In this document: in pieces, positions 1 to 64,000 of the stretch
Layout of the letters: the number at the start of each line of letters is the position of its first letter
Position numbering within the stretch: the stretch's first letter is position 1
DNA from: Tuwongella immobilis
GTDB taxonomy: Bacteria > Planctomycetota > Planctomycetia > Gemmatales > Gemmataceae
Direction: 5' to 3'
NCBI RefSeq assembly: GCF_901538355.1
Contig: NZ_LR593887.1
Coordinates: 5,308,920-5,372,919 of the forward strand
Length of the DNA: 64,000 nucleotides
Notes under the pieces: generated by a model
Told to the model about the DNA's origin: nothing
Database searches by the model: none
Seen by the model: only the letters and a program-made list of their open reading frames with translations
Made by a program: the position numbers and the translations under genes

Positions 1-104
1 CTCGTCGAATATGGGACAGCCGCTCGCCGCATTCTCGCCCCCGTTCTCAGTCGGATTCCGCGCCGCAAACCGCGATCCATGCCGATCCTGGCCTCCTTCG
101 GGAT

Positions 105-887
105 TCAACGCCGTGAAACCCCGCCCATGTTCCCAATGGCCTCCGCCTCCATCGAATGCGGATCACCACCCGCAGATGCGGCAGGCAATTCGCGGACAAT
201 CCGACCATCTTCCATGCGCACAATCCGATCCGCCAAATCCAGAATCCGATGATCGTGCGTGACAATCAACACCGTACTCCCGCGACGATCAGCCAAGCGT
301 CGTAGCAACTGCATCACCTTGCGGCCATTCTCCGCATCCAACGCGGCGGTCGGCTCATCGGCCAGAATCACCTCCGGATCGCCCACCAACGCCCGGGCAA
401 TAGCCACCCGCTGCTTCTGCCCCCCGGACAACGCCGCGGGCAGAAAATCACGGCGATCGGCCAGCCCGACCAGATTCAACGCATGCTCACACGTCGCTTG
501 CCACTGGCGCAGCGCGGCCCGGCCATGAATCTCCAACCCCATGCGGACATTTTCTAACGCCGTTAATCCACGATGCAGATTGTGGGCCTGGAAGATGAAC
601 CCCAGCCGCTGCCGCAGTTGCCGCAGCTCCGTCTCGGTCGCCCCGGCCAACTCCTGCTCCAACACCCGCACCGATCCCTGCTGCACACTCCGCAGTGCCC
701 CAATCAGCGTCAACAGCGTGGTTTTCCCCGATCCCGATGGCCCCATCAGCACCACCACTTCCCCGCTGGCGATGCGCAAATTCAGCTCATGCAACACCGG
801 CACGCGCGTTTCGCCACTGCCAAAGGCGTGCGCCAATTGTTGCACGACGACCCGATTCTCTGCCGACGTTGTCGATTCTCGCATCAT
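105..887 (-). CDS. devA: DevA-type ABC exporter ATP-binding protein
   Basis: ATPase of a DevBCA/MacAB-type exporter, acting on the cytoplasmic face of the inner membrane. The 260-residue protein has a Walker A motif (GPSGSGKTT, about residues 49-57), the ABC signature LSGGQKQR, Walker B with ADEPTAALD, and the switch histidine in VTHD. I start it at the MMREST methionine, because the reading frame further upstream only shadows the permease gene. It lies 29 bases after the permease gene as the last gene of a three-gene operon. The DevA name is by family resemblance, and the exported substrate (glycolipid or another molecule) cannot be read from the sequence. Confidence 0.88.
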   Translation of the reverse strand: MMRESTTSAENRVVVQQLAHAFGSGETRVPVLHELNLRIASGEVVVLMGPSGSGKTTLLTLIGALRSVQQGSVRVLEQELAGATETELRQLRQRLGFIFQAHNLHRGLTALENVRMGLEIHGRAALRQWQATCEHALNLVGLADRRDFLPAALSGGQKQRVAIARALVGDPEVILADEPTAALDAENGRKVMQLLRRLADRRGSTVLIVTHDHRILDLADRIVRMEDGRIVRELPAASAGGDPHSMEAEAIGNMGGVSRR

Positions 888-916
888 GGCAATCGCCCCC
901 GTCTTTCGCGTCGGAA

Positions 917-2095
917 TCAGAATAAATCCGCCGGGTCCGCCGCCTGCAATCGCCGTGTCGCAATCCACCCCGAGACGGTGCACATCGCCGCCGTCAGGCC
1001 AAACACCAGGAGCGGTCGCGTCCACGGCATCGAGATCGGCAGCGCGGTCGCATTCGCCGCCAGCGCATACAGCCCCAGCGAAATCAACAGCCCCGGCACG
1101 AATCCCAGCGCCGAAAGCTCCAATGCTTCTTCGAGAATAATTCCCGAGAAGTAGCGTGGCGGGTAGCCAATCGCCTTCAGCGTCGCATATTCGGCCAAAT
1201 GATCTTGCACATCGGTCGACAACACTTGGTAGACAATCACCAATCCGACAACCAACCCCATCACCGTGCCAAAGCCGAAGACAAAGCCAATCGGCGTCTG
1301 CCGGGCCTGATACGCTTGCTCGGCGGCAATCCATTCGTCCTTGACGAAGACCCGGACATCCGATTCCGGAAAGCGCTCCCGAAGCGCGGCATGGGCCGTT
1401 GTCGGATCGACTCCCGCAGCCAACTCCAGCGCAACAATCGACGGTGTCCCCGACTGGCGATTCGGAAACAATCGCAGAAACGTCTGATCCGACACAATTA
1501 AATTGCCATCGACATCGAACGCCGCCCCCTGATCGAACAGCCCCACCACCCGCATCCGCCGACCTTGCATCTCCAACGGAAACACCCCATTTGCTGACAC
1601 CGCAGCAGCGATTCGCTTGGGAAAATCGCGCATTCGCCGATCTAATATTGCGGTATCGGCACTGCTGAGCGGTGCAAGCTGCTTCTGAATGGATAAGTCG
1701 GTGAAAACCGGCTCGGAAGTCGGCACCCCAATCACCCGAAAATTGGTCGTATCGCCGGTCGCTGGATCGGTCCAAAGCAGCGTTCCCAGGTAGATGGGAA
1801 TCGCCCGCACCACTCCCGGAACACTCAACGCCTCGTACATTCGCACCCGTGGCATCGGGCTGGCTTCTCGCAGCGTGCGAAAATCGGCACTGGTCAGAAA
1901 CAGATCGCCATGCAACTTGCGATGCGTCATCACGCTGGTTTCAAACAGCGCATTCATGAACCCCAACTGCATCAGAATCAACACATTCGCAAACGTCACG
2001 CCACCCACCGCCGCAATCAACCGAGGCCGACTGAAGCACAACTGCACCCACCCCAGCGGCAACCGGCCCAACAGCATTCGCAGCAGCGTCTTCAT
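917..2095 (-). CDS. devC: DevC-type ABC exporter permease
   Basis: Membrane permease of the DevBCA-type exporter, 392 residues, close to the usual DevC length. One hydrophobic segment lies near residues 25-48, followed by a large periplasmic region, then three hydrophobic segments in the last 130 residues. That is the FtsX/MacB-like layout. The start MKTLLRM overlaps the stop of the fusion-protein gene by four bases (ATGA), which implies translational coupling. The longer open frame upstream only shadows that gene. Substrate unknown. Confidence 0.88.
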   Translation of the reverse strand: MKTLLRMLLGRLPLGWVQLCFSRPRLIAAVGGVTFANVLILMQLGFMNALFETSVMTHRKLHGDLFLTSADFRTLREASPMPRVRMYEALSVPGVVRAIPIYLGTLLWTDPATGDTTNFRVIGVPTSEPVFTDLSIQKQLAPLSSADTAILDRRMRDFPKRIAAAVSANGVFPLEMQGRRMRVVGLFDQGAAFDVDGNLIVSDQTFLRLFPNRQSGTPSIVALELAAGVDPTTAHAALRERFPESDVRVFVKDEWIAAEQAYQARQTPIGFVFGFGTVMGLVVGLVIVYQVLSTDVQDHLAEYATLKAIGYPPRYFSGIILEEALELSALGFVPGLLISLGLYALAANATALPISMPWTRPLLVFGLTAAMCTVSGWIATRRLQAADPADLF

Positions 2096-3264
2096 GGCAG
2101 AAACTCCACCACGCCCTGCAAGCCGACAAATTGCGCGGCCACTTGTCCCGAATCGGCCGCCAAGTCCACCCACACTTCCACAATTCGGGCGTCGGTGTTG
2201 GCCGCCGGTGCCGCCTCGACGATGCCCTGTTTCTGCACCCACTGACTCCGCCAAGTCACACGGCCAACTAACGGTTCCAGCAATGCCGGCGAGCGAAATC
2301 GCGCCGCTTGCCCCATCCGCACACGTGCCAGATCGGTTTCGTACACCTCCGCCCGCACGCGCATCATCTGCAACGCCCCCATGCTCAACAGCGGCTGTTG
2401 CCCCAAACTCTCCCCAGTTCGCCGATGGATTTGCAGCACTACCCCCGCAAACGGAGCCCGCACTTGAGTCAATTGATACCGCGCTTCCCCCTCGCGCAGA
2501 TTTGCTTCCGCCACCGCGACTTCCGTCCGCGCCACTTGCACATCGAGCGGTTCCTCACCCGGTTTCGCGGCATACCGCGCCAGCATCGCGTTGAGACTGG
2601 CCACCGCCGCAACCGCCGTCTCCACTTCCGCTTGCGAGTCGTCCATTTCTTCCTGCGAAATCGCCTGCCGACGAGTCAACGCCATCCGCCGCTGCTGCTT
2701 GGATCGCGCCAACTGCTCGGCGATCCCCGCACTCTTCAGCCGCGCTTGCAACTCCAGCGTCGTGCTTCGCACCGCGATTTGAGTTTGCTCCAATTTCCGC
2801 GTCGCCAACGTCAGCCGCTCTGCCAGCACCGCACACTCCGCCGCAACGCGAGGCTCCGAATCCAGCACCGCCAGCACCTGATCCGCCGCCACCGATTCGC
2901 CTTCCTGCACGCGCAATTCCGCAATTCGACTGTTCGCTTGCCCGTCCGGCCCGGACACCGCGACGATTTTGCTCGTCGGCTCCAATTCGCCCAACGCCGT
3001 CGCCACCGGCCCAATTGCCGCCGATGGTTCGATGATCGAAACAGTCGCTTCCGTTGAGCGAACGAGCCGTTCGCGCTGCTGCCAGCCAATCGCCGCCACC
3101 ACCAGAGTTGCAGCGATGCCGATTATCAGCACGCCCCGCCGGAGCATCCGCCACCATCCCCGCCCAATCGGACGATTGATCGAACGCAGCTCCGCCCGTC
3201 TCGGCACCGATCGCGGCAAATCCGCCGATTCCCGTTCCGACTCCTGCAGCATCGATTTCGCCAT
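2092..3264 (-). CDS. devB: DevB-type periplasmic membrane fusion protein (HlyD family)
   Basis: Periplasmic adaptor linking the DevC/DevA pump to an outer-membrane channel. The 390-residue protein has an N-terminal membrane anchor at about residues 43-62 (GVLIIGIAATLVVAAIGW), a lipoyl/biotinyl-like half, a long coiled-coil stretch rich in Glu/Arg/Ala (about 140-240) and a second beta-rich half. The ATG follows a purine-rich AAGGGGG. It is the first gene of the operon and is divergent from the TetR-family gene. No outer-membrane partner is adjacent; a TolC-like gene lies at 40,416-41,744 but is unlinked. Confidence 0.87.
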   Translation of the reverse strand: MAKSMLQESERESADLPRSVPRRAELRSINRPIGRGWWRMLRRGVLIIGIAATLVVAAIGWQQRERLVRSTEATVSIIEPSAAIGPVATALGELEPTSKIVAVSGPDGQANSRIAELRVQEGESVAADQVLAVLDSEPRVAAECAVLAERLTLATRKLEQTQIAVRSTTLELQARLKSAGIAEQLARSKQQRRMALTRRQAISQEEMDDSQAEVETAVAAVASLNAMLARYAAKPGEEPLDVQVARTEVAVAEANLREGEARYQLTQVRAPFAGVVLQIHRRTGESLGQQPLLSMGALQMMRVRAEVYETDLARVRMGQAARFRSPALLEPLVGRVTWRSQWVQKQGIVEAAPAANTDARIVEVWVDLAADSGQVAAQFVGLQGVVEFLP

Positions 3265-3295
3265 GGGGCATCCCCCTTTCGCCGATTGCGTCTAT

Positions 3296-3339
3296 AATGA
3301 CCGAAGAGTCACTACCACAATAATGACTCGCTGGTCACT
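3296..3339. promoter_or_regulatory. Two TetR-type operator palindromes
   Basis: Two 18-base sites read AATGAC-N8-GTCACT in a near-identical way (3296-3313 and 3322-3339). Each contains TGAC-N6-GTCA as an inverted repeat, and the two sites are 26 bases apart. One fills the spacer of the predicted devBCA promoter and the other covers the expected transcription start. This is the expected position for repression by the adjacent TetR-family protein. Confidence 0.6.
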
Positions 3340-3348
3340 AAATGTCAA
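3320..3348 (-). promoter_or_regulatory. Probable sigma-70 promoter of the devBCA operon
   Basis: On the minus strand TTGACA (3348-3343) is followed, after 17 bases, by CATTAT (3325-3320), which matches the -10 consensus at four of six positions. The start codon of devB lies about 50 bases further on. The spacer is almost completely filled by one of the two TGAC-N6-GTCA palindromes. Called by pattern only. Confidence 0.55.
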
Positions 3349-4127
3349 GTGGATGCGATGCGATGGTACCGACCAACCCGACGCCCCTGCGGCCGGACAG
3401 CCCCCTCCCCGAAACGACCGCACCCGACACGCCACGGCCCGAAACGACGGCGCAGCCGGACACCTCGACGGGAGCCAAGCGCCGCCAGCGCCGCAAGGAA
3501 GATCGCCCGCAGGAAATTCTGCAAGCGGCCCTCATCGAATTCACCGAACAGGGGTTTGCCGATACGAAAGTCGAATCCATTGCCGCCCGCGCCGGCATCG
3601 CCAAAGGCACCGTCTACCGCTACTTCCCGACCAAAGAAGCAATCTTCGAAGGGTTGGTGACTTCGACCATTGCCCCAGTATTCGCACTTCCACCGGAATT
3701 CGCCGACGCTCAGCAATCGGCAGGCGAACGCCTTTGCAAGTTGATCCGACGCTTATACGCACTCATGATCGAAACACCCGATCGGCAACTGATTCTGCGC
3801 ATCCTCCTTTCCGAGGGGCACAAATTCCCACAGTTGCTTGAATTTTATCACCGCGTCATTTTCACCAAGGCCCGCGCCATCATTCAACAATTGGTTGATG
3901 AAGGCATCCGGTCGGGGGAATTCCGTGCCGAGCATATCGCCAAGGTGCCACAAGTCCTGATTGGGCCAGCATTAATGGCGGTCGTATGGTCATTCACATT
4001 CGACACCATCGATCCGCTGCCACGCGACGAATTCCTGCAGGCCCATCTCGAACTCGTGCTGCACGGCCTTCGCGGGTCGGCTCCGCGTGAAATTGCCCCC
4101 GGATTGGCCGCATCCGCCGAGTTGTGA
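3342..4127 (+). CDS. TetR/AcrR-family transcriptional repressor
   Basis: One-component regulator of 261 residues, or 254 if the second ATG at 3363 is used. A Pro/Thr-rich tail of about 45 residues precedes the TetR DNA-binding domain (about 50-97), which includes ILQAALIEFTEQGF and the recognition-helix end GIAKGTVYRYFPTKEAIF. The rest is an alpha-helical ligand-binding region. It is divergent from devBCA, and the 77-base gap holds two matching palindromes, so it probably represses the exporter and itself. The inducer is unknown. No clear ribosome binding site precedes the first ATG, so the start is uncertain. Confidence 0.88.
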   Translation: MSSGCDAMVPTNPTPLRPDSPLPETTAPDTPRPETTAQPDTSTGAKRRQRRKEDRPQEILQAALIEFTEQGFADTKVESIAARAGIAKGTVYRYFPTKEAIFEGLVTSTIAPVFALPPEFADAQQSAGERLCKLIRRLYALMIETPDRQLILRILLSEGHKFPQLLEFYHRVIFTKARAIIQQLVDEGIRSGEFRAEHIAKVPQVLIGPALMAVVWSFTFDTIDPLPRDEFLQAHLELVLHGLRGSAPREIAPGLAASAEL

Positions 4128-4201
4128 CTGGCATCCGGCCCATGAACCGCTAACAATAGGCCAGATGCCCCGCGGGACTGCTCGGGAAGGAGCGAGGAAC
4201 G

Positions 4202-5455
4202 ATGTCGCAAATGCTCACATGCCCCTTTTGCAATCATCGGATGCCATTGCCCCGCCCGTTTCCACCGGGCCGTCGGCAAGTCTGCCCGCGCTGTGCCGAG
4301 ACGTTTCTCATCCCCAGCGATTTCACCGAACCCGTTGCCGATGAAACGGTTGCGACCGAACGTCCTGCCTCGCCACAAGCCATCGCACAGCAATCGGCCG
4401 ACCTGCGACGACAGCGCGAATCGCGGGCCCGTCGGTCACTGGTTCGTGCGATTATCATCATGGGGAGCCTGCTATTTGCAGGTGTCGCCGTCGGCCTCGG
4501 GATTCGCCTGACACGGCCCGCCCCCACTCCCACGACCACGCCCGAGCCGGTCGAGGTGGTGGACAACAACGCCCCGCCCGCCCTGCAATCCGAATCGTTT
4601 CGGTGGCTACCCAACGAGGTGAATCTGGTCGCCAGCATCCGCCCCGCTGCCATGGTTGTGCCCGACAGCAAAGAGTCGCCGCTGGATTGGCTTCCGACGG
4701 AACTCCTGACGGCACTTCAGGTTGCGACGGGTCGAAATCCGTCCACCTGGCGCGAGTTGACGATTGCCGCAACCATTGACGAACAAGCGATCCCGCGAAC
4801 GTACCTCATCGCCGTCAGCCGCCAGGGATTTGACCGCGAGCAACTCACGCAGAAGGCCGCCGCCACCCGCACCCGCAATCGCCGCACGCTTGCCCGATAC
4901 GACTTGGGCCGCCCCGGATTCGAACTGTGGGTGCAAACCCCGACGCCGTATGTCCTTCTGGCGACCACCCGCATCGAGGACTTTGACAACTTCCCCGCCG
5001 AAATTCCGACCCGCATGACGCCTGCGATTCTCACCGATGAGCTGCAACTCCTTGCCAAGGAACGAGTTGCAGCCACACCTTGGGCCATCGTCCTGGCCGA
5101 TCCCACCGGATGGGAACGCCAGCTCATCCCGCGAGTGCTTCTGGGACGCATGGCTCCCGATATGAAAATCGAACGATTGTCGGAAATCAAAGGAGTGGCA
5201 CTGAGCTACTCGCCAGAAACGCCTGCCGGTTGGCTGGGTTGGCTGCACATGCGCAACCCCAATCAGGGACGGGATTTGCGAGAATCGATCGGCGCATCCA
5301 TTCGCAAAATTCCGGATTGGCCCTTGACCATCGGCGGTGCGGATGATTGGATCATGCTGCGATTATCTGCCGAGCCGAAAGACTTCTCCGACGCGATTCG
5401 TCGGGTGCGGCCCGCCGAACCGCCCTCTCCTGCTCCTTTAGCCCCGAAGAAGTGA
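4202..5455 (+). CDS. Zinc-ribbon membrane-anchored protein of unknown function
   Basis: I do not recognise this 417-residue protein. It begins with a zinc-ribbon-like Cys pattern (CPFC near residue 7, CPRC near residue 28), then has a basic stretch and one membrane segment at about residues 82-105 (IIIMGSLLFAGVAVGLGI). A Pro/Thr-rich linker and an approximately 280-residue globular domain follow, presumably outside the cytoplasm. It starts after a GAAGGAGCGAGG ribosome-binding region. Its stop lies three bases before the next ATG, so it is probably co-transcribed with the dehydrogenase gene. This architecture is common among planctomycete proteins of unknown role. Confidence 0.75.
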   Translation: MSQMLTCPFCNHRMPLPRPFPPGRRQVCPRCAETFLIPSDFTEPVADETVATERPASPQAIAQQSADLRRQRESRARRSLVRAIIIMGSLLFAGVAVGLGIRLTRPAPTPTTTPEPVEVVDNNAPPALQSESFRWLPNEVNLVASIRPAAMVVPDSKESPLDWLPTELLTALQVATGRNPSTWRELTIAATIDEQAIPRTYLIAVSRQGFDREQLTQKAAATRTRNRRTLARYDLGRPGFELWVQTPTPYVLLATTRIEDFDNFPAEIPTRMTPAILTDELQLLAKERVAATPWAIVLADPTGWERQLIPRVLLGRMAPDMKIERLSEIKGVALSYSPETPAGWLGWLHMRNPNQGRDLRESIGASIRKIPDWPLTIGGADDWIMLRLSAEPKDFSDAIRRVRPAEPPSPAPLAPKK

Positions 5456-5458
5456 TCC

Positions 5459-6457
<999 letters not shown>

Positions 6458-6552
6458 CGAATCATGATGAGAGGATAAACCAGAGCGGCGTGCCAGACGT
6501 ATCAACAGAAGGAGACAATTGAACCGTCGCGTTACGCCGCAAGGATCCCTTC

Positions 6553-9500
6553 ATGAGCAGTGCCGACCCGGCTCCCGCCGAGCCACGCCCGAACAATGAG
6601 CAGCCCGCCGCGGTGGTTTCGCCCTCCGTCGAATCGACCCTGCCACCGCCGCCCGATACCCCGATTCCGCTGCCGCCGATGCCCCCCGCCCCACCAGCGG
6701 AGGTCAAACCATCGATTATTCAGCGCTGGCCTGAATTTTTTGGCATCGTCGATGCACTGTTCATCGCCAGTCTGCTCATTACGGGCTTCCTGATCGCTTC
6801 CTTCGCTGCGCGCAATTCGGACTACCTTCAACATCTTGCGACTGGCCGCCTCATCGCCGAGGGAACCTATTCGTTCGGCCAGGATCCGTTTGCCGCGACG
6901 GAGCGCACTTGGGTCAATCACTCCTGGTTGATCGATTGGCTGACCTTCCAAACGTACCAGTTCTCCGAGCCGTTAGTCGTTGGCATCAAAGCCTTTCTGG
7001 TGATGGCACTCATGGCAGTGCTGCTGCTGCAACGGCAACGTGGCGAGCCGATTTGGATTTGGACCATCGCATTATTCGTCGGCCTGCTGGCCATTGCCCC
7101 TCGCGCGAATCTTCAACCGGTGGTTGTTTCGTATTTTCTCCTCGGCGTCTTGATGACGGTTCTCTTGCGGGAGAAATCGACCGGCCCGGTCTGGCGACTT
7201 CCGGCGATTGTGGCCGGAATTTGCGCGGTGTGGGCGAATTGCGATAGCTGGTTTATTCTTGGCCCCATCGTGGTCGCGCTGGTTTGCTTGGGGGCTTTCA
7301 TTCAGAATGTCACCGATCCCGGCTCCGTGTCCGACACACGCAAAAAGTCGCTCCTGCTTGCTGTGCCGGTCAGTATCGCCGCCTGTATGCTCAGTCCATT
7401 TCATGTGCAGGTCTGGCAACTGCCGCCGGAAGTCTTTGATAGCACGCTGATTTCGGAACTCCGCACCGACCCGTTGTATCGCAATCTGTTTCTCACGCCG
7501 TTCGACGGAAACCCCTCATTCATCACGACTTACGCGGAAGGCAACCCAATCAACGCGATTGCGTACTTTCTGCTTTTAGGGGTGAGTCTCGTGGCGTTTG
7601 CGGTGCATTATGCCCGGCTGCGCTGGAGCGGATTGTTGGTCTGGAGCGCGTTGGCCGTTCTGAGTATCGTTCATGCGCGGGCGATTCCGTTCTTCGTGAT
7701 CGTCGCCGCTCCGCTGACAGCCGCCACGATTGTGCGCATCAGCCGAGAACAGATTGGGCCAATGACCCAAGAACGCATTGGCACGCTGCTCGGGCTATTC
7801 GGTCGAACCGTTGTCTTTTTGTTGGCGTTTGTCATCCCTGCACTCACATGGCCGGGATTGTTGAACTCGTATGCGAACAGCCCAGCGCTTGCCCGTCGCG
7901 TGGATTGGCGTCTGACCATCGAACCAGGTGCCGAGCGAATCGCGCAGCAAATTCGCACGTGGCGGACCAGCGGCCAGCTTCCACCCGAGATCCGTGGTGT
8001 GGCTGCAACCCCTGAAGTATCTCAGACTTGCAACTGGATTATCCCGACCGAACCGACCGTCTTCGATCATCGCTACAACGTCGGCAGCGAACAACTCGAG
8101 GACTTCATGGCCTTGCGAAACGCCCTGCGAAAACTCAGTCGCTCGGAAGTTTCTGCGAATGTCCGCCGCGAATTGCTTACAGCCATGGACCGACTCGATG
8201 CCGACTATCTGATTATCGATCGATTCGATGTCGGGAATGCCGCCCCATGGCCGGGAATCCTGCTCGACAATTCGCTCAAACTGTGGTTTCTGGAAGGTCG
8301 CTATGCGATCTTTGGCCGAACCGACCGAATCGCCACCAAGAACCCCACACTGGCCAAGCAATTGAAGGCGTTGGAGTACGACCCGGTCCAAGTGGCATTC
8401 GATCCCCGCTTCGAGCCAGTCTCCGCCCCGCGATCGATCGAAGTGGGTGCGCCGTATACATTCTGGGATCGATTCATTCGATCGCCAAACCTTCGACCGC
8501 GTGCGGCGAATGAGGCCGAGGCGTTGGGGAACATGTACCAAATCGCCATCCGCAAGTACGAAGCGCAAGTCAATAATTCGATGCCCGCGCGGTGGTTGTT
8601 GCTTGGGCCGGCATCGGTCCCGCTGCGCTATTCGCCGCTGCCGAGCCGCGAAATGTTCGCTCTGTCGGTCTTACAATTGCGAGCGATTCGGCAAGCGTTG
8701 AGCGAATCGGCCGATGATCCCCGCATGTTCTTCACCCTCGCGGAATCGTATCAGAATCTGCAAGTTCCGCCCGAATTCCGCGATCCACAATATGTTACGG
8801 CGTTGCGACGGGCATTGAACCGCATTCCGCCCCCGAAAGAATCGACTCGGCGACAAGGCGAAATCGGCTTTCTCGCATCGATCGAATTGTCGCGAATGCA
8901 TCAAGGCCAAGGCCGGTTGGATCTGGCAGTGGAGATGTTGCGACAAGCGGAAAACTACCTGCGATATGCGCCGCCGGTAGATGCGACTCCCGAAGGCTTG
9001 AGCAAGCAGCTCAAACAATTGGAAGAAACGCAGTGGATTGATCCGCAAACCAGGCGACCGGCGAAGCCTGAAGATATTGTGCAAAAACGAAGTGATGATT
9101 ATATCAACTTCACCGAACGGCAGAAACTTCCGTTGATCGCCCGCGCTCAGGCGGCCCGGCAGATTGGCTTGGTGGGCGAAGCCGTGAAGATTTATCGCGA
9201 ATCGATCGCAGCCGGGCAGTTCGAAGCCGAAACGGGCGCGGAGTATCCCCTGGCGGCGGCGGATTACATCGGGTTGCTGCTGGCGGTGGGAGATGTGGAA
9301 CGGGCGATTGAGACGTTGAATATGGTCATGCCGCCAGATGATCCGACAGCGCTGGATAAGTTGCCGCCGCAGCTTCGGGCCGTCTTTGAACGGCATCAGT
9401 TCCAAGCGAATTGGATGGTCGGGAACTATCCGGTTGCGGCTAAACTGTTTGCGCTCATGGACCCCGATTCCGAAACGGTGCCGCCGATCGCCAAACAACT

Positions 9501-9765
9501 GCCGCCGATGTTGCTGGGCATGACTGGCATGGCCGGCATCAGCCAATTCTTAGGCGATCAACAGATCTTGCTGTTCCAGGAACAACTCCGCTTCGAGGCC
9601 AACCGCGCATTGGTGCGGGGTACCATCGCATTGGAAGAAGGCGACAATCCGACCGCGCTGGTGGAGTTTCGCAAGGCGTTGAATCCTCGCGGAGTCCGCA
9701 CCGATCTCCCGGTGGCGGTCATTTTGGAACAGTATATCGCCATGCTGGAGCAGGCGGCCAAGTAA
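6553..9765 (+). CDS. Large multi-pass membrane protein with TPR-like C-terminal half
   Basis: A 1,070-residue protein with a Pro-rich N-terminal tail of about 55 residues, then roughly ten hydrophobic segments up to about residue 440, such as ALFIASLLITGFLIASF, VALVCLGAF and VVFLLAFVIPALTWPG. The rest is soluble and, after about residue 720, helical and TPR-like (VEMLRQAENYLRY, AVKIYRESIAAG, ALVEFRKALNP). The membrane half recalls the GT-C/oligosaccharyltransferase-like proteins common in planctomycetes, but I see no diagnostic motif. The ATG has AAGGAT six bases upstream. Function unknown. Confidence 0.8.
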   Translation: MSSADPAPAEPRPNNEQPAAVVSPSVESTLPPPPDTPIPLPPMPPAPPAEVKPSIIQRWPEFFGIVDALFIASLLITGFLIASFAARNSDYLQHLATGRLIAEGTYSFGQDPFAATERTWVNHSWLIDWLTFQTYQFSEPLVVGIKAFLVMALMAVLLLQRQRGEPIWIWTIALFVGLLAIAPRANLQPVVVSYFLLGVLMTVLLREKSTGPVWRLPAIVAGICAVWANCDSWFILGPIVVALVCLGAFIQNVTDPGSVSDTRKKSLLLAVPVSIAACMLSPFHVQVWQLPPEVFDSTLISELRTDPLYRNLFLTPFDGNPSFITTYAEGNPINAIAYFLLLGVSLVAFAVHYARLRWSGLLVWSALAVLSIVHARAIPFFVIVAAPLTAATIVRISREQIGPMTQERIGTLLGLFGRTVVFLLAFVIPALTWPGLLNSYANSPALARRVDWRLTIEPGAERIAQQIRTWRTSGQLPPEIRGVAATPEVSQTCNWIIPTEPTVFDHRYNVGSEQLEDFMALRNALRKLSRSEVSANVRRELLTAMDRLDADYLIIDRFDVGNAAPWPGILLDNSLKLWFLEGRYAIFGRTDRIATKNPTLAKQLKALEYDPVQVAFDPRFEPVSAPRSIEVGAPYTFWDRFIRSPNLRPRAANEAEALGNMYQIAIRKYEAQVNNSMPARWLLLGPASVPLRYSPLPSREMFALSVLQLRAIRQALSESADDPRMFFTLAESYQNLQVPPEFRDPQYVTALRRALNRIPPPKESTRRQGEIGFLASIELSRMHQGQGRLDLAVEMLRQAENYLRYAPPVDATPEGLSKQLKQLEETQWIDPQTRRPAKPEDIVQKRSDDYINFTERQKLPLIARAQAARQIGLVGEAVKIYRESIAAGQFEAETGAEYPLAAADYIGLLLAVGDVERAIETLNMVMPPDDPTALDKLPPQLRAVFERHQFQANWMVGNYPVAAKLFALMDPDSETVPPIAKQLPPMLLGMTGMAGISQFLGDQQILLFQEQLRFEANRALVRGTIALEEGDNPTALVEFRKALNPRGVRTDLPVAVILEQYIAMLEQAAK

Positions 9766-9804
9766 ATTGGCTTCTGGCCATGATTCCATCGATCGGCGAG
9801 TGAG

Positions 9805-10041
9805 TCACGCTTGTGGCTTGCTCGCCGATCCGCGTTTTTGGCAGGGCAATCGTTCGAGTCGTTCGCATCCGTCGGGGAGGATGGCTTCCTGCGGAATGAG
9901 GTTGATCATCCCCTCGCGCGTTTTGAATTGCACGCGGCAATTGGAGCAATAGACACGGATATGCTCTTCAAGCACGAGCGTGGCTTCGCGTTGCGGATCG
10001 ATCGGACAACGCAGATATTCCAGAGATTGCGGGTCGATCAT
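9805..10041 (-). CDS. Trm112-like small zinc-ribbon protein
   Basis: A 78-residue protein starting MIDPQSLEYLRCPID, with a later CSNC pair and the phrase REGMINLIP. This matches the Trm112/YcaR pattern (CP at the start, a CxxC-like second pair, then GIP/NLIP), here with a single Cys in the first knuckle. Family members are activators of methyltransferases or zinc-ribbon partners; the partner here is unknown. I chose the internal ATG because GGAG lies just upstream of it. The longer frame has no ribosome binding site and runs into the 16S terminator. Confidence 0.7.
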   Translation of the reverse strand: MIDPQSLEYLRCPIDPQREATLVLEEHIRVYCSNCRVQFKTREGMINLIPQEAILPDGCERLERLPCQKRGSASKPQA

Positions 10042-10089
10042 GGGGGATAGCTCCGGAAAAGACGTCACACGGGAGTCGAGAAACAAAAA

Positions 10090-10119
10090 CACCCCACCGA
10101 GGGTGAACTCGGTGGGGTG
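10090..10119 (-). terminator. Intrinsic terminator of the 16S rRNA transcript
   Basis: A perfect 12-base-pair stem (10090-10101 with 10108-10119) and a six-base loop, followed on the minus strand by GTTTTTGTTT. It lies about 120 bases past the 3' end of the 16S gene and before the Trm112-like gene, so transcription of the rRNA can end without reaching any 23S gene. Confidence 0.75.
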
Positions 10120-10237
10120 GGTATATCTAAGCAACTTGGTGATGACAGCCTGGATACTGGGTGAGGACATGATCGAGAGCGGATATGGTTTGATTCGTGA
10201 GAATCAGGATCCGATCTCGTGGTTCAACATCCTTAGA

Positions 10238-11738
<1,501 letters not shown>

Positions 11739-11926
11739 GTATCGTGATCGCTGCAAGCAGCGGATCGTTCAATCTGAAAGCTTTGAGTCGCTATGAATCA
11801 CTCAAAGAACGGTTAGCCAACGAATCCGGGTTGTCTTGCGACCGCCCAGTCTCGTTTCCAAGCATTCTTGGGTGAGTGCTTCACAGCTAGCTCACCCAGT
11901 TATCCATTAGGGCTATCTTCACCAAG

Positions 11927-11938
11927 TTGTCAAAGATC
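11927..11938 (-). promoter_or_regulatory. boxA-like antitermination element in the 16S leader
   Basis: On the minus strand the leader reads GATCTTTGACAA, close to the bacterial rRNA boxA (TGCTCTTTGACAA type), about 190 bases before the mature 16S 5' end. This is the usual position and orientation for Nus-factor antitermination. Confidence 0.5.
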
Positions 11939-12040
11939 GATCGTGCGATTTGATTTGCGATTCGTTCGATCACCTTGCGGCTCTCACGATACCACTCATC
12001 ATTTCGTTTCGTTCGCGTCGCATTTGCTTGCGACTCCCTT

Positions 12041-12068
12041 ACTTTAACGGCCCCAACCGATCTGTCAA
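12041..12068 (-). promoter_or_regulatory. Probable 16S rRNA promoter
   Basis: TTGACA (12068-12063), a 16-base spacer and TAAAGT (12046-12041) on the minus strand, about 300 bases upstream of the mature 16S end and upstream of the boxA-like element. The 11,739-12,272 interval is shared with the divergent purQ; I see no other gene in it. Confidence 0.6.
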
Positions 12069-12272
12069 TCGTCGCGGGGGAGAATTTTTAGAAAAAGGAA
12101 CTCCACCCCCGAAGTGGCCTGTCAAACGGGCATCGGATGATCCCGATGATCGCCCGGCGAATTGGCCGGGATGACTGGCACGGGGCGACGAAAAGTCATA
12201 GGCTACCCAGACTATGTCGATGCGCGACAACCGCTGTCAAGAAAATCCTTATTGATTCGTGGATTCTTCATT

Positions 12273-13043
12273 ATGCCGACTCCTCACGCGCTGATTCTTC
12301 GTGCTCCGGGGACCAATTGCGACCTGGAGACTCGATTTGCTTTGGAGCGAGCTGGGGCGACCACGCAACGGTTGCACCTGAATCGACTGCGAGAAAATCC
12401 GTCGCTTCTGCGCGATTTCCAGATTCTGGTCATTCCCGGCGGCTTTAGCTATGGAGACGATGTCGCGGCGGGGAAGATCCTCGCGCATCAACTCAGTAGC
12501 TTTCTGGCGGATGCCCTCCGCGAGTTCCGCAGTGCGGAAAAGCTGATTCTGGGCATCTGCAATGGGTTTCAGGTGTTGTTGAAGGCGGGCCTGCTGGTGC
12601 CGCCGGATGAGGATGGGCCGCTGGCGACGCTCGCCCATAATACATCGGGCCGCTACCAGGATCGCTGGGTGCATTTGAATGTGGCTGCGAATCAGTCGCC
12701 CTTCCTGAAGGGGGTCACGCAGATGCACTTGCCGATGGCGCATGGCGAAGGCCGATTTGTCTGCCGGAAAGAGTGGATTCTGAAGGGGTTAGCGCAATCG
12801 AACCAGATTGTGTTGCGCTATTGTCAGCCGGATGGGTCGGCGGCGGATGCGCATTGGAATCCGAACGGTTCCCAAGACGATGTCGCGGGGCTGTGTGATG
12901 CCACGGGTCGGGTGATGGGGCTGATGCCGCACCCGGAACGGCACGTGCTTCCGACGCAACATCCGCAGTGGACACGACTTGGGCTGGCAGAATCGGGCGA
13001 TGGCTTTGCCATTTTCCGCAACGCGGTCGAATATTTCGAATAA
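12273..13043 (+). CDS. purQ: Phosphoribosylformylglycinamidine synthase, glutaminase subunit
   Basis: Class I glutamine amidotransferase that supplies ammonia to PurL in purine synthesis, converting FGAR to FGAM in the cytoplasm. The 256-residue protein shows PGGFSYGDD (about residues 55-63), the nucleophile cysteine in GICNGFQVL (about 95) and the catalytic HPE in MPHPERH (about 225). I chose ATG 12,273 (MPTPHALIL) because it starts the conserved N-terminal strand. The longer frame upstream is not conserved-looking. It is divergent from the 16S gene and no other pur gene is adjacent. Confidence 0.93.
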   Translation: MPTPHALILRAPGTNCDLETRFALERAGATTQRLHLNRLRENPSLLRDFQILVIPGGFSYGDDVAAGKILAHQLSSFLADALREFRSAEKLILGICNGFQVLLKAGLLVPPDEDGPLATLAHNTSGRYQDRWVHLNVAANQSPFLKGVTQMHLPMAHGEGRFVCRKEWILKGLAQSNQIVLRYCQPDGSAADAHWNPNGSQDDVAGLCDATGRVMGLMPHPERHVLPTQHPQWTRLGLAESGDGFAIFRNAVEYFE

Positions 13044-13066
13044 TCGACTATCCAATTCAAACAGGC

Positions 13067-13105
13067 ACCGCCGCCGACACTCCATTCGGGAGCATCGGCG
13101 GCGGT
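13067..13105. terminator. Hairpin between convergent purQ and membrane protein genes
   Basis: An 11-base-pair GC-rich stem (13067-13077 with 13095-13105) between two converging genes. There is no clear T-run on either side, so it may act as a weak bidirectional terminator. Confidence 0.4.
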
Positions 13106-13153
13106 TGGCGTTTGGTCGCCCCCCCCTGCCCGGTGAGAGGCGGCCGATTGCGG

Positions 13154-15415
13154 TCAGTCTGGCTCGCCCCAGACGGGCAGAATCGCGGCCAGCAACGCGG
13201 CGTAATCATCGGTCCAGCGAGGAGTTCCGGCAGGGGCACGATACGGGCTAAACAGGCGATTGCGTTTCCAGGGGGCGAGCCGTTCCGCGTTCGGGGCCAG
13301 CAGCACCCATTCCGAGGGGAAGCGGCCTTCCGCCTTTTGAATTTCGTCATCGACGCCTCGATCTTGCGCAAGCATGATCGTCCAAGCAGGCTCCGCCGAT
13401 TCGGCGAGTTTGGCGACGATTGGCGACAATTTCAAATAGCGATTCGAGAGATGGATCGCGAGCACGCCATCGGGCGTCAATTTGCGACGATATAGCTCCA
13501 ACGCTTCGGCGGTAATCAGGTGAATGGGAATCGAATCCGACGAGAACGCATCCACGATCAGCAGATTGTAGGAACCATCGGGAATCGTCTCCAATTGCAG
13601 GCGGGCATCGCCGAGGATGACCTGCATCGATTTCGCTTTGGTATCCCGCAGATAGGTAAAATACTGGTCATCGCGTGCGAGTTTCTCGACGGCGGGGTCC
13701 AACTCGAAGAAGTCCCAATCCTGATTGGGTTTGGCGTAAGCGGCGAGTGATCCGGTTCCTAACCCAATGGCACCAATGCGGATCGGTCGATTATCGGGAT
13801 CAAACCCCTGTTTGAAGACTTCGCCCATGGGACCGCGACGGTGATAATAGGTGAGCGGATCGCCGTGACGGGGATCGGATCGGTCGCGCCATTGCTGGCC
13901 GTGAATGGTGTTGCCGTGCACCATGCGAATGAACTGCTCGTCGGGATCGATCGCCACTTGCACCAATCCCAGATGATTCCGTTCCAGAAGAATCGTTCGT
14001 CCGACAGGTCCATCGTCCATTCGGGAGATGAGGATCAGCCCGGCGATGGCGATGGCGAAGCGCAACCGACGATCGACCAGCATATAGGCAAGCAGCAGCG
14101 ACACGCCGTAAGTCAAGCCACCGCGAAGGTTTTCGGCGGGGAGGCTGAGCTGCTTGGAGAGATCGGCGACACTGCCGGCAATCCAGGCGTTTTGTTGGAT
14201 CAGCGCTCGCCAGCCGAGCGTCGCCAGCAACAGAAGCATCGGGAGCAGCCAATCGGTGGTGCGGATTCGCGGGTCATCTTCGGGCGATCGTGCGAGGCTT
14301 ACCAGGGCAATTGCTAACGGATATTCGATCAAACCCGCGCGATGGAATAGCAGCGGGGCCAGCCAGACATTGAAGATGCCACCCAACACCCCGCCCAACG
14401 ACATCACCAAGTAAAACTGCGTTAAATCTCCTGCGGGTGGTCGATCGGCAGCGAGTTGACAGTGGGCCAGCAGCGTGGCGAGGAAGAACATCAGCAGGTG
14501 ACACGCCAGCACCAGGAACAGCGGCTCGCTGGCGTGCAACAACATGGCCAGTGCGACTGCGCTCACCAGAATCATCAACACGCGGCCCAACGTCTGAGTG
14601 GGAATGCGAATGGATGTCGAGAATGCCAGCATGAATGTCAGCAGATACAACGCCAGCGGCAGCAGCCAGAGTAGCGGCATCGGTGCGAGATCGGTCGTGA
14701 GGTAGCTGGTGACGCTGACGAGCAGGCTGGATGGCAGCGCGGACAGGCCGATCCAGCGCAGTCGGCGGGCGGTGGTGATCGGTTGCGGCGGCGTTTCGGC
14801 GGCTTCGGTCACGGGCGGCGGGGTTCCGCGGCCGATGCTGATTCCGCAGAGCAGAATCGCCACCACCACGGCAATGTACCCCACTCGCCAGGTTGCGGAT
14901 TGCATGGCCAGCGGCAGAAACGGTTCGATGAGAAACGGATACGCCACCAGTGCGATCATGCTACCGGCGTTGCTGGCGACATAGAGAAAGTAGGGATCGC
15001 TGGCGCGGCGGTGTCCGCTGCGGCTGAACCAGGTTTGCAGCAATGGCGCGGTGGTCGCCAGCGCAAAGAACGGCAGTCCCACAATCGTCAACAAGAGTGC
15101 CAACAATCCGAACATGGGTCCGAATTGGGTCAACCAGGTGCGAGCGCGATCGCCATCGACCAGGAATGGGAGAATCAGCAACGGCAAGGTCAGCACGACG
15201 GCGTGGAGCAACACCGCGCTGCGACTGTGCCATTGGCCCAATCGGTGGGCGTAGGTGTAGCCCAACAGCAGGATGCCTTGGAAGAACACCAGGGCGGTAT
15301 TCCACACCAGCGGCGATCCGCCCAGGAGTGGGAGCAACAACCGACCAATGAGCGGTTGAACCACAAACAGCAGCAACGCACTGCCGAACATGGTCAATCC
15401 AAAGAGCAATGGCAT
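13154..15415 (-). CDS. Membrane-bound spermidine-synthase-like protein
   Basis: A 753-residue fusion. The first ~470 residues hold about twelve hydrophobic segments in an MFS-like arrangement (start MPLLFGLTMFGSALLLFVVQPLIGRLLLP). The C-terminal ~250 residues are a spermidine-synthase/SAM-methyltransferase-like domain with IGAIGLGTGSLAAY as the nucleotide-binding glycine loop, FFELDPAVEKLA, and LGDARL followed by NLLIVDAFSSDSIPIHL. Such fusions are frequent in environmental bacteria, and their substrate is unknown. I use the ATG preceded by GAGGAAAGGG rather than the one seven codons upstream. Confidence 0.83.
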   Translation of the reverse strand: MPLLFGLTMFGSALLLFVVQPLIGRLLLPLLGGSPLVWNTALVFFQGILLLGYTYAHRLGQWHSRSAVLLHAVVLTLPLLILPFLVDGDRARTWLTQFGPMFGLLALLLTIVGLPFFALATTAPLLQTWFSRSGHRRASDPYFLYVASNAGSMIALVAYPFLIEPFLPLAMQSATWRVGYIAVVVAILLCGISIGRGTPPPVTEAAETPPQPITTARRLRWIGLSALPSSLLVSVTSYLTTDLAPMPLLWLLPLALYLLTFMLAFSTSIRIPTQTLGRVLMILVSAVALAMLLHASEPLFLVLACHLLMFFLATLLAHCQLAADRPPAGDLTQFYLVMSLGGVLGGIFNVWLAPLLFHRAGLIEYPLAIALVSLARSPEDDPRIRTTDWLLPMLLLLATLGWRALIQQNAWIAGSVADLSKQLSLPAENLRGGLTYGVSLLLAYMLVDRRLRFAIAIAGLILISRMDDGPVGRTILLERNHLGLVQVAIDPDEQFIRMVHGNTIHGQQWRDRSDPRHGDPLTYYHRRGPMGEVFKQGFDPDNRPIRIGAIGLGTGSLAAYAKPNQDWDFFELDPAVEKLARDDQYFTYLRDTKAKSMQVILGDARLQLETIPDGSYNLLIVDAFSSDSIPIHLITAEALELYRRKLTPDGVLAIHLSNRYLKLSPIVAKLAESAEPAWTIMLAQDRGVDDEIQKAEGRFPSEWVLLAPNAERLAPWKRNRLFSPYRAPAGTPRWTDDYAALLAAILPVWGEPD

Positions 15416-15456
15416 TGTTGTCCCTTTCCTCGGCATTCACGGGGTCGCCGCGAAGC

Positions 15457-16464
15457 TCAAACGACTGGGCGTGCGATAAACCCGGTGGCTTCGCGGACCA
15501 ATTCCAACGTCACTTTGGCGACTTCGCGGGCCTTTTTGGCACCGACGCGCAGCACTTCCTCGACGTAGCCCGGATCGCGCACGAGTGATTTGCGTTTCTC
15601 GCGGGCCTCTTCGAAGTAGGCTTCGATTTGGCCGAGCAGTGCCTTTTTCGCTTCGCCGTAGCCCATTCCCCCGGCCCGGTATCGGTCGGCCAACTGTTCG
15701 CGTTCGAGTGGGGTGGCGAACAAACTGTAGAGCGCAAATACCGTGCAGGTCTCGGGATTCTTCGGATCTTCCAATTTTGCGGAATCGGTGACAATGCCCA
15801 TGACCGTCTTGGAGAGCGGCTTGCCCTCGGCGAAAATTTCGATCGTATTGCCATACGATTTACTCATCTTCTCGCCATCAGTGCCGGGAATCCGCGATTC
15901 GGCGTCCAGACGATATTCCGGCAACGGGAAGATCTCCCGATTGTAAACCCGATTAAATCGATCGGCTAAGTCGCGTGTGATTTCGATATGCTGCACTTGG
16001 TCTTTGCCCACTGGCACCAAATGCGAGCGCAAGATGAGAATATCCGCCGCCATCAGCACGGGATAGCTAAATAAGCCGACATTCGGCTCAAGCCCCTTGT
16101 CCAACTTATCTTTGTAGGAGACGGCGCGTTCCAGCAGCCCCATGTTGCAGACGGTGCTGAAGATCCACGCCAGTTCGCAAACTTCGGGAACATCCGATTG
16201 GCGGTAGAACGTCGCCTTGTTGGGATCGAGTCCGAGCGCGAGATAATCGAGCGCGACATCGCGGGTATTGGCCAGCCGCGCTGTTGGATCTTGCAGCGTG
16301 GTCATGGAATGATAATCGGCGATGAAGTAGAAACATTCGCCCGTATTTTGCAGGGCAATATGCTGCCGAATGGCTCCAAAGTAGTTGCCCAAGTGCAATT
16401 TGCCCGAAGGTTGCACCCCGCTGAGAATGCGTGTCGGGCGAGTTACGGGTTTCGGTGCCGTCAT
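15457..16464 (-). CDS. trpS: Tryptophan--tRNA ligase
   Basis: Class I aminoacyl-tRNA synthetase charging tRNA-Trp in the cytoplasm. The 335-residue length is normal for bacterial TrpRS. It shows SGVQPSGKLHLGNYFGA (the HIGH-type motif, about residues 14-30), ADYHSMTT, the specificity region around AWIFSTVCNMG, and the KMSKS loop in GEKMSKSYGN (about 199-208). It lies 41 bases upstream of the membrane spermidine-synthase-like gene on the same strand. Confidence 0.95.
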   Translation of the reverse strand: MTAPKPVTRPTRILSGVQPSGKLHLGNYFGAIRQHIALQNTGECFYFIADYHSMTTLQDPTARLANTRDVALDYLALGLDPNKATFYRQSDVPEVCELAWIFSTVCNMGLLERAVSYKDKLDKGLEPNVGLFSYPVLMAADILILRSHLVPVGKDQVQHIEITRDLADRFNRVYNREIFPLPEYRLDAESRIPGTDGEKMSKSYGNTIEIFAEGKPLSKTVMGIVTDSAKLEDPKNPETCTVFALYSLFATPLEREQLADRYRAGGMGYGEAKKALLGQIEAYFEEAREKRKSLVRDPGYVEEVLRVGAKKAREVAKVTLELVREATGFIARPVV

Positions 16465-16653
16465 CGGTAAATCCCAATTCCTGAAGATTGGTGAACGCGC
16501 CGTGGGCGTTCGTCCCAGAGATTACTGCGTATTCCATTAACCTATGATTCGTGAGCACCAGATTCAGCAGCCAAGAACGAAACTGGAGACTGGCATCGTG
16601 GCACGGGGGCGATTACCATGCGGAACGCAACCTTCTCTCAGGAGCCAACCGCC

Positions 16654-17589
16654 ATGATGTTTATCTACGAAAAAGCCCCCTTCCCTTCGTGCCATGCTTC
16701 GACGCTGATCGAAACCGCTCCCGGCCAACTGCTTGCGGCATGGTTCGGAGGCAAAGAAGAGGGTGCCAAGGATGTCCGAATCTGGTGGTCAAAATTCGAC
16801 GGCAAATCCTGGACCGCTCCCGAAGTGGCCGCCGAAGAGAAAGGACAACCCTGCTGGAATCCGGTTCTGTTGAAAGTGGCCAATGGCGACTTGGTGCTGT
16901 GGTACAAGGCCGGCCCCTCTCCGCAAACCTGGACGGGATTTGTCCGCCGCTCCAGCGATGGCGGCAAAACTTGGTCGCCCAGCGAAATCATGCCGGCGGG
17001 CACCTACGGCCCGATTCGCGCCAAGCCGATCCAACTGGCGAATGGCACGATCCTGGCCGGAACATCCGTCGAAACGTACAAAGTTTGGACCGCGTATGTC
17101 GATCGCTCGACCGACAACGGCAAAACCTGGACCCGCTCCACTCCCATTCAAGTGCCCGGGCGACCGTATGGGTTGATCCAACCGACGCTGGCCCGCACCA
17201 GCGATGGTCGCTTGCTGGCGTGGTGCCGCTCGCGGGATACCGGATTCATCTGCATGGCCGAATCCAAAGACGATGGAATCACCTTCGGACCAGCCACCCT
17301 CACCGACCTGCCGAATCCATCCAGCGGAATCGACGTGGTCACACTCGCCGATGGCAGCTTCGTGATGCTGTACAATCATACCAAAGTCGGCCGATTTCCG
17401 CTGAATCTGTCCCGCTCCACCGATGACGGCAAAACCTGGAAGCCGTTGGCGACGGTGGAAAAATCGATTGGCGAATTTTCCTACCCGGCCATGATTGTCG
17501 GCAGCGATGGCAAGCTGCATCTGACCTACACCTGGAATCGCACGCATATTCGCTATCGGGCGATCGATCCGAATAACCCGATGGTGTAA
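16654..17589 (+). CDS. Sialidase-like (BNR/Asp-box) protein
   Basis: A 311-residue six-bladed-propeller-type protein of the exo-alpha-sialidase-like family. At least three Asp-box repeats (SxDxGKTW) are visible: SSDGGKTWS, STDNGKTWT and STDDGKTWK. No signal peptide is seen, so it may be cytoplasmic. AGGAG nine bases before the MMFIYEK start favours this ATG over one 36 bases upstream. Members of this family in planctomycetes are often glycan-degradation enzymes with unproven specificity. Confidence 0.8.
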   Translation: MMFIYEKAPFPSCHASTLIETAPGQLLAAWFGGKEEGAKDVRIWWSKFDGKSWTAPEVAAEEKGQPCWNPVLLKVANGDLVLWYKAGPSPQTWTGFVRRSSDGGKTWSPSEIMPAGTYGPIRAKPIQLANGTILAGTSVETYKVWTAYVDRSTDNGKTWTRSTPIQVPGRPYGLIQPTLARTSDGRLLAWCRSRDTGFICMAESKDDGITFGPATLTDLPNPSSGIDVVTLADGSFVMLYNHTKVGRFPLNLSRSTDDGKTWKPLATVEKSIGEFSYPAMIVGSDGKLHLTYTWNRTHIRYRAIDPNNPMV

Positions 17590-17871
17590 CGCCGGATGGG
17601 GCGACTGTCCGCTTGCAGGAAACGAATCGGATACACCGATCGGGGGTTGAAAAACCGATTCTGCGAGCGATTGTTGGACAACCTGGATAGAATCAACTGG
17701 AGGAAATTCCGGCTGATTCCGATCCACTCCTGTTGTCAAGCAACCGAAGCTCGGGTATGAGCCAGCCCTAACCAGGTGCGGAATTCTCTCGCGGTGGTGC
17801 GCCGAATCGGTCGGAACCCGCGAGAGTTGGGCATCGAACCGACTATTCTGCCGATTCAGGGAGGCATCCCG

Positions 17872-19893
17872 GTGAATATCGCCGTCGAAGCCGAAGTTCT
17901 CAACGATCTGAGCGAAGCCCGTCTGGCGCCACCAGTGGCCACCGATTCCGGTCGGCTGGGGCCACTCTGGATGAATCAACTCCGTTCCGTGACCAGCATG
18001 CCCTGGAAGCGGCGCCTGGCCAAAGCCGCTGTGCTGATTCCTCAGATTCGCTACTGGGAACAGCAATACGGCAAGATTTCGGATGCCGAAATCCGCCGCA
18101 CCGCCAACGCGCTGCGTGGCCGCGCTCGAGGCGGCGAGAAACTCACCAAGCTCGTGCCCGAAGCCTTTGGCCTGGGCTGTGTTGCGGTTTGGCGCACCAT
18201 GGGCTACCAGCCGTTTGATGTGCAACTCGCCGCGGGCATCATCATGCACGAAGGCGGACTCGTCGAACTGGCCACCGGGGAGGGCAAGACCCTCACCGCC
18301 ACCATGCCAACATTCTTGAATGCGCTGGTGGGCAAAGGCGTGCACGTCGCCACCGTCAACGATTATCTCGCCAAGCGCGACTCCGACATTATGACGCCCT
18401 TGTTTGAGCGTCTTGGGCTGAGCGTCGGCGTGCTCCAACAGAAGATGGACGATGAAAGCCGCCGCGTGCAGTATCGCCGCGACATCACCTATGGCACCGC
18501 CTCCGAATTCGGCTTCGACTTCCTCCGCGACCGACTCAAACTGCGCGGCGGGCAGATGAACCAGACGCCGTTCTGGAACGCCTGGCTGGGCCATGGTGCC
18601 CCGGCTGCGGCTGATCCGCGAGTCCAACGCGAACTCCACTATGCGATTGTCGACGAAGCGGACAGTATTTTCATCGATGAAGCCCGAACGCCGCTCATCA
18701 TCAGCAACCCGACTCGCCCCGCAACTCCTGAAGAGTCTGTGGTTTACGTCTGGGCCGACAAAGTCGCCAAACAGATGCAGCCGGATGTGCATTTCACGCT
18801 GAATCTGAAGAAAGACAAAATCGAACTGACCGAGGCGGGCAAGCAGCTCATTCGATACTCGAATGCTCCGGCAGGCGAACATTCACACGCCATGGATAAG
18901 CTGCATGAGCAGATCGAAAAGTCGCTGCATGCGCACTTCCGATTTACGCTCGATCACCATTATATGATTATCGAAAAGAAGGTGGTGATCGTCGATGAAT
19001 CGACGGGCCGCCCGATGCCGGATCGCCAATGGCGGGATGGCCTGCACCAAGCCGTGGAAGCCAAAGAAGGCGTGCCCATCACCATGGCCGCTTCGCACGC
19101 CGCCCAGATCACCTATCAGAATTTCTTCAAATTGTATGCCAAACTTGCGGGCATGTCAGGGACATTGATGCCCAACTTCAAGGAGATGCGCCGCGTTTAC
19201 AAACGCTGGGTGACGAAGGTGCCGACGAATAAGCCGGTCATCCGCACCCAGGAATTGGACGCCGTCTTCCCCACCGAAGATGCCAAGTTTGATGCAATCG
19301 TGCAGGCAGTCAGCGACATTTGTAAAACGGGGCGTCCCATCTTGATCGGGACGCGGTCGGTCGAAAAGTCCGAGCGATTGTCCGCCAAACTGACAGCAGC
19401 CGGAATTGAGCATCTGGTGCTAAACGCTCGTCAGAACGAGCAAGAAGCTCAGATTATCAGCCGCGCGGGCCAAATGAACGCCGTCACGGTGGCCACCAAC
19501 ATGGCCGGTCGTGGGACCGACATCAAATTGGGGGCCGGTGTCGCGGAATTGGGTGGCCTGCATGTCATTGGTACGGAACGCCACGAAGCGATGCGAGTCG
19601 ATCGCCAGCTTCTCGGTCGGGCCGGTCGGCAAGGTGATCCCGGTAGCGGACAATTCTTCCTATCACTGGAAGATCAACTGCTGGAATCACTTGGGTTAAA
19701 TCGGCAAGCAGCGCTCGTGGAGTTGGGACGCCGCGGCGGCAACCGAGACTGGAACGCCTTCCGCAAGCTGTTCCACTTGGCCCAACGCAAACTCGAACGC
19801 AAGCATTATCGTCAGCGATTGGACTTGATGTTCCACGACCGGTTCCGCCAAGAGATGCTGGCCGACTTGGGAGCCGATCCATTCGTCGATTAA
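17872..19893 (+). CDS. Short SecA-like preprotein translocase ATPase
   Basis: A 673-residue SecA-family motor from a GTG start preceded by GGGAGG; an upstream GTG at 17,776 is possible. It has the Q-motif region GYQPFDVQLAAG, Walker A as ATGEGKTL, Walker B DEADSI, NMAGRGTDIKLG and GRAGRQGDPGSGQFFLSLED. Canonical SecA runs 850-950 residues. This one stops about 70 residues after the last helicase motif, so most of the helical-scaffold/wing region and the C-terminal zinc motif are missing. It ends DPFVD and overlaps the convergent GGDEF gene by four bases. Probably an accessory translocase alongside a full-length SecA elsewhere. Confidence 0.82.
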   Translation: MNIAVEAEVLNDLSEARLAPPVATDSGRLGPLWMNQLRSVTSMPWKRRLAKAAVLIPQIRYWEQQYGKISDAEIRRTANALRGRARGGEKLTKLVPEAFGLGCVAVWRTMGYQPFDVQLAAGIIMHEGGLVELATGEGKTLTATMPTFLNALVGKGVHVATVNDYLAKRDSDIMTPLFERLGLSVGVLQQKMDDESRRVQYRRDITYGTASEFGFDFLRDRLKLRGGQMNQTPFWNAWLGHGAPAAADPRVQRELHYAIVDEADSIFIDEARTPLIISNPTRPATPEESVVYVWADKVAKQMQPDVHFTLNLKKDKIELTEAGKQLIRYSNAPAGEHSHAMDKLHEQIEKSLHAHFRFTLDHHYMIIEKKVVIVDESTGRPMPDRQWRDGLHQAVEAKEGVPITMAASHAAQITYQNFFKLYAKLAGMSGTLMPNFKEMRRVYKRWVTKVPTNKPVIRTQELDAVFPTEDAKFDAIVQAVSDICKTGRPILIGTRSVEKSERLSAKLTAAGIEHLVLNARQNEQEAQIISRAGQMNAVTVATNMAGRGTDIKLGAGVAELGGLHVIGTERHEAMRVDRQLLGRAGRQGDPGSGQFFLSLEDQLLESLGLNRQAALVELGRRGGNRDWNAFRKLFHLAQRKLERKHYRQRLDLMFHDRFRQEMLADLGADPFVD

Positions 19894-21014
19894 GCTGGCG
19901 GTGGATCGTGTTCCAAGACGAAGTCGGCATCCTTGGGCAGGTATTCGAGTGAATCCGATCGGAACGATTGCACCACACAGCGGTTACGGCCGGATTCTTT
20001 CGCTTCTCGAAGTGCCAGCGCGGCTTGATGCCGAACCGCCTCAAAGCCGATAAATGCCTCACCGGTAATCACCACCAGCCCTAAACTGATGGTGATCCGA
20101 ATGATTTCGCCGTTGAAGCTGGTGCTTGCCTCGGCCACCGCGTTGCGAAGCCACTCGCCGATGGTCCGGGCTGCCTCGTCGTCTGCTTCGGGCGCGAGCA
20201 ACAAGAATTCTTCGCCACCCACCCGCCCAATGCTATCGATGGGGCGGATTAGCGAGGACAACAATTGAGCAAGCCAAATGAGCAGATGATCGCCACCGGA
20301 ATGGAGATAGCGGGAATTGACGCGTTTGAAATGATCGATGTCGATCAGCCCCAACACCATGGGCGTCTGCGTGCGAGCGCGACGCAGCAGCTCCGCTCGG
20401 GCCAATCGATCGGTGCCTCGGCGATTCGGCAGATTCGTCAGCACATCGGTCAATGCCATCTTCTGCAAAAGGATATTGCGTTGTTGCAACTGACGATTGG
20501 CCAACTCCAGTTCCAACGTGCGATCTTGGACCCGTTGTTCCAATTCCAGATTGACCCGTCGCAGCTCGGCGAGCAGTTGTTCGTGACTTTGTTCGAGCAT
20601 CAATTCGCGGGTGGCCGATCGCAGGGTTTGCCGCAACAGTTCCACCCGCAACGGTTTGAGCAGAAATCGACTCACCTGGGCTTCGTTAATGGCCGCAACC
20701 GCATCCTCGAGTTGCGCGGCCCCCGACATGAGAATGCGCACGATGCGCGGCGTGTGGCGTGCCGCCCATTCCAACAGTTGCACCCCGGTCATTCGCGGCA
20801 TGCGCTGATCGACCAGCAACACGTGCACCGGTTGAGTTCCCAGAATCCGAATGGCATCTTCCGGATGACGAGCCAGCAGGATGTCGTATTCGTCCTGCAA
20901 GGCGACGGAAATAATCTGCAAGATCGCAGGCTCATCATCCACAATCAGGAGTGTCAAGCGTTGGACGTTCACCAGAGACCCCCGTCGCGTCGACAGACTT
21001 TCGATCATCATCAC
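19890..21014 (-). CDS. Receiver domain-diguanylate cyclase (PleD-like response regulator)
   Basis: A 374-residue two-domain signalling protein. The N-terminal receiver (about 19-140) has the acidic pair VDDEP, a phospho-acceptor Asp in LLVDQRMP and a Lys in LLKPL. A coiled-coil linker (about 145-200) follows, then a GGDEF domain with intact GGEEF and the preceding DIDHFKRVN. It should make cyclic di-GMP from GTP when phosphorylated. No RxxD inhibitory site is obvious. It is convergent with the SecA-like gene, and their stop codons overlap. Confidence 0.88.
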   Translation of the reverse strand: MMMIESLSTRRGSLVNVQRLTLLIVDDEPAILQIISVALQDEYDILLARHPEDAIRILGTQPVHVLLVDQRMPRMTGVQLLEWAARHTPRIVRILMSGAAQLEDAVAAINEAQVSRFLLKPLRVELLRQTLRSATRELMLEQSHEQLLAELRRVNLELEQRVQDRTLELELANRQLQQRNILLQKMALTDVLTNLPNRRGTDRLARAELLRRARTQTPMVLGLIDIDHFKRVNSRYLHSGGDHLLIWLAQLLSSLIRPIDSIGRVGGEEFLLLAPEADDEAARTIGEWLRNAVAEASTSFNGEIIRITISLGLVVITGEAFIGFEAVRHQAALALREAKESGRNRCVVQSFRSDSLEYLPKDADFVLEHDPPPA

Positions 21015-21184
21015 ATGGACGAGTTAACCGGATTGTAGCACTCAAACGTGTCGACAAGAGGCGAAACGGCCAAAAAAACAATCCAAATTGAATTTCCAGT
21101 GTCTTTTTTCTTGGAAAAATAGTCCGGTTTGAGCGTATTTCATCGCAAGGCCAGGGTTGACACGCGGAATTTTTCACGAAGGTC

Positions 21185-21214
21185 TTGAAGCGCAGGCCAT
21201 GAAGGCTTTACAAT
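21185..21214 (+). promoter_or_regulatory. Possible promoter in the long leader before the sigma-factor gene
   Basis: TTGAAG, an 18-base spacer and TACAAT lie about 280 bases upstream of the sigma-factor ATG. The interval 21,015-21,495 has no convincing gene; short frames in it lack ribosome binding sites. Confidence 0.3.
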
Positions 21215-21495
21215 CAATGATCTGAATGGGGGGTTCCGGAGCCGTATGGCTCAGCGACGAGGATGTTCAGCGTCGCGCGTGTTCAATTCAGGGACGAGTT
21301 GACTGTCTGCTGTGGCATTCTCACAGAGACGGGTTGCGGAACGAGTGAATCAGAATTCGGAGTCTCATCCCAAATTGGGCTCCTTCGAGTTTCGATTCGT
21401 ACCATCGCCGTCGAAGGATCTCGACGCAGCCGCCGATCCCCAGTCGAACCGGCAAACTTGCTTGAACCGAGCTCACCGTTTGGGGAAGGATTGCT

Positions 21496-22503
21496 ATGAA
21501 GTCTGTGAGGAGAAAGCGGCACGCCAGTGCCAAATTGGCCACGGATGCCCCGCTAACGACCTTCTCTTCCGACCTGCTAACCCCGGAGGAAGAACGCGAA
21601 CTACTCACCAGCTTCTGGGACTGTAAGTCCGAACTGGTCCGCGTTCTCATTCGGCATTTCCCCCGGTTGCGACCGCACCGGCCCCCTCTTGAACCGTGGC
21701 CCATGGCCCAGTTCATTCGGGAACATTGCGAAGAAGGCGAAGTCCTCGACGTTGCTTCCATCACGCGATTACACGATCGTTACGTCCACTATAAGCACCG
21801 TCTCGCCTCGGCGAATATCCGTCTCGCCGCCCACGTTGCCAAACGCTTCCGCCATCACTCGCTCAGCTACGCCGATCTCCTGCAAGAAGCCGTTTGCGGG
21901 CTCATGCAAGCCATCGATCGCTTCGATGTCTCCCATGGCACCCGTCTTGCGACCTATGCCACCTGGTGGATTCGCCAAACGCTGCAAATCGCAGTCGCTC
22001 GCCAAAGCCATCTGGTCAGCCTCTCGCCGCACCACCTGCAAGAACTCGGCCTGCTCCAGCAAGAATCCGAAGCCCTGGCCCACGGCGGAAAGCATCTGCC
22101 CAGCCCCCAGGAATTGGCCACCCGCACCGGCTCCAGCTTAGAGCACCTCACCCACCTGCAAACCGCGACCCGGACCCCCGTTTCGCTCAATGCAGTCCTG
22201 GATGATGACAGCGATTTCAAGCTCACCGAAGCCATGCCGGATACCCAAAGCCAGACGCTCCAACAAAACAATGAGCGTCAAGAAGCCCTGCGGTTCCTGA
22301 TGGAAAATCTGCGTCCCCGCGAACGCAAAGTCTTGGATCTGCGATTCGGATTAACCGGCAACGGCACGCACAGCCTGCGCCAAATCGGACACCTTCTGCG
22401 CATCAGCAAAGAACGCGTCCGACAAATCCAGAACCGCGCACTCGAAAAACTCCGCGCCTCCGCCGATCGCGTGGGCTGGGAACCGAGCCTGCTCTTGGAA
22501 TAA
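21496..22503 (+). CDS. RNA polymerase sigma-70 family factor
   Basis: A 335-residue sigma factor of the RpoD/group 2-3 type. Region 2 is clear (ASANIRLAAHVAKRF, DLLQEAVCGLMQAIDRFD, ATYATWWIRQTLQ for core binding, -10 recognition and melting). Region 3 follows, and region 4 has LRPRERKVLDLRFGL and the helix-turn-helix SLRQIGHLLRISKERVRQIQNRALEKLR. The N-terminal ~100 residues are unlike region 1.1 of RpoD, so this is probably an alternative factor. The ATG follows GGGGAAGGA. Confidence 0.9.
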   Translation: MKSVRRKRHASAKLATDAPLTTFSSDLLTPEEERELLTSFWDCKSELVRVLIRHFPRLRPHRPPLEPWPMAQFIREHCEEGEVLDVASITRLHDRYVHYKHRLASANIRLAAHVAKRFRHHSLSYADLLQEAVCGLMQAIDRFDVSHGTRLATYATWWIRQTLQIAVARQSHLVSLSPHHLQELGLLQQESEALAHGGKHLPSPQELATRTGSSLEHLTHLQTATRTPVSLNAVLDDDSDFKLTEAMPDTQSQTLQQNNERQEALRFLMENLRPRERKVLDLRFGLTGNGTHSLRQIGHLLRISKERVRQIQNRALEKLRASADRVGWEPSLLLE

Positions 22504-22533
22504 TTCCAAGTCAGACTCATCGAATCATCACTT

Positions 22534-22574
22534 GGCCCTGGTGGCGTTGCACTCCTCGCAGCGCCACCAGGGCC
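22534..22574 (+). terminator. Strong hairpin after the sigma-factor gene
   Basis: A perfect 13-base-pair stem (22534-22546 with 22562-22574), 31 bases past the stop codon and followed by GTTTCGTTCC. It is a likely terminator although the T-run is broken. The rest of 22,504-22,915 holds nothing I can support. Confidence 0.5.
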
Positions 22575-22915
22575 GTTTCGTTCCCTCAAGCATCCAGCCA
22601 TTCTGGGAATGCACGCGAATCACACGCTTGCGCCGCCACAACGATTCTGCCAAACCGCCAATCCTCACACGATCCCCAGATTCATTCCACTTCAACCACT
22701 GCCAGCGAGACGACGATCACCAATCGATTCCCGCAGCATACCGCGCATTTCGACACCCGGAAAACGAACAACGCTCTCAGGAATCTCCCAAGAGCGTTGG
22801 ACATTCACAATCGAACGATCTCAACCCCACCCCATCGACGAATTCGACTCGACCTTCCGCAGACTCAGGACCGGTCACTGAAACGAACATCCGGCCAAAC
22901 CGCCGAGTCGATGGG

Positions 22916-24304
22916 TTAATTCGACTTGGTGATGAGCAGCAAGACGCCGCCGGTGACGAGGGCGGAGAGTGTGACGGCTGCGATGAGCAGGAGCACCAGC
23001 GTCTTGGTGGTGATTCCACCCGATGTTGGTCTGACCATCGTCGGCTCGACCGTTGGGGTGGTCGGCAGTCCCTGGCTGGGAGTTGGCTCGGAAGGTTTCT
23101 CGGTGATGGTACTCGGCGAATCGCCCACCGACGACGCACGAGGCAGGAGTCGCAGCATTGAGGCGGTGGAATTCGGTGCGGGGGTGCGCAGATTGCTGGT
23201 CGAAGAGAGGCCCGTTTTGTTCCGACTCGGAATAAAGGAATCGAAATCGCTCAAAACCGGCGACGTTTGTTCGACCATCGGCACCAATTCCGCCAGAATG
23301 TCTGCCGGTGTTTGGAAGCGATCGGCGGGCGATTTCTTCATCATCTTCACCAGCACCGCCGCGAGTGTCGGCGGCACATCGGAGCGAATCTGCTGAATCG
23401 GCGTCGGCTCTTTCGTTTGGTGGCTGATGAGCTTTTGGGCCAAACTTCCGGTCGGGAATGGTGGATGCCCGGCGAGCAGATAATACAGCGTGGCCCCGAG
23501 CGCGTACACGTCCGAACGAATATCCACATCCGATGAGCTAATTGCCTGTTCGGGCGACAGAAAGTCTGCCGTGCCAAGCACTTGCTTCTGATCGTGCTTC
23601 TGGGTGATGCCTTCGGTGCTGCTTCCCAGCAGTCGGGCCAAGCCGAGGTCCAGCAGTTTGATGGTGCCGGAGCGATCGACCAGCAGATTGTTCGGCTTAA
23701 TGTCTCGGTGAACCCAACCACCTTCGTAGGCGTGTTGGAGCCCCCAGGCGGCTTGGGCCACATAATGCGCGGCGACCAGCGGCGGAAGTGGGCCGCGTTG
23801 TTGCACCAAATCGTAGAGATTCAACCCTTCGACATATTCCAGAACAAGCGCGTATAGCTGATCGATCTTCTCCAAGTCGTAGGCCCGCACGACGTTGGGG
23901 TGATCGAGCCGCGCCAGGGCGCGGGCTTCGCGGAAGAATCGTTGAACGGCGGTGGGGTGGTTGAGCAACGAGTTGGGCAGCACTTTGAGGGCCACCCGCC
24001 GACGCATGTGAATATGTTCACACAAATAAACAGTGCCCATTCCGCCCGATCCGATGAGGTCGAGCAGCCGATACTTGCCGTTGAGAACGAGGTTCCGCCA
24101 CTTGCCTTGAAGCAGGAAGCGGGATTGGAATTTGGTGAGCAGTCCTGCCGCAACCATTTGGTCGGCAAGCTTCTTCGGCTCCGCAGGGATTCCCTGGGAG
24201 AGCTGAAGCGAATTCACAAATTCATCCAGCGGTTCCAGATCCACGGCCCCGCTTTTGCGGAGGAGGGAAAGGAGATCATCGCTGGTGGTGACAACTGCCA
24301 TCAC
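22916..24304 (-). CDS. Membrane-anchored Ser/Thr protein kinase
   Basis: A PknB-type kinase of 462 residues. An N-terminal helical module (about 5-75) ends in FLLQGKWRNLVLNGKYRLL, then comes the kinase domain: glycine loop GSGGMGTVY, ALKVL lysine, HRDIKPNN catalytic loop, DLGLA in place of DFG, and SPEQ. A Ser/Thr/Pro-rich juxtamembrane stretch leads to one C-terminal membrane segment (LVLLLIAAVTLSALVTGGVLLL) with almost no extracellular domain. The start may be either of two adjacent ATGs. It is probably an autophosphorylating signalling kinase; partners are unknown. Confidence 0.88.
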   Translation of the reverse strand: MMAVVTTSDDLLSLLRKSGAVDLEPLDEFVNSLQLSQGIPAEPKKLADQMVAAGLLTKFQSRFLLQGKWRNLVLNGKYRLLDLIGSGGMGTVYLCEHIHMRRRVALKVLPNSLLNHPTAVQRFFREARALARLDHPNVVRAYDLEKIDQLYALVLEYVEGLNLYDLVQQRGPLPPLVAAHYVAQAAWGLQHAYEGGWVHRDIKPNNLLVDRSGTIKLLDLGLARLLGSSTEGITQKHDQKQVLGTADFLSPEQAISSSDVDIRSDVYALGATLYYLLAGHPPFPTGSLAQKLISHQTKEPTPIQQIRSDVPPTLAAVLVKMMKKSPADRFQTPADILAELVPMVEQTSPVLSDFDSFIPSRNKTGLSSTSNLRTPAPNSTASMLRLLPRASSVGDSPSTITEKPSEPTPSQGLPTTPTVEPTMVRPTSGGITTKTLVLLLIAAVTLSALVTGGVLLLITKSN

Positions 24305-24568
24305 CCACCTCGTTTTCGCAGGTATGTTCGCTTGGACTTCTCGGAACGACGCGGGTTTCCGAGAATCGGCCAGCCTCGGCGAAGGACTGCGATGGATTGT
24401 CGTCGGGAGAACGGGAACGGTCCTTGAATTTCGTCAAGGACGGAAAATTCTCCTGTTATCCTACTCAAGAACCGGTAAATTCGGCAAGATCGCTGTCTAG
24501 AATAACACGATTTCGTTTCGTGAGAATAGTCAGAATCGCATTCCTCAACCGAACTTACCCAATTCATT

Positions 24569-25882
24569 TCAGATCCCAGATGAAAATACTTCTCGGGCCG
24601 CAATCAGTAATTGGTCGATTTCCGCTTCGGTGGTCACGGCTGAGACGAATGCCGCCTCAAATTGGCTGCATGGCAGATAGAACCCGCGATCCATCATGCC
24701 CCAGAAAAATCGGCTAAATCGGGCCGTGTCGCTGGTCTTGGCGCTATCGAGGTCGTTGACTTCGACAGGGGTGAAGAACAGGGTCCACATGCTGCCCACG
24801 CGGTTGATCTGGTGCGGGATGTCCGCGTCCGTGGCCGCCGCGCTCAGCCCTTCGCACAATTTGCGCGTCAATTGGTCTAACCGCGTATACGGCGCATGGT
24901 TCCGCAATTCGGTCAAAGTTGCGATACCGGCGGCCATGGCGACGGGATTTCCGGAGAGCGTTCCGGCCTGGTAAACGGGTCCGGCGGGCATGACTTGCTT
25001 CATGATGTCTTGGCGACCGCCGTAGGCACCCACGGGATAGCCACCGCCGATGATTTTGCCCAGCGCGGTCATATCCGGCTCATCGTTGAACAGCTTCTGG
25101 GCACCGCCGTATGACAATCGGAATCCGGTCATCACTTCGTCGTAAATCAAGAGTGCGCCGTACTTTCGGGTCAATTCTCGCAGGGCTTTTCGAAATTCCA
25201 AGGTTGGAATGACCAGCCCCATATTGCCGACGACTGGCTCGAGCATCACGCAGGCGATTGAATCGCCATGGACGCGAAAGACATCTTCCAACTGTTGAAC
25301 GTCGTTGTATCGCAACACCAGGGTATCGCGGGTGCAGCCTTCGGGAACGCCGGGACTGTTGGGCACGCCCAGGGTGAGCGCTCCGGAACCGGCGGAGACC
25401 AAGAGCGCATCGACATGCCCGTGATAGCAGCCTGCAAATTTGACGATGCGATTGCGGCCCGTGGCCCCCCGTGCGACGCGGATGGCGGACATCGCCGCCT
25501 CGGTGCCGCTGGAGGTCATCCGCACCATTTCAATGGATGGAACGGCTTCGACGACCATTTCCGCGAGTTCGCTTTCGCGTTCGCAGGGTGCGCCGAAACT
25601 GGCACCGGTTTGGGCGGCTTCCATGGCGGCGGCCACGACTTTGGGATGAGCGTGGCCCAAAATCAGCGGCCCCCACGAGCCGATGAGATCGAGGTAGCGG
25701 TTGCCGTCCAGGTCGATCAGATACGCCCCTTCGCCGCGGGCCATAAAGATCGGCTCACCGCCGACGCCGCCGAAGGCACGGGCAGGACTGTTGACGCCGC
25801 CGGGAATCACCGCTTTGGCGCGGGCAAATGCCTCGTGGCTTTTGGGGCGGTCCACTCGGGAGAGGGTGGGTTGCGTACTCAT
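24569..25882 (-). CDS. hemL: Glutamate-1-semialdehyde 2,1-aminomutase
   Basis: PLP enzyme making 5-aminolevulinate from glutamate-1-semialdehyde in C5 haem synthesis, 437 residues. It shows IPGGVNSPARAFGGVGGEP near the N-terminus, GSWGPLILGHAHP, SSGTEAAMSAIRVARG, CYHGHVDALL, the YDEVMTGFRL cofactor aspartate region and the PLP lysine in LGKIIGGGYPVGAYGG. I use the ATG preceded by AAGGAA. An ATG 10 codons upstream overlaps the kinase stop (TGATG) but lacks a ribosome binding site. It probably shares a transcript with the upstream kinase gene. Confidence 0.94.
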   Translation of the reverse strand: MSTQPTLSRVDRPKSHEAFARAKAVIPGGVNSPARAFGGVGGEPIFMARGEGAYLIDLDGNRYLDLIGSWGPLILGHAHPKVVAAAMEAAQTGASFGAPCERESELAEMVVEAVPSIEMVRMTSSGTEAAMSAIRVARGATGRNRIVKFAGCYHGHVDALLVSAGSGALTLGVPNSPGVPEGCTRDTLVLRYNDVQQLEDVFRVHGDSIACVMLEPVVGNMGLVIPTLEFRKALRELTRKYGALLIYDEVMTGFRLSYGGAQKLFNDEPDMTALGKIIGGGYPVGAYGGRQDIMKQVMPAGPVYQAGTLSGNPVAMAAGIATLTELRNHAPYTRLDQLTRKLCEGLSAAATDADIPHQINRVGSMWTLFFTPVEVNDLDSAKTSDTARFSRFFWGMMDRGFYLPCSQFEAAFVSAVTTEAEIDQLLIAAREVFSSGI

Positions 25883-25911
25883 CGGTGAGGTTCCTTGGGA
25901 CGAAATCGGCA

Positions 25912-27855
25912 TCAGCGGGGAATCGTCGGGAGCAACTGTTCGGCTTGTTTGGCGAGCTGCACCACATCGGGGCTAGGATCGTTTTTGTACAAATCTCGAA
26001 TTTCGCGGCAGAGGTTTCGCCCTTGTTTTCGCTCAATAAATTCTCCCGACTCTTTTAGCGTTCGAATGATCGCGAGCTTGTCGGTCAGGAATTTCTTGCG
26101 CACTTCGGCTTCTTCGGCACTGGTACGGGTCGGAATCTGAGAATCCAGTGACCGAATTTTGAGATTCGCCCACAACAGCCAGAGGCGGTCGGCAAAGTCG
26201 CTCTTGGTCGATTCTTGCAATTGAATCCAGCGTTCGCGGCTCTTGCTCAAATCGCCGAGAACTTCCAACCGCAGGGCTTCGACAGCGACGCGCTCTTGGT
26301 CCGATTCGCTGGCGTGGTCGCGTTCTTCCAGCCATTCGGTTTCCAAGCGTTTGCGATAGAATGCCTCACGGCGATCGAGTTCGTCGTAGACTGCGATTTT
26401 TCGAAAACCGAGCATTCCCCAGATCCAGACTTCCGGATCTTTGGAACTGGTAGCGTATTTTTCGGTGAGTTTCTGCCACTGTTCGCGTGCGCTGCGCAGA
26501 TCACCGGTATCTTCGAGCCGCAGAGCGTTCATGGTGATCTTGTAGGCATCTTCGTTGTCGCCTTCTTCGGGCTTCAGCCCCGCGCGATAGCGATTCTGCA
26601 GTTGGCGTTCCCGTTTCATCACCTCGAAACTTCGGGAGTAACTGCGGAGCCGTTCCGTCTCGGGGTCGGATTGCGAGCCGTAACTGCTGAGATAATTTTC
26701 GACGGCCTCGCGGAGGGATGCGGTCTGCGATTCGTCGGGTTGTTTGATCTTTTCCAGTTCATGAATCCGACTTAGCATCGATTCTGCGGACTCAGGTCGG
26801 GTGAAAATCCACGCCAGCGCGATCAGCCCGACAATGGCACCGACTAAGCCGATCGCCTGGAAGACTTTTGCGCGATTTTTGGCTTTCACCTTCGCCGTCT
26901 TGGCCTTCTTCTTGGTGCCCATCTTCAGCGATCGGGCCGCTTCAATGTCTTGGGCATCCAGATCGGCGGTCACTTTCGGCGCATCCACCACGCGGGCATT
27001 GGCCAACTGAGCGGCGGCGGACTTCTGCTCCGACATCCGCTCTTCAATCTCTTCCAACGCCTTCACGACCATCGCCGCATCCAACGGACGATGCTCGGGC
27101 TTTTTCTCCATCATTTGGCAGACCAGCGTATCCAGCCAAACGGGAATTTCCATCACATGGCGGCTGGGTCGCTCAAAGGTGCCGTTGACGTGCATCAGAA
27201 ACATATCGACAGGCGATTCGGCAACGAACGGCTTGCGACCCGTGAGCAATTCGTAAAAGACGATGCCCAAGGAATATAAATCGGATTTAGCGGAGAGATT
27301 TTTTTCCCCGCGGCACTGTTCGGGCGACATGTACGCGGCGGTGCCGATGGTGGAATTCGCCCCGGTGAGTGCGGTCACGTCGCTATCTTTGGCGATGCCG
27401 AAATCGGTGAGTTTGAGCGTGCCGTCTTTGAGAATCATCAGGTTGGACGGCTTCAAATCGCGGTGAATGATGCCTTTCTCGTGCGAATGTTGCAAGGCGG
27501 AGCACAACTGCTTGCCCAGCGACACCACTTCCTGCCAGGTGAACCGCCCCTTGCGTGCCAGCACGCGATCGAGCGATTCCCCCTGGATGTATTCCATGAT
27601 GAAGAATGGCGTCTTTTTATAGCGGCCCGAATTATAAAATTTGACGATATTCGGATGCTTGAGCTGTTTGAGAATCGAGACTTCGCGCTCGAATCGGGCC
27701 ACAGCCGATTCATTGCCCAATAGCCCCATGGCGATCATTTTGATGGCGACGTTGGTATCTTTTTCCGCCCAACGCGCCAAATAGACCGTGCCCATGGCAC
27801 CCGAGCCAAGTTCCTTCAGAATATCGAAGGGGCCAATCGTCTGTCCCACCAGCAT
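25912..27855 (-). CDS. Membrane-anchored Ser/Thr protein kinase with C-terminal sensor-like region
   Basis: A 647-residue PknB-type kinase whose kinase domain begins at the N-terminus. It has GSGAMGTVYLARW, AIKMIAMG, HRDLKPSNLM, a classical DFGIAKD, SPEQC and DLYSLGIVFYELLTG. A basic linker (KKKAKTAKVKAKNRAK) leads to one membrane segment (IGLVGAIVGLIALAWIF, about 340-357), then a ~280-residue charged, helix-rich region. Unlike the kinases at 22,916 and 37,446 it lacks the N-terminal helical module. It lies immediately upstream of hemL, probably by chance of packing. Confidence 0.88.
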   Translation of the reverse strand: MLVGQTIGPFDILKELGSGAMGTVYLARWAEKDTNVAIKMIAMGLLGNESAVARFEREVSILKQLKHPNIVKFYNSGRYKKTPFFIMEYIQGESLDRVLARKGRFTWQEVVSLGKQLCSALQHSHEKGIIHRDLKPSNLMILKDGTLKLTDFGIAKDSDVTALTGANSTIGTAAYMSPEQCRGEKNLSAKSDLYSLGIVFYELLTGRKPFVAESPVDMFLMHVNGTFERPSRHVMEIPVWLDTLVCQMMEKKPEHRPLDAAMVVKALEEIEERMSEQKSAAAQLANARVVDAPKVTADLDAQDIEAARSLKMGTKKKAKTAKVKAKNRAKVFQAIGLVGAIVGLIALAWIFTRPESAESMLSRIHELEKIKQPDESQTASLREAVENYLSSYGSQSDPETERLRSYSRSFEVMKRERQLQNRYRAGLKPEEGDNEDAYKITMNALRLEDTGDLRSAREQWQKLTEKYATSSKDPEVWIWGMLGFRKIAVYDELDRREAFYRKRLETEWLEERDHASESDQERVAVEALRLEVLGDLSKSRERWIQLQESTKSDFADRLWLLWANLKIRSLDSQIPTRTSAEEAEVRKKFLTDKLAIIRTLKESGEFIERKQGRNLCREIRDLYKNDPSPDVVQLAKQAEQLLPTIPR

Positions 27856-28184
27856 CGCACGCCCTCCCCGCGGGTCCGTTCGAGAGATGTGATTCGGAAC
27901 CGAACCCGTTGCGGGTATGATAGAAACTTTCCTGCCGGGTCGCTAGCCATCCTGATGGTGCGATTCGGTTTGCGTTGCCCGTCGGTGCCACCACGCGTGG
28001 TGATTTCGCCGGGTGCAGAATCCGCCTGGTGGAAATTTCGCCAAGTGCTTGCTTGCATCGGAAGAATCGACGGTTTACGATAGCTTGCACGTTGCCTGCC
28101 GTCGGATGCCGCACTCGGTGCCGGCTCGTTCGATCGCGTTTTTGCCTGAGCACTCCCGCGACTTTTCCCACCTTCGGAGGAGCC

Positions 28185-30719
28185 ATGCGCTGGAATTTGA
28201 GACCGTTTGTTTCGGTGATGGCCCTCCTGATGGGTGTGAGTTTGGTATCGGCCCAACCCGCTCCGTCGCTCCCCTTGCCGCGTTTGGATTCGGTATCCCC
28301 CGCCGGGGCGAAGTCGGGCACCAGCCTGGAACTGACGCCCGCCGGAACGGATCTGGAAGAGCCGCAACAACTGCTGTTCAGCCACCCCGGCATTACCGCG
28401 GAGCTGGTGCCGGTTCCACCGCCGGCCGATCCCAAAAAGCCCACGCCCCCGCCGGCCATCCGCAACTGGAAAGTGACCATCGCGGCCAATGTGCCCGTCG
28501 GCATCTACGATGTCCGGTTGGTGAACGCCTTTGGAATCAGCAATCCGCGTGCGTTTGCCGTCGGCACCGACCCGGAATTGGCGGAAGTCGAACCGAATAA
28601 CGATGTGCCCCAGGCGCAGAAGATCACGCTGCCGCTGACCATCAACGGCGGTTTCGCCAGCCCCACGGATGTGGATTACTACCAATTCACGGGCAAAAAA
28701 GGCCAGCGCATTCTCGCCTATGCCGCCACGAGCAGCATCGATAGCAAAGCGCGCCCAGCCATCGAAATTTTCGAACTCACCGGCAAGCGATTGACCATCG
28801 CCCGCAATTATCATCTGCATGATGGCCTGGCCGATGTCACACTCCCGGCCGATGGCGATTACCTCATCCGCATGGCGGAATTCACCTACACGCAAGGCGG
28901 GCCGCAGCATTTCTATCGGCTCACGATTGGTTCCGGGCCGTGGATTGATGCCGTCTATCCGCCCATGGTCGAGCCAGGCAAACCGTCGCAAGTGACGGTG
29001 ATTGGCCGCAATCTGCCCGGTGGTCAACCCGTCGCGGGCTTGCAAGTCGATGGCCGCCCCGTGGAATCGCTCAGCGTCACCATCACGCCCCCGGCCGATC
29101 CCGCCGCCGCCAGCCGATTGACCTTCTCGGGCATCATCGAACCGAAGCAGTACAATATCGATGGATTCGAATATCGCTTCACCGGCCCGACCGGCACTTC
29201 GAACCCGATTCTCGTGGGCTTTGCCAGCACCGCAGTGACCTTGGAAAAAGAACCCAACGACCGCCGCGAAATGGCCCAAGCGATTGGCACCACCGCCGAA
29301 ATCGCCGGGCGAATCGATCGCCAGGGCGACCGCGACTGGTACCGATTCGAGGCCAAAGCCGGACAAGTGGTCCGCCTGGAATGCTTCAGCGATCGCCTGG
29401 GCATGCCCTCGGACTTGTCGCTGGTCATCACCAACGCAATGGGCGGATTCCTGCGGGAAGACGATGACACCACGGAAGTGGTGAACCCCGTGCAATTCTT
29501 CGCCCGCACCAGCGACCCCAACCCGATCGATTTCAGCGCACCCGCCGATGGAGTGTACTATGTGCTGATTCGCAGTCAGGCCGATAGCTTCCAATACGGG
29601 CCACGCTTTGGCTACCGATTGAAAGTGAGTGCGCCATCGGTCGATTTCCGCTTGGTGGTCATGCCGCAGGACGACCGCAATCCATCCTCGTTGCGGCTGC
29701 GTCCAGATAATCTGGATGGCTACGATGTGTTCGTGATTCGGTCGGGAAATGTCGGGCCGATTGCGCTGAGCATGGACGGATTGCCCGCCGGGGTGAGCCT
29801 GCTGCCGCAAGTGGTGCCCGCCACCGCGAAGCAGACGCAACTGGTGCTGAGCGTCGCTCCGGGGACCGCCCCCGCGACGGCATTCCCGATTCTGAAGGGC
29901 ACCGCGACGATTGACGGCAAGCCCATCGTCCGCGAAGCCCGCCCCGCAAGTGTCACCTGGGGCGTTCCCGCTGGCCAGAATATTCCCACCTTGGCCCGGC
30001 TGGATCGGGCGCTGGTGCTGGCCGTCCGCGATCAGCCGTTTTTGAAGGTGACCCCTTCGCAAACCGCGCTGACGCTCAAACAGGGCGAGAAGGCGAATCT
30101 GACCGTCGCAGTCGCACGGCAACGGCCGGAATTGAAAGTTCCGGTTATCATCACCACGCTTTTGCCGGATCCCAATGTGACGTTCAACAACAATCAACCG
30201 CTGACGGTCGCGCCGGATAAGAATGACGGCCCTGCGGTGCTGGAAGTGAAAGCCCCGACCGCACCCGGGAAATATCTGCTGCATCTGCGTGGATCGGCGA
30301 CATTTCCCTTTGCGAAAGATCCGAAAGCCGCTCAGAAACCGAATATCACGGCATCGGTCGCGCTGCCCACGATTGCGGTGAATGTCGTGCCGACCATCGC
30401 CCTGAAGTTGCCCGCGCCGACAGTGCCGGGAAATCTGAAGATTGGCGAGATGGCGACGCTGACGGTCAAGATTGAACGACAATTCGCCTATGCGGGCGAT
30501 GTCAAGCTGAAACTGACCTTCCCCATGGGCACCACCGGCCTGACCGCCGACGAGGTGACCATCCCCGCCGGGCAAAACGAAGCCAACGTGATTGTCAAGA
30601 CAACCAAAGACACGCCCGCTGGCCCGCGCAACAATGTCGTGCTGACCGCCACTGCGAATTGGGATGGCTCCATACCGCTGTCGCACGAGGTCAAGTTCAA
30701 TCTGAACGTGGTGAAATAA
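28185..30719 (+). CDS. Secreted PPC-domain (pre-peptidase C-terminal) protein
   Basis: An 844-residue exported protein. Signal peptide MRWNLRPFVSVMALLMGVSLVSA, then IPT/Ig-like and PPC-type modules; EVEPNNDVPQAQ (about residue 140) and EKEPNDRREMAQ (about 355) mark two PPC domains. The remainder is beta-rich without catalytic motifs. The ATG follows GGAGGA. It precedes the cytochrome/WD40 gene by 24 bases, so the two form a pair of the kind often found in planctomycetes. The role is unknown, presumably periplasmic or cell-surface binding. The 329-base gap before it (27,856-28,184) shows nothing. Confidence 0.82.
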   Translation: MRWNLRPFVSVMALLMGVSLVSAQPAPSLPLPRLDSVSPAGAKSGTSLELTPAGTDLEEPQQLLFSHPGITAELVPVPPPADPKKPTPPPAIRNWKVTIAANVPVGIYDVRLVNAFGISNPRAFAVGTDPELAEVEPNNDVPQAQKITLPLTINGGFASPTDVDYYQFTGKKGQRILAYAATSSIDSKARPAIEIFELTGKRLTIARNYHLHDGLADVTLPADGDYLIRMAEFTYTQGGPQHFYRLTIGSGPWIDAVYPPMVEPGKPSQVTVIGRNLPGGQPVAGLQVDGRPVESLSVTITPPADPAAASRLTFSGIIEPKQYNIDGFEYRFTGPTGTSNPILVGFASTAVTLEKEPNDRREMAQAIGTTAEIAGRIDRQGDRDWYRFEAKAGQVVRLECFSDRLGMPSDLSLVITNAMGGFLREDDDTTEVVNPVQFFARTSDPNPIDFSAPADGVYYVLIRSQADSFQYGPRFGYRLKVSAPSVDFRLVVMPQDDRNPSSLRLRPDNLDGYDVFVIRSGNVGPIALSMDGLPAGVSLLPQVVPATAKQTQLVLSVAPGTAPATAFPILKGTATIDGKPIVREARPASVTWGVPAGQNIPTLARLDRALVLAVRDQPFLKVTPSQTALTLKQGEKANLTVAVARQRPELKVPVIITTLLPDPNVTFNNNQPLTVAPDKNDGPAVLEVKAPTAPGKYLLHLRGSATFPFAKDPKAAQKPNITASVALPTIAVNVVPTIALKLPAPTVPGNLKIGEMATLTVKIERQFAYAGDVKLKLTFPMGTTGLTADEVTIPAGQNEANVIVKTTKDTPAGPRNNVVLTATANWDGSIPLSHEVKFNLNVVK

Positions 30720-30743
30720 TCGCCTTTCTTGGGAGGTCTGCTC

Positions 30744-32207
30744 ATGACGATGCGAATTCCGGTCCTGCTGCTCGTCGGCTGCCTGTGCAGCGTCGAGTGG
30801 GTGCAGGCCCAAGAGAAGAAATCCAGCAAGGATCTGCCGCCGATTCCGGAAATCAAGCTGGATCGCAAAGAGCCGGTGGTTTACCAAAAGGACATCGAGC
30901 CTATCTTCGCGGAAAAGTGCATGTACTGCCACTCGGGCAATGTCATCGAGGGCAAGTATGATATGTCCACCTACGCTGGCGTCATGAAGGGCGGCAAGCG
31001 CGGCGCGGTGATTATTGCTGGCAAATCGAGCGAGAGCATTCTGTATCACTTCAGCAGTCGGCAAAAGAAGCCGATCATGCCGCCCAAGAGCGAAGATCCG
31101 CTGACGCCGGAAGAACTGGCGCTGTTGAAGCTGTGGATCGATCAAGGAGCCAAGCCGCCGACTGGTGTCCGCGAAAAGGCCAAGATTGTCCTCAACTTCC
31201 CGCCCGCGCTGGTCAAGCCGGTGCGAGCGGTGGCCGTTAGCCCGGATAAGTCGATCGTGGCGACGGGGCGAGGCAACCAGATTCACCTGTTCGATGCCAA
31301 GACCGGCAACTTCTTGAAGTCGTTGGTCGATCCGAATTTGAAGCATCCCGATGGCAAGCCCGCAGCGGCGGCGCATATGTCGCTCGTGGAATCGCTCGAA
31401 TATGCCCCGGATGGCAAGACGTTGATTTCCGGTAGTTTCCAAGAAGCGATTCTGTGGGATCCGGCAACTGGGGCGATTCGCAAGCGGATCGACGGCTTTG
31501 CCGATCGCGTGGTGGCGATTGCGTTTAGCGATGACAGCCAGCGATTTGTCACCGGCGGCGGAGCCCCCACCGAAGACGGCGAAATCAAAATCTTCAAGAT
31601 CGACGGCACCCCGGAATTCGAAGTCAAATCCGGACATTCGGATACCGTCTTTGGCGTGCGATTTAGCCCCGATGGCAAGATGCTCGCCACCTGCGGAGCC
31701 GACAAGTTCGTGAAGGTGTGGAGCGTGCCCGACGCCAAGCTCATCAAATCGTTTGAAGGCCACACCCATCACGTCATGGATGTCGGCTGGAAGGCCGATG
31801 GCAAGTTCCTGGCCAGCGCCGGGGCCGACAACGCCATCAAGGTTTGGGACTTCGAGAAGGGCGAACAGGCCCGCACCATCAACGGCCACAGCAAGCAAGT
31901 CACCCGGCTGATGTTCGTGGGCAAAACGCCGATGTTCATCACCGCCAGCGGCGACCAGCAATTGAAAATGTGGAACGTGGATAACGGCGGCAACGTGCGC
32001 AATTTCGGCGGCAGCAAGGATTATCTCTACGCCGTCAGCGTTAGCACGGATGGTTCGCTGGTGGTGTCTGGCGGCGAAGAAGGGATCACGCGGCTGTACA
32101 ACGGCACCAGCGGCGCCATCATCAAGGAAATGGTGCCGCCTGCGGATGGCAAGCCGGAAGTGAAGCCCGACGCCAAGCCCGAAGCCAAGCCGATGCCCAA
32201 GAAGTAA
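30744..32207 (+). CDS. Planctomycete c-type cytochrome-WD40 repeat protein
   Basis: A 487-residue exported protein with signal peptide (MRIPVLLLVGCLCSVEWVQAQ), a short cytochrome-c-like domain with the haem motif CMYCH (about residue 57) and a downstream IMPPKSEDPLTPEE region, as in the planctomycete cytochrome C1 family. A WD40 propeller of about seven repeats follows (phrases such as FSPDGKMLATCGADKFVKVW). It ends in a Lys/Pro/Glu-rich tail. The start is the ATG after GGGAGG. Probably translated from the same message as the PPC protein. No redox partner is visible nearby. Confidence 0.87.
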   Translation: MTMRIPVLLLVGCLCSVEWVQAQEKKSSKDLPPIPEIKLDRKEPVVYQKDIEPIFAEKCMYCHSGNVIEGKYDMSTYAGVMKGGKRGAVIIAGKSSESILYHFSSRQKKPIMPPKSEDPLTPEELALLKLWIDQGAKPPTGVREKAKIVLNFPPALVKPVRAVAVSPDKSIVATGRGNQIHLFDAKTGNFLKSLVDPNLKHPDGKPAAAAHMSLVESLEYAPDGKTLISGSFQEAILWDPATGAIRKRIDGFADRVVAIAFSDDSQRFVTGGGAPTEDGEIKIFKIDGTPEFEVKSGHSDTVFGVRFSPDGKMLATCGADKFVKVWSVPDAKLIKSFEGHTHHVMDVGWKADGKFLASAGADNAIKVWDFEKGEQARTINGHSKQVTRLMFVGKTPMFITASGDQQLKMWNVDNGGNVRNFGGSKDYLYAVSVSTDGSLVVSGGEEGITRLYNGTSGAIIKEMVPPADGKPEVKPDAKPEAKPMPKK

Positions 32208-32238
32208 TTCCCGGTCGGATTGATTTCCACCATTCGCT

Positions 32239-32275
32239 CATCCCAAGTCGTCGGCGATGCCGATTGCTTGGGATG
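32239..32275 (+). terminator. Terminator after the PPC/cytochrome-WD40 operon
   Basis: A nine-base-pair stem (32239-32247 with 32267-32275), itself holding a smaller internal pairing, followed by CGTCGTTTTC, 31 bases past the stop. The rest of 32,208-32,552 is without a convincing gene. Confidence 0.5.
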
Positions 32276-32552
32276 CGTCGTTTTCCCGGATTCTGCCGAA
32301 GCCCATCGGTAAACTCGATTGGCGTGACTCGGTAAAAACTACCGAGCCGCTAGAATTCCTGATGAGACTGTCACAACTTACCCGATCCGCAACTCCTTCC
32401 CGATTCGCAGGTTCCGGCGGCAGATTCCTGAAATTTGACTGGCGATTCCCGGTCTGGCCCCGTTTTTGCGGTTAGAGTTCAGCAACATCCCGAGGGGGAA
32501 CCTTGGAAGGTTCTCATGGTGGGTGCGGAGTCGCTTGGGAGGCACGCTTAGC

Positions 32553-33722
32553 ATGACAACTCGCCGGATCGGATTCCTGGCTGTCCTGCTTCTCGTCATG
32601 AATTCGGGACTTTCGACGGCTGCGTCGTACCGAACCCCCAATTTCGTCGTCGAAGCGGCGACTCCGCAGTTGGCCGCCGAATTTGGCCAATTGGCCGAAA
32701 AGTATCGCCGCGAGAAGGCCATCGAATGGCTGGGCCGCGAAATGCCACAATGGCCCACCCCCTGCCCGCTGAAGGTGCAAGTCACCATGGGCGGAGCCGG
32801 CGGCGCGACGTCGTTCAACTTTGAAGGCAGCCGCATTTACCAATCGATGCAAATCGAAGGCGCTCTCGATCGCTTAAAGGTAAGCGTGTTACCCCATGAG
32901 ATTACCCATACCGTCTTTGCCCATCATTTCCGTCAGCCGGTGCCACGATGGGCGGATGAAGGCGGCGCGGTCTACTCCGAAGATGACCTCGAACGCAATC
33001 GCCATGATTCGATGTGCCGCCAGCAGTTGAATGCCGGTCGTGCCTTCCAGCTTCGCGTGCTGTTTGGCCTGAAGGAATATCCGCAAGATGTGCCCGTGTT
33101 GTACGCCGAAGGCTTCTCTGTCACGGCATTCTTGATCGAACAAGGCGATCGTCAGCGATTTCTGAACTTCGTGGGTGCCGGGATGCAACAAGGTTGGGAT
33201 GCTGCGGTGGCCACCTATTATGCCCCGTATCGCAGCGTCGCCGATCTCGAACGCGCCTGGTTGGACTACCTGAAAGGCACGAAGTCGGGTCAATTCGTCC
33301 GCAACATGCAACAACGTCGCGGTGAAGCGGTCTCTGCGGTGGCCTCGAACACGCCGGCCACCACCGAATACACCAATCGGGTGATCGTCCGCGACTTCAC
33401 GCCACCGGCCCAACCGCAACTCGATCCGGCGTTCCGTGCCCGGGGTGCATCGCCCAGCAATGCCGATCTCGTCGGCTGGAACAACAACGGCCCTGTGCAA
33501 TTGGGTCGGCCGCAGTTCAACAACGATGCCATGGTCCCCAGCGATGCCGATGTCGCCCCGCGTCGAACGCCCGCCTACACGGTTTCGAATCCGTCCCCGA
33601 ATCGGCCGATCTCGCAACCGTCGTCTTCAGCGTTCGATCCGCGTCCCGGAATGGCCGTGGGGAACTCCAACGCATCGCTGCCGCCGCCGGTGCTGCTGTT
33701 CCCGCCAGAACGGAATTATTGA
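32553..33722 (+). CDS. Exported HExxH zinc-peptidase-like protein
   Basis: A 389-residue protein with a signal peptide (MTTRRIGFLAVLLLVMNSGLSTAA). The gluzincin-type motif HEITH (about residue 114) is followed 20 residues on by WADEGGA, giving a plausible zinc-binding Glu. It resembles the DUF1570/peptidase-MA-like proteins of planctomycetes. The C-terminal ~110 residues are Pro/Asn-rich and probably disordered. The ATG follows GGGAGG. Activity is inferred from the motif only. Confidence 0.77.
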   Translation: MTTRRIGFLAVLLLVMNSGLSTAASYRTPNFVVEAATPQLAAEFGQLAEKYRREKAIEWLGREMPQWPTPCPLKVQVTMGGAGGATSFNFEGSRIYQSMQIEGALDRLKVSVLPHEITHTVFAHHFRQPVPRWADEGGAVYSEDDLERNRHDSMCRQQLNAGRAFQLRVLFGLKEYPQDVPVLYAEGFSVTAFLIEQGDRQRFLNFVGAGMQQGWDAAVATYYAPYRSVADLERAWLDYLKGTKSGQFVRNMQQRRGEAVSAVASNTPATTEYTNRVIVRDFTPPAQPQLDPAFRARGASPSNADLVGWNNNGPVQLGRPQFNNDAMVPSDADVAPRRTPAYTVSNPSPNRPISQPSSSAFDPRPGMAVGNSNASLPPPVLLFPPERNY

Positions 33723-33732
33723 TCGGCCCGGC

Positions 33733-35091
33733 CTACCCTTGCGAGGGATGCCCGGCCTGACAATCCGCAAGCACGCGATTGCGAAGTTCACCCGCCAGAA
33801 ACACCGACCCGACGATGCCAATTCCATCGTCGGGTTTTGCTTGTTCCCAGACTTGCTGCCACGCCTGCGGCGCATCCATCACAATCGTCATCGGTCGGCC
33901 ATCAATCTGCGGTCGCAGCCAATCGGCGAGTTGCTGCGGATCGACCGAGCGCGGATTCTCAGCAAAGCGCGTCAGCGTGAATGCATCAAAGTGCGGCGCC
34001 AGCACTCGCAGCATGCCGGGCACATCTTTATCGGCGGATGCCGCAAAGATCAGTCGCCGCATCCCCTTTACTGGCAAGGTGTGATGGAATGTCTCGGCCA
34101 TCGCTTGCACGGATGCCACATTGTGGGCACAATCGAGCACCACCAGCGGCCGCCGCCCCATGATTTCCATGCGGGCTGGCCAGCGCACCTGCCCCAATCC
34201 TGCCGCCACCGCCGAATCCGGAATCGTAAGCCCCTGCTCCGTCAGTAGTTCCACCGTTTTCACCACCCCGGCGGCATTCTGGGCCTGATGTTCGCCCAAC
34301 AGTGCCAATTCCATCGGCGGCCAACTCCGACTCGTCTGCACCGCCACCCGCGCGGGCCGCAGCAACGGCTCAGTCGATGGCAGATACCGCCCCGTGAAAT
34401 CGCGGTCGATCAGACTCAGCCGACTGCCACGCTCCGCCGCCGTCGAAATCACCACCGCCCGCGCTTCCTCGGCCGTCATCGTCGCAACCACCGGCCGACC
34501 GGGCTTGATGATCCCCGCCTTCTCCCGCGCAATCAGCGTCAACGTGTTGCCCAACTGCGCCATGTGATCGAAGCTAATGCTGGTAATCACCGACACCATT
34601 GGCTGCACGACGTTCGTGGAATCGAATCGCCCGCCCAAGCCCACTTCGATCACCGCGACATCGACATTCCGACAGACGAAATGCAGAAATCCGACCGCGG
34701 TGCCAACCTCGAAGAATGTCGGGGCATTCCCCTCGCCGGAACGGGTCATCGCTTCCACAACGGGGCGAACATCTTGCATGCGGGCGATGAGTTCCGCCGG
34801 GGTAATCGGCTGGCCGTTGACCTGCATCCGCTCGGTGACACTGACCAGGTGCGGCGACGTGAACAGCCCCACGCGATACCCCGCACGCCGCAGCGTCTCC
34901 GCGAGCATCGCCGACGTGGAACCTTTGCCTTTGGTGCCCGCGACATGGACGGTGCGAATGCGCAAATGCGGATCGCCCAGTCCGCGCAGCAACGACCGCA
35001 TCCGATCGAGCTTCAAGTCGCCGGGTTTGGGGGAGCGCCGCTCGTAATCGATGCGGCCGTACCAGAATGCCAGTGCATCATCGAGATTCAT
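33733..35091 (-). CDS. folC: Folylpolyglutamate/dihydrofolate synthase
   Basis: Mur-ligase-family ATP enzyme that adds glutamate to folates, 452 residues. Motifs: GTKGKGSTS P-loop (about residues 53-61), FTSPHLVSVTERMQVNG, and the conserved FDSTNVV and SFDHMAQLGNTLTLIAREKAGIIKPG, with LDCAHN later. The start MNLDDALAFWYGRIDYE matches the family N-terminus; an ATG three codons upstream is also possible. It follows the ABC ATPase gene on the same strand with a 58-base gap. Confidence 0.92.
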   Translation of the reverse strand: MNLDDALAFWYGRIDYERRSPKPGDLKLDRMRSLLRGLGDPHLRIRTVHVAGTKGKGSTSAMLAETLRRAGYRVGLFTSPHLVSVTERMQVNGQPITPAELIARMQDVRPVVEAMTRSGEGNAPTFFEVGTAVGFLHFVCRNVDVAVIEVGLGGRFDSTNVVQPMVSVITSISFDHMAQLGNTLTLIAREKAGIIKPGRPVVATMTAEEARAVVISTAAERGSRLSLIDRDFTGRYLPSTEPLLRPARVAVQTSRSWPPMELALLGEHQAQNAAGVVKTVELLTEQGLTIPDSAVAAGLGQVRWPARMEIMGRRPLVVLDCAHNVASVQAMAETFHHTLPVKGMRRLIFAASADKDVPGMLRVLAPHFDAFTLTRFAENPRSVDPQQLADWLRPQIDGRPMTIVMDAPQAWQQVWEQAKPDDGIGIVGSVFLAGELRNRVLADCQAGHPSQG

Positions 35092-35149
35092 GCCGAGCAT
35101 TCTAAGCCCGGTCGCGCAATCGAACAGGGGCGAGGATTCGGAAGCATGC

Positions 35150-36172
35150 TCAAACTTCCAGGCGATGAATTGCCTCGGGCCGCGGTCGCACTCCGACTCG
35201 CTCCCCGACGATCGGCCAACTCGCATCAGCGGGCTGTTGCACGGTCCAACAGTCGCCAGAATCGATTCGAATTTCGAGCATTCGCACGCCCCCCAGCAGC
35301 CGCACGCGCTCGACCACCCCCACCCATTGGCCGACTGTCGGTGCGGTCATTTCGCCCAACGGAACCAGCGTCACCTGCTCCGGTCGCACCATTTCGCATG
35401 ACGAAATCCGATTCACCCGGCCAAACAGTGTCGCAATCGTGTGATTGCGTGGCCGTTGGTAAATGTCGATTGGCGTGCCCAGTTGTGCCATTCGCCCGGC
35501 CAACAGCACCACCACACGATCGGCCAACCGGAGCGCATCTTCGGAATCGTGAGTGACTAGGATGAAGGTGCAGCCGGTGAGGTGATGCAGTCGGGCCAAT
35601 TCTTCGCGGAGTTGTTCCCGCAAGGGACGATCCAACTGCGCGAACGGCTCATCCAGCAAGCAGATGCCCGGCTGCAACGCCAACGCACGGGCCAAGGCGA
35701 CGCGCTGCTGTTGCCCACCGGACAAATCCGCCGGATAGCGGGCGAGTTGATCGGTGGATAACCCCACCCGATCGCCCCATTCCGCGGCAATCCGTTGGCA
35801 TTCGCGCCGGGATCGCCCCCGAATCGACCACCCGAAGGCGATATTCTGGGCAGCCGTGAGATGGGGAAACAGCGCGTGCTGCTGAAAGACCAAGCCGATG
35901 CCGCGCTGTTCGGGCGGGGTGCGGGTGATGTCGCGGCCCCCCAGCCACAATCGGCCGCGCGTGGCGGAGAGATGCCCGGCAATCAGCCGCAGCAGGGTCG
36001 ATTTCCCGCACCCAGACGGACCAACGAGCGTGAGAAACTCCCCGGCTGGAATCTCCAGCGTGAGATCGGCAACAATCAGGTGATCGGCTGCATATCCGAA
36101 CGAGAGTTGCTCGATTCGCAAATCGACTGCCGCTCCCGCCCCGCGCCCAGCAGAATTCTCAGCGGCATTCAC
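35150..36172 (-). CDS. Importer-type ABC ATPase with TOBE-like domain
   Basis: A 340-residue ATPase of the FbpC/PotA/ThiQ class. Walker A GPSGCGKST, Q-loop FQQHALFPHLT, signature LSGGQQQR, Walker B LLDEPFAQLD and VTHD are all present. About 100 residues of TOBE-type beta domain follow (from VRPEQVTLVPLG). Its start overlaps the stop of the binding-protein gene by four bases (ATGA), so the two are translationally coupled. The expected permease gene is missing between or beside them. Confidence 0.9.
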   Translation of the reverse strand: MNAAENSAGRGAGAAVDLRIEQLSFGYAADHLIVADLTLEIPAGEFLTLVGPSGCGKSTLLRLIAGHLSATRGRLWLGGRDITRTPPEQRGIGLVFQQHALFPHLTAAQNIAFGWSIRGRSRRECQRIAAEWGDRVGLSTDQLARYPADLSGGQQQRVALARALALQPGICLLDEPFAQLDRPLREQLREELARLHHLTGCTFILVTHDSEDALRLADRVVVLLAGRMAQLGTPIDIYQRPRNHTIATLFGRVNRISSCEMVRPEQVTLVPLGEMTAPTVGQWVGVVERVRLLGGVRMLEIRIDSGDCWTVQQPADASWPIVGERVGVRPRPEAIHRLEV

Positions 36173-37302
36173 GAGGCGGCCTTTCGCAGCACTTCCCGAT
36201 CCCAGAAGGTGCTGATTTCCTCGCCATGCTCCGCATATAGGTCATACGGATAGACCTGAATCGCCGCAAGTCCTTCCTCAGTGGAGGGATACAGCGACGC
36301 CCAGCGTGGATCAGCCGACGCCATCGCCTGGGCCACGGGCAGAATCGCGGTCGCACTTCCACGCTCCGCCAAGCCACGCTGCACCGAATCCGCAAACAAC
36401 CAATCAATCGCCTGATGAGCCAAATCCGCATTCGGCGTGCCATCGGGAATCGCCCACATCACCTGCACAAACGCCCGATCTTCCGCCGGCACAACCGCGC
36501 CCAACTCCGGATTCGCGGCCAGCAATTGCAACATTTCCGGACTTTGCATGTTGCCAATGGGATACTGCTTCTGGGCCAATTGGGACGCAAACGCGCTGGT
36601 GGTTGGCCACCAATAGCCGACCTGATCCCGATGCGTCTTGGCATATCGCAAGACTTCATCCAGTTGGGTGCGGATGGCCTGCTGCGCGGTGCCAGGCCGG
36701 TTGGCTTCCGACACCATCATGCACGCAAAGGTATACAGCGACATATAATAGGCATCGTACAACCCCACTCGTCCGCGAAGTTCGGGTCGCAGCAAGTCGG
36801 CCCAGCGGGTCGGCTCGGTGGGCAGACTCGGACGATGGTACGCCAAGGTCATCACCGCGTCGGGATAAGGCACGGCGTGGCGTTCCTTCCAGATCCAACT
36901 CTGTTTGACCGATTCCGCAAGTCGTTGCACATTCGGGAGTTTCGTAGCGTCGAGCGTCTGAAACAGCCCGGCACGAATCGCCGGGATGCCCTGCGTCGCA
37001 TCGGTAATCATCAGATCGAAGGCGGGTTGATTCTTCGGGGACGTTTTGAGCTTGGCAATGGCGTCCCACCAGCCCGCGTCGAGGATCACTTCGGCTCCGG
37101 TGGCGGCTTCAAAGGCAGGAACAAACACTTGCCGCATTGTCTCTTCGTGGGCACCGGCGTAGACGAAGATGCGCAGTTGCCGCTTGCCGCGATCGCGGGA
37201 ACAGCCCGACAACGTGCCCAGCATCGGTGCCGCCAACGTCAGCAGCGAACCGGCCAAGAAGCGTCGCCGATTTCGGATCGTGGAATGGTCATGCGTCATC
37301 AT
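36169..37302 (-). CDS. Extracellular solute-binding lipoprotein of an ABC importer
   Basis: A 377-residue periplasmic-binding-protein-fold protein, related to the iron(III)/polyamine-binding group. The N-terminus has a Tat-like RRRF followed by a hydrophobic stretch and a lipobox (LSGC), so it is probably a lipoprotein. Typical phrases include LRIFVYAGAHEETMRQVFVPAFEAATG and FDLMITDATQG. The start is the first of two adjacent ATGs, since the longer frame upstream lacks a signal. Coupled to the ATPase gene downstream. The ligand is not deducible. Confidence 0.85.
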   Translation of the reverse strand: MMTHDHSTIRNRRRFLAGSLLTLAAPMLGTLSGCSRDRGKRQLRIFVYAGAHEETMRQVFVPAFEAATGAEVILDAGWWDAIAKLKTSPKNQPAFDLMITDATQGIPAIRAGLFQTLDATKLPNVQRLAESVKQSWIWKERHAVPYPDAVMTLAYHRPSLPTEPTRWADLLRPELRGRVGLYDAYYMSLYTFACMMVSEANRPGTAQQAIRTQLDEVLRYAKTHRDQVGYWWPTTSAFASQLAQKQYPIGNMQSPEMLQLLAANPELGAVVPAEDRAFVQVMWAIPDGTPNADLAHQAIDWLFADSVQRGLAERGSATAILPVAQAMASADPRWASLYPSTEEGLAAIQVYPYDLYAEHGEEISTFWDREVLRKAAS

Positions 37303-37445
37303 GAAATCTTCAACAAATTCGGTGAGTTCGTGCGTGCCTCGGGTAACGCCACAGACTACTATATTCTGAAGACCTCTCCTCCGCATCCTGATTCACGAGC
37401 CGACGGGCAATTTGCCCCGATGGCCGAATCGGTGGAGATTCGCCG

Positions 37446-39131
37446 ATGCAAACGACGGCAGCCTGGTTGCTGGATTTGGTCTCCCGAAGTGGCCTTCTTC
37501 CCGAAGGTACGACCCAGCAGTTGGCGTCGGAGTGGCCCAATCCCGACGGCCCCGCCCGTGACTTGGCCCGCGAACTCATCCAACGCGGCTTTCTGACCCC
37601 ATTCCAAGCCAATTTGCTGCTCCAAGGCAAATATCGCACGTTCTTTCTATTCAGCAAATACAAACTGCTCGACATGCTGGGCAGCGGCGGCATGGGGCGA
37701 GTCTATCTCTGCGAACACATCAATCTCCATCGATTGGTCGCCGTCAAAGTGCTGCTGCAACAGCATCTCAAAGATCCCAGTTCGGTCGAGCGATTCTATC
37801 GGGAAGCCCGCGTGATTGCGGCGTTGGAGCATCCCAACATCGTTCGCATCTACGATGTCGAGCCACACCCGACCGCCCCGCTGATGGTCATGGAATACAT
37901 CGACGGCATCGACCTGGAAACGCTGGTCAGCCGCCATGGGCCGCTATCCGTTGAACGCGCATGCAACTATCTGGCGCAAGCGGCGATGGGGTTGCAGTAT
38001 GTGTCGTATGCCGGGCTGGTGCATCGGGATATGAAGCCCGGCAATCTGCTGCTCAACCGCGACGGCGAAGTGAAGATTGTCGATCTGGGATTGGCCCGCT
38101 TCTTCAATCGGGGCGGAGCCGCGGGGGCCGATGACGCTGTCGCCATGGGCACCGCCGACTACTTCGCCCCGGAACAGGCATTGGGCGAAACCGTCGATAT
38201 CCGTGCCGATTTATACGCACTGGGTGGCACGATGTTTTACTTGCTGACCGGCCAACCGCCGTTCGCAGGTCGTGATTTGCCACAAAAATTGCTCGCCCAC
38301 CAGAGCGAAGCCCCGCCCTCGCTCCGTGATTTTCGCAGCGACATTCCGCCCGAATTGGATGCCATTGTGCAACGTCTGATGGCCAAAGCCCGCGAAGATC
38401 GCTTTGCATCGCCGCAAGAATTGGTCGAAGCACTGTCCCCATGGACGCAAACACTGATTCCGCCCCCCGCGCCGGAAGAATTGGTGCGGGATCCGCTGGG
38501 CAACGGGCTGAATAACGAAGTGCGTGAGCGGTCGAGTGTCGCACGTCGGGCCGATCATCCGTTGAATCTGCCCAACACCAGCGAAAGCGATGCCCGCAGC
38601 AAAGCCGCCGCGAAGGGGCCACCCACGATTCTGGGCCAATCGAAGCCGATTCCGCTCTGGCGCTGGATTGCTGTTGGCGTGATTAGCGCAGGGCTATTCG
38701 TGATTGTCGCGCTGCCGGTCCTCGCCCCCGCTGGCCCCCCCGCGCCGACGACACCGACGCCGACGCCGCCAGCCCTCGGCACCTCGCCGATCAGCCTCGA
38801 CCCCAGCGAGCCGTTGCCGCCAGATCAGGCGCGATTTCATCTGGGGCAAGAACGCATCGTCGAATTCGAGGTGGTTTACACCGGCTACGATAACGGCAAG
38901 ACACTGCTATTTCTCAATTCGATGCAAGAATATTCGCGACCGGAATGTTTCACCGTGGTTGTTCCACGCGAACTCGTCGGATCGGCACCGTTCGCGGGCG
39001 AATTCGAGGAATTGGGCAAGACCTTCACCGGCAAACGCATCCGCGTGAAAGGTCCGATTACCGAATATTCGCGCAATCGCCACCCGCAAGTGGTGCTGCA
39101 ATCTGCCGATCAGGTGACCGTCCTGAATTAA
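37446..39131 (+). CDS. Membrane-anchored Ser/Thr protein kinase
   Basis: A 561-residue PknB-type kinase. An N-terminal helical module (about 1-70, ending in FQANLLLQGKYRTFFLF) resembles that of the kinase at 22,916. The kinase domain has GSGGMGRVYLCEH, AVKVLLQQ, HRDMKPGNLL, DLGLA for DFG, and APEQ. Then come a linker, one membrane segment (WIAVGVISAGLFVIVALPVLAP, about 400-421), a Pro/Thr stretch and a ~110-residue extracellular domain with RFHLGQERIVEFEVVYTGYDNG. Divergent from the binding-protein gene. The ligand of the outer domain is unknown. Confidence 0.88.
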   Translation: MQTTAAWLLDLVSRSGLLPEGTTQQLASEWPNPDGPARDLARELIQRGFLTPFQANLLLQGKYRTFFLFSKYKLLDMLGSGGMGRVYLCEHINLHRLVAVKVLLQQHLKDPSSVERFYREARVIAALEHPNIVRIYDVEPHPTAPLMVMEYIDGIDLETLVSRHGPLSVERACNYLAQAAMGLQYVSYAGLVHRDMKPGNLLLNRDGEVKIVDLGLARFFNRGGAAGADDAVAMGTADYFAPEQALGETVDIRADLYALGGTMFYLLTGQPPFAGRDLPQKLLAHQSEAPPSLRDFRSDIPPELDAIVQRLMAKAREDRFASPQELVEALSPWTQTLIPPPAPEELVRDPLGNGLNNEVRERSSVARRADHPLNLPNTSESDARSKAAAKGPPTILGQSKPIPLWRWIAVGVISAGLFVIVALPVLAPAGPPAPTTPTPTPPALGTSPISLDPSEPLPPDQARFHLGQERIVEFEVVYTGYDNGKTLLFLNSMQEYSRPECFTVVVPRELVGSAPFAGEFEELGKTFTGKRIRVKGPITEYSRNRHPQVVLQSADQVTVLN

Positions 39132-39143
39132 GCGGGCGAACGA

Positions 39144-40367
39144 CTAATCCAAAAACCAGAATTGGCAATCGGGGCGTCGCGCTTGCACGGCTTCGACCGT
39201 CGCCCGATCCATTCGGAAGCAGTCACGCAACCCCACGCCGCGAAGTGATGGAATGGCCGCCACCGCTTCCAATCCACGACTCCCCAATTGTCGGCAGCCG
39301 GTGAGATCGAGCGTCTCCAATTGGCGACAGGCTTGCAATTCCACGAGGTCGGCATCGGTCAAATGTCGATTTTCGCGGAGAATCAATTCACGCAAGTTCG
39401 GTAATTCGCCCAACCGAGCCAACGAGCCAGGCCGAAACCGAAGTTCTTTCCCCAGAACCAGTTGCATCAAACCCGATTGTTGAACGATGGGTTCCATGTT
39501 CGCCGGCTCCCATTCGTCGAGTCCGTGATATTCCAACGCCCCCAGATTCGGCGCGAACGCCAGCGAGAAGAGATCGGACACACAATTGGTCATCCGAAGT
39601 TCTCGCAAATCCGGGAGTTGCGGTAGACTCGGCCATTGCCACGCCTCATTCCGATCGATTAACTTCCATTCCAAGGAATGCCAGCGCGGGGCGGCCCCCC
39701 ACTTCGGAATTTCGGACAAGGCATACGTCCCAACTGCCGAGAGATTCGCCGAGCGCAAGTTGGAATGCGACCAGATTTGCCGCAACGGGTATTCCGCGAT
39801 TCGGACCAGTTCCAACGCCGAAAGGGATTGCAACTTCGGGAGTTCCGGCAAATCGACATTCCATTCACACGCCTCGAATCCGGCATCCGGCAGCAGTTCC
39901 AACCGACGCAGCGGTAAGCCCCAAAGATCGGTTGACACACGCTCGAATAACGTGATCCCGATCCGCAGCCCGATTTGGCCCCACGGCGGAATCTGGGGAT
40001 TGCGGAACCACCGCAGCAGTCGGCGACATTCCGACATCGTTTTGACATCCACCATCACCTGCGTCGGCCAGACGTGTGGCATCAGGCTGGCGAGTTCGGG
40101 CAGATCGCGCGGCGAGGGACGCACCACCAACCAACCGGCATCCGAATGTTGATATTGTGGAAAGAATCGAGGTTGCGATTGCTGCCATCGGTGGAACGCC
40201 CGCAACTCCAACAGCGACGGTACCTCACGACCATACACCAACGTCAACCAGTGGGCCCGTTCATCGCCCCGTTCCTCAAGCCAATCGGCCAGAATCAGCC
40301 ACGTCGATCGGTCGCCGGGTTCCGATTGCGCACAGGCAACCACCAAATCTCGTTGTGGGTCACTCAT
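39144..40367 (-). CDS. TIGR02996-domain leucine-rich-repeat protein
   Basis: A 407-residue protein. Residues about 1-45 are a repeat-companion domain (TIGR02996 type: STWLILADWLEERGDERAHWL). The C-terminal half has irregular leucine-rich repeats such as LPNLRELILRENRHLTDADL and CRQLETLDLTGCRQLGSRGL. This pairing is characteristic of Gemmata-like planctomycetes. I use the ATG rather than the TTG six bases upstream. Convergent with the kinase gene. Function unknown, probably protein-protein binding. Confidence 0.8.
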   Translation of the reverse strand: MSDPQRDLVVACAQSEPGDRSTWLILADWLEERGDERAHWLTLVYGREVPSLLELRAFHRWQQSQPRFFPQYQHSDAGWLVVRPSPRDLPELASLMPHVWPTQVMVDVKTMSECRRLLRWFRNPQIPPWGQIGLRIGITLFERVSTDLWGLPLRRLELLPDAGFEACEWNVDLPELPKLQSLSALELVRIAEYPLRQIWSHSNLRSANLSAVGTYALSEIPKWGAAPRWHSLEWKLIDRNEAWQWPSLPQLPDLRELRMTNCVSDLFSLAFAPNLGALEYHGLDEWEPANMEPIVQQSGLMQLVLGKELRFRPGSLARLGELPNLRELILRENRHLTDADLVELQACRQLETLDLTGCRQLGSRGLEAVAAIPSLRGVGLRDCFRMDRATVEAVQARRPDCQFWFLD

Positions 40368-40415
40368 CGGCAAATTCCAACCCGCGGAATGGAATCGACT
40401 CGATTCGCCCAGCGC

Positions 40416-41744
40416 TTACCGCTGCGGGAATGGCAGAATCGACTCATCCACTTCGGCGTCGCTACAGCCCATCCGATACAACTCCGGCACCACCGCCGAA
40501 CGATCAATCGCACACCCATACCGACCATTTTCACCGGCCACAGCAGTCGCCACCGCCTCATTCGGGGCATACCGCAGGATTCCGATGGATCGGAGAAAGT
40601 TTAATTGAGATTCGGTGCGATAACAAGCCTGCATCGCCCGTAATTCCGATTCTTGCGCCAAGACACGATCGCGCTGGGCTTCGAGTTGGGCATCGAAATC
40701 GCCCGGCGGATTCTCGCGGGCAATCTCTTGCAGGGCAATCACGCGGCGTTCCACGGCCTGACGTTCTTGCGTATGCAAATGCAATAGGCGAATCTCTTGC
40801 CGAAGTTGGGCATGCAATTGCGGCACTTGACGGCGCACTTCCCCGGCGGTCGCGTGCAGTTGCCCTTCGTGCAGATACCGCTCGAACATGGTTTGCATGC
40901 GGTTCTCGCGGCTCATCCGCGCTTGGTTGTTGAAGATCGATTCGACTCGGAACATGCGTACCGGCGTTGCATGCGCGACAATGTGTTGAACGTCGGCATC
41001 CAGATCCGGAAGTTCCGGCAGCGGAACGGTTTCCGGCAACGGCTCCAATCGTAACTCGACTTCGGGAGATAATCCCAACCGCGATTTCAACTTGGTCTGA
41101 TCCTGCTGCAAGCGAATTTGGGCTTGCAGTTGATCTTGGCGGATGCGGGCGGATCGCTCCGCGACTCGGGCCCGTTGCACGCGGGTCAGTTGCCCTTGGC
41201 GGAACAGTTCCTCGGCGGCCTGCTCCACCCGCACGGCCTGTTCCTGGAGCATCGCCCACCAGCCGACCAACCGCGTTGCCACCTGCACATCCCAATACGC
41301 GGATTCCACATCCTGAATCAGCCCAAGAATCCGATCTTCGTATTTCAATCGAGACAATAGCACAGCATACCGCGCGGAATCGAGCAATCGATAGCGCTTG
41401 CTCCGCTTCCAAAACCAAATCTGTCGCGTCTCGTTGGACAAATCGCTGGGCACCAGCGTTTCGCTGGTCATCCACCGTGCCCGCCATTCGGCAATGCTTC
41501 CATCCTCGGATTGTCCTTGCTTCAAGGCCATTTGCACACAATCGGCCAGCGTCATGGGGGCATCGCCGGGACGGAATTCGGGCGTCGGCGGGGCGGCCTC
41601 GCGGAGCAACTGCGGCAGATGCTCCTTGGCTTCCGCCATCGATTCGCCCGGTCGCGGCTTGAGGGCAAACCGTGCGTCCAAGCAGCCGGTCAGCCCCGCC
41701 GCCAGCGCCAATGCACCCAATATCGCTCGACCGATGCCGCCCAT
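40416..41744 (-). CDS. TolC-like outer-membrane efflux lipoprotein
   Basis: A 442-residue protein with a lipoprotein signal (MGGIGRAILGALALAAGLTGC) and long heptad-rich helices typical of the TolC/OEP family (for example VEQAAEELFRQGQLTRVQRARVAERSARI, about 175-203). The motif MTLADCVQMALKQ near residue 75 fits the OEP repeat. The first ATG of the longer frame is rejected because it would bury the signal. It may serve an RND/ABC exporter such as DevBCA, but it stands alone. Confidence 0.78.
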   Translation of the reverse strand: MGGIGRAILGALALAAGLTGCLDARFALKPRPGESMAEAKEHLPQLLREAAPPTPEFRPGDAPMTLADCVQMALKQGQSEDGSIAEWRARWMTSETLVPSDLSNETRQIWFWKRSKRYRLLDSARYAVLLSRLKYEDRILGLIQDVESAYWDVQVATRLVGWWAMLQEQAVRVEQAAEELFRQGQLTRVQRARVAERSARIRQDQLQAQIRLQQDQTKLKSRLGLSPEVELRLEPLPETVPLPELPDLDADVQHIVAHATPVRMFRVESIFNNQARMSRENRMQTMFERYLHEGQLHATAGEVRRQVPQLHAQLRQEIRLLHLHTQERQAVERRVIALQEIARENPPGDFDAQLEAQRDRVLAQESELRAMQACYRTESQLNFLRSIGILRYAPNEAVATAVAGENGRYGCAIDRSAVVPELYRMGCSDAEVDESILPFPQR

Positions 41745-41973
41745 ATCGTCCCCCGATTCGCAATCCTCCGAATCTAACGATTGTATCGGCTCACCAATCG
41801 GGAAAAATCGAGGCCGAATCCCCGACATCCGATTCATTCTGGGACAATGATTTTCTGCCAACGCCAAAATCGTCCGAATTTCCCGATTTTTCGCCGCGTC
41901 ATCGGGCACGCGCTTCCTACACTAAGGGCGAACGGAATGAATCCTTGACGGCTGAACGAAGCGAGCGTGCTGG

Positions 41974-42870
41974 ATGTCGGAATCGCTGTTGGAATTACGT
42001 CGCATGCAGGCGGCCATTGTCGAACGACCGGCCCGCCGATTGGAGTCGATGAAACTCCTGGCTCGATGCGACGATCTCCGCGATTCGCAGCTCGCCGATT
42101 TGGAACGCTGTCTGGAACAACTCGGCGACCGCGTGCCGGATGTCACCGTCGAAGGCGCGGTATTCGTGACCCATTGCGGCAAATCCGAGGTCATGCTCGG
42201 CTTGCTGCGGGAATCCCCCTACGCCAGCGAATACCCGCTGGAACATCGCCCATTCCAAGTTCACGTGCGATTTTTCTCCCGCAAATTGTATGAAATGCTC
42301 GGCGATCCCTTCGCAATCTGGCATCGCTTGCCCGCCGATTGGAATGTCGGCAATCGCCTCCCCAGCCCGATTTGGCCGAACGAAGGCTTGCCGCCGCGCA
42401 CCGTGGCCAAACTGCAAACGGTGCTCAAAACCGGCGGCTCGCAATTGCTGCTGGGTGCCACGCAAGCGGTGGTTGATGGCGCCCGCATTGCCCTTTCGCG
42501 GCCGCAACCCGCCAATGAATTGCTGGAGCATCTTTGGCAGCTTCTTCCGCACGCAACCCGTGATCGGCGAAGACTTTGCACCATGAGTTTCGCCCTGCAT
42601 GATGGATTCGATGCCGTCATTGTTCCGCCCGGTGTCGCCCCTCAACCGGGTGACCGCTGGCTGGATGAGGAACAGGTGTTGGATTATCCTGAAGGCCGCT
42701 ACGAGAAGTCGCTCCAGATCGCCGTCGAAAGTGGCGATGCCTGGGATCTCGAAGCCCTGCTCAATCGTCGCAGTACCGAAACTGCAATTCGATACGCGTT
42801 AATTCTTCTATTTGTGATGGCAATGGTGTTATCCGTGGTTCCCCTGGTGCTGAAAAGCCGTAAGTCCTGA
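41974..42870 (+). CDS. Tail-anchored protein of unknown function
   Basis: I do not recognise this 298-residue protein. About 260 soluble residues are followed by one C-terminal membrane segment (YALILLFVMAMVLSVVPLVL) and a short basic end, so it is probably tail-anchored and faces the cytoplasm. Helical N-terminus with ELRRMQAAIVERPARRLESM. A GC-rich imperfect hairpin at about 42,910-42,951 lies just after the stop. Confidence 0.7.
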   Translation: MSESLLELRRMQAAIVERPARRLESMKLLARCDDLRDSQLADLERCLEQLGDRVPDVTVEGAVFVTHCGKSEVMLGLLRESPYASEYPLEHRPFQVHVRFFSRKLYEMLGDPFAIWHRLPADWNVGNRLPSPIWPNEGLPPRTVAKLQTVLKTGGSQLLLGATQAVVDGARIALSRPQPANELLEHLWQLLPHATRDRRRLCTMSFALHDGFDAVIVPPGVAPQPGDRWLDEEQVLDYPEGRYEKSLQIAVESGDAWDLEALLNRRSTETAIRYALILLFVMAMVLSVVPLVLKSRKS

Positions 42871-43086
42871 CTATTTAAGCATTTCCGTCGATTCGATGAG
42901 AGACTTCCACTCCCCGCCCGCCCACGATTCGCAAGTGGTGGCGGGAGGGGTTGGTGACGATTCGATTCCGAATCAGAAAATTCCACACTCGCTTTCAGAC
43001 ACGCCGGATCGTACAATGCCGATTCCCACGAGGGATAGTTGGGTCGTTTGCCGCCGTCTCTTCCACGGTGGTTAGGAGTGTTTTCG

Positions 43087-44268
43087 ATGACTGTTGTCGG
43101 TCAGCTCAATCCATCGCCGCGTTTGCTGTTAGGCCCGGGACCGAGCGATGCTCACCCACGCGTGCTGAGCGCGATGTCTACCCCACTGTTGGGTCACTTG
43201 GATCCGCAGTTCATCACCATCATGAACGAGACGCAGGAACTGCTGCGTCAGGCCTATCTGACCAAGAATCCGTTGACCTTCCCGGTCAGCGCGACGGGCA
43301 TGGCCGGGATGGAAGCCTGTTTGGTCAACCTGATTGAGCCAGGCGACAAAGTCGTCGTTTGCTACGCGGGCTATTTTAGCTCGCGGATGATCGACGTGGC
43401 GGGCCGCACCGGCGCGGAAGTCACCGTGCTGGAACGCCCATGGGGCACCGTGTTTGATCTGCAACAGATCCGCGAAACGCTCCAGCGCGTCCGTCCGAAG
43501 GTGTTGGGCATTGTCCACGCCGAGACGTCGACCGGCACCCTGCAACCGATGGAAGAACTGGGCAACCTGTGCCACGAATTCGACTGCTTGCTGCTGGTCG
43601 ATGCCGTGACCTCGCTGGGTTGCACGGAACTGAAAGTGGATGAGTGGGGCATCGACGCGATTTACTCCTGCTCGCAAAAGGGTCTGTCCTGCCCGCCGGG
43701 ATTGTCCCCGGTTAGTTTCAGCGACCGCGCCACCCAAGTCATCAAGGCCCGCAAATCCAAGGTGCAGTCCTGGTATTTGGACCTCACCAGCGTGATGCAA
43801 TACTGGGGCGGCGAGCGCACCTACCACCACACCGCCCCGATCACGATGGTTTACGCCATCCGCGAAGGGCTGCGATTGGTGCTGGAAGAGGGACTCGAAG
43901 CCCGCTGGAAACGACACTGGAACAACCACAAGGCACTCAAGGCCGGTCTGACCGCCATGGGTCTGCCCTACACCGCGCAAGAAGGCCACCAGTTGCCGCA
44001 ACTCAACGCCGTCCGCATTCCGGAAGGCGTGGACGATCTGACCGTCCGCAAGCAAATGCTGGCCCAATTCGGCATCGAAATCGGCGGCGGTCTGGGCGAC
44101 TTCAAGGGCAAAGTTTGGCGCATCGGCATGATGGGCCACAATAGCTGGCCGAAGAACGTCCTGCTGGTGTTGTCGGCACTGGAACACTGCCTGCGAACCG
44201 CTGGCGTTTTGGTGGCTCCGGGGTGCGGTGTCGCCGCCGCCGAAGCCGTCTACGCACAATTGGCGTAA
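43087..44268 (+). CDS. Alanine/serine--glyoxylate aminotransferase family protein
   Basis: Class V PLP aminotransferase, 393 residues. It has the N-terminal LLLGPGPSDAHPRVLSAM, GMAGMEACLVNL, the cofactor aspartate in LLVDAVTSLG, and the PLP lysine in SCSQKGLSCPPGLSP (about 195). This is the alanine-glyoxylate/serine-pyruvate type, moving amino groups to glyoxylate in the cytoplasm. The ATG follows TTAGGAG; an upstream in-frame start lacks one. Physiological direction is not visible. Confidence 0.9.
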   Translation: MTVVGQLNPSPRLLLGPGPSDAHPRVLSAMSTPLLGHLDPQFITIMNETQELLRQAYLTKNPLTFPVSATGMAGMEACLVNLIEPGDKVVVCYAGYFSSRMIDVAGRTGAEVTVLERPWGTVFDLQQIRETLQRVRPKVLGIVHAETSTGTLQPMEELGNLCHEFDCLLLVDAVTSLGCTELKVDEWGIDAIYSCSQKGLSCPPGLSPVSFSDRATQVIKARKSKVQSWYLDLTSVMQYWGGERTYHHTAPITMVYAIREGLRLVLEEGLEARWKRHWNNHKALKAGLTAMGLPYTAQEGHQLPQLNAVRIPEGVDDLTVRKQMLAQFGIEIGGGLGDFKGKVWRIGMMGHNSWPKNVLLVLSALEHCLRTAGVLVAPGCGVAAAEAVYAQLA

Positions 44269-44302
44269 GCCTCGTTCGCATCACACGTTCTGATCCATCC
44301 GC

Positions 44303-44340
44303 CCACGCTGCCGCCCCGATTCACTCGTGCGGCAGCGTGG
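44303..44340 (+). terminator. Hairpin after the aminotransferase gene
   Basis: A perfect 12-base-pair stem (44303-44314 with 44329-44340), 34 bases past the stop, without a clean T-run. A likely transcription end. Confidence 0.45.
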
Positions 44341-44441
44341 TGCCATTTGCGCGACCAGTTCGCATCCGGACGACGTCAGCGATTCGCCAACGACCGCCGA
44401 CGATTCGCCAGCAATGTCCCACATTCCGACCTGCGAAACGC

Positions 44442-44714
44442 TCAATCGTCGCAATATTCCACGGAATCCCACCCTTCTTTCAGCAGCGTTTGCCGGAATC
44501 GCTCTTGGGATTCGCGGCCGGTATCTTCCAATTCCACGCGCGATGCGGAGCGATCCGCCCGACTGGGTTGGCGTTCCTTGCATTGGTCGGTGATGTAGCG
44601 CAGTTTCCCCGCATCGTCATCGCGGATGACGTTGATGCGTTCTGCGTTTTCGCGGCCCGGCCAGATGACCCAGACCCATCCTAAGTACCCATCCACTTCC
44701 GTGAGATCCACCAT
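44442..44714 (-). CDS. Small protein of unknown function
   Basis: A 90-residue acidic/basic protein (MVDLTEVDGYLGWVWVIWPGREN...). AAGGAG eight bases before the ATG supports it. No signal or membrane segment and no family I recognise. It stands alone between an aminotransferase and the phosphatase gene. The 272 bases after its start (44,715-44,986) show nothing. Confidence 0.55.
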   Translation of the reverse strand: MVDLTEVDGYLGWVWVIWPGRENAERINVIRDDDAGKLRYITDQCKERQPSRADRSASRVELEDTGRESQERFRQTLLKEGWDSVEYCDD

Positions 44715-44986
44715 GTGTGCTCCTTGGATTGTGTTCGCACGTCCACAGGATTCACCTGAACACCTAAACTGTAAATTCGACCACTGGATTCGTCAACCCC
44801 GCTTCCGAAGATTTTTGGTCAAATCGATGCATTTCTGCCAATTCGCAGCCGGTTCGCGGTGGTCGAAACAATCCAACCGCGGTTGCGACAGCGGCGAGAA
44901 TCTGCGACGATGATCGGGGATTGGCAGCAAGCGAATTGCAGTCGCAAACCGTTGCCATGACAAGCATTCCGCATCGAGGAACCAGG

Positions 44987-46555
44987 ATGAGCCGATTGAC
45001 ACGACGAGAATTTGCCGCGTTGGGTGGCTCGGCACTATTGGGCGGGTTGGCACCGGGAGTGCTGCGAGCCGCCGGGAGTCGCCCGGAGATGCCCGGCGGA
45101 GTCGCCTCTGGAGATGTGCTGCCGGACCGCGCCATCATCTGGAGCGTCACCGATCGCCCGTCCCGCATGTGGGTGCAATGGGCGAAGACCGACCGATTCC
45201 ACGATGCGGTCACCGTTCGCGGCCCGGTGGCATTGGAGTCGAGCGGCTTCACCGCGAAACTCGATTTGGGCGGATTACCCATCGGCGACACGATCGCCTA
45301 TCGTGTTTGGTTTGAAGACCTTACGGATTCCAAGTCGAAATCGGAGCCGGTGGTTGGCCGCCTTCGCACGGCGTCGATTCAGCCGCGAGCGGTGAAAATT
45401 GTCTGGGGTGGAGATGTGGCTGGTCAGGGGTGGGGGATTTGCGACGCGGATGGCGGCATGTCGATTTTTTCGGCGATGCGGGCCTGCGAGCCGGATTTCT
45501 TCATCCATTCCGGCGACACGATTTATGCCGACAATCCAATCGTCGCCCAACCGACTGATGCTGATGGCAAGCCGATTCTGCTCCCCAACGGGCAACCCTG
45601 GCGGAATCGCACCACGCCCGAAAAAGCGAAAGTCGCCGAGACGATCGCCGAGTTCCGCGGCAACTATGCCTACAATCTGCTAGATTCGCACGTTCGTGCA
45701 TTCAACGCAGCGGTTCCCCAATTGGTGCAATGGGACGACCACGAGACGGTCAACAATTGGTTCCCGGAACGAATGCTGGAAGATCCCCGCTACACGGTGA
45801 AGCACTGCTCGCTGCTGGCAGCGCGGGCTGCCCAGGCCTTTCGGGAATATCAGCCGATTCGGCCGCAACTCTTTGCCCCAGAACGGATTTACCGCCATTT
45901 CGATTTCGGCGCCCTCCTGCGGGTGGTGCTGTTGGACATGCGATCGGATCGTGGGCCGAACACCGCCAATCGGCAATCGACCAGCAGCGCCGAGACGGCT
46001 CTGCTGGGACGCGAGCAAATCGATTGGATCAAGCGCACGCTGAAGCTATCGCGGGCGACCTGGAATGTCATCGCCAGTGATATGCCGATTGGTCTAATGA
46101 TCGGCGATCAATACCAGGGCAAGACGGTCTACGAAGCGGTGAGCAACGGCGATGGTCCAGCGTTGGGCCGCGAGTTGGAAATTGCCGAACTGCTGCAATT
46201 CATTCACGAGCAGAACATTCGCAACGTCGTCTGGGTGACGGCAGATGTGCATTATGCTGCCGCGCATCATTATCACCCGGATCGGGCGCAATTCCGGAAA
46301 TTCTCACCCTTTTGGGAATTCGTCGCTGGCCCATTGCACTCGGGCACCTTCGGCCCGGCAGCGCTGGACAACACCTTTGGCCCCGAGGTGCGCTTCCACA
46401 GTCTGCCCCCCGGAACGAAACCGAACCGCCCACCCAGCGAGGGGTTGCAATTTTTCGGCAGCGTGGAAATCGATCCCGCATCGAAGCAACTGACCGTGCG
46501 ATTGCACAACCGCACGGGGAAGGTGCTCCACACGCAAGAACTCTTGCCAAGTTGA
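44987..46555 (+). CDS. phoD: PhoD-type alkaline phosphatase, Tat-exported
   Basis: A 522-residue calcium/iron phosphodiesterase-phosphomonoesterase of the PhoD family, acting outside the cytoplasm to release phosphate. The Tat signal is clear (TRREFAALGGSALLGGL...). Metal-site phrases include WGGDVAGQGWG, HSGDTIYADNP, QWDDHETVNNW (Asp-His-Glu), ASDMPIG and TADVHYAAAHHY. I start at the ATG with GAGGAACCAGG upstream. No pho-box that I can recognise. Confidence 0.9.
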   Translation: MSRLTRREFAALGGSALLGGLAPGVLRAAGSRPEMPGGVASGDVLPDRAIIWSVTDRPSRMWVQWAKTDRFHDAVTVRGPVALESSGFTAKLDLGGLPIGDTIAYRVWFEDLTDSKSKSEPVVGRLRTASIQPRAVKIVWGGDVAGQGWGICDADGGMSIFSAMRACEPDFFIHSGDTIYADNPIVAQPTDADGKPILLPNGQPWRNRTTPEKAKVAETIAEFRGNYAYNLLDSHVRAFNAAVPQLVQWDDHETVNNWFPERMLEDPRYTVKHCSLLAARAAQAFREYQPIRPQLFAPERIYRHFDFGALLRVVLLDMRSDRGPNTANRQSTSSAETALLGREQIDWIKRTLKLSRATWNVIASDMPIGLMIGDQYQGKTVYEAVSNGDGPALGRELEIAELLQFIHEQNIRNVVWVTADVHYAAAHHYHPDRAQFRKFSPFWEFVAGPLHSGTFGPAALDNTFGPEVRFHSLPPGTKPNRPPSEGLQFFGSVEIDPASKQLTVRLHNRTGKVLHTQELLPS

Positions 46556-46584
46556 AGCCCGATCCCCCCGCCGTCCCGCCCCAC

Positions 46585-46623
46585 ACCGCACCGCACCGCA
46601 CCGCACCGCTCCGCATCGCACCA
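46585..46623. repeat. Short tandem repeat (ACCGC units)
   Basis: Five perfect ACCGC units followed by three variants, within the 358-base gap 46,556-46,913, which holds no other feature I can support. Confidence 0.7.
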
Positions 46624-46913
46624 AGGCCTCCCCAACGCGCGATGCGGCGTCGGTCTCAACTCGCCAATCGCCCACCCAACAATCTCACAATCCCCGACAT
46701 ATCAGATCCCCGCCGCTGGACCGATCCGGCTCGCACCGACTGCATCAGACGTCGAACCAAGACATTTCATCATCTCAAGGATGGTACCGGCGAGGGAGCA
46801 TTCCGATCGATTGACAAGCGGGGATGGCTGGCTTCGGTCGATCGGATTTCGATGCGAGCAACCTCGTGAATGACTTCCGTTCCCCAACGCATCCTCGGAT
46901 CGGATCGAACGCC

Positions 46914-47813
46914 TTAGACTTGCTCGATTTGCAGTGTTGGCAACGACCGGCGGAATTCGGCGATGGCAGCTTCCGTCACTCGCTCGCATCCCACGAGTTT
47001 CAGCATTCGGAGACATGGCAGTTGACAGAATCGGGCCAAGCTGACATCCGTGATGGAGCTGCACCAGTACAGTTCCAGTTGCCGCAACTTGGTGAGCCCG
47101 CTGAGGGGTTCCAGGTCATCATCGGTTGCCTGCCGAAAATGATAGACGGAAAGCCGCCGCAATCCGGACAATCGCCCCACCTGCTCCATGAGGGGAGCGA
47201 CCGCTCCGTCGGTTGGCACGTCCTTCAAATTCAACTCTCGGAGATCGGTCCGCCGATCGAGCAGCCGTATCGACGGGTTTCTGGTTGCATATGCAGGTAG
47301 GTCCAGTCCCCACAGGTGCGGTAACTCCAAGTAAAACCGGAGTCCCGCATCGCTGATTTGTGGGACCGGTTGAACGAACAGCGGCACTTGCTGAGCGATG
47401 TCGGGCCACTTGGCTTGCAGACGGGCGCGCGACTCATCGCACTTCTCGACCGAGATTCCCTCCAGCCATCCGTCGGCCACGGCTTCGCCCAGCCAGGGGA
47501 GCTTGCCGAGTTTGGTGACCGCGGCCCTCGACTCGACCCGGAATCGGAAGATCCCGCGGTCATTCTGCTGAGTGACGCCGGGAACGTCCTGCCACCACTC
47601 CGGACGACACAGACGGAAGGATTCCCACCGCAACTCGATTAACTCGCCGAAGGTCGCGTCATTGGCACGCACCCGAGCCAATTGGCAACTGGCCCGAATC
47701 CAAGCCGCGCGCGCCTGCTGTCCATGTTCTTCCAACCAATCCGCGAAGACCAACCTCGGTAAGTCGTCCTCACGCTCAGCAAGGATTGTCCGGATGAATT
47801 CTGCCTGCTCCAT
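46914..47813 (-). CDS. TIGR02996-domain leucine-rich-repeat protein
   Basis: A 299-residue protein with the repeat-companion domain at its start (FIRTILAEREDDLPRLVFADWLEEHGQQARAAWIRASCQLA). Leucine-rich repeats follow from about residue 165, for example LRELNLKDV, LRRLSVYHF, LRQLELYW and LRMLKLVGCERVTEAAI. The start follows AAAGGTGG; the longer frame has no such site. It is the leftmost gene of the accessory island and is co-oriented with the Imm7 gene. Confidence 0.8.
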   Translation of the reverse strand: MEQAEFIRTILAEREDDLPRLVFADWLEEHGQQARAAWIRASCQLARVRANDATFGELIELRWESFRLCRPEWWQDVPGVTQQNDRGIFRFRVESRAAVTKLGKLPWLGEAVADGWLEGISVEKCDESRARLQAKWPDIAQQVPLFVQPVPQISDAGLRFYLELPHLWGLDLPAYATRNPSIRLLDRRTDLRELNLKDVPTDGAVAPLMEQVGRLSGLRRLSVYHFRQATDDDLEPLSGLTKLRQLELYWCSSITDVSLARFCQLPCLRMLKLVGCERVTEAAIAEFRRSLPTLQIEQV

Positions 47814-47877
47814 GGCGATCCACCTTTTCCACTCCACGAAATCCGGCCAGCTCACGGACGCATCTGGCGAACGTCGT

Positions 47878-47950
47878 CGCGCAAACAGCCTCGCTCAACA
47901 TCGGCGGCGTTGCATGGGCGAGCGACGAGTCGCATCAACGAATCATACGG
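47878..47950 (-). repeat. Cassette-boundary repeat, copy 1 (attC-like)
   Basis: About 73 bases nearly identical to 48,548-48,620. Read on the minus strand it contains an inner palindrome GCGACTCGTCGC and a GTTGAGC box that fits the integron R' consensus GTTRRRY. The stop codon of the Imm7 gene lies in its first bases. Pairing between the arms is weak, so attC identity is tentative. Confidence 0.55.
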
Positions 47951-48533
47951 CGTTGTCGGGTGGTGTGTCTGATTCGGCTTGGGCTTCTGTGGCGTGATTT
48001 GCCAGCAGTCGCAGGAATGCGATCTGTTCTGGGGTCACGAAGTCGGCAAGCTCTTTCAACGCGGCCTCTGAGTGGTTGGTTCGAAGGTTGTCGAGCAGCG
48101 ACAACAAGGCAAATAGCACGTCGCAGGCGAAGGGTGATGGTGGCTCCACAGTCGGTGTGCAGGGCGACAGGAATGGATCGGACCGCTCCTCGAACACGCC
48201 TCGCGCCAACCGCCACACTCGAAACTCGTTCTCGTGCCCCTCGGCCTCATCATCGCGGAGATACAGGAGTCCGTAGGAATCGGGCAACTCAGTCGCCACC
48301 CATTGGAACAGTTCGATGACCGGATGAAAGCGGTGGTTGCGGAGGCCATGGGTGTACAAGACGATCAGCTCGTTGCCGGTCTGCCGCACATCGAACAGGG
48401 AGAATTGATCGTCGGCCCGCGCGATCGCCTCGCGGAGCCGGGCGACGGCGATCGCCTCCAACTCCCAGCGGCGTGTGGGGTCGATGTCCGGGTCGGGGAC
48501 TCGGATCGTCGCCCAGCCATGAAACTCGAACAC
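47943..48533 (-). CDS. Imm7-like immunity protein
   Basis: A 196-residue protein from a GTG start preceded by AGGAGG at eight bases. MFEFHGW at the N-terminus, GLRNHRFHPVIELFQWVATELPDSYGLLYLRDDE in the middle and DPFLSPCTPTVEPP match my memory of the Imm7 family, immunity proteins that neutralise toxin tips of Rhs/polymorphic toxins in the cytoplasm. No toxin gene is adjacent. The gene is bounded on both sides by direct repeats in the same orientation, as a cassette would be. Confidence 0.7.
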   Translation of the reverse strand: MFEFHGWATIRVPDPDIDPTRRWELEAIAVARLREAIARADDQFSLFDVRQTGNELIVLYTHGLRNHRFHPVIELFQWVATELPDSYGLLYLRDDEAEGHENEFRVWRLARGVFEERSDPFLSPCTPTVEPPSPFACDVLFALLSLLDNLRTNHSEAALKELADFVTPEQIAFLRLLANHATEAQAESDTPPDNAV

Positions 48534-48547
48534 TTCAAAGACCTCCT

Positions 48548-48620
48548 GTCGCCAAACGGCTTGCTCAACATCGGCGGCGTTGCGCGGGCGAGCGACGAGT
48601 CGCATCAACGAATCATACGG
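48548..48620 (-). repeat. Cassette-boundary repeat, copy 2 (attC-like)
   Basis: Second copy of the 47,878-47,950 repeat, ending 15 bases before the Imm7 start and next to its ribosome binding site. On the minus strand it carries the GTTGAGC box and a later GTTTGGC resembling the right box of the + strand array sites. Confidence 0.55.
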
Positions 48621-48648
48621 TGTCGTTCGGTTCCGTGGCCCATTCGGG

Positions 48649-48942
48649 CTATCCCAAGACGAAGACGGCGGCCCCGATGAATATGGGAAGCCATACCAGC
48701 CAGCGCAACGCGGGGAAGCGTCGCCCATGTCCGAGCCACAATCGGAGCAAGCCAAACACACTGACCACCACCCCGGATGGCCCGGCGAGGAGCGCGCACG
48801 CCAGCCCATATCGCATCCCGTCTTGCCGATCGAGGACAGCAGGGAGCGCGAACGTTGCCACGATCAGCCCGATCGGGAGCAGAGATGCGATCAGAAACCC
48901 CCATGGAAATCGGGGTTCGGTCGGGTCGAAATCGCTTGCCAT
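48649..48942 (-). CDS. Small membrane protein of unknown function
   Basis: A 97-residue protein with three hydrophobic segments (WGFLIASLLPIGLIVATFALPAV, YGLACALLAGPSGVVVSVFGLLRLWL and WLVWLPIFIGAAVFVLG). AGGAG lies upstream; a GTG two codons earlier is also possible. Its gene is the next element upstream of the repeat before Imm7. It could be a membrane immunity protein, but nothing proves this. Confidence 0.6.
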   Translation of the reverse strand: MASDFDPTEPRFPWGFLIASLLPIGLIVATFALPAVLDRQDGMRYGLACALLAGPSGVVVSVFGLLRLWLGHGRRFPALRWLVWLPIFIGAAVFVLG

Positions 48943-49116
48943 CCGCACACGTTCTCCTGCTGAAACATCGAGCGAGCGGCCCCGTCATGGGACGGCTGAT
49001 CCCTCGGCACAATCAATGTGTCGATGGCCCCCCGTCTCATGGCGTTGGCTCCTTCAATTTGATTTCCGACCTCAGACAATCCCCATCAACCGAAGCCGAA
49101 CATCGGCGAGCGATTG

Positions 49117-49425
49117 CTACCTGCGTTCTTCCAACTCCATGATCCATTCGGCCAGGTCGAGGGAATCGAACCCCCATTCGTCCAACCGGCCAGCCCGCAC
49201 CATGTCGGGGCGGATGCCCAGTCTGGCGGCGACCGATTCCACCAGTCCGGCAGCCTCTGGATCAACGTACCGCAATTGTTCACCGTTGGCGATGAACCAC
49301 AACAGCGAACCACACGCGGGGCAGGTGGCATCTCCGAAGGGGCGCGCCGGTTCGATGCGAAAGTCGTGACCGCAGACTGGACAGCGATTCGGAATGCCCT
49401 CGGGTGTCCGCGACGAGATCGTCAT
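49117..49425 (-). CDS. Zinc-ribbon protein with carrier-protein-like C-terminus
   Basis: A 102-residue protein. The N-terminal half has two CxxC pairs (CPVCGHDF and CPACGSLL). The C-terminal half resembles the first part of an acyl carrier protein: VAARLGIRPDMV then WGFDSLDLAEWIMELEE, with the Asp-Ser-Leu that carries phosphopantetheine in true carriers. It stops where helix III would begin. GGAGG lies seven bases before the ATG. A matching carrier domain occurs in the SUMF1 fusion at 55,781-57,079. Confidence 0.6.
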   Translation of the reverse strand: MTISSRTPEGIPNRCPVCGHDFRIEPARPFGDATCPACGSLLWFIANGEQLRYVDPEAAGLVESVAARLGIRPDMVRAGRLDEWGFDSLDLAEWIMELEERR

Positions 49426-49453
49426 TGCCAGCCCTCCGACTGCCAGAACCAGA

Positions 49454-49984
49454 TCAATTTTCCCGCTCGAATTGCTCATCCCTCGACGCAATCGATGTGT
49501 CGGGGACTGCCGTGCTTGGTACAGTTTGATTTTGCTGCTGTCGGCGGACTTGCTCCTGGCGGGCAATTCGCCTCCGCGCTCGCCGCGCTCGGCGGCAGGG
49601 AATGCACCGTTTGGGGCGCGATTGGACCCAGAACTGGAGCGTCTCGTACCAGAACCGCTGCTCGGCTGCGGCGAACACGAACCGCTGTCCGCAATCTATG
49701 CACTGGTGTTCCGTATCAAGAAACGCGAAGTATGGACTGGAGTCGCACCACATTTGGAGTGCTGGCCGACCTTCCAGCGCCTGCCCAGTTTCGAAGCACC
49801 GGATACATGCCCACTGGCATTGACCAGCCCGCGCCTCCTCCACGGACCAGCCGGGCGGGCGGCGAGTATCGATCGCACCCGTCGCCAGCCACTCAGCCTC
49901 GGCCTGGAGCAACCGGGTATCGGCGACAGCACGTCGCTCACCGCAGCACGGGCAAAGCAGCATCTCGGACGGTTTGGCATTCAT
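49454..49984 (-). CDS. Zinc-ribbon-domain protein of unknown function
   Basis: A 176-residue cysteine-rich protein with several pairs: CPCCGERR near residue 11, CIRCFE near 60, CIDCGQRFVF near 95 and CIPCRRARRARR near 129. The CIDCGQ...CIPC part matches the probable zinc-ribbon (zf-trcl) domain. The basic C-terminus may bind nucleic acid. AAGG lies just before the start. It lies between the attC-like site at 50,047 and the carrier-like gene. Confidence 0.6.
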   Translation of the reverse strand: MNAKPSEMLLCPCCGERRAVADTRLLQAEAEWLATGAIDTRRPPGWSVEEARAGQCQWACIRCFETGQALEGRPALQMWCDSSPYFAFLDTEHQCIDCGQRFVFAAAEQRFWYETLQFWVQSRPKRCIPCRRARRARRRIARQEQVRRQQQNQTVPSTAVPDTSIASRDEQFEREN

Positions 49985-50046
49985 CCTTCGGACGACCTCC
50001 GCCGCATCGTGTGAATCGTAATCGCCTTGTCAATGACTCTCCCGAC

Positions 50047-50102
50047 CATCAACGATTGTTCCCAGATGCCGATGCTTGGCTGCATGGGACGAAGTGTTAG
50101 AA
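50047..50102 (-). other. attC-like site at the end of a minus-strand cassette
   Basis: On the minus strand TTCTAAC (50102-50096) and GTTGATG (50053-50047) flank arms that pair as CCCATGC with GCATCTGGG. The left box contains the TAA stop of the preceding gene, as is common for integron cassettes. Single instance; tentative. Confidence 0.4.
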
Positions 50103-50465
50103 CGGGGGAACCCATCCGAACCACTCTTTCCAGTCGGGCACCGACATGTGGAGCAGCATCCCTCCGAGCAGGATGTTGCCCACGCCTCCGATCAGGGCAA
50201 GCGACCAGACCACCATCCACGGCCGAATGCCCCATTGCCGAGTGTACCGCCAGCCGACCGGCAGGCCAGCCAGCACGCCAAGTACCCAGCCGCCACCGAT
50301 CATCAGGAGCATCCCCGCAAAGAGGACGCCGACGATGACTTCGCGGCGGCGGAACAATTCAATGACCAGCCGTGCGAAGCAAGCGAGGGCGATCACCAGC
50401 AATTCGAGTCCAGCGACCAAGAATCCGGTGCTCCAAGCCTGTTTGGTCAACCACGCCGCGTCCAT
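50097..50465 (-). CDS. Small membrane protein of unknown function
   Basis: A 122-residue protein with three or four hydrophobic segments (FLVAGLELLVIALACFARLVI, VIVGVLFAGMLLMIGGGWVLGVLAG and WMVVWSLALIGGVGNILLGGMLL). AAGGAG nine bases before the ATG MDAAWLTK. The stop lies in an attC-like box. No family recognised. Confidence 0.6.
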   Translation of the reverse strand: MDAAWLTKQAWSTGFLVAGLELLVIALACFARLVIELFRRREVIVGVLFAGMLLMIGGGWVLGVLAGLPVGWRYTRQWGIRPWMVVWSLALIGGVGNILLGGMLLHMSVPDWKEWFGWVPPF

Positions 50466-50481
50466 CTGCACCATCTCCTTC

Positions 50482-50560
50482 ACGGAACAATCACGTCCAC
50501 CAGCCCGATCGCATCCGTGAGCGATCCATTCTCAGCGATGAATCAGGCCCGGTTGTTTCC
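50482..50560 (-). other. Possible attC-like site between two membrane-protein genes
   Basis: On the minus strand AACAAC near 50,555 and GTTCCGT (50488-50482) flank arms with ATCGC/GCGAT pairing; the preceding stop codon lies inside. Weak; reported because its position matches a cassette boundary. Confidence 0.25.
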
Positions 50561-50827
50561 GGATGAATTGGGTTTGGTCCGGCGCTCGCCGTCCTCTCCA
50601 ACGGGGTTCCTGCTGGCCGCCTGCACCTCAACAACGTGCGTCCAAGCCGCAGCCAAGACGCACACCGACCCAAAGATACAGAATCCGACGGTTGCGAACC
50701 CATCTCCGAAATCACGATGGCGATGTCCCCCCGTTATCAGCACTGCGAAGACCAGGCAGAACATTGCAAGGGCCAAGAACAGCCGCTTCATTTGCAGCTG
50801 AGCCACCAGGTACCGCATGGTCTGCAT
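50543..50827 (-). CDS. Small membrane protein of unknown function
   Basis: A 94-residue protein with two hydrophobic segments (LFLALAMFCLVFAVLITGG and VGFCIFGSVCVLAAAWTHVVEV) and a polar tail. The start ATG and its GGGAGGG ribosome binding site belong to the duplicated block that also follows the intact LigT-like gene (57,233-57,394), so its expression signals come from that block. Confidence 0.55.
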   Translation of the reverse strand: MQTMRYLVAQLQMKRLFLALAMFCLVFAVLITGGHRHRDFGDGFATVGFCIFGSVCVLAAAWTHVVEVQAASRNPVGEDGERRTKPNSSGNNRA

Positions 50828-50985
50828 CGATAAGCCCTCCCTCGCCGACTGATATTGTACCACCGTATCGCAGTATAGTTGAACTACGAACTCGGCGAAT
50901 CTTGGACAACTGGACCGAGTTTCGTGTTCGGGATCAACGGGAAATTTGCCAGCACCGCGTTGTCCGGGCCGACGAGTTGGAGTTC
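50825..50985. repeat. Duplicated block: LigT-like 3' end plus downstream start signals (copy 1)
   Basis: Some 161 bases almost identical to 57,233-57,394. The block covers the last 33 codons of the LigT-like gene, its stop, and a short region with a TACAAT box and GGGAGGG leading into whichever ATG follows. In this copy the similarity ends exactly at GTTC, where attC-type sequence begins. Confidence 0.85.
50884..50985 (-). pseudogene. LigT-like gene, 3' fragment left of the cassette array
   Basis: Encodes the C-terminal end of the 2H-phosphoesterase (ELQLVGPDNAVLANFPLIPN... up to the TAG), in frame and nearly identical to the intact gene at 57,293. It is cut at GTTC; the sequence that should follow is found at 55,671-55,759, after the array. 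The two pieces are one interrupted gene. Confidence 0.8.
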
Positions 50986-51005
50986 GGCGGCAAGAGGGTA
51001 GCCCA

Positions 51006-51389
51006 ATGATGACGCATCGAATGCTGATCGGTTTCACAGCGGTGGCCTGGGCGCTGCTGTTCGCCATGTCGGGCACCATGACCCACGGTGCAGAGCAGCC
51101 AACGACGCACGGATCAGGGCGATTTCTCATCCCCAAAGCCGTGGCATCGTTCGACAATCACATGCTCGAAATTCGGCTCAATCAAGACGATCCCCGCATC
51201 GCCGACAAGGCTGCCGATTTGGTGGAACGGCTTGAAATCAAACCATTTGCGCACATGCAGGGAACCGACACGAACCAGCCATTCGTCATCGGCGAGAAGG
51301 GCACACTCGACGGCCAGATGGGGTACTACCTGACCGATTTCGTGCATCGGAAGGCGATTGGAGCAAAATTGCCAGACAAGAACGCCTGA
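51006..51389 (+). CDS. Small exported protein of unknown function (first cassette)
   Basis: A 127-residue protein with a signal peptide (MLIGFTAVAWALLFAMSGTMTHGA) and a mature part of about 95 residues (for example RLEIKPFAHMQGTD). GAGGG lies eight bases before the first of two adjacent ATGs. It begins 18 bases after a GTTCGGC box (50,982-50,988), as expected for the first gene of a cassette. No family recognised. Confidence 0.6.
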   Translation: MMTHRMLIGFTAVAWALLFAMSGTMTHGAEQPTTHGSGRFLIPKAVASFDNHMLEIRLNQDDPRIADKAADLVERLEIKPFAHMQGTDTNQPFVIGEKGTLDGQMGYYLTDFVHRKAIGAKLPDKNA

Positions 51390-51558
51390 CCGCCCGTTTC
51401 GGTGATCGGTGGCAAAATCGGCAGAATTTCATTGACAAGTTCGCGGCCATCGATTGAATTGTATCGGGATCAACGAAACGGACAGGATTCGCCGATGCCG
51501 AATGTTCCCGCAAAACCGACCATGTTGCTGGATGTCGTGCGAAAAAGTGTCGACTTCC

Positions 51559-51725
51559 GCCGGGCACAATCGTTCGCTGCCGACATATTCGGCGAAAATG
51601 ACCGGAACCAATGATTGGGATTGAAGTGACGCAGGAAGCAAACGTGACAACAAGACCGTGATCGATTGCGCAGCGCGCAAGGGGGCGTTTCCTTGCGGCG
51701 CAATCGAATCAAGAGTTCGGCGGCC
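51559..51725 (+). repeat. Type II cassette-end repeat, copy 1
   Basis: About 167 bases highly similar to 52,530-52,697: from CGCCGGGC through TGACCGGAACCAA, the palindromic attC-like part and the AGTTCGGCGGC box. The interval 51,390-51,743 holds this repeat and no gene I can support apart from an unconvincing 39-codon frame at 51,495. Confidence 0.85.
51645..51721 (+). other. attC-like recombination site (type II)
   Basis: Left box TGACAAC, arms CGATTGCGC/GCGCAATCG and GCAAGG/CCTTGC, right box GTTCGGC (51,715-51,721). 77 bases. The next ORF starts 23 bases after the right box. Confidence 0.6.
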
Positions 51726-51743
51726 GACGGCGCGAACCTCGCC

Positions 51744-52124
51744 ATGCCGCAAGCCGTCTGTGTCTGCTCGCGGCACGGGCACGACGGGCAGAAGCGTTCG
51801 GCACGCCACCCGGTCGCCGCGCCACACAAGGGGCTTCTGATGGACGACCTGCTCGCCGACTACCCGGCGGTCATCGGGCTGATGCCTACCGACCGCGACT
51901 TCACCAGCCACGAGTTCATCCTGGCCCTGGCCCAGCGCCGGCAAGGGGCGTACATCACCGCCCTGTCCGGGTACGCCGCGGGGGACGCGCCGTTCCGGAC
52001 GCTCCACGGCCAACTCTCGCAGGCGCTCTACGACTACCCCGCGCTGGTCCGGCACACCGGCGAGGTCGCCAGCGAGGACATCTTCCGTAGCCCCGGCCGG
52101 TGCGCGAGCTGGCGGCGGGTGTAG
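51744..52124 (+). CDS. Cassette protein of unknown function
   Basis: A 126-residue protein (MPQAVCVCSRHGHDG...). An internal ATG at 51,840 (MDDLLADYPAVIGL) would give 94 residues. Compact predicted fold with HEFILALAQRRQGAYITALSGYAAGD. It begins just after one attC-like site and stops nine bases before the next one. This start is chosen because cassette genes usually begin close to the site. Not a family I recognise. Confidence 0.5.
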   Translation: MPQAVCVCSRHGHDGQKRSARHPVAAPHKGLLMDDLLADYPAVIGLMPTDRDFTSHEFILALAQRRQGAYITALSGYAAGDAPFRTLHGQLSQALYDYPALVRHTGEVASEDIFRSPGRCASWRRV

Positions 52125-52133
52125 CCCCAGGAC

Positions 52134-52225
52134 GCCGAACCAGGCGCTGCAGCAGACCCCGCCTCATAGGTTGTTTCCAACGCTCAGCGCACTGGAGGCG
52201 GGGCTGCTGAGCTTGATCGTTCGGC
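52134..52225 (+). other. attC-like recombination site (type I)
   Basis: GCCGAAC (52,134-52,140) and its exact complement GTTCGGC (52,219-52,225) enclose long imperfect arms, with CAGCAG.CCCCGCCTC facing GAGGCGGGG.CTGCTG. 92 bases. This is the best-paired site of the array. Confidence 0.7.
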
Positions 52226-52328
52226 GACGGAGGGCTTCGGGGCTGGACAGTCTCGGCACGTTGTCGTTCCCCGATCACTGGATGGCGGTTCATACCGCCC
52301 GGATGTACCCGGTCACTTCCGACGATGA

Positions 52329-52511
52329 GTCGCCACGCACCTGTTGGAAGCCGGGACCGACCTGCGAACGATTCAGGAACTGCTCGGTCACGAGAGCGTC
52401 GAAACGACTATGATCTACACGCATGTGCTGAATCGTGGTCGCCTCGGTGTGATCAGCCCCCTCGACACGAACCCGCTTGACCTCGGGGAAACGCTCGGGG
52501 CGCAAGAGTGA
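52329..52511 (+). pseudogene. Integron integrase (IntI-type) C-terminal fragment
   Basis: 60 open codons preceded by an in-frame stop. They read [20 protein letters not shown], then [17 protein letters not shown] and GVISPLD. This is the C-terminal catalytic end of an integron-type tyrosine recombinase, including the nucleophile tyrosine in MIYTHV and the IntI-typical SPLD tail. The catalytic Arg/Lys half is absent and there is no start codon, so it cannot work. It lies between two attC-like sites in the cassette orientation. Confidence 0.8.
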
Positions 52512-52529
52512 TTTACCCTGTTCGATTGC

Positions 52530-52697
52530 GCCGGGCGCAAACTTTCGCTGGCGACAAATTCGAAAAAAAATGACCGGAACCAACGATTGGGATTGAAGTT
52601 ACGCAGGAAGCAAAAGTAACAATAAGACCGTGATCGATTGCGCGGCGCGCAAGGAGCGTTTCCTTGCGGCGCAATCGAATTAAGAGTTCGGCGGCGG
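52530..52697 (+). repeat. Type II cassette-end repeat, copy 2
   Basis: Second copy of the 51,559-51,725 repeat, differing by scattered substitutions. It follows the integrase fragment directly. Confidence 0.85.
52614..52692 (+). other. attC-like recombination site (type II)
   Basis: Left box AAGTAAC, same palindromic arms as 51,645-51,721, right box GTTCGGC (52,686-52,692). 79 bases. A gene starts 15 bases after it. Confidence 0.6.
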
Positions 52698-52706
52698 AGG
52701 GCAACC

Positions 52707-53171
52707 ATGGTTCTGTTTCGATGTGTTGACTGTGGCGGCAAAGTCAGCGACAGAGCCGAAGCATGCCCGGTTTGCGGTTGTCCGACAAGTCACTCCGCCG
52801 CACCGCCTGCGGAACCGTTGCGAAGTCCTGACGGTGCGCCCATCAGCTGGCTGTACGACGGGCCGCTTCACGGGGTTTGTCCCGTGTGTCAAGTAGAGAG
52901 GGAGTTTGCCCACACTTCGTTCAAGGAGGGCATGGCCCTGCTCGGAGAGGATATCAACGAGTTGGGTCAGGGGAGCGCGAAAAAGGGCTTATTCGCCACG
53001 ATCCTTGCGGATATAGCGAATCTCTTCCGTGGCGGTAAGTGCTCGCCATTATACTTCTGCAAGACGTGTCTTACACGATCTTACATCTGCCGAAACTGCA
53101 TGAAGCCAAATCGCCACTATCCTGTTCGTGAACAGAGGTGCGACCACTGTCACCACCCTATGATAACTTGA
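52707..53171 (+). CDS. Cysteine-rich zinc-ribbon cassette protein
   Basis: A 154-residue protein with four Cys pairs: CVDCGGKV and CPVCGCPT at the N-terminus, CPVCQVE in the middle (about 70) and a cluster CKTC, CRNC, CDHC at the C-terminus. Such proteins bind several zinc ions; the role is unknown. The ATG lies immediately after a GTTCGGCGGCGGAGG site end. A second gene follows before the next site, so this cassette carries two. Confidence 0.6.
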   Translation: MVLFRCVDCGGKVSDRAEACPVCGCPTSHSAAPPAEPLRSPDGAPISWLYDGPLHGVCPVCQVEREFAHTSFKEGMALLGEDINELGQGSAKKGLFATILADIANLFRGGKCSPLYFCKTCLTRSYICRNCMKPNRHYPVREQRCDHCHHPMIT

Positions 53172-53326
53172 CTATGATAAGTCGTCTTCTGGGGGTTCGG
53201 TAGTGGCCAGCAACCTTATGAACTGGGACCCGCTGGGACTCAAGGGCCGGGCGACGACAGCCGTCGGGTGGCTCCCAACATATGGTCTTGGGAGTTGACC
53301 CGGTGGGAATGACAAGGGAGGCATGT

Positions 53327-53641
53327 ATGAAAACCGCGATCATTGCTTACGACCTGAAGCATATCAAGCCGGACGACAATGCTCGCGTCAAACGCGCGCT
53401 GGAAAGCTATGCGAACGCCCACGCAGTGTTGTCAGGCCTTGACGTGTTCAGCCCCTTCCCCCGGTGGGTCGATCTCAAGCTGCCCGACACCACGCTGATC
53501 GTAACCATCGCCAACCCAAACGTCACGGCCGCGCAACTCGCCAGCGAGGTTGCCGGCGTGATCAAGTCTCAGAACGCTACGGTAGGCAAGATTTTCGTTG
53601 CGTTCCTGAGCACGAGCGACGACTTCTTAGTCAACGAGTAA
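53327..53641 (+). CDS. SinR/Cas2-fold-like small cassette protein
   Basis: A 104-residue protein from an ATG after AAGGGAGG. The opening MKTAIIAYDLK, then a mid-protein LPDTTLIVTIANPNVTAAQL and an end KIFVAFLSTSDDFLVNE recall the small SinR-family/Cas2-like ferredoxin-fold proteins (…YDL…, …W.V.T…A..L…, …LFV..L…). This is a resemblance, not a firm assignment. The stop codon lies four bases before the left box of the next attC-like site. Confidence 0.55.
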   Translation: MKTAIIAYDLKHIKPDDNARVKRALESYANAHAVLSGLDVFSPFPRWVDLKLPDTTLIVTIANPNVTAAQLASEVAGVIKSQNATVGKIFVAFLSTSDDFLVNE

Positions 53642-53644
53642 GAC

Positions 53645-53739
53645 GCCGAACCAGGCGTTGCAGCCGACAGCGGGGCATGATTGGTTTGTGGGAGTTCGTG
53701 GCTCAGTGGCCCCGCCGCTGCTGAGCTTAGTCGTTCGGC
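53645..53739 (+). other. attC-like recombination site (type I)
   Basis: GCCGAAC (53,645-53,651) and GTTCGGC (53,733-53,739) with arms GCAGCCGACAGCGGGG facing CCCCGCCGCTGCTG. 95 bases; the preceding stop codon is three bases upstream. Confidence 0.68.
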
Positions 53740-53754
53740 GGCGGAGGCGCATCG

Positions 53755-53901
53755 ATGGCGGAAGCCCCAGATGTGTCGGTGTTGTCGCAACGGGCGCGGC
53801 TGGCAGTCGCTCTCCACTTGTTCCGCGGCTACTGCGACCGCCGCAGTTTGCACCACCCGGAGATCGACCGCTACCTCGGGCACCTGTGGGAGTTTGTATA
53901 G
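53755..53901 (+). pseudogene. Truncated cassette ORF
   Basis: 48 codons from an ATG 15 bases after an attC-like site (MAEAPDVSVLSQRARLAVAL... ending GHLWEFV). It reads like the start of a longer helical protein, but a stop cuts it and unrelated sequence follows. It may be a remnant joined to the next gene's cassette. Confidence 0.4.
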
Positions 53902-53960
53902 TTTTTTGCCGGCGAGTGCGTGATCGCCAGTGTTCGGCGACAGAAATCTTGCGAGGGATC

Positions 53961-54446
53961 ATGGCTATCGACCTGTTCGAGCGCTGGTTCGGCCACAGTA
54001 TTGACAAGCTCCGTGATCTGCCCAATGGTGACGGTGCGTTCGCGGCGCTGATGATCGCCATTCCGCTATACGAGCGGTACATCATTGCCAAGCTCAAGCT
54101 CGAAGGTACAGCGACGGGCGAAGCCGAGGTTCAAGAGGCAGTCGGAAAAGACTTGGGTCTGGAGGATTGGCAACGCCGTATCTTCTGGCAGATGTTCCGG
54201 GTTGGCTTCATGCACCAAGCGATGGTGATGGACGGGAAGACCAAGTGGATGGTCAGTCACGTGTTCGGAGACGTTCCAGAGTTCAAGAGTATCGCAGGTG
54301 TTAACTACATCTGCTTCGATCCGTGGAAGTTCACGGACCGAGTTCTCTCGAAGTATCGAGCCGACCACCGGCTCATCACTGCTTCAGAGAGTTTTCCGCT
54401 GGCGAGCATCTTCGCTTTTCCGGCGGGGACCATCCCTGGCGTTTGA
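53961..54446 (+). CDS. Cassette protein of unknown function
   Basis: A 161-residue, mainly helical soluble protein (MAIDLFERWFGHSIDKLRDLPNGDGAFAALM...) from an ATG after GAGGG. A Trp/Phe-rich middle (DWQRRIFWQMFRVGFMHQAM) and VNYICFDPWKF near the end. No family recognised. It stops 19 bases before the next attC-like site. Confidence 0.6.
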   Translation: MAIDLFERWFGHSIDKLRDLPNGDGAFAALMIAIPLYERYIIAKLKLEGTATGEAEVQEAVGKDLGLEDWQRRIFWQMFRVGFMHQAMVMDGKTKWMVSHVFGDVPEFKSIAGVNYICFDPWKFTDRVLSKYRADHRLITASESFPLASIFAFPAGTIPGV

Positions 54447-54465
54447 CCGGTATGTAGCCACAGAC

Positions 54466-54562
54466 GCCGAACCATCTGCTGCAGCAGACGGCGGGGGCAC
54501 ATAGGCGTTCCCAGTGTTCACGCTCTCCGCGCCCCGCCGGCAGGTGAGCTTGATCGTTCGGC
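54466..54562 (+). other. attC-like recombination site (type I)
   Basis: GCCGAAC (54,466-54,472) and GTTCGGC (54,556-54,562), with GGCGGGGGC facing GCCCCGCC in the arms. 97 bases. Confidence 0.62.
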
Positions 54563-54579
54563 GGTGGAGGGCTTCTGGG

Positions 54580-54852
54580 GTGGGGAGGCTTCGGTACACG
54601 CTCGCGGAGGCGCGGGAAGAGGCGACGCGACGGGCCGAGGCGTTCGTCGCCGACCGCCCGGACCGCGACCAGTTCCGGCTCCGTGGGGCGAGGCCTGATT
54701 CGCTGGTGCCGCCGAGCCGGGCGTCCAAGCACCCGGTCGCCTGGGTGGTGGTGTACGCCCGGATTCCGCCAGACGGCGGCGTCATCGACGGCGGCGAGTT
54801 GTTCGTGGCCGTCGATCTGGAGCGGGGCACGGTCGGCCTTCGCCCCTGGTGA
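54580..54852 (+). CDS. Small cassette protein of unknown function
   Basis: A 90-residue protein from a proposed GTG start 18 bases after the site. AWVVVYARIPPDGGVIDGGELFVAVDLERGTVGL suggests an alpha/beta fold. It stops 10 bases before the next site. The start is uncertain, since longer frames run back through the attC-like site. Confidence 0.45.
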   Translation: MGRLRYTLAEAREEATRRAEAFVADRPDRDQFRLRGARPDSLVPPSRASKHPVAWVVVYARIPPDGGVIDGGELFVAVDLERGTVGLRPW

Positions 54853-54862
54853 GGCCGCAGAC

Positions 54863-54961
54863 GCCGCCCCAGGGGCGAAGGCCGACCGGGGCCCCATGTT
54901 CGCTTTCCCGTGTTCATTGTCGCTCAGCGTGCCCCGCCGCTGCTAAGCTTGGTCGTTCGGC
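54863..54961 (+). other. attC-like recombination site with degraded left box
   Basis: The left box reads GCCGCCC instead of GCCGAAC; the right box GTTCGGC (54,955-54,961) is intact, as is the GCCCCGCCGCTGCT arm. 99 bases. Confidence 0.55.
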
Positions 54962-54985
54962 GGCGGAGGCGCAAGGAGGTGCCCA

Positions 54986-55459
54986 ATGCGGTCTGTGGCA
55001 GTTTTCCTCTTGGTCGTGGTCGGCTTGTTGAACGTTGGGTGTGCTGGTGGTACTCGCGGTGCCGGAGGTCTGCATGTCGGGAATGCCAGAGGATCGTTCG
55101 TCTCGCAAGACGACAAGCTGGTGTTCGTGGTGCTGGGTGATGAGGGGAATGGGGGCAGTGCCGGAACAGGTTTTGACCGCTTCACGGGCGCGTTGCGCAC
55201 GGATGACGGGCGGGAGATCCCGTGGCAGGTTCGCACCGGCGACGGGAAAAGTGGGCGGGCGACGATAGACGGCGTGGAGTATGACCTCGCGCAGGGTTGT
55301 CTGTTCCTTGTCTCGACCCGCGACAGGAAGACGCAGGTCCGGCAGGTTCCTCGTGACCCTTCCGGTGTCACCCACTGGGATGTGGAACGAGCGGTCGTCC
55401 AGTGGGCAGAGTCCGATCCGGAGATACGGGAATTCGTCAAGGCGGCCCGGAAGAGGTAG
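54986..55459 (+). CDS. Cassette-encoded lipoprotein of unknown function
   Basis: A 157-residue protein with a lipoprotein signal (MRSVAVFLLVVVGLLNVGC) and a beta-rich mature part (VFVVLGDEGNGGSAGTGFDRF). AAGGAGGTG precedes the ATG, which lies 25 bases after the attC-like site. The stop lies eight bases before the next left box. It is a complete cassette in every respect. No family recognised. Confidence 0.62.
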   Translation: MRSVAVFLLVVVGLLNVGCAGGTRGAGGLHVGNARGSFVSQDDKLVFVVLGDEGNGGSAGTGFDRFTGALRTDDGREIPWQVRTGDGKSGRATIDGVEYDLAQGCLFLVSTRDRKTQVRQVPRDPSGVTHWDVERAVVQWAESDPEIREFVKAARKR

Positions 55460-55466
55460 CCCAGAC

Positions 55467-55551
55467 GCCGAACCAGGCGCTGCAGCGGACAGCGGGGCAT
55501 GATTGGTTTCTGGGAGTTCATGGCTCACCGGTCCCCTGCCGCTGCTGGGGT
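55467..55551 (+). other. attC-like site, right end broken
   Basis: Left box GCCGAAC (55,467-55,473) and left arm nearly identical to the site at 53,645, but the right arm ends at GCTGCTG and no GTTCGGC follows. The next 115 bases to 55,667 hold nothing recognisable except GAGGTCGTTCG, which resembles a right-box approach. Confidence 0.55.
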
Positions 55552-55670
55552 GGGTCGACGATGATGCTGTGGGGAGTCAAGCTCCTGTTCTGATTTTCTT
55601 CTTGGTCGGTCTCACATCGTTCTTCGCCATCGTTGGTGCCGAGCATCCGCTTCGCCGAGGTCGTTCGTTC

Positions 55671-55759
55671 GGTGACCTCGAATTCGCTCAGGGGAGTCAG
55701 GCGGGCGAAAATCGGCCAGATGGATGCGGTTCGATGGCCTTGCTCCGGATCGGGTCGCA
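55671..55759 (-). pseudogene. LigT-like gene, middle fragment right of the cassette array
   Basis: About 89 bases matching 57,395-57,475 of the intact gene (EQGHRTAS.WPIFA...EFEVTE), beginning exactly where the left fragment at 50,985 stops. Beyond 55,759 the similarity ends. With the left piece it forms one gene split by the array. Confidence 0.75.
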
Positions 55760-55780
55760 TGCCTTTTCAACCGGAGGTCG

Positions 55781-57079
55781 TCACTGGACATCCTTCACGG
55801 AACTGATGCAGCGAAACCCAAGGCATCGGCCACGGGCCGCAACGGGTCGCCCTCGGCGATAGGAACTGCGGCACAACTCGGCTGGCCCCACCCAACTCCC
55901 TCCTCGCTCACTTCGCGTTCCAGTCGGGGTTCGATTGAGGGGATTGGCCTTACCCGCTTCGGCTCGCTGGTAGAAGCCGGGATCGTACCAATCACGACAC
56001 CATTGCCAGACGTTCCCGGCCATGTGATGTAACCCGAACGGTGATCGGCCCAGCGGTTCATTGACGTCGGCCATTGGGAGGGTGTCCGCACGATACTGTG
56101 CCGATCGTCGGTGTTGACCGTACCGCATCTGAACCAGCGATGGTGGCGAATCCCCCCAAGGAAACGGCTGGTATCGGACCCCTCGGGCCGCATATTCCCA
56201 TTGTGCCTCGCTCGGGAGAAAACTCCCATCCACGAGATCAGAATCGTCTCGATAAGTCCGCCAGTCCCTTCCATTTGCCCAAAGTGAGTAAGCGTTCGCT
56301 CCATACCACGAAACGAGGATCATGGGCCAGCGATCGGTCCCCGGCACCGGTCGCCAGTCGTCTCCAGCGCATTCCACGAGTTGATGCAAGTTCCGATCGT
56401 CGTCTGCAGGAAGCACGAACCAGTCTCCCAGTGCTTCACGAGGGATCTCATCCAGCGAATTGAGAAATCGACAGTAGGCCGTGGTGGACACAGGTTCGGC
56501 ATCGATCAGGAATGAATCGAGTTCAACGATGTGCTTCGGACGCTCATCAAGGAGCGCATCTGGTTCATCACAACCAATTTCAACAGCTGCTTTGGGGATG
56601 AGAACACATCGCATTCCATCCGAGCGTCGGCGGTACTGCCGCCCCGAAGTCACCCCCGTTAAGGGTTCAAAAAGTGACAGATGATGTCGTGGATCCGTTT
56701 GCCAACGGCCATCGAGTTGCGTGAAGGGTTGGGACGATGCCGCGCGGGGATTGATGATCGGCTTCCGCCATCGCGTTCGTTCAGGCGTTCCAGTGCCTTG
56801 TTGGATGTAGATCAACTCGGCCAAGTCCGAGAGACGAAACGGCTGGCGGGTGAAGATGGTCTTGGACACCGGGTCCGGTCCATCATTCGGCAATGTGACA
56901 CCGAACGTTTCCTCGAGGGTCATCACCAGTTCCACGAGGTCAAGGCTGTCGCACCCCAGATCTTCGACCAGCGAATGAGTCGGCAGAATCTGATCCCGGC
57001 GGATTCCCAACTCCACGGATGTCACATCACAGATGCGGCATTCGATTTCACTCCGAGACAATCGCATCTTGTCTGCCAT
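55781..57079 (-). CDS. Acyl-carrier-like domain fused to a SUMF1-family protein
   Basis: A 432-residue fusion. Residues about 5-75 look like an acyl carrier protein (EDLGCDSLDLVELVMTLEETFGVTLP, with the phosphopantetheine Ser). From about 145 on is a formylglycine-generating/SUMF1 fold: VELDSFLIDAEPVSTTAYCRFLN, LPSEAQWEYAARG, GNVWQWCRDWY, RGGSWVG and CLGFRC. The Cys pair of true formylglycine-generating enzymes is not evident, so sulfatase activation is unlikely. The ATG is preceded by GAGGGCGGG. Lies downstream of the intact LigT-like gene. Role unknown; a nonheme-iron or C-type-lectin-like binding role is possible. Confidence 0.75.
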   Translation of the reverse strand: MADKMRLSRSEIECRICDVTSVELGIRRDQILPTHSLVEDLGCDSLDLVELVMTLEETFGVTLPNDGPDPVSKTIFTRQPFRLSDLAELIYIQQGTGTPERTRWRKPIINPRAASSQPFTQLDGRWQTDPRHHLSLFEPLTGVTSGRQYRRRSDGMRCVLIPKAAVEIGCDEPDALLDERPKHIVELDSFLIDAEPVSTTAYCRFLNSLDEIPREALGDWFVLPADDDRNLHQLVECAGDDWRPVPGTDRWPMILVSWYGANAYSLWANGRDWRTYRDDSDLVDGSFLPSEAQWEYAARGVRYQPFPWGDSPPSLVQMRYGQHRRSAQYRADTLPMADVNEPLGRSPFGLHHMAGNVWQWCRDWYDPGFYQRAEAGKANPLNRTPTGTRSERGGSWVGPAELCRSSYRRGRPVAARGRCLGFRCISSVKDVQ

Positions 57080-57232
57080 CTGCCCGCCCTCGATCATCAT
57101 CACCGTCGTTCTGCCCCGACCGACTTGGGGAGATTCCTTGGGTCGTTCCGTGAAGCGGCATCATCGCAGGCGAACTCGGCCCCCGCTCTGCGCGGAGCTG
57201 TCCGTCCGTTGCGCATCGGTGAGCGACTCCAA

Positions 57233-57394
57233 CATCGATAAGCCCTCCCTTCGCCAACTGATATTGTACTCCCGTATCGGCGTATGGTTGAACTACGAAC
57301 TCGGTGAATCTTGGACAACTGGACCGAGTTTCGTGTTCGGGATCAACGGGAAATTTGCCAGCACCGCGTTGTCCGGGCCGACGAGTTGGAGTTC
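57233..57394. repeat. Duplicated block: LigT-like 3' end plus downstream start signals (copy 2)
   Basis: Partner of 50,825-50,985. Here it is continuous with the intact gene. Downstream it leads into a 24-codon frame beginning at ATG 57,235 that ends near 57,161 and looks like a remnant. Confidence 0.85.
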
Positions 57395-57826
57395 CGTGAC
57401 CTCGAATTCGCCCAGTAGGGGCAGGCTGGCGAATATCGGCCATGCGGATGCGGTTCGATGGCCTTGCTCCGGATGCAGCAGCGTGACGTGCAGGCCGAAC
57501 CGCTCCCGTGTTGTGAATGGCGATGCCAGCACCGATGCTCGGATGCCCGCGACGGCATCGGATGGGTCCGCCACGGTCAGGAACGCCCCGCCGAGCGGCT
57601 CGGCGAATCGTGCGGCCTGGCCTAACGACAGCCGAAACGGTGCCGTCTGGGCCGCGGTCTGTTGGAGTCGCTCGGCAAGCATCGCCGGGTCGGGAGCCTC
57701 ATCCTGATACACCACCGTGATGTGAGCCGGGTTGCCGATTGCTCGCTCTGGGTTCCATTCGGTCCGCAGGCGGTCGATCTCCCGCCGCACCGCCAGCGGC
57801 AACGTGATTCGGGCCTGCACCTTCAT
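57293..57826 (-). CDS. 2'-5' RNA ligase-like (2H phosphoesterase) protein
   Basis: A 177-residue 2H-superfamily protein. The two HxT motifs are HITVVY (about residue 37) and HVTLLHP (about 113). These enzymes act on 2'-5' or 2',3'-cyclic phosphodiester bonds in RNA or nucleotides. I start at MKVQARITLPL because GGAGGTGA lies eight bases upstream; longer starts exist at 57,856 and 57,916. Three partial copies of this gene occur in the island (50,884; 55,671; 61,556), so it marks recombination joints. Confidence 0.78.
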   Translation of the reverse strand: MKVQARITLPLAVRREIDRLRTEWNPERAIGNPAHITVVYQDEAPDPAMLAERLQQTAAQTAPFRLSLGQAARFAEPLGGAFLTVADPSDAVAGIRASVLASPFTTRERFGLHVTLLHPEQGHRTASAWPIFASLPLLGEFEVTELQLVGPDNAVLANFPLIPNTKLGPVVQDSPSS

Positions 57827-57975
57827 GACTTCGATCACCTCCGCGATGGAAGCCATTCCCTCACCGACCTTTGCGCCGCCGTGAGTGGGTGGCTTGGACA
57901 AGGTAACCTCTCCCAAACTGCGCAGATCGATTCCGCAATAGGGGCGACCGACTCAGAATCGCTTGTCCTTGAGGA
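57734..57975. repeat. Duplicated block: LigT-like 5' end with upstream region (copy 1)
   Basis: About 240 bases, nearly identical to 61,583-61,823 over 220 of them. It covers the first 31 codons of the LigT-like gene, its ribosome binding site and about 130 bases upstream, including the last codons of a preceding gene ending KDKRF/KGKRI. Confidence 0.85.
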
Positions 57976-58177
57976 GCGATCGCAATGGCACCCATCGGAA
58001 GTAGGAAATCGTTCTGACACGACATGAATACGATCGCTTCGCTCAATATCCAGCCCCCGATCATCACGAGACGATGAATTGACGCGATGAGCGAGACGCA
58101 TTCAGACTTCAATTGCCGAATCCTCACAACGACGTGCAAGTCGCGGCGGCGGAAGGCTCCTTCCCCCGTCCCATTCC

Positions 58178-58267
58178 GTGGCCCTAGTCGACCCGATGGG
58201 CTTGAGCGGAAACGAGTTACCTCAAGGGACGCGATGGTTACAGGAAACCGACGTGGTATTGCTCTGA
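58178..58267 (+). pseudogene. Displaced Rhs-type tip remnant
   Basis: 29 codons reading VALVDPMGLSGNELPQGT and then a short divergent end. DPMGL is the end of the Rhs core; what follows should be a variable toxin tip, here cut after 11 residues. It lies in a 90-base block repeated at 59,730-59,820. Confidence 0.5.
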
Positions 58268-58289
58268 CTGTTCGGGCCTGACTGCGTGG

Positions 58290-59042
58290 TCAAGATCGCC
58301 TCAGGGTCAACGCAACGCGGAAACCAAACCAAGCCCTGCGAGCACTACGTCCAGTGTATCCCCGATGTGCCGAGCGGAACACACGAAAGTCCGTCGTCCC
58401 CCAACTCCCACTTCGGAACGTGACACCGATTTTGTCGTGAGTTCCAACCCAATCGATGGCATCTTCAGAGGGGTAAGGCGTGTACCCGTCGAGACACCAC
58501 TCCATGACATTGCCTTGAAAATCAAAAAGCCCCCAGGCGTTTGGGAGTTTCAGCCCGACCGGATGGGTTTCGCCATTGCAATTACCGCCATGCCAAGCGT
58601 ACTCGTTCAGGCACTCTGCGGATTCACCACAAAAGTACGGGGTGGTCGTACCGGCTCTGCAACAGTATTCCCACTGCGATTCCGAGGGGAGGGCGAACAG
58701 GCATCCGGCGGGCAGTTCTGAACGCAGTGAGGCGTTGAGTCGTTCGCAACAGGCCAAAGCGTCGTCCCAGCTGACACATTCAACGGGCCGATTAGCGTCT
58801 GAGCAAAAGCGGCTTGGGTTCATACCCATCAAAGCCGCGTACTGTCCCTGAGTGATGAAGTACGCGCCGATCCAAAATCCGTGGGCGAATGTGGATCGGA
58901 ACTGACGTTCATCAGGGTTGCGACCAACTTCCGTCGCCGGACTTCCCATCAAGAAGCTGCCCGGCTGAATCCACTTCAGTAGCAGCGGGCGGGTGGACTC
59001 ACCTTCCAGGGACCACTCCCAGTCTTGACCGACTTCGATCAT
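58290..59042 (-). CDS. SUMF1-family protein
   Basis: A 250-residue formylglycine-generating-enzyme-like (SUMF1/EgtB/PvdO fold) protein. Motifs: WIQPGSFLMGSP, FWIGAYFITQGQYAALMG, PVECVSWDDALACCERLN, LPSESQWEYCCRAG, GNVMEWCLDGY and FRSGSWG..FRSAHRG...GFRVAL. The ATG follows GGAGG; a GTG three codons earlier is less well spaced. It begins 16 bases after the stop of the toxin-tip frame, so it is probably co-transcribed with it. A role as its partner or immunity factor is only inferred from position. Confidence 0.82.
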   Translation of the reverse strand: MIEVGQDWEWSLEGESTRPLLLKWIQPGSFLMGSPATEVGRNPDERQFRSTFAHGFWIGAYFITQGQYAALMGMNPSRFCSDANRPVECVSWDDALACCERLNASLRSELPAGCLFALPSESQWEYCCRAGTTTPYFCGESAECLNEYAWHGGNCNGETHPVGLKLPNAWGLFDFQGNVMEWCLDGYTPYPSEDAIDWVGTHDKIGVTFRSGSWGTTDFRVFRSAHRGYTGRSARRAWFGFRVALTLRRS

Positions 59043-59057
59043 GACAGACACCTCCGA

Positions 59058-59588
59058 TTATTTGCCGAGACCGCGCCAGGTATCGATGTCCACCCTACGA
59101 ACGGTGCGTCCAGTAGAGTCTTTGCGATCCTTCAGTAGCTGATCTCTCAACGGCCCGACGACCTCTTGTGTCCGATAGTTCGGCAGGTTCACACCGTTCG
59201 AGTAAGTGGACACCGTGATTTCACCATTGGCCTCAAGCCTGACCGTAAAGCCCACCGTCTTCGTGGTATCGGCATCAACGAACTGCCGAATCCCGATGTC
59301 CACGTCGTCCTTGAGGGTCAAATGCTCCCCTTGCCCCGTCTGGGGATCGCCGACCTTGTCCATCGGCTCCCCGCCTCCCTTGAGCTTGGTTGGCCCACTC
59401 GGACGAAGAATGGACTTGCCCGAAACAGGATCGTACACGCCCGACAGTACAGCACCTGCATCGTATCCGGCAAGGTTCGCCGCGTTCCTGGCGGCGTGAT
59501 TGTCGCCCACGTTCGAGACGGAGTGCTGGAGTTCACTCCTCCTTGCGGCTGGGGCATTGATTTTCCGGAGCTGAGCAAGGTTCTTCAC
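59058..59588 (-). pseudogene. Probable polymorphic-toxin C-terminal tip lacking a proper start
   Basis: The frame from a GTG at 59,588 encodes 176 residues (…LAQLRKINAPAARRSELQHSVSN..., SGVYDPVSGKSILRPSGP, ending DIDTWRGLGK). Coding-like sequence continues upstream (LIEAIGGGSNASRLAELLDDFGPDCLLLVKN) to an in-frame stop at the microsatellite near 59,684, with no ATG and no ribosome binding site. So it looks like the 3' end of a larger toxin gene cut off from its N-terminal delivery part. The catalytic type is not recognised. Next gene: SUMF1 family. Confidence 0.5.
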
Positions 59589-59683
59589 CAGCAGAAGGCA
59601 GTCTGGGCCAAAATCATCGAGCAGCTCGGCAAGACGACTGGCGTTCGAACCACCTCCGATCGCCTCAATGAGCGTTGCTCTTC

Positions 59684-59729
59684 AACGTTAACGTTCACGT
59701 TCACGTTCACGTTAACGTTCACGTTCACA
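59684..59729. repeat. Hexanucleotide microsatellite (CGTTMA units)
   Basis: About seven and a half units alternating between CGTTAA and CGTTCA. It separates the truncated toxin frame (minus strand) from a displaced Rhs tip (plus strand). Confidence 0.85.
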
Positions 59730-59857
59730 GTCGCGGCGGCGACAGGCTCCTCCCCTCCTCCCATTCCGTGGCCCTAGTCGACCCGATGGGCTTGAGCGGA
59801 AACGAGTTGCCTCAAGGGACGGAGAGGTACAAGAAAGTTCACAGGAGACAAACTTAA
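59730..59857 (+). pseudogene. Displaced Rhs-type tip remnant
   Basis: Shares the first 90 bases with 58,140-58,230: VALVDPMGLSGNELPQGT in frame, then a different end (ERYKKVHRRQT, stop at 59,857). No start of its own. Same core, different tail is the hallmark of Rhs tip exchange. Confidence 0.5.
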
Positions 59858-60432
59858 CTCCACCACCTGCCCCGCCGTTTGGCCGTAAGGGTCGTTTGGG
59901 GAAGTTGCAAGAGGTCGTGCATTCGAGCAGCGAGTTTGCGGTTGTAGGGGCTTACTGACTCGCCAAAACAGAAGAGACAAGCATCGACAACAAGGCGGCG
60001 CTCGGTATCGCACGCACGGACGATTAGATAATCACCGTCGAGCATTTCGGCAGCAGGACAGAAGTCGTTCAATTCCCAAAGGCCGTATCGGGTAAGATAA
60101 TCCATCTGGGTTCGAGCAAAGTCCCAGCGACACGAAATCTCCCCCTGCCAGGACACCCCCTCACGCTCCCGGGCCAAGTGGTGCAGTGGACAGGGGGCGT
60201 GTTGCGCCATGCTGCGGTAGGCGAGGGGGACGGCGATTGTCTCAGTCCGAAAGAACGTGGCCTCCGAATCGTTAACCAGCATCGCGATGCCTGTGCGATG
60301 CCATTCGAGGACGGCAAGGTATTCGATCACCACGCCTCGTCCGGTAGCCCCAGTTAACGAGTGGAGAGGTGACTGTTCAAAGACAGTCTGTGTGCGGATG
60401 GTCCGTAACCATTCTCGTTGCAGCTCAGTCAC
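59854..60432 (-). CDS. Protein of unknown function, possible immunity protein
   Basis: A 192-residue soluble protein from a GTG start after AAAGGG. Cys-, Trp- and His-containing middle (LAREREGVSWQGEISCRWDF, LWELNDFCPAAEMLDGDYLIV). No family recognised. It follows the Imm49-like gene and the 72-codon frame on the same strand within 250 bases, so it is probably in that operon. Position among immunity genes is the only hint of role. Confidence 0.55.
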   Translation of the reverse strand: MTELQREWLRTIRTQTVFEQSPLHSLTGATGRGVVIEYLAVLEWHRTGIAMLVNDSEATFFRTETIAVPLAYRSMAQHAPCPLHHLAREREGVSWQGEISCRWDFARTQMDYLTRYGLWELNDFCPAAEMLDGDYLIVRACDTERRLVVDACLFCFGESVSPYNRKLAARMHDLLQLPQTTLTAKRRGRWWS

Positions 60433-60462
60433 GATAAATACCCTTTGAGTGTTCGCTGCCCA

Positions 60463-60681
60463 TCAGGGCAAGAAGCGACCGATTGAGACCAAGTCGTCCA
60501 TCCTGTCGTTCCCCACTTCAATCCACCGCCTGCGCGAACCATCCAGAAATCTGTGTCTCAAAGCAGTGATGCTGCTGAGGATATCGCGACCAGCGGTCAC
60601 GCTGACGATGCCTTGACCCGCACTAACCGCTGCTGTGATCTCGCGTCCAGCGGACTGCAAGCGAGACACATCTGCACTCAT
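60463..60681 (-). CDS. Small protein coupled to the Imm49-like gene
   Basis: A 72-residue frame whose ATG overlaps the Imm49-like stop by four bases (ATGA). It reads MSADVSRLQSAGREITAAVS... ending DDLVSIGRFLP. The overlap supports translation by coupling, but there is no family match and no ribosome binding site of its own. Confidence 0.4.
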   Translation of the reverse strand: MSADVSRLQSAGREITAAVSAGQGIVSVTAGRDILSSITALRHRFLDGSRRRWIEVGNDRMDDLVSIGRFLP

Positions 60682-61559
60682 TTGGGGACTATCTTTGGAA
60701 CTTCTACGCGATTGAACAGCTCTCCCGTTACCCAGCTCCATGGGAGATAATCGCTCTCCACATGAAATCGCATCCCTCGATCCCACGCCAACGCGGCGAG
60801 TGCAACAAGTGGAAGCGATACCATCCCATTGAGATCCTCAGCCCTCTTCTGGGGAGTCGCCCAATACTTCTTGTGAAGAGACGCAGCCTTCGTCAGTTCC
60901 GCCTCAAGACCAGATACCGAGTTTTCACCGATCCTACGAAGTACTCGGTGGTATGGTATCCTCAGACACTTCAGCATCTTTAATCCAATGGATTTGCTGG
61001 TGAGAACCGCTTTCGCTTCCCAAGCCTCACATCGGAGAAGCAGTGGTTCCCACGCAAACCCACTCTCTTGGGCTGCTCGTTGTTTGAGCTCCAGGAACCA
61101 GTATGCTTCATCGTCGTATCCAACCAAGTTCGAGCCTTTGAATGTGTCTTTTGTCACTCGACAGAGATACTGTAAGGGTATCGTTTGGCGAGTGATTAGT
61201 GACAAATGGTACGCTCGCTGCCAAAGTAAAATATCGCATATACCTGGATCGATCGGGGTCGGGTAGCAAACGGGTGGCCCCTCCCCAATCGGATATTCGC
61301 TTGGCGGAGGGTCCAATCGAAATGCGAAGACTGCGCCGAGTGCTTGTGCAGCGATCCGCAGGGCGCGAGCTACCTCCGGGCTATCGGGGGCAATGACTGC
61401 TCCCGCGAGGTAAACATTCTGGGCACACGAAGAAACAAAACTGGTCAGCCCTCGAATTCTATTTATACAGTTTGACAGACGAGAGTCGAAGCTCTTGCAG
61501 TCGCGTGTGAACCACTGCTCCACGACGTTCATGTCGACTGGGTGCCGGCTGATTTTCAT
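60678..61559 (-). CDS. Imm49-like immunity protein
   Basis: A 293-residue, mostly helical protein. The C-terminal part LNGMVSLPLVALAALAWDRGMRFHVESDYLPWSWV, and the overall length, match my memory of the Imm49 family of polymorphic-toxin immunity proteins. AAGGAG lies four bases before the ATG MKISRHP. The ATG overlaps the stop of a truncated LigT-like leader frame (ATGA), so the gene uses the duplicated LigT 5' block as its upstream region. No cognate toxin gene is adjacent. Confidence 0.62.
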   Translation of the reverse strand: MKISRHPVDMNVVEQWFTRDCKSFDSRLSNCINRIRGLTSFVSSCAQNVYLAGAVIAPDSPEVARALRIAAQALGAVFAFRLDPPPSEYPIGEGPPVCYPTPIDPGICDILLWQRAYHLSLITRQTIPLQYLCRVTKDTFKGSNLVGYDDEAYWFLELKQRAAQESGFAWEPLLLRCEAWEAKAVLTSKSIGLKMLKCLRIPYHRVLRRIGENSVSGLEAELTKAASLHKKYWATPQKRAEDLNGMVSLPLVALAALAWDRGMRFHVESDYLPWSWVTGELFNRVEVPKIVPK

Positions 61560-61675
61560 AACACTCCTTCGAGTGGAGCCTCGCCGATTGCTCGCTCTGG
61601 GTTCCATTCGGTCCGCAGTCGGTCGATCTCCCGCCGCACCGCCAGCGGCAACGTGATTCGGGCCTGCACCTTCAT
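61556..61675 (-). pseudogene. Truncated LigT-like gene acting as leader of the Imm49-like gene
   Basis: 39 codons: the first 31 are identical to the intact gene (MKVQARITLPLAVRREIDR...), the rest is new (EAPLEGVL). The same GGAGGTGA ribosome binding site is kept. The stop overlaps the next ATG. Confidence 0.65.
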
Positions 61676-61823
61676 GACTTCGATCACCTCCGCGATGGAA
61701 GCCATTCCCTCACCGACCTTTGCGCCGCCGTGAGTGGGTGGCTTGGACAAGGTAACCTCTCCCAAACTGCGCAGATTGATTCCGCAATAGGGGCGACCGA
61801 CTCAGATCCGCTTGCCCTTGAGG
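61583..61823. repeat. Duplicated block: LigT-like 5' end with upstream region (copy 2)
   Basis: Partner of 57,734-57,975. Similarity stops abruptly at 61,583, inside the LigT-like coding region. Confidence 0.85.
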
Positions 61824-62419
61824 AGCGCCTGGAAGTAGCGGGCGACTTCGGATTCCAATTTCGCGATCGGCCGGAACTGGCACGCTTCCAACCACGCTCC
61901 GCTGCCGTCCGGGAGATAGCAGAGTTGACTACCCGAGAGCGTTTCCAAGAACGGAACCGCTTGGGCCGGGTCGATTGGGCCGCCCGGTTCGACCCACATC
62001 CCCGACTCGGTGACTGGGGCGAGCCGATCCCCGGCACGCAGTCCGCCAGCCACGTCGAATCCATTCTCCCGGAACGCTCCGATCACGCCGTAGAGTCGGC
62101 GAAGGAACGCTGGCATGTCGGGCCGCAGTGGCATTGACCGAGGCAGGCTGATCGCCGGTTCGCCCAAGAATTGGAACCGGAAATAGGGGCGGTACGGCGC
62201 GTTGCCGGTGGCATAGAATTGCAACTCGTACCAACTCTCGGCACACTTGGCGAGCAGTTTCTTGAGCCAGGATGGTGCATCGGCATCGGCAAGCGTGGCG
62301 AAATACTCCGGCCCGGTCCGGATCGCCAGGATGTCTTGTTCCGTCAAAACCGTTCGGAATTCATCCGGAAGTGCGTCGATCTCCGGCTCATATACCGTTG
62401 CCATTCGCACAATGAACAT
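61802..62419 (-). CDS. Possible SUKH-like immunity protein
   Basis: A 205-residue protein from an ATG after AAGGAG. Phrases such as AFLRRLYGVIGAFRENGFDVAGGL, GMWVEPGGPIDPAQAVPFLETLSGSQLCYLPDGSGAWL give a general SMI1/KNR4 (SUKH) look, but I could not fix the family. Its last codons (KGKRI) lie in the duplicated block shared with 57,953-57,975, where a related end (KDKRF) survives without the rest of the gene. It lies upstream of the LigT-leader/Imm49 unit on the same strand. Confidence 0.5.
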   Translation of the reverse strand: MFIVRMATVYEPEIDALPDEFRTVLTEQDILAIRTGPEYFATLADADAPSWLKKLLAKCAESWYELQFYATGNAPYRPYFRFQFLGEPAISLPRSMPLRPDMPAFLRRLYGVIGAFRENGFDVAGGLRAGDRLAPVTESGMWVEPGGPIDPAQAVPFLETLSGSQLCYLPDGSGAWLEACQFRPIAKLESEVARYFQALLKGKRI

Positions 62420-62761
62420 TCCATTCGCTCCTTGTTGGCTTTGAACGATCCAACGCCCCGGCTAGGTGCCAATCTGGAACCGCCCCGCCCGATACCGCCG
62501 ACTGGGTGCCGCCGACTGGGTGCCGCCCCAGCAACCAACCTCGAACGCGGGCCAGGAGAATATCACCATCCGCCAGCTCATCTGGCACCGGGTGCTGATT
62601 CTGGTTGTTGAACGACGCCGCAAGAATGATCGGCACGAAACAGCCGACGGCTTCAGTATCGATAGCCCGGCATGACGAGGGATTACTTGCTGGCAGACCG
62701 CCCCCCCCCCGCGAATGAGGATGCTCCGGATCAACACGAAGCCGTTCACGGACGGCCAACG

Positions 62762-62796
62762 AAAACGGCTTCACCCGAAGAAGGTGAAGCCGCCGA
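62762..62796 (-). terminator. Terminator of the DUF1254-type gene
   Basis: A perfect 10-base-pair stem (62,766-62,775 with 62,783-62,792) followed on the minus strand by TTTTC, about 120 bases past the stop codon. The surrounding gap 62,420-62,915 also holds a 14-base unit repeated twice (about 62,496-62,523) and a run of ten C at 62,701; I see no gene in it. Confidence 0.5.
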
Positions 62797-62915
62797 AGTG
62801 GTGCAAATAGTGGAGCGGTGAAGGAGATCATCCCCAGCAATGGGATCCCGACATGGAGGCCGATGACACTGGTGCAGCCGCTTTCGCCGCTCGGCTGCAC
62901 GAACGTCACCACCGC

Positions 62916-64000
62916 TTACTTCACTTTCCGCACGGCGGGGGGCGTCCAAGTCCCGTCGATGATTGACGGGGCGGTTTCTTGCGGCCAGTAGAGACGGAGC
63001 ATCAGGATAAACTTGCCAGCGGGAGCAGGCAGCCAGTTGGACTCCTTTTCCTTGCCGGGGGAATTCTTCTGAATGTAGAGGTCCAGAGAGCCGTCCTCGT
63101 TGTACTTGAGTTCGTTGCGAGGGCTGAGCGTATACCGGTTGAGCGGGTTGTCCACGAAGAAGTAATCGGCGTTGTACATGGTCAGCGACCAGAAGCCTTT
63201 GGCCGGGGGCGTCTGTCCTTTCGGGAAGTGCATGACATACTGATTAGCTCCATCATACGGCTTTCCGTCGCCGTCCACCTCCGAGGTCGGATAGACGGCA
63301 TCTTGAGGCCGGTTTGCACCAAGGCCGATGGCGGTGATGAACGCCCGTTGGAGATAGTCGGTTCCGTAGGTTCCGGCGTTGGTCGTGAACAGCCAGCCGT
63401 TGTTGTTCACGCCTGCATTCTTGAAATGTCCCATGATCGTTTCTTGAGCGACTTTGGGGACACCCAGCAGTGCTTTCGCCATTGTGGTGTCGAGTTTGTT
63501 GATGTCGAAGTCCTTGCCGGGAACAATTCCAATCTTCGCCAACTTTTCCAGCATCGGTGCGTCGGCCTTCGCCGGTGGATTGTCCTTCATCAGCGAGGCC
63601 AACATCTTGAAGTAGGTCGCCGCATCCAGCTGATGAACCTGATCTCGAATCGGCGTCTTCATGTCGATAGTGGGGTCCACCGTTCCTCGCTGCGGCGAAT
63701 AGGCTTTTCCGTAAGCACTGAGCGGCACGAGGGAATACTTGTCTTGCAGCGCGTGCACGGCCTTGTAGTCGTCTGGCGTCCCGGTGCAGTAGGTGCGACC
63801 GAGTAGCCAGACCATGTTCGTCGGCGACTTGATTTCCTTGACGCCTTCGGGCAGTTTTCCGTTCCAGCCGGGGCCAGTGATGGCGTATTTCTGGGCGTCG
63901 GTTCCTGTGGTACGCTTCCCCGGAACTTCAAAGACATCGGTCCACCCGGAGAGCATGGGCATCAGGAAGTAGCGCCCCTTCTCGTCAGGAAGGCTCAGAA
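62916..64000 (-). CDS. DUF1254/DUF1214-type protein (5' part outside the window)
   Basis: At least 360 residues; the frame is still open at the window edge (…LSLPDEKGRYFLMPMLSGWTDVF). The DUF1254 part is followed by the DUF1214 C-terminal domain, with GWLFTTNAGTYGTDYLQRAFITAIGLGANRP, YVMHFPKGQTPPAKGFWSLTMYNADYFFVDNPLNRYTLS and IYIQKNSPG-like NSPGKEKESNWLPAPAGKF near the end. These are usually exported proteins of unknown function. The missing N-terminus presumably holds a signal peptide. Confidence 0.85.
   Translation of the reverse strand, partial: LSLPDEKGRYFLMPMLSGWTDVFEVPGKRTTGTDAQKYAITGPGWNGKLPEGVKEIKSPTNMVWLLGRTYCTGTPDDYKAVHALQDKYSLVPLSAYGKAYSPQRGTVDPTIDMKTPIRDQVHQLDAATYFKMLASLMKDNPPAKADAPMLEKLAKIGIVPGKDFDINKLDTTMAKALLGVPKVAQETIMGHFKNAGVNNNGWLFTTNAGTYGTDYLQRAFITAIGLGANRPQDAVYPTSEVDGDGKPYDGANQYVMHFPKGQTPPAKGFWSLTMYNADYFFVDNPLNRYTLSPRNELKYNEDGSLDLYIQKNSPGKEKESNWLPAPAGKFILMLRLYWPQETAPSIIDGTWTPPAVRKVK

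Follow-up and report, generated by a model that had tools for sequence, protein, structure and literature searches.

An acyl-carrier domain fused to a SUMF1-fold domain without the formylglycine cysteine pair in Planctomycetota

The window analysed here is a stretch of 64 000 nucleotides from the genome of Tuwongella immobilis, which consists of one contig of 6.69 Mb. Its minus strand carries a gene in which an acyl-carrier domain is followed, after a linker, by a domain of the FGE/SUMF1 fold (Table 1). The original prediction had placed such a fusion in this interval without naming a strand, and the interval does correspond to a single open reading frame encoding both domains. Translation could instead start at an in-frame GTG at 57103, which would add eight residues (440 in all); the majority of the family begin at or near the ATG listed in the table.

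Table 1. Coordinates of the fusion gene and its features (window positions; residues numbered from the ATG)
Feature	Position	Strand	Basis or conservation
Carrier-SUMF1 fusion gene	55781..57079	minus	432 aa from ATG at 57079
Acyl-carrier domain, residues 7-94	56798..57061	minus	Pfam PF00550 and four helices in AlphaFold2
S45, expected phosphopantetheine attachment serine, DSL motif	56945..56947	minus	Ser in 31/31 and 2 further members
Family-specific KxxFxR..FR..DLAE, residues 73-94, last carrier helix 83-92	56798..56863	minus	F76, R78 and D85 invariant (31/31)
Linker, residues 95-145, conserved FTQLxG (119-124)	56645..56797	minus	pLDDT <50 at 102-120
FGE/SUMF1-fold domain, residues 146-428	55796..56644	minus	Pfam PF03781 and VIA-align
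H323, invariant, family-specific	56111..56113	minus	31/31 and 2 further members; 0/28 other SUMF1-fold rows with a residue there
H352, invariant	56024..56026	minus	31/31 and 2 further members; Asp/Asn in other SUMF1-fold rows
G398, position of FGE catalytic Cys1 (human C336)	55886..55888	minus	Gly in 31/31 and 2 further members
C403, position of FGE Cys2 (human C341)	55871..55873	minus	Cys in 30/31 and 1/2 further members

The surroundings of the gene in the window comprise a 2'-5' RNA ligase-like gene (57293-57916), a second SUMF1-fold protein and repeats. The second SUMF1-fold protein (58290-59051, minus strand) stands alone ∼1.2 kb from the fusion and has neither a carrier match nor the FGE cysteine pair. 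An 84-nt direct repeat (87% identity; 55667-55750 and 57391-57474) flanks the fusion gene, its upstream copy lying inside the 3' part of the ligase-like gene. Longer direct repeats of 245 nt (98%; 57734-57978 and 61583-61827) and 147 nt (95%; 50839-50985 and 57248-57394) are also present, and six repeat families occur within window positions 49000-64000. A homologue of the Imm49 immunity protein is encoded at 60678-61607 on the minus strand (94.8 bits, cut-off 30.1), near which there may be a polymorphic-toxin locus.

Other carrier-like sequences were recorded separately. The window open reading frame at 49117-49566 (minus strand) combines a CxxC zinc-ribbon-like stretch with a carrier-like start, GFDSLDLAEWIMELEE, and ends at a TAG; its PP-binding match (21.8 bits, cut-off 20.8) reads through one TAG, and it is possibly a truncated second carrier-type gene. 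The same zinc ribbon is found 125 bases upstream of the Candidatus Laterigemmans fusion (L051:9160-9702, plus strand), there joined to a PTS EIIA-2 domain (73.4 bits, cut-off 27). The remainders of these two frames differ, EIIA-like in one and carrier-like in the window frame, which lies 6.2 kb from the fusion. The zinc ribbon appears to be a module that is combined with various domains. Tandem carriers of the GIDSIKRVEI type were noted in a 2238-residue frame, with a phosphopantetheinyl-transferase-like gene ∼23 kb away (G000:C1:3340660-3341172 and 3364340-3364552; loci L011, L012 and L015).

Pfam matched the fusion protein with PP-binding at 34.9 bits (cut-off 20.8) and FGE-sulfatase at 132.7 bits (cut-off 23.3), and detected no third domain at E <= 0.01. 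Both domains were matched in all 20 members of the family that were scanned, PP-binding at E <= 0.001. Together with the AlphaFold2 model described below, this bears out the order of domains first proposed, a carrier and then a SUMF1-type domain. Two outcomes had been named beforehand as fatal to that proposal, a failure of the N-terminal half to fold as a four-helix carrier and a joint of two separate genes. Neither was found: the model gives four carrier helices, and the protein is a single product of one frame. An accidental joint or a sequencing artefact has a negligible chance of being correct, since the same joint recurs in 33 members from separate assemblies, among them several single-contig genomes.

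The 33 different full-length members found all belong to the Planctomycetota; 31 of them were placed in an alignment and two were read as translated alignments. By BLAST, the other 32 are 47-66% identical to the T. immobilis protein, with spans starting at residues 1-37 and ending at 425-432 of the latter. They spread over four family-level groups of its class (f1, f2, f3 and f6) and the class of a Phycisphaerae metagenome-assembled genome (MAG), and include Candidatus Laterigemmans baculatus, Blastopirellula marina DSM 3645, Paludisphaera soli and the MAG itself. Every one of 95 genomes of the same taxonomic family gives at least one match at E 1e-10, in most cases to the SUMF1 half, and three including the host encode the full-length protein (the other two being 64% and 63% identical); a 66-residue C-terminal fragment at a contig end in genome G035 was left out. 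Five loci found twice were counted once, and the proteins of L052 and L053 are identical to those of L047 and L048. The locus L192 (genome G661) was dropped as a canonical ACP.

A sample spread evenly over the phylum held the fusion in 10 of 392 genomes, one copy each, and the class of the Phycisphaerae MAG in three of 248, the MAG included. A peptide-pattern scan of genome contigs returned 11 loci, of which 10 were full-length members. The eleventh, L061, matched at E 2e-5 over only 40 query residues around the search pattern and was rejected; none of 297 genomes of its phylum has the fusion, a sample without a known positive and hence one from which we draw no inference. The scan uses exact patterns and misses members: it returned six matchable genomes (G019, G490, G503, G514, G525 and G664) of the 27 positive ones in the class described next, some of the remainder of which may lie outside the scanned collection. 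The restriction to Planctomycetota is thus a statement of where members were found rather than a proven limit.

Profiles of each half were then applied to 297 genomes of the class. The carrier profile (105 positions) matched in 27 genomes at E 3.2e-34 or better, running from positions 1-6 to 102-105 in frames of 419-568 residues, while the next match outside these was at E 1e-20, over positions 8-72 of 105 in a 140-residue frame. Among the matches listed, the non-fusion ones look like free-standing ACPs of the usual kind, almost always in short frames, and the canonical ACPs stop at positions 71-73. The SUMF1 profile picked out the identical 27 genomes and the same frames at E 1e-40 or better, weaker matches being excluded from the fusion subtype. 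The carrier subtype and the SUMF1 subtype are therefore obligately fused, in 27 of the 297 class genomes and in one frame each.

Both domains are under purifying selection, dN/dS over seven close pairs being 0.07-0.40 for the carrier (the values of the closest pairs coming from few changes) and 0.13-0.21 for the SUMF1 domain. On a tree of the 31 aligned members, in which 15 of the 28 inner branches have good support and deep support is weak, the family label changes five times, compared with 13.4 times when labels are shuffled. Descent thus looks largely vertical, with exceptions such as L055. Of 135 plasmid records that match the fusion protein none covers 80% of the query, and the best 8 of the 135 span residues 124-429 at most. 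None of 23 viral stretches that fit a pattern is a relative, and PADLOC gave no defence-system match for the protein.

The flanking open reading frames of 20 members, with those overlapping the fusion removed, were compared all-against-all (the flanks of L055 and L058 being short). Twelve of the 108 clusters join two or more lineages, several of them resembling antisense frames, and none holds more than four of the 20 loci, so that no neighbour can be called conserved. Named by eye, the 12 include leucine-rich-repeat-like, pseudopilin-like (FTLVELLV), sulfatase-like, ATP-binding and dehydratase-like proteins. The sole cluster that lies within 1 kb in two lineages is the pseudopilin-like one (+462 in L055; +484 and -560 in L077). 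No adenylating enzyme or other partner linked to the fusion was seen in this comparison.

Within one genus the fusion is present in nine of 14 sampled genomes and missing from five. Here it adjoins a gene for an 805-residue protein, which is held by all eight genomes tested, five of them without the fusion. In the four of these five that were inspected, no trace of the fusion is left beside this gene, and in three of the four the next gene is one that elsewhere follows the fusion. The fusion gene is thus gained or lost alone. This lone presence or absence, together with the lack of a consistent neighbour, favours a self-sufficient protein.

The phosphopantetheine serine recognized in the original prediction is kept, S45 being Ser in 33 of 33 members; it is preceded by D44 in 32 and by Glu in one (a DSL-type motif). 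Pairwise identity of the carrier among the 31 aligned members averages 51% and ranges from 29% to 98%, and E56 is invariant in all 31. The domain is acidic, with a median net charge of -9 over residues 7-72 across the family (-12 for the whole FAS-type ACP of the host genome). The linker is 46-56 residues long in 30 of 31 members and 81 in one. Its mean pairwise identity is 33%, with F119 and G124 kept in 31/31 and Q121 in 30/31. It had been suggested that an Sfp-type transferase be sought, and two phosphopantetheinyl-transferase-like genes, as well as a separate canonical ACP, are indeed encoded elsewhere in the host genome.

These data bear on whether the carrier is still in use. It could be vestigial or purely structural, carrying no phosphopantetheine, so that the SUMF1-fold domain acts alone; residues 73-94 do depart from canonical ACP, and the domain scores below the NCBIfam ACP equivalog cut-offs (for the FAS ACP equivalog TIGR00517, 49.7 against 70.45 bits). 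We regard this as unlikely, given that S45 persists in every member despite carrier identities down to 29%, that E56 is invariant in a domain under purifying selection, and that the SUMF1 subtype never occurs without the carrier in the 297 class genomes.

A structural model was obtained with AlphaFold2 from an alignment of 46 rows, comprising 11 fusions, 33 SUMF1-fold sequences and two ACPs, the latter two groups taken from viral contigs. These 35 came from a hand-picked set of 40 SUMF1-fold rows (from 79 loci) and three ACP rows (from four), all 43 of which passed a frame check. The model (pLDDT 89.7, pTM 0.74) supersedes one from a three-row alignment, which had reached a pLDDT of 37. It places carrier helices at residues 9-24, 45-59, 70-76 and 83-92, with block pLDDT values of 75-97 over residues 1-100, followed by a disordered stretch (102-120) and then the FGE/SUMF1 fold. 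Because the C-terminal ends of the two ACP rows were in part misaligned, support for the last carrier helix comes mainly from the 11 fusions.

The second half was compared with known structures using Foldseek and VIA-align. The VIA-align matches included FGE of T. curvata (5nyy; Z 28.1, rmsd 2.8, 243 residues), PvdO (Z 26.8, rmsd 3.4, 248 residues), Treponema denticola variable protein 1 (Z 26.4, rmsd 2.7, 234 residues), CalU17 (Z 25.4, rmsd 3.2, 238 residues) and EgtB (Z 23.1, rmsd 3.0, 225 residues). Since FGE, PvdO and the T. denticola protein lie within two Z units of one another, the fold alone picks no function.

The SUMF1 part has a mean pairwise identity of 60% among the 31 aligned members, and its positions were compared with those of the 33 viral-contig rows (the other SUMF1-fold rows; 31 in the charge comparison), an unbalanced sample. 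The Cys1 position of FGE, assigned by alignment to wild-type human FGE and to the FGE-like L001 of the host genome, is Gly in 33 of 33 members. At the Cys2 position 31 of the 33 members retain Cys, which says little, because 27 of the 33 other rows have it too. The absence of the formylglycine cysteine pair, remarked on at the outset, thus holds through the loss of Cys1. At position 352 all 33 members have His; of the 33 other rows, 30 have Asp, two Asn and one Gly, and Asp is also found in six of six further SUMF1-fold proteins of the host genome. Gln occupies position 359 in 26 of the 31 aligned members, Glu in 32 of the 33 other rows. These two positions may be those of the human FGE calcium ligands N293 and E300. 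FGE is described as holding two calcium ions (PMC7279497).

Further residues set the family apart: H323, E391, R411, R418 and C419 are invariant in 31/31 members and each no more frequent than 7% in the other SUMF1-fold rows, which mostly have Asn or Ser at the position of H323. There are 76 invariant positions in all, 20 of which fall within residues 391-424, the segment that holds the active-site cysteines in FGE. A basic patch at 386-424 was considered as a phosphopantetheine-binding surface and rejected as not specific, its median charge being +7 in the family and +5 in the other rows with overlapping ranges.

If the fusion were an enzyme that generates formylglycine, or otherwise activates sulfatases, and had gained a carrier, the close match to the FGE fold would be accounted for, and a sulfatase-like gene does lie 277 bases (-277) from the L080 member and 4.4 kb (+4424) from the L072 member, in two of the 20 loci compared. 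The copper-site Cys1 is Gly in all members, and the host genome has the separate FGE-like gene L001 with both cysteines (RGGSFLCxxxYC). The fusion is accordingly not a formylglycine-generating enzyme, and we give this alternative very little weight. The fusion probably performs other chemistry on a carrier-held group, or makes other use of it, than sulfatase activation.

Among enzymes of the SUMF1 fold, FGE accepts a substrate thiol in its pocket and acts on it, and EgtB and OvoA couple a thiol to histidine derivatives. An arm serving a domain of its own protein is favoured by the unchanging S45, the acidic core of the carrier and the obligate fusion of the two halves. The pocket, having lost one of the two cysteines that bind copper in FGE, is not that of FGE. 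We therefore lean, with a little less than even confidence, towards a repurposed SUMF1 pocket to which a phosphopantetheine arm of the same protein offers its thiol or a group bound to it. Such a protein, the product of a single gene with two domains and presumably cytosolic, would work in cis. S45 would receive 4'-phosphopantetheine from an AcpS-like or Sfp-like transferase of the host, and the arm thiol could be loaded by general metabolism, for example fatty-acid synthesis. Swinging on the linker of ∼50 residues, the arm would present the thiol or bound group to the SUMF1 pocket, and the rebuilt pocket would modify or hold that group by chemistry other than that of FGE. Against this reading count the disordered stretch that connects the domains in the model and the scores of the carrier below the ACP equivalog cut-offs. 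The original prediction had offered either an oxidoreductase acting on a carrier-bound substrate or carrier-mediated tethering. Tethering fits the anatomy, with its invariant serine, flexible linker and obligate fusion; nothing supports the oxidoreductase: of the two FGE copper ligands one is lost, no DinB iron domain was matched in the protein (Pfam, E <= 0.01) and no cofactor site was recognizable.

The same anatomy could serve recognition rather than catalysis. The SUMF1/C-type-lectin fold would then bind a protein or ligand, while the carrier either signals acyl-ACP status or serves as a module that docks on enzymes of fatty-acid metabolism. PorK, the variable proteins of diversity-generating retroelements (DGR), Mtd and SUMF2, none of them known to be catalytic, are among the fold matches; FGE Cys1 is lost in the family, and across the 20 loci pathway genes are not consistently linked to the fusion. 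There is a precedent in human pFGE, which is reported to lack the FGE active site and to antagonise FGE (PMC13199485), so that a binding role is possible for this fold. The concentration of invariant positions in residues 391-424 suits a pocket and fits binding or catalysis alike, and no partner protein was found among the flanking frames. On this evidence a binding or sensing protein is a substantial possibility, though on balance doubtful.

The in-cis arm could also be taken a step further, to a new class of SUMF1-fold enzyme that is fed by its own phosphopantetheine arm and has a site remodelled around H323 and H352, with Gly in place of Cys1; this we think improbable. In such an enzyme the H323/H352 site might be a new metal centre. 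It is likewise a long shot that, as such an enzyme, the protein would unite carrier and tailoring enzyme in one gene outside any assembly line. More generally, fusion to a phosphopantetheine carrier would tether the thiol to the protein on an arm of its own. This would widen the known uses of the SUMF1 fold and offer a small self-contained system for carrier-dependent tailoring in Planctomycetota. If the protein is instead a sensor, its carrier domain would serve regulation in cis, an unusual use.

Among known systems, the carrier half is most readily set beside canonical FAS AcpP, with which it shares the DSL serine, an acidic helix II and four helices. It differs in having its own last segment, KxxFxR..FR..DLAE, in being always fused in the sampled genomes and in scoring below the equivalog cut-offs. 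The sulfoxide and selenoxide synthases EgtB, OvoA, OvsA and SenA also carry a SUMF1-like fold C-terminally behind another domain (Z 15.8-23.1). That first domain is a DinB-like iron domain, whereas in the fusion it is an acyl carrier without a DinB match, and the fusion scores 71.6 bits against the EgtB equivalog (cut-off 360) and 62.0 against SenA (cut-off 420). PvdO (pyoverdine), CalU17 (calicheamicin) and ToxD (toxoflavin), from secondary-metabolite pathways, share the SUMF1 fold (Z 26.8, 25.4 and 21.6); for ToxD and CalU17 the sequence match covers the SUMF1 part of the fusion only, and against the PvdO equivalog NF051459 the fusion reaches 41.6 bits (cut-off 500). The score against the GldK/PorK equivalog TIGR03525 is 80.3 bits (cut-off 350).

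FGE itself resembles the fusion in the fold of residues ∼146-428 (Z 26.8-28.1 over the FGE rows), the RGGSW segment and the Cys2 position. It differs at Cys1, at 352 and mostly at 359, as set out above, and the fusion adds the N-terminal carrier. The two active-site cysteines of FGE are described as binding Cu(I) (PMC12123546). Human pFGE/SUMF2 (1y4j, Z 23.9) offers, as far as its published description goes, a SUMF1 fold without the FGE active site (PMC13199485); it is eukaryotic and has no carrier domain, and the likeness drawn here is one of fold, not residue by residue. Among the open-access papers listed, judged by title and the opening of the abstract, none describes a carrier-SUMF1 fusion. 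On its sequence, we therefore class the protein as a putative new combination of two known kinds of domain, an acyl carrier and a SUMF1 fold, the latter with an apparently rebuilt site.
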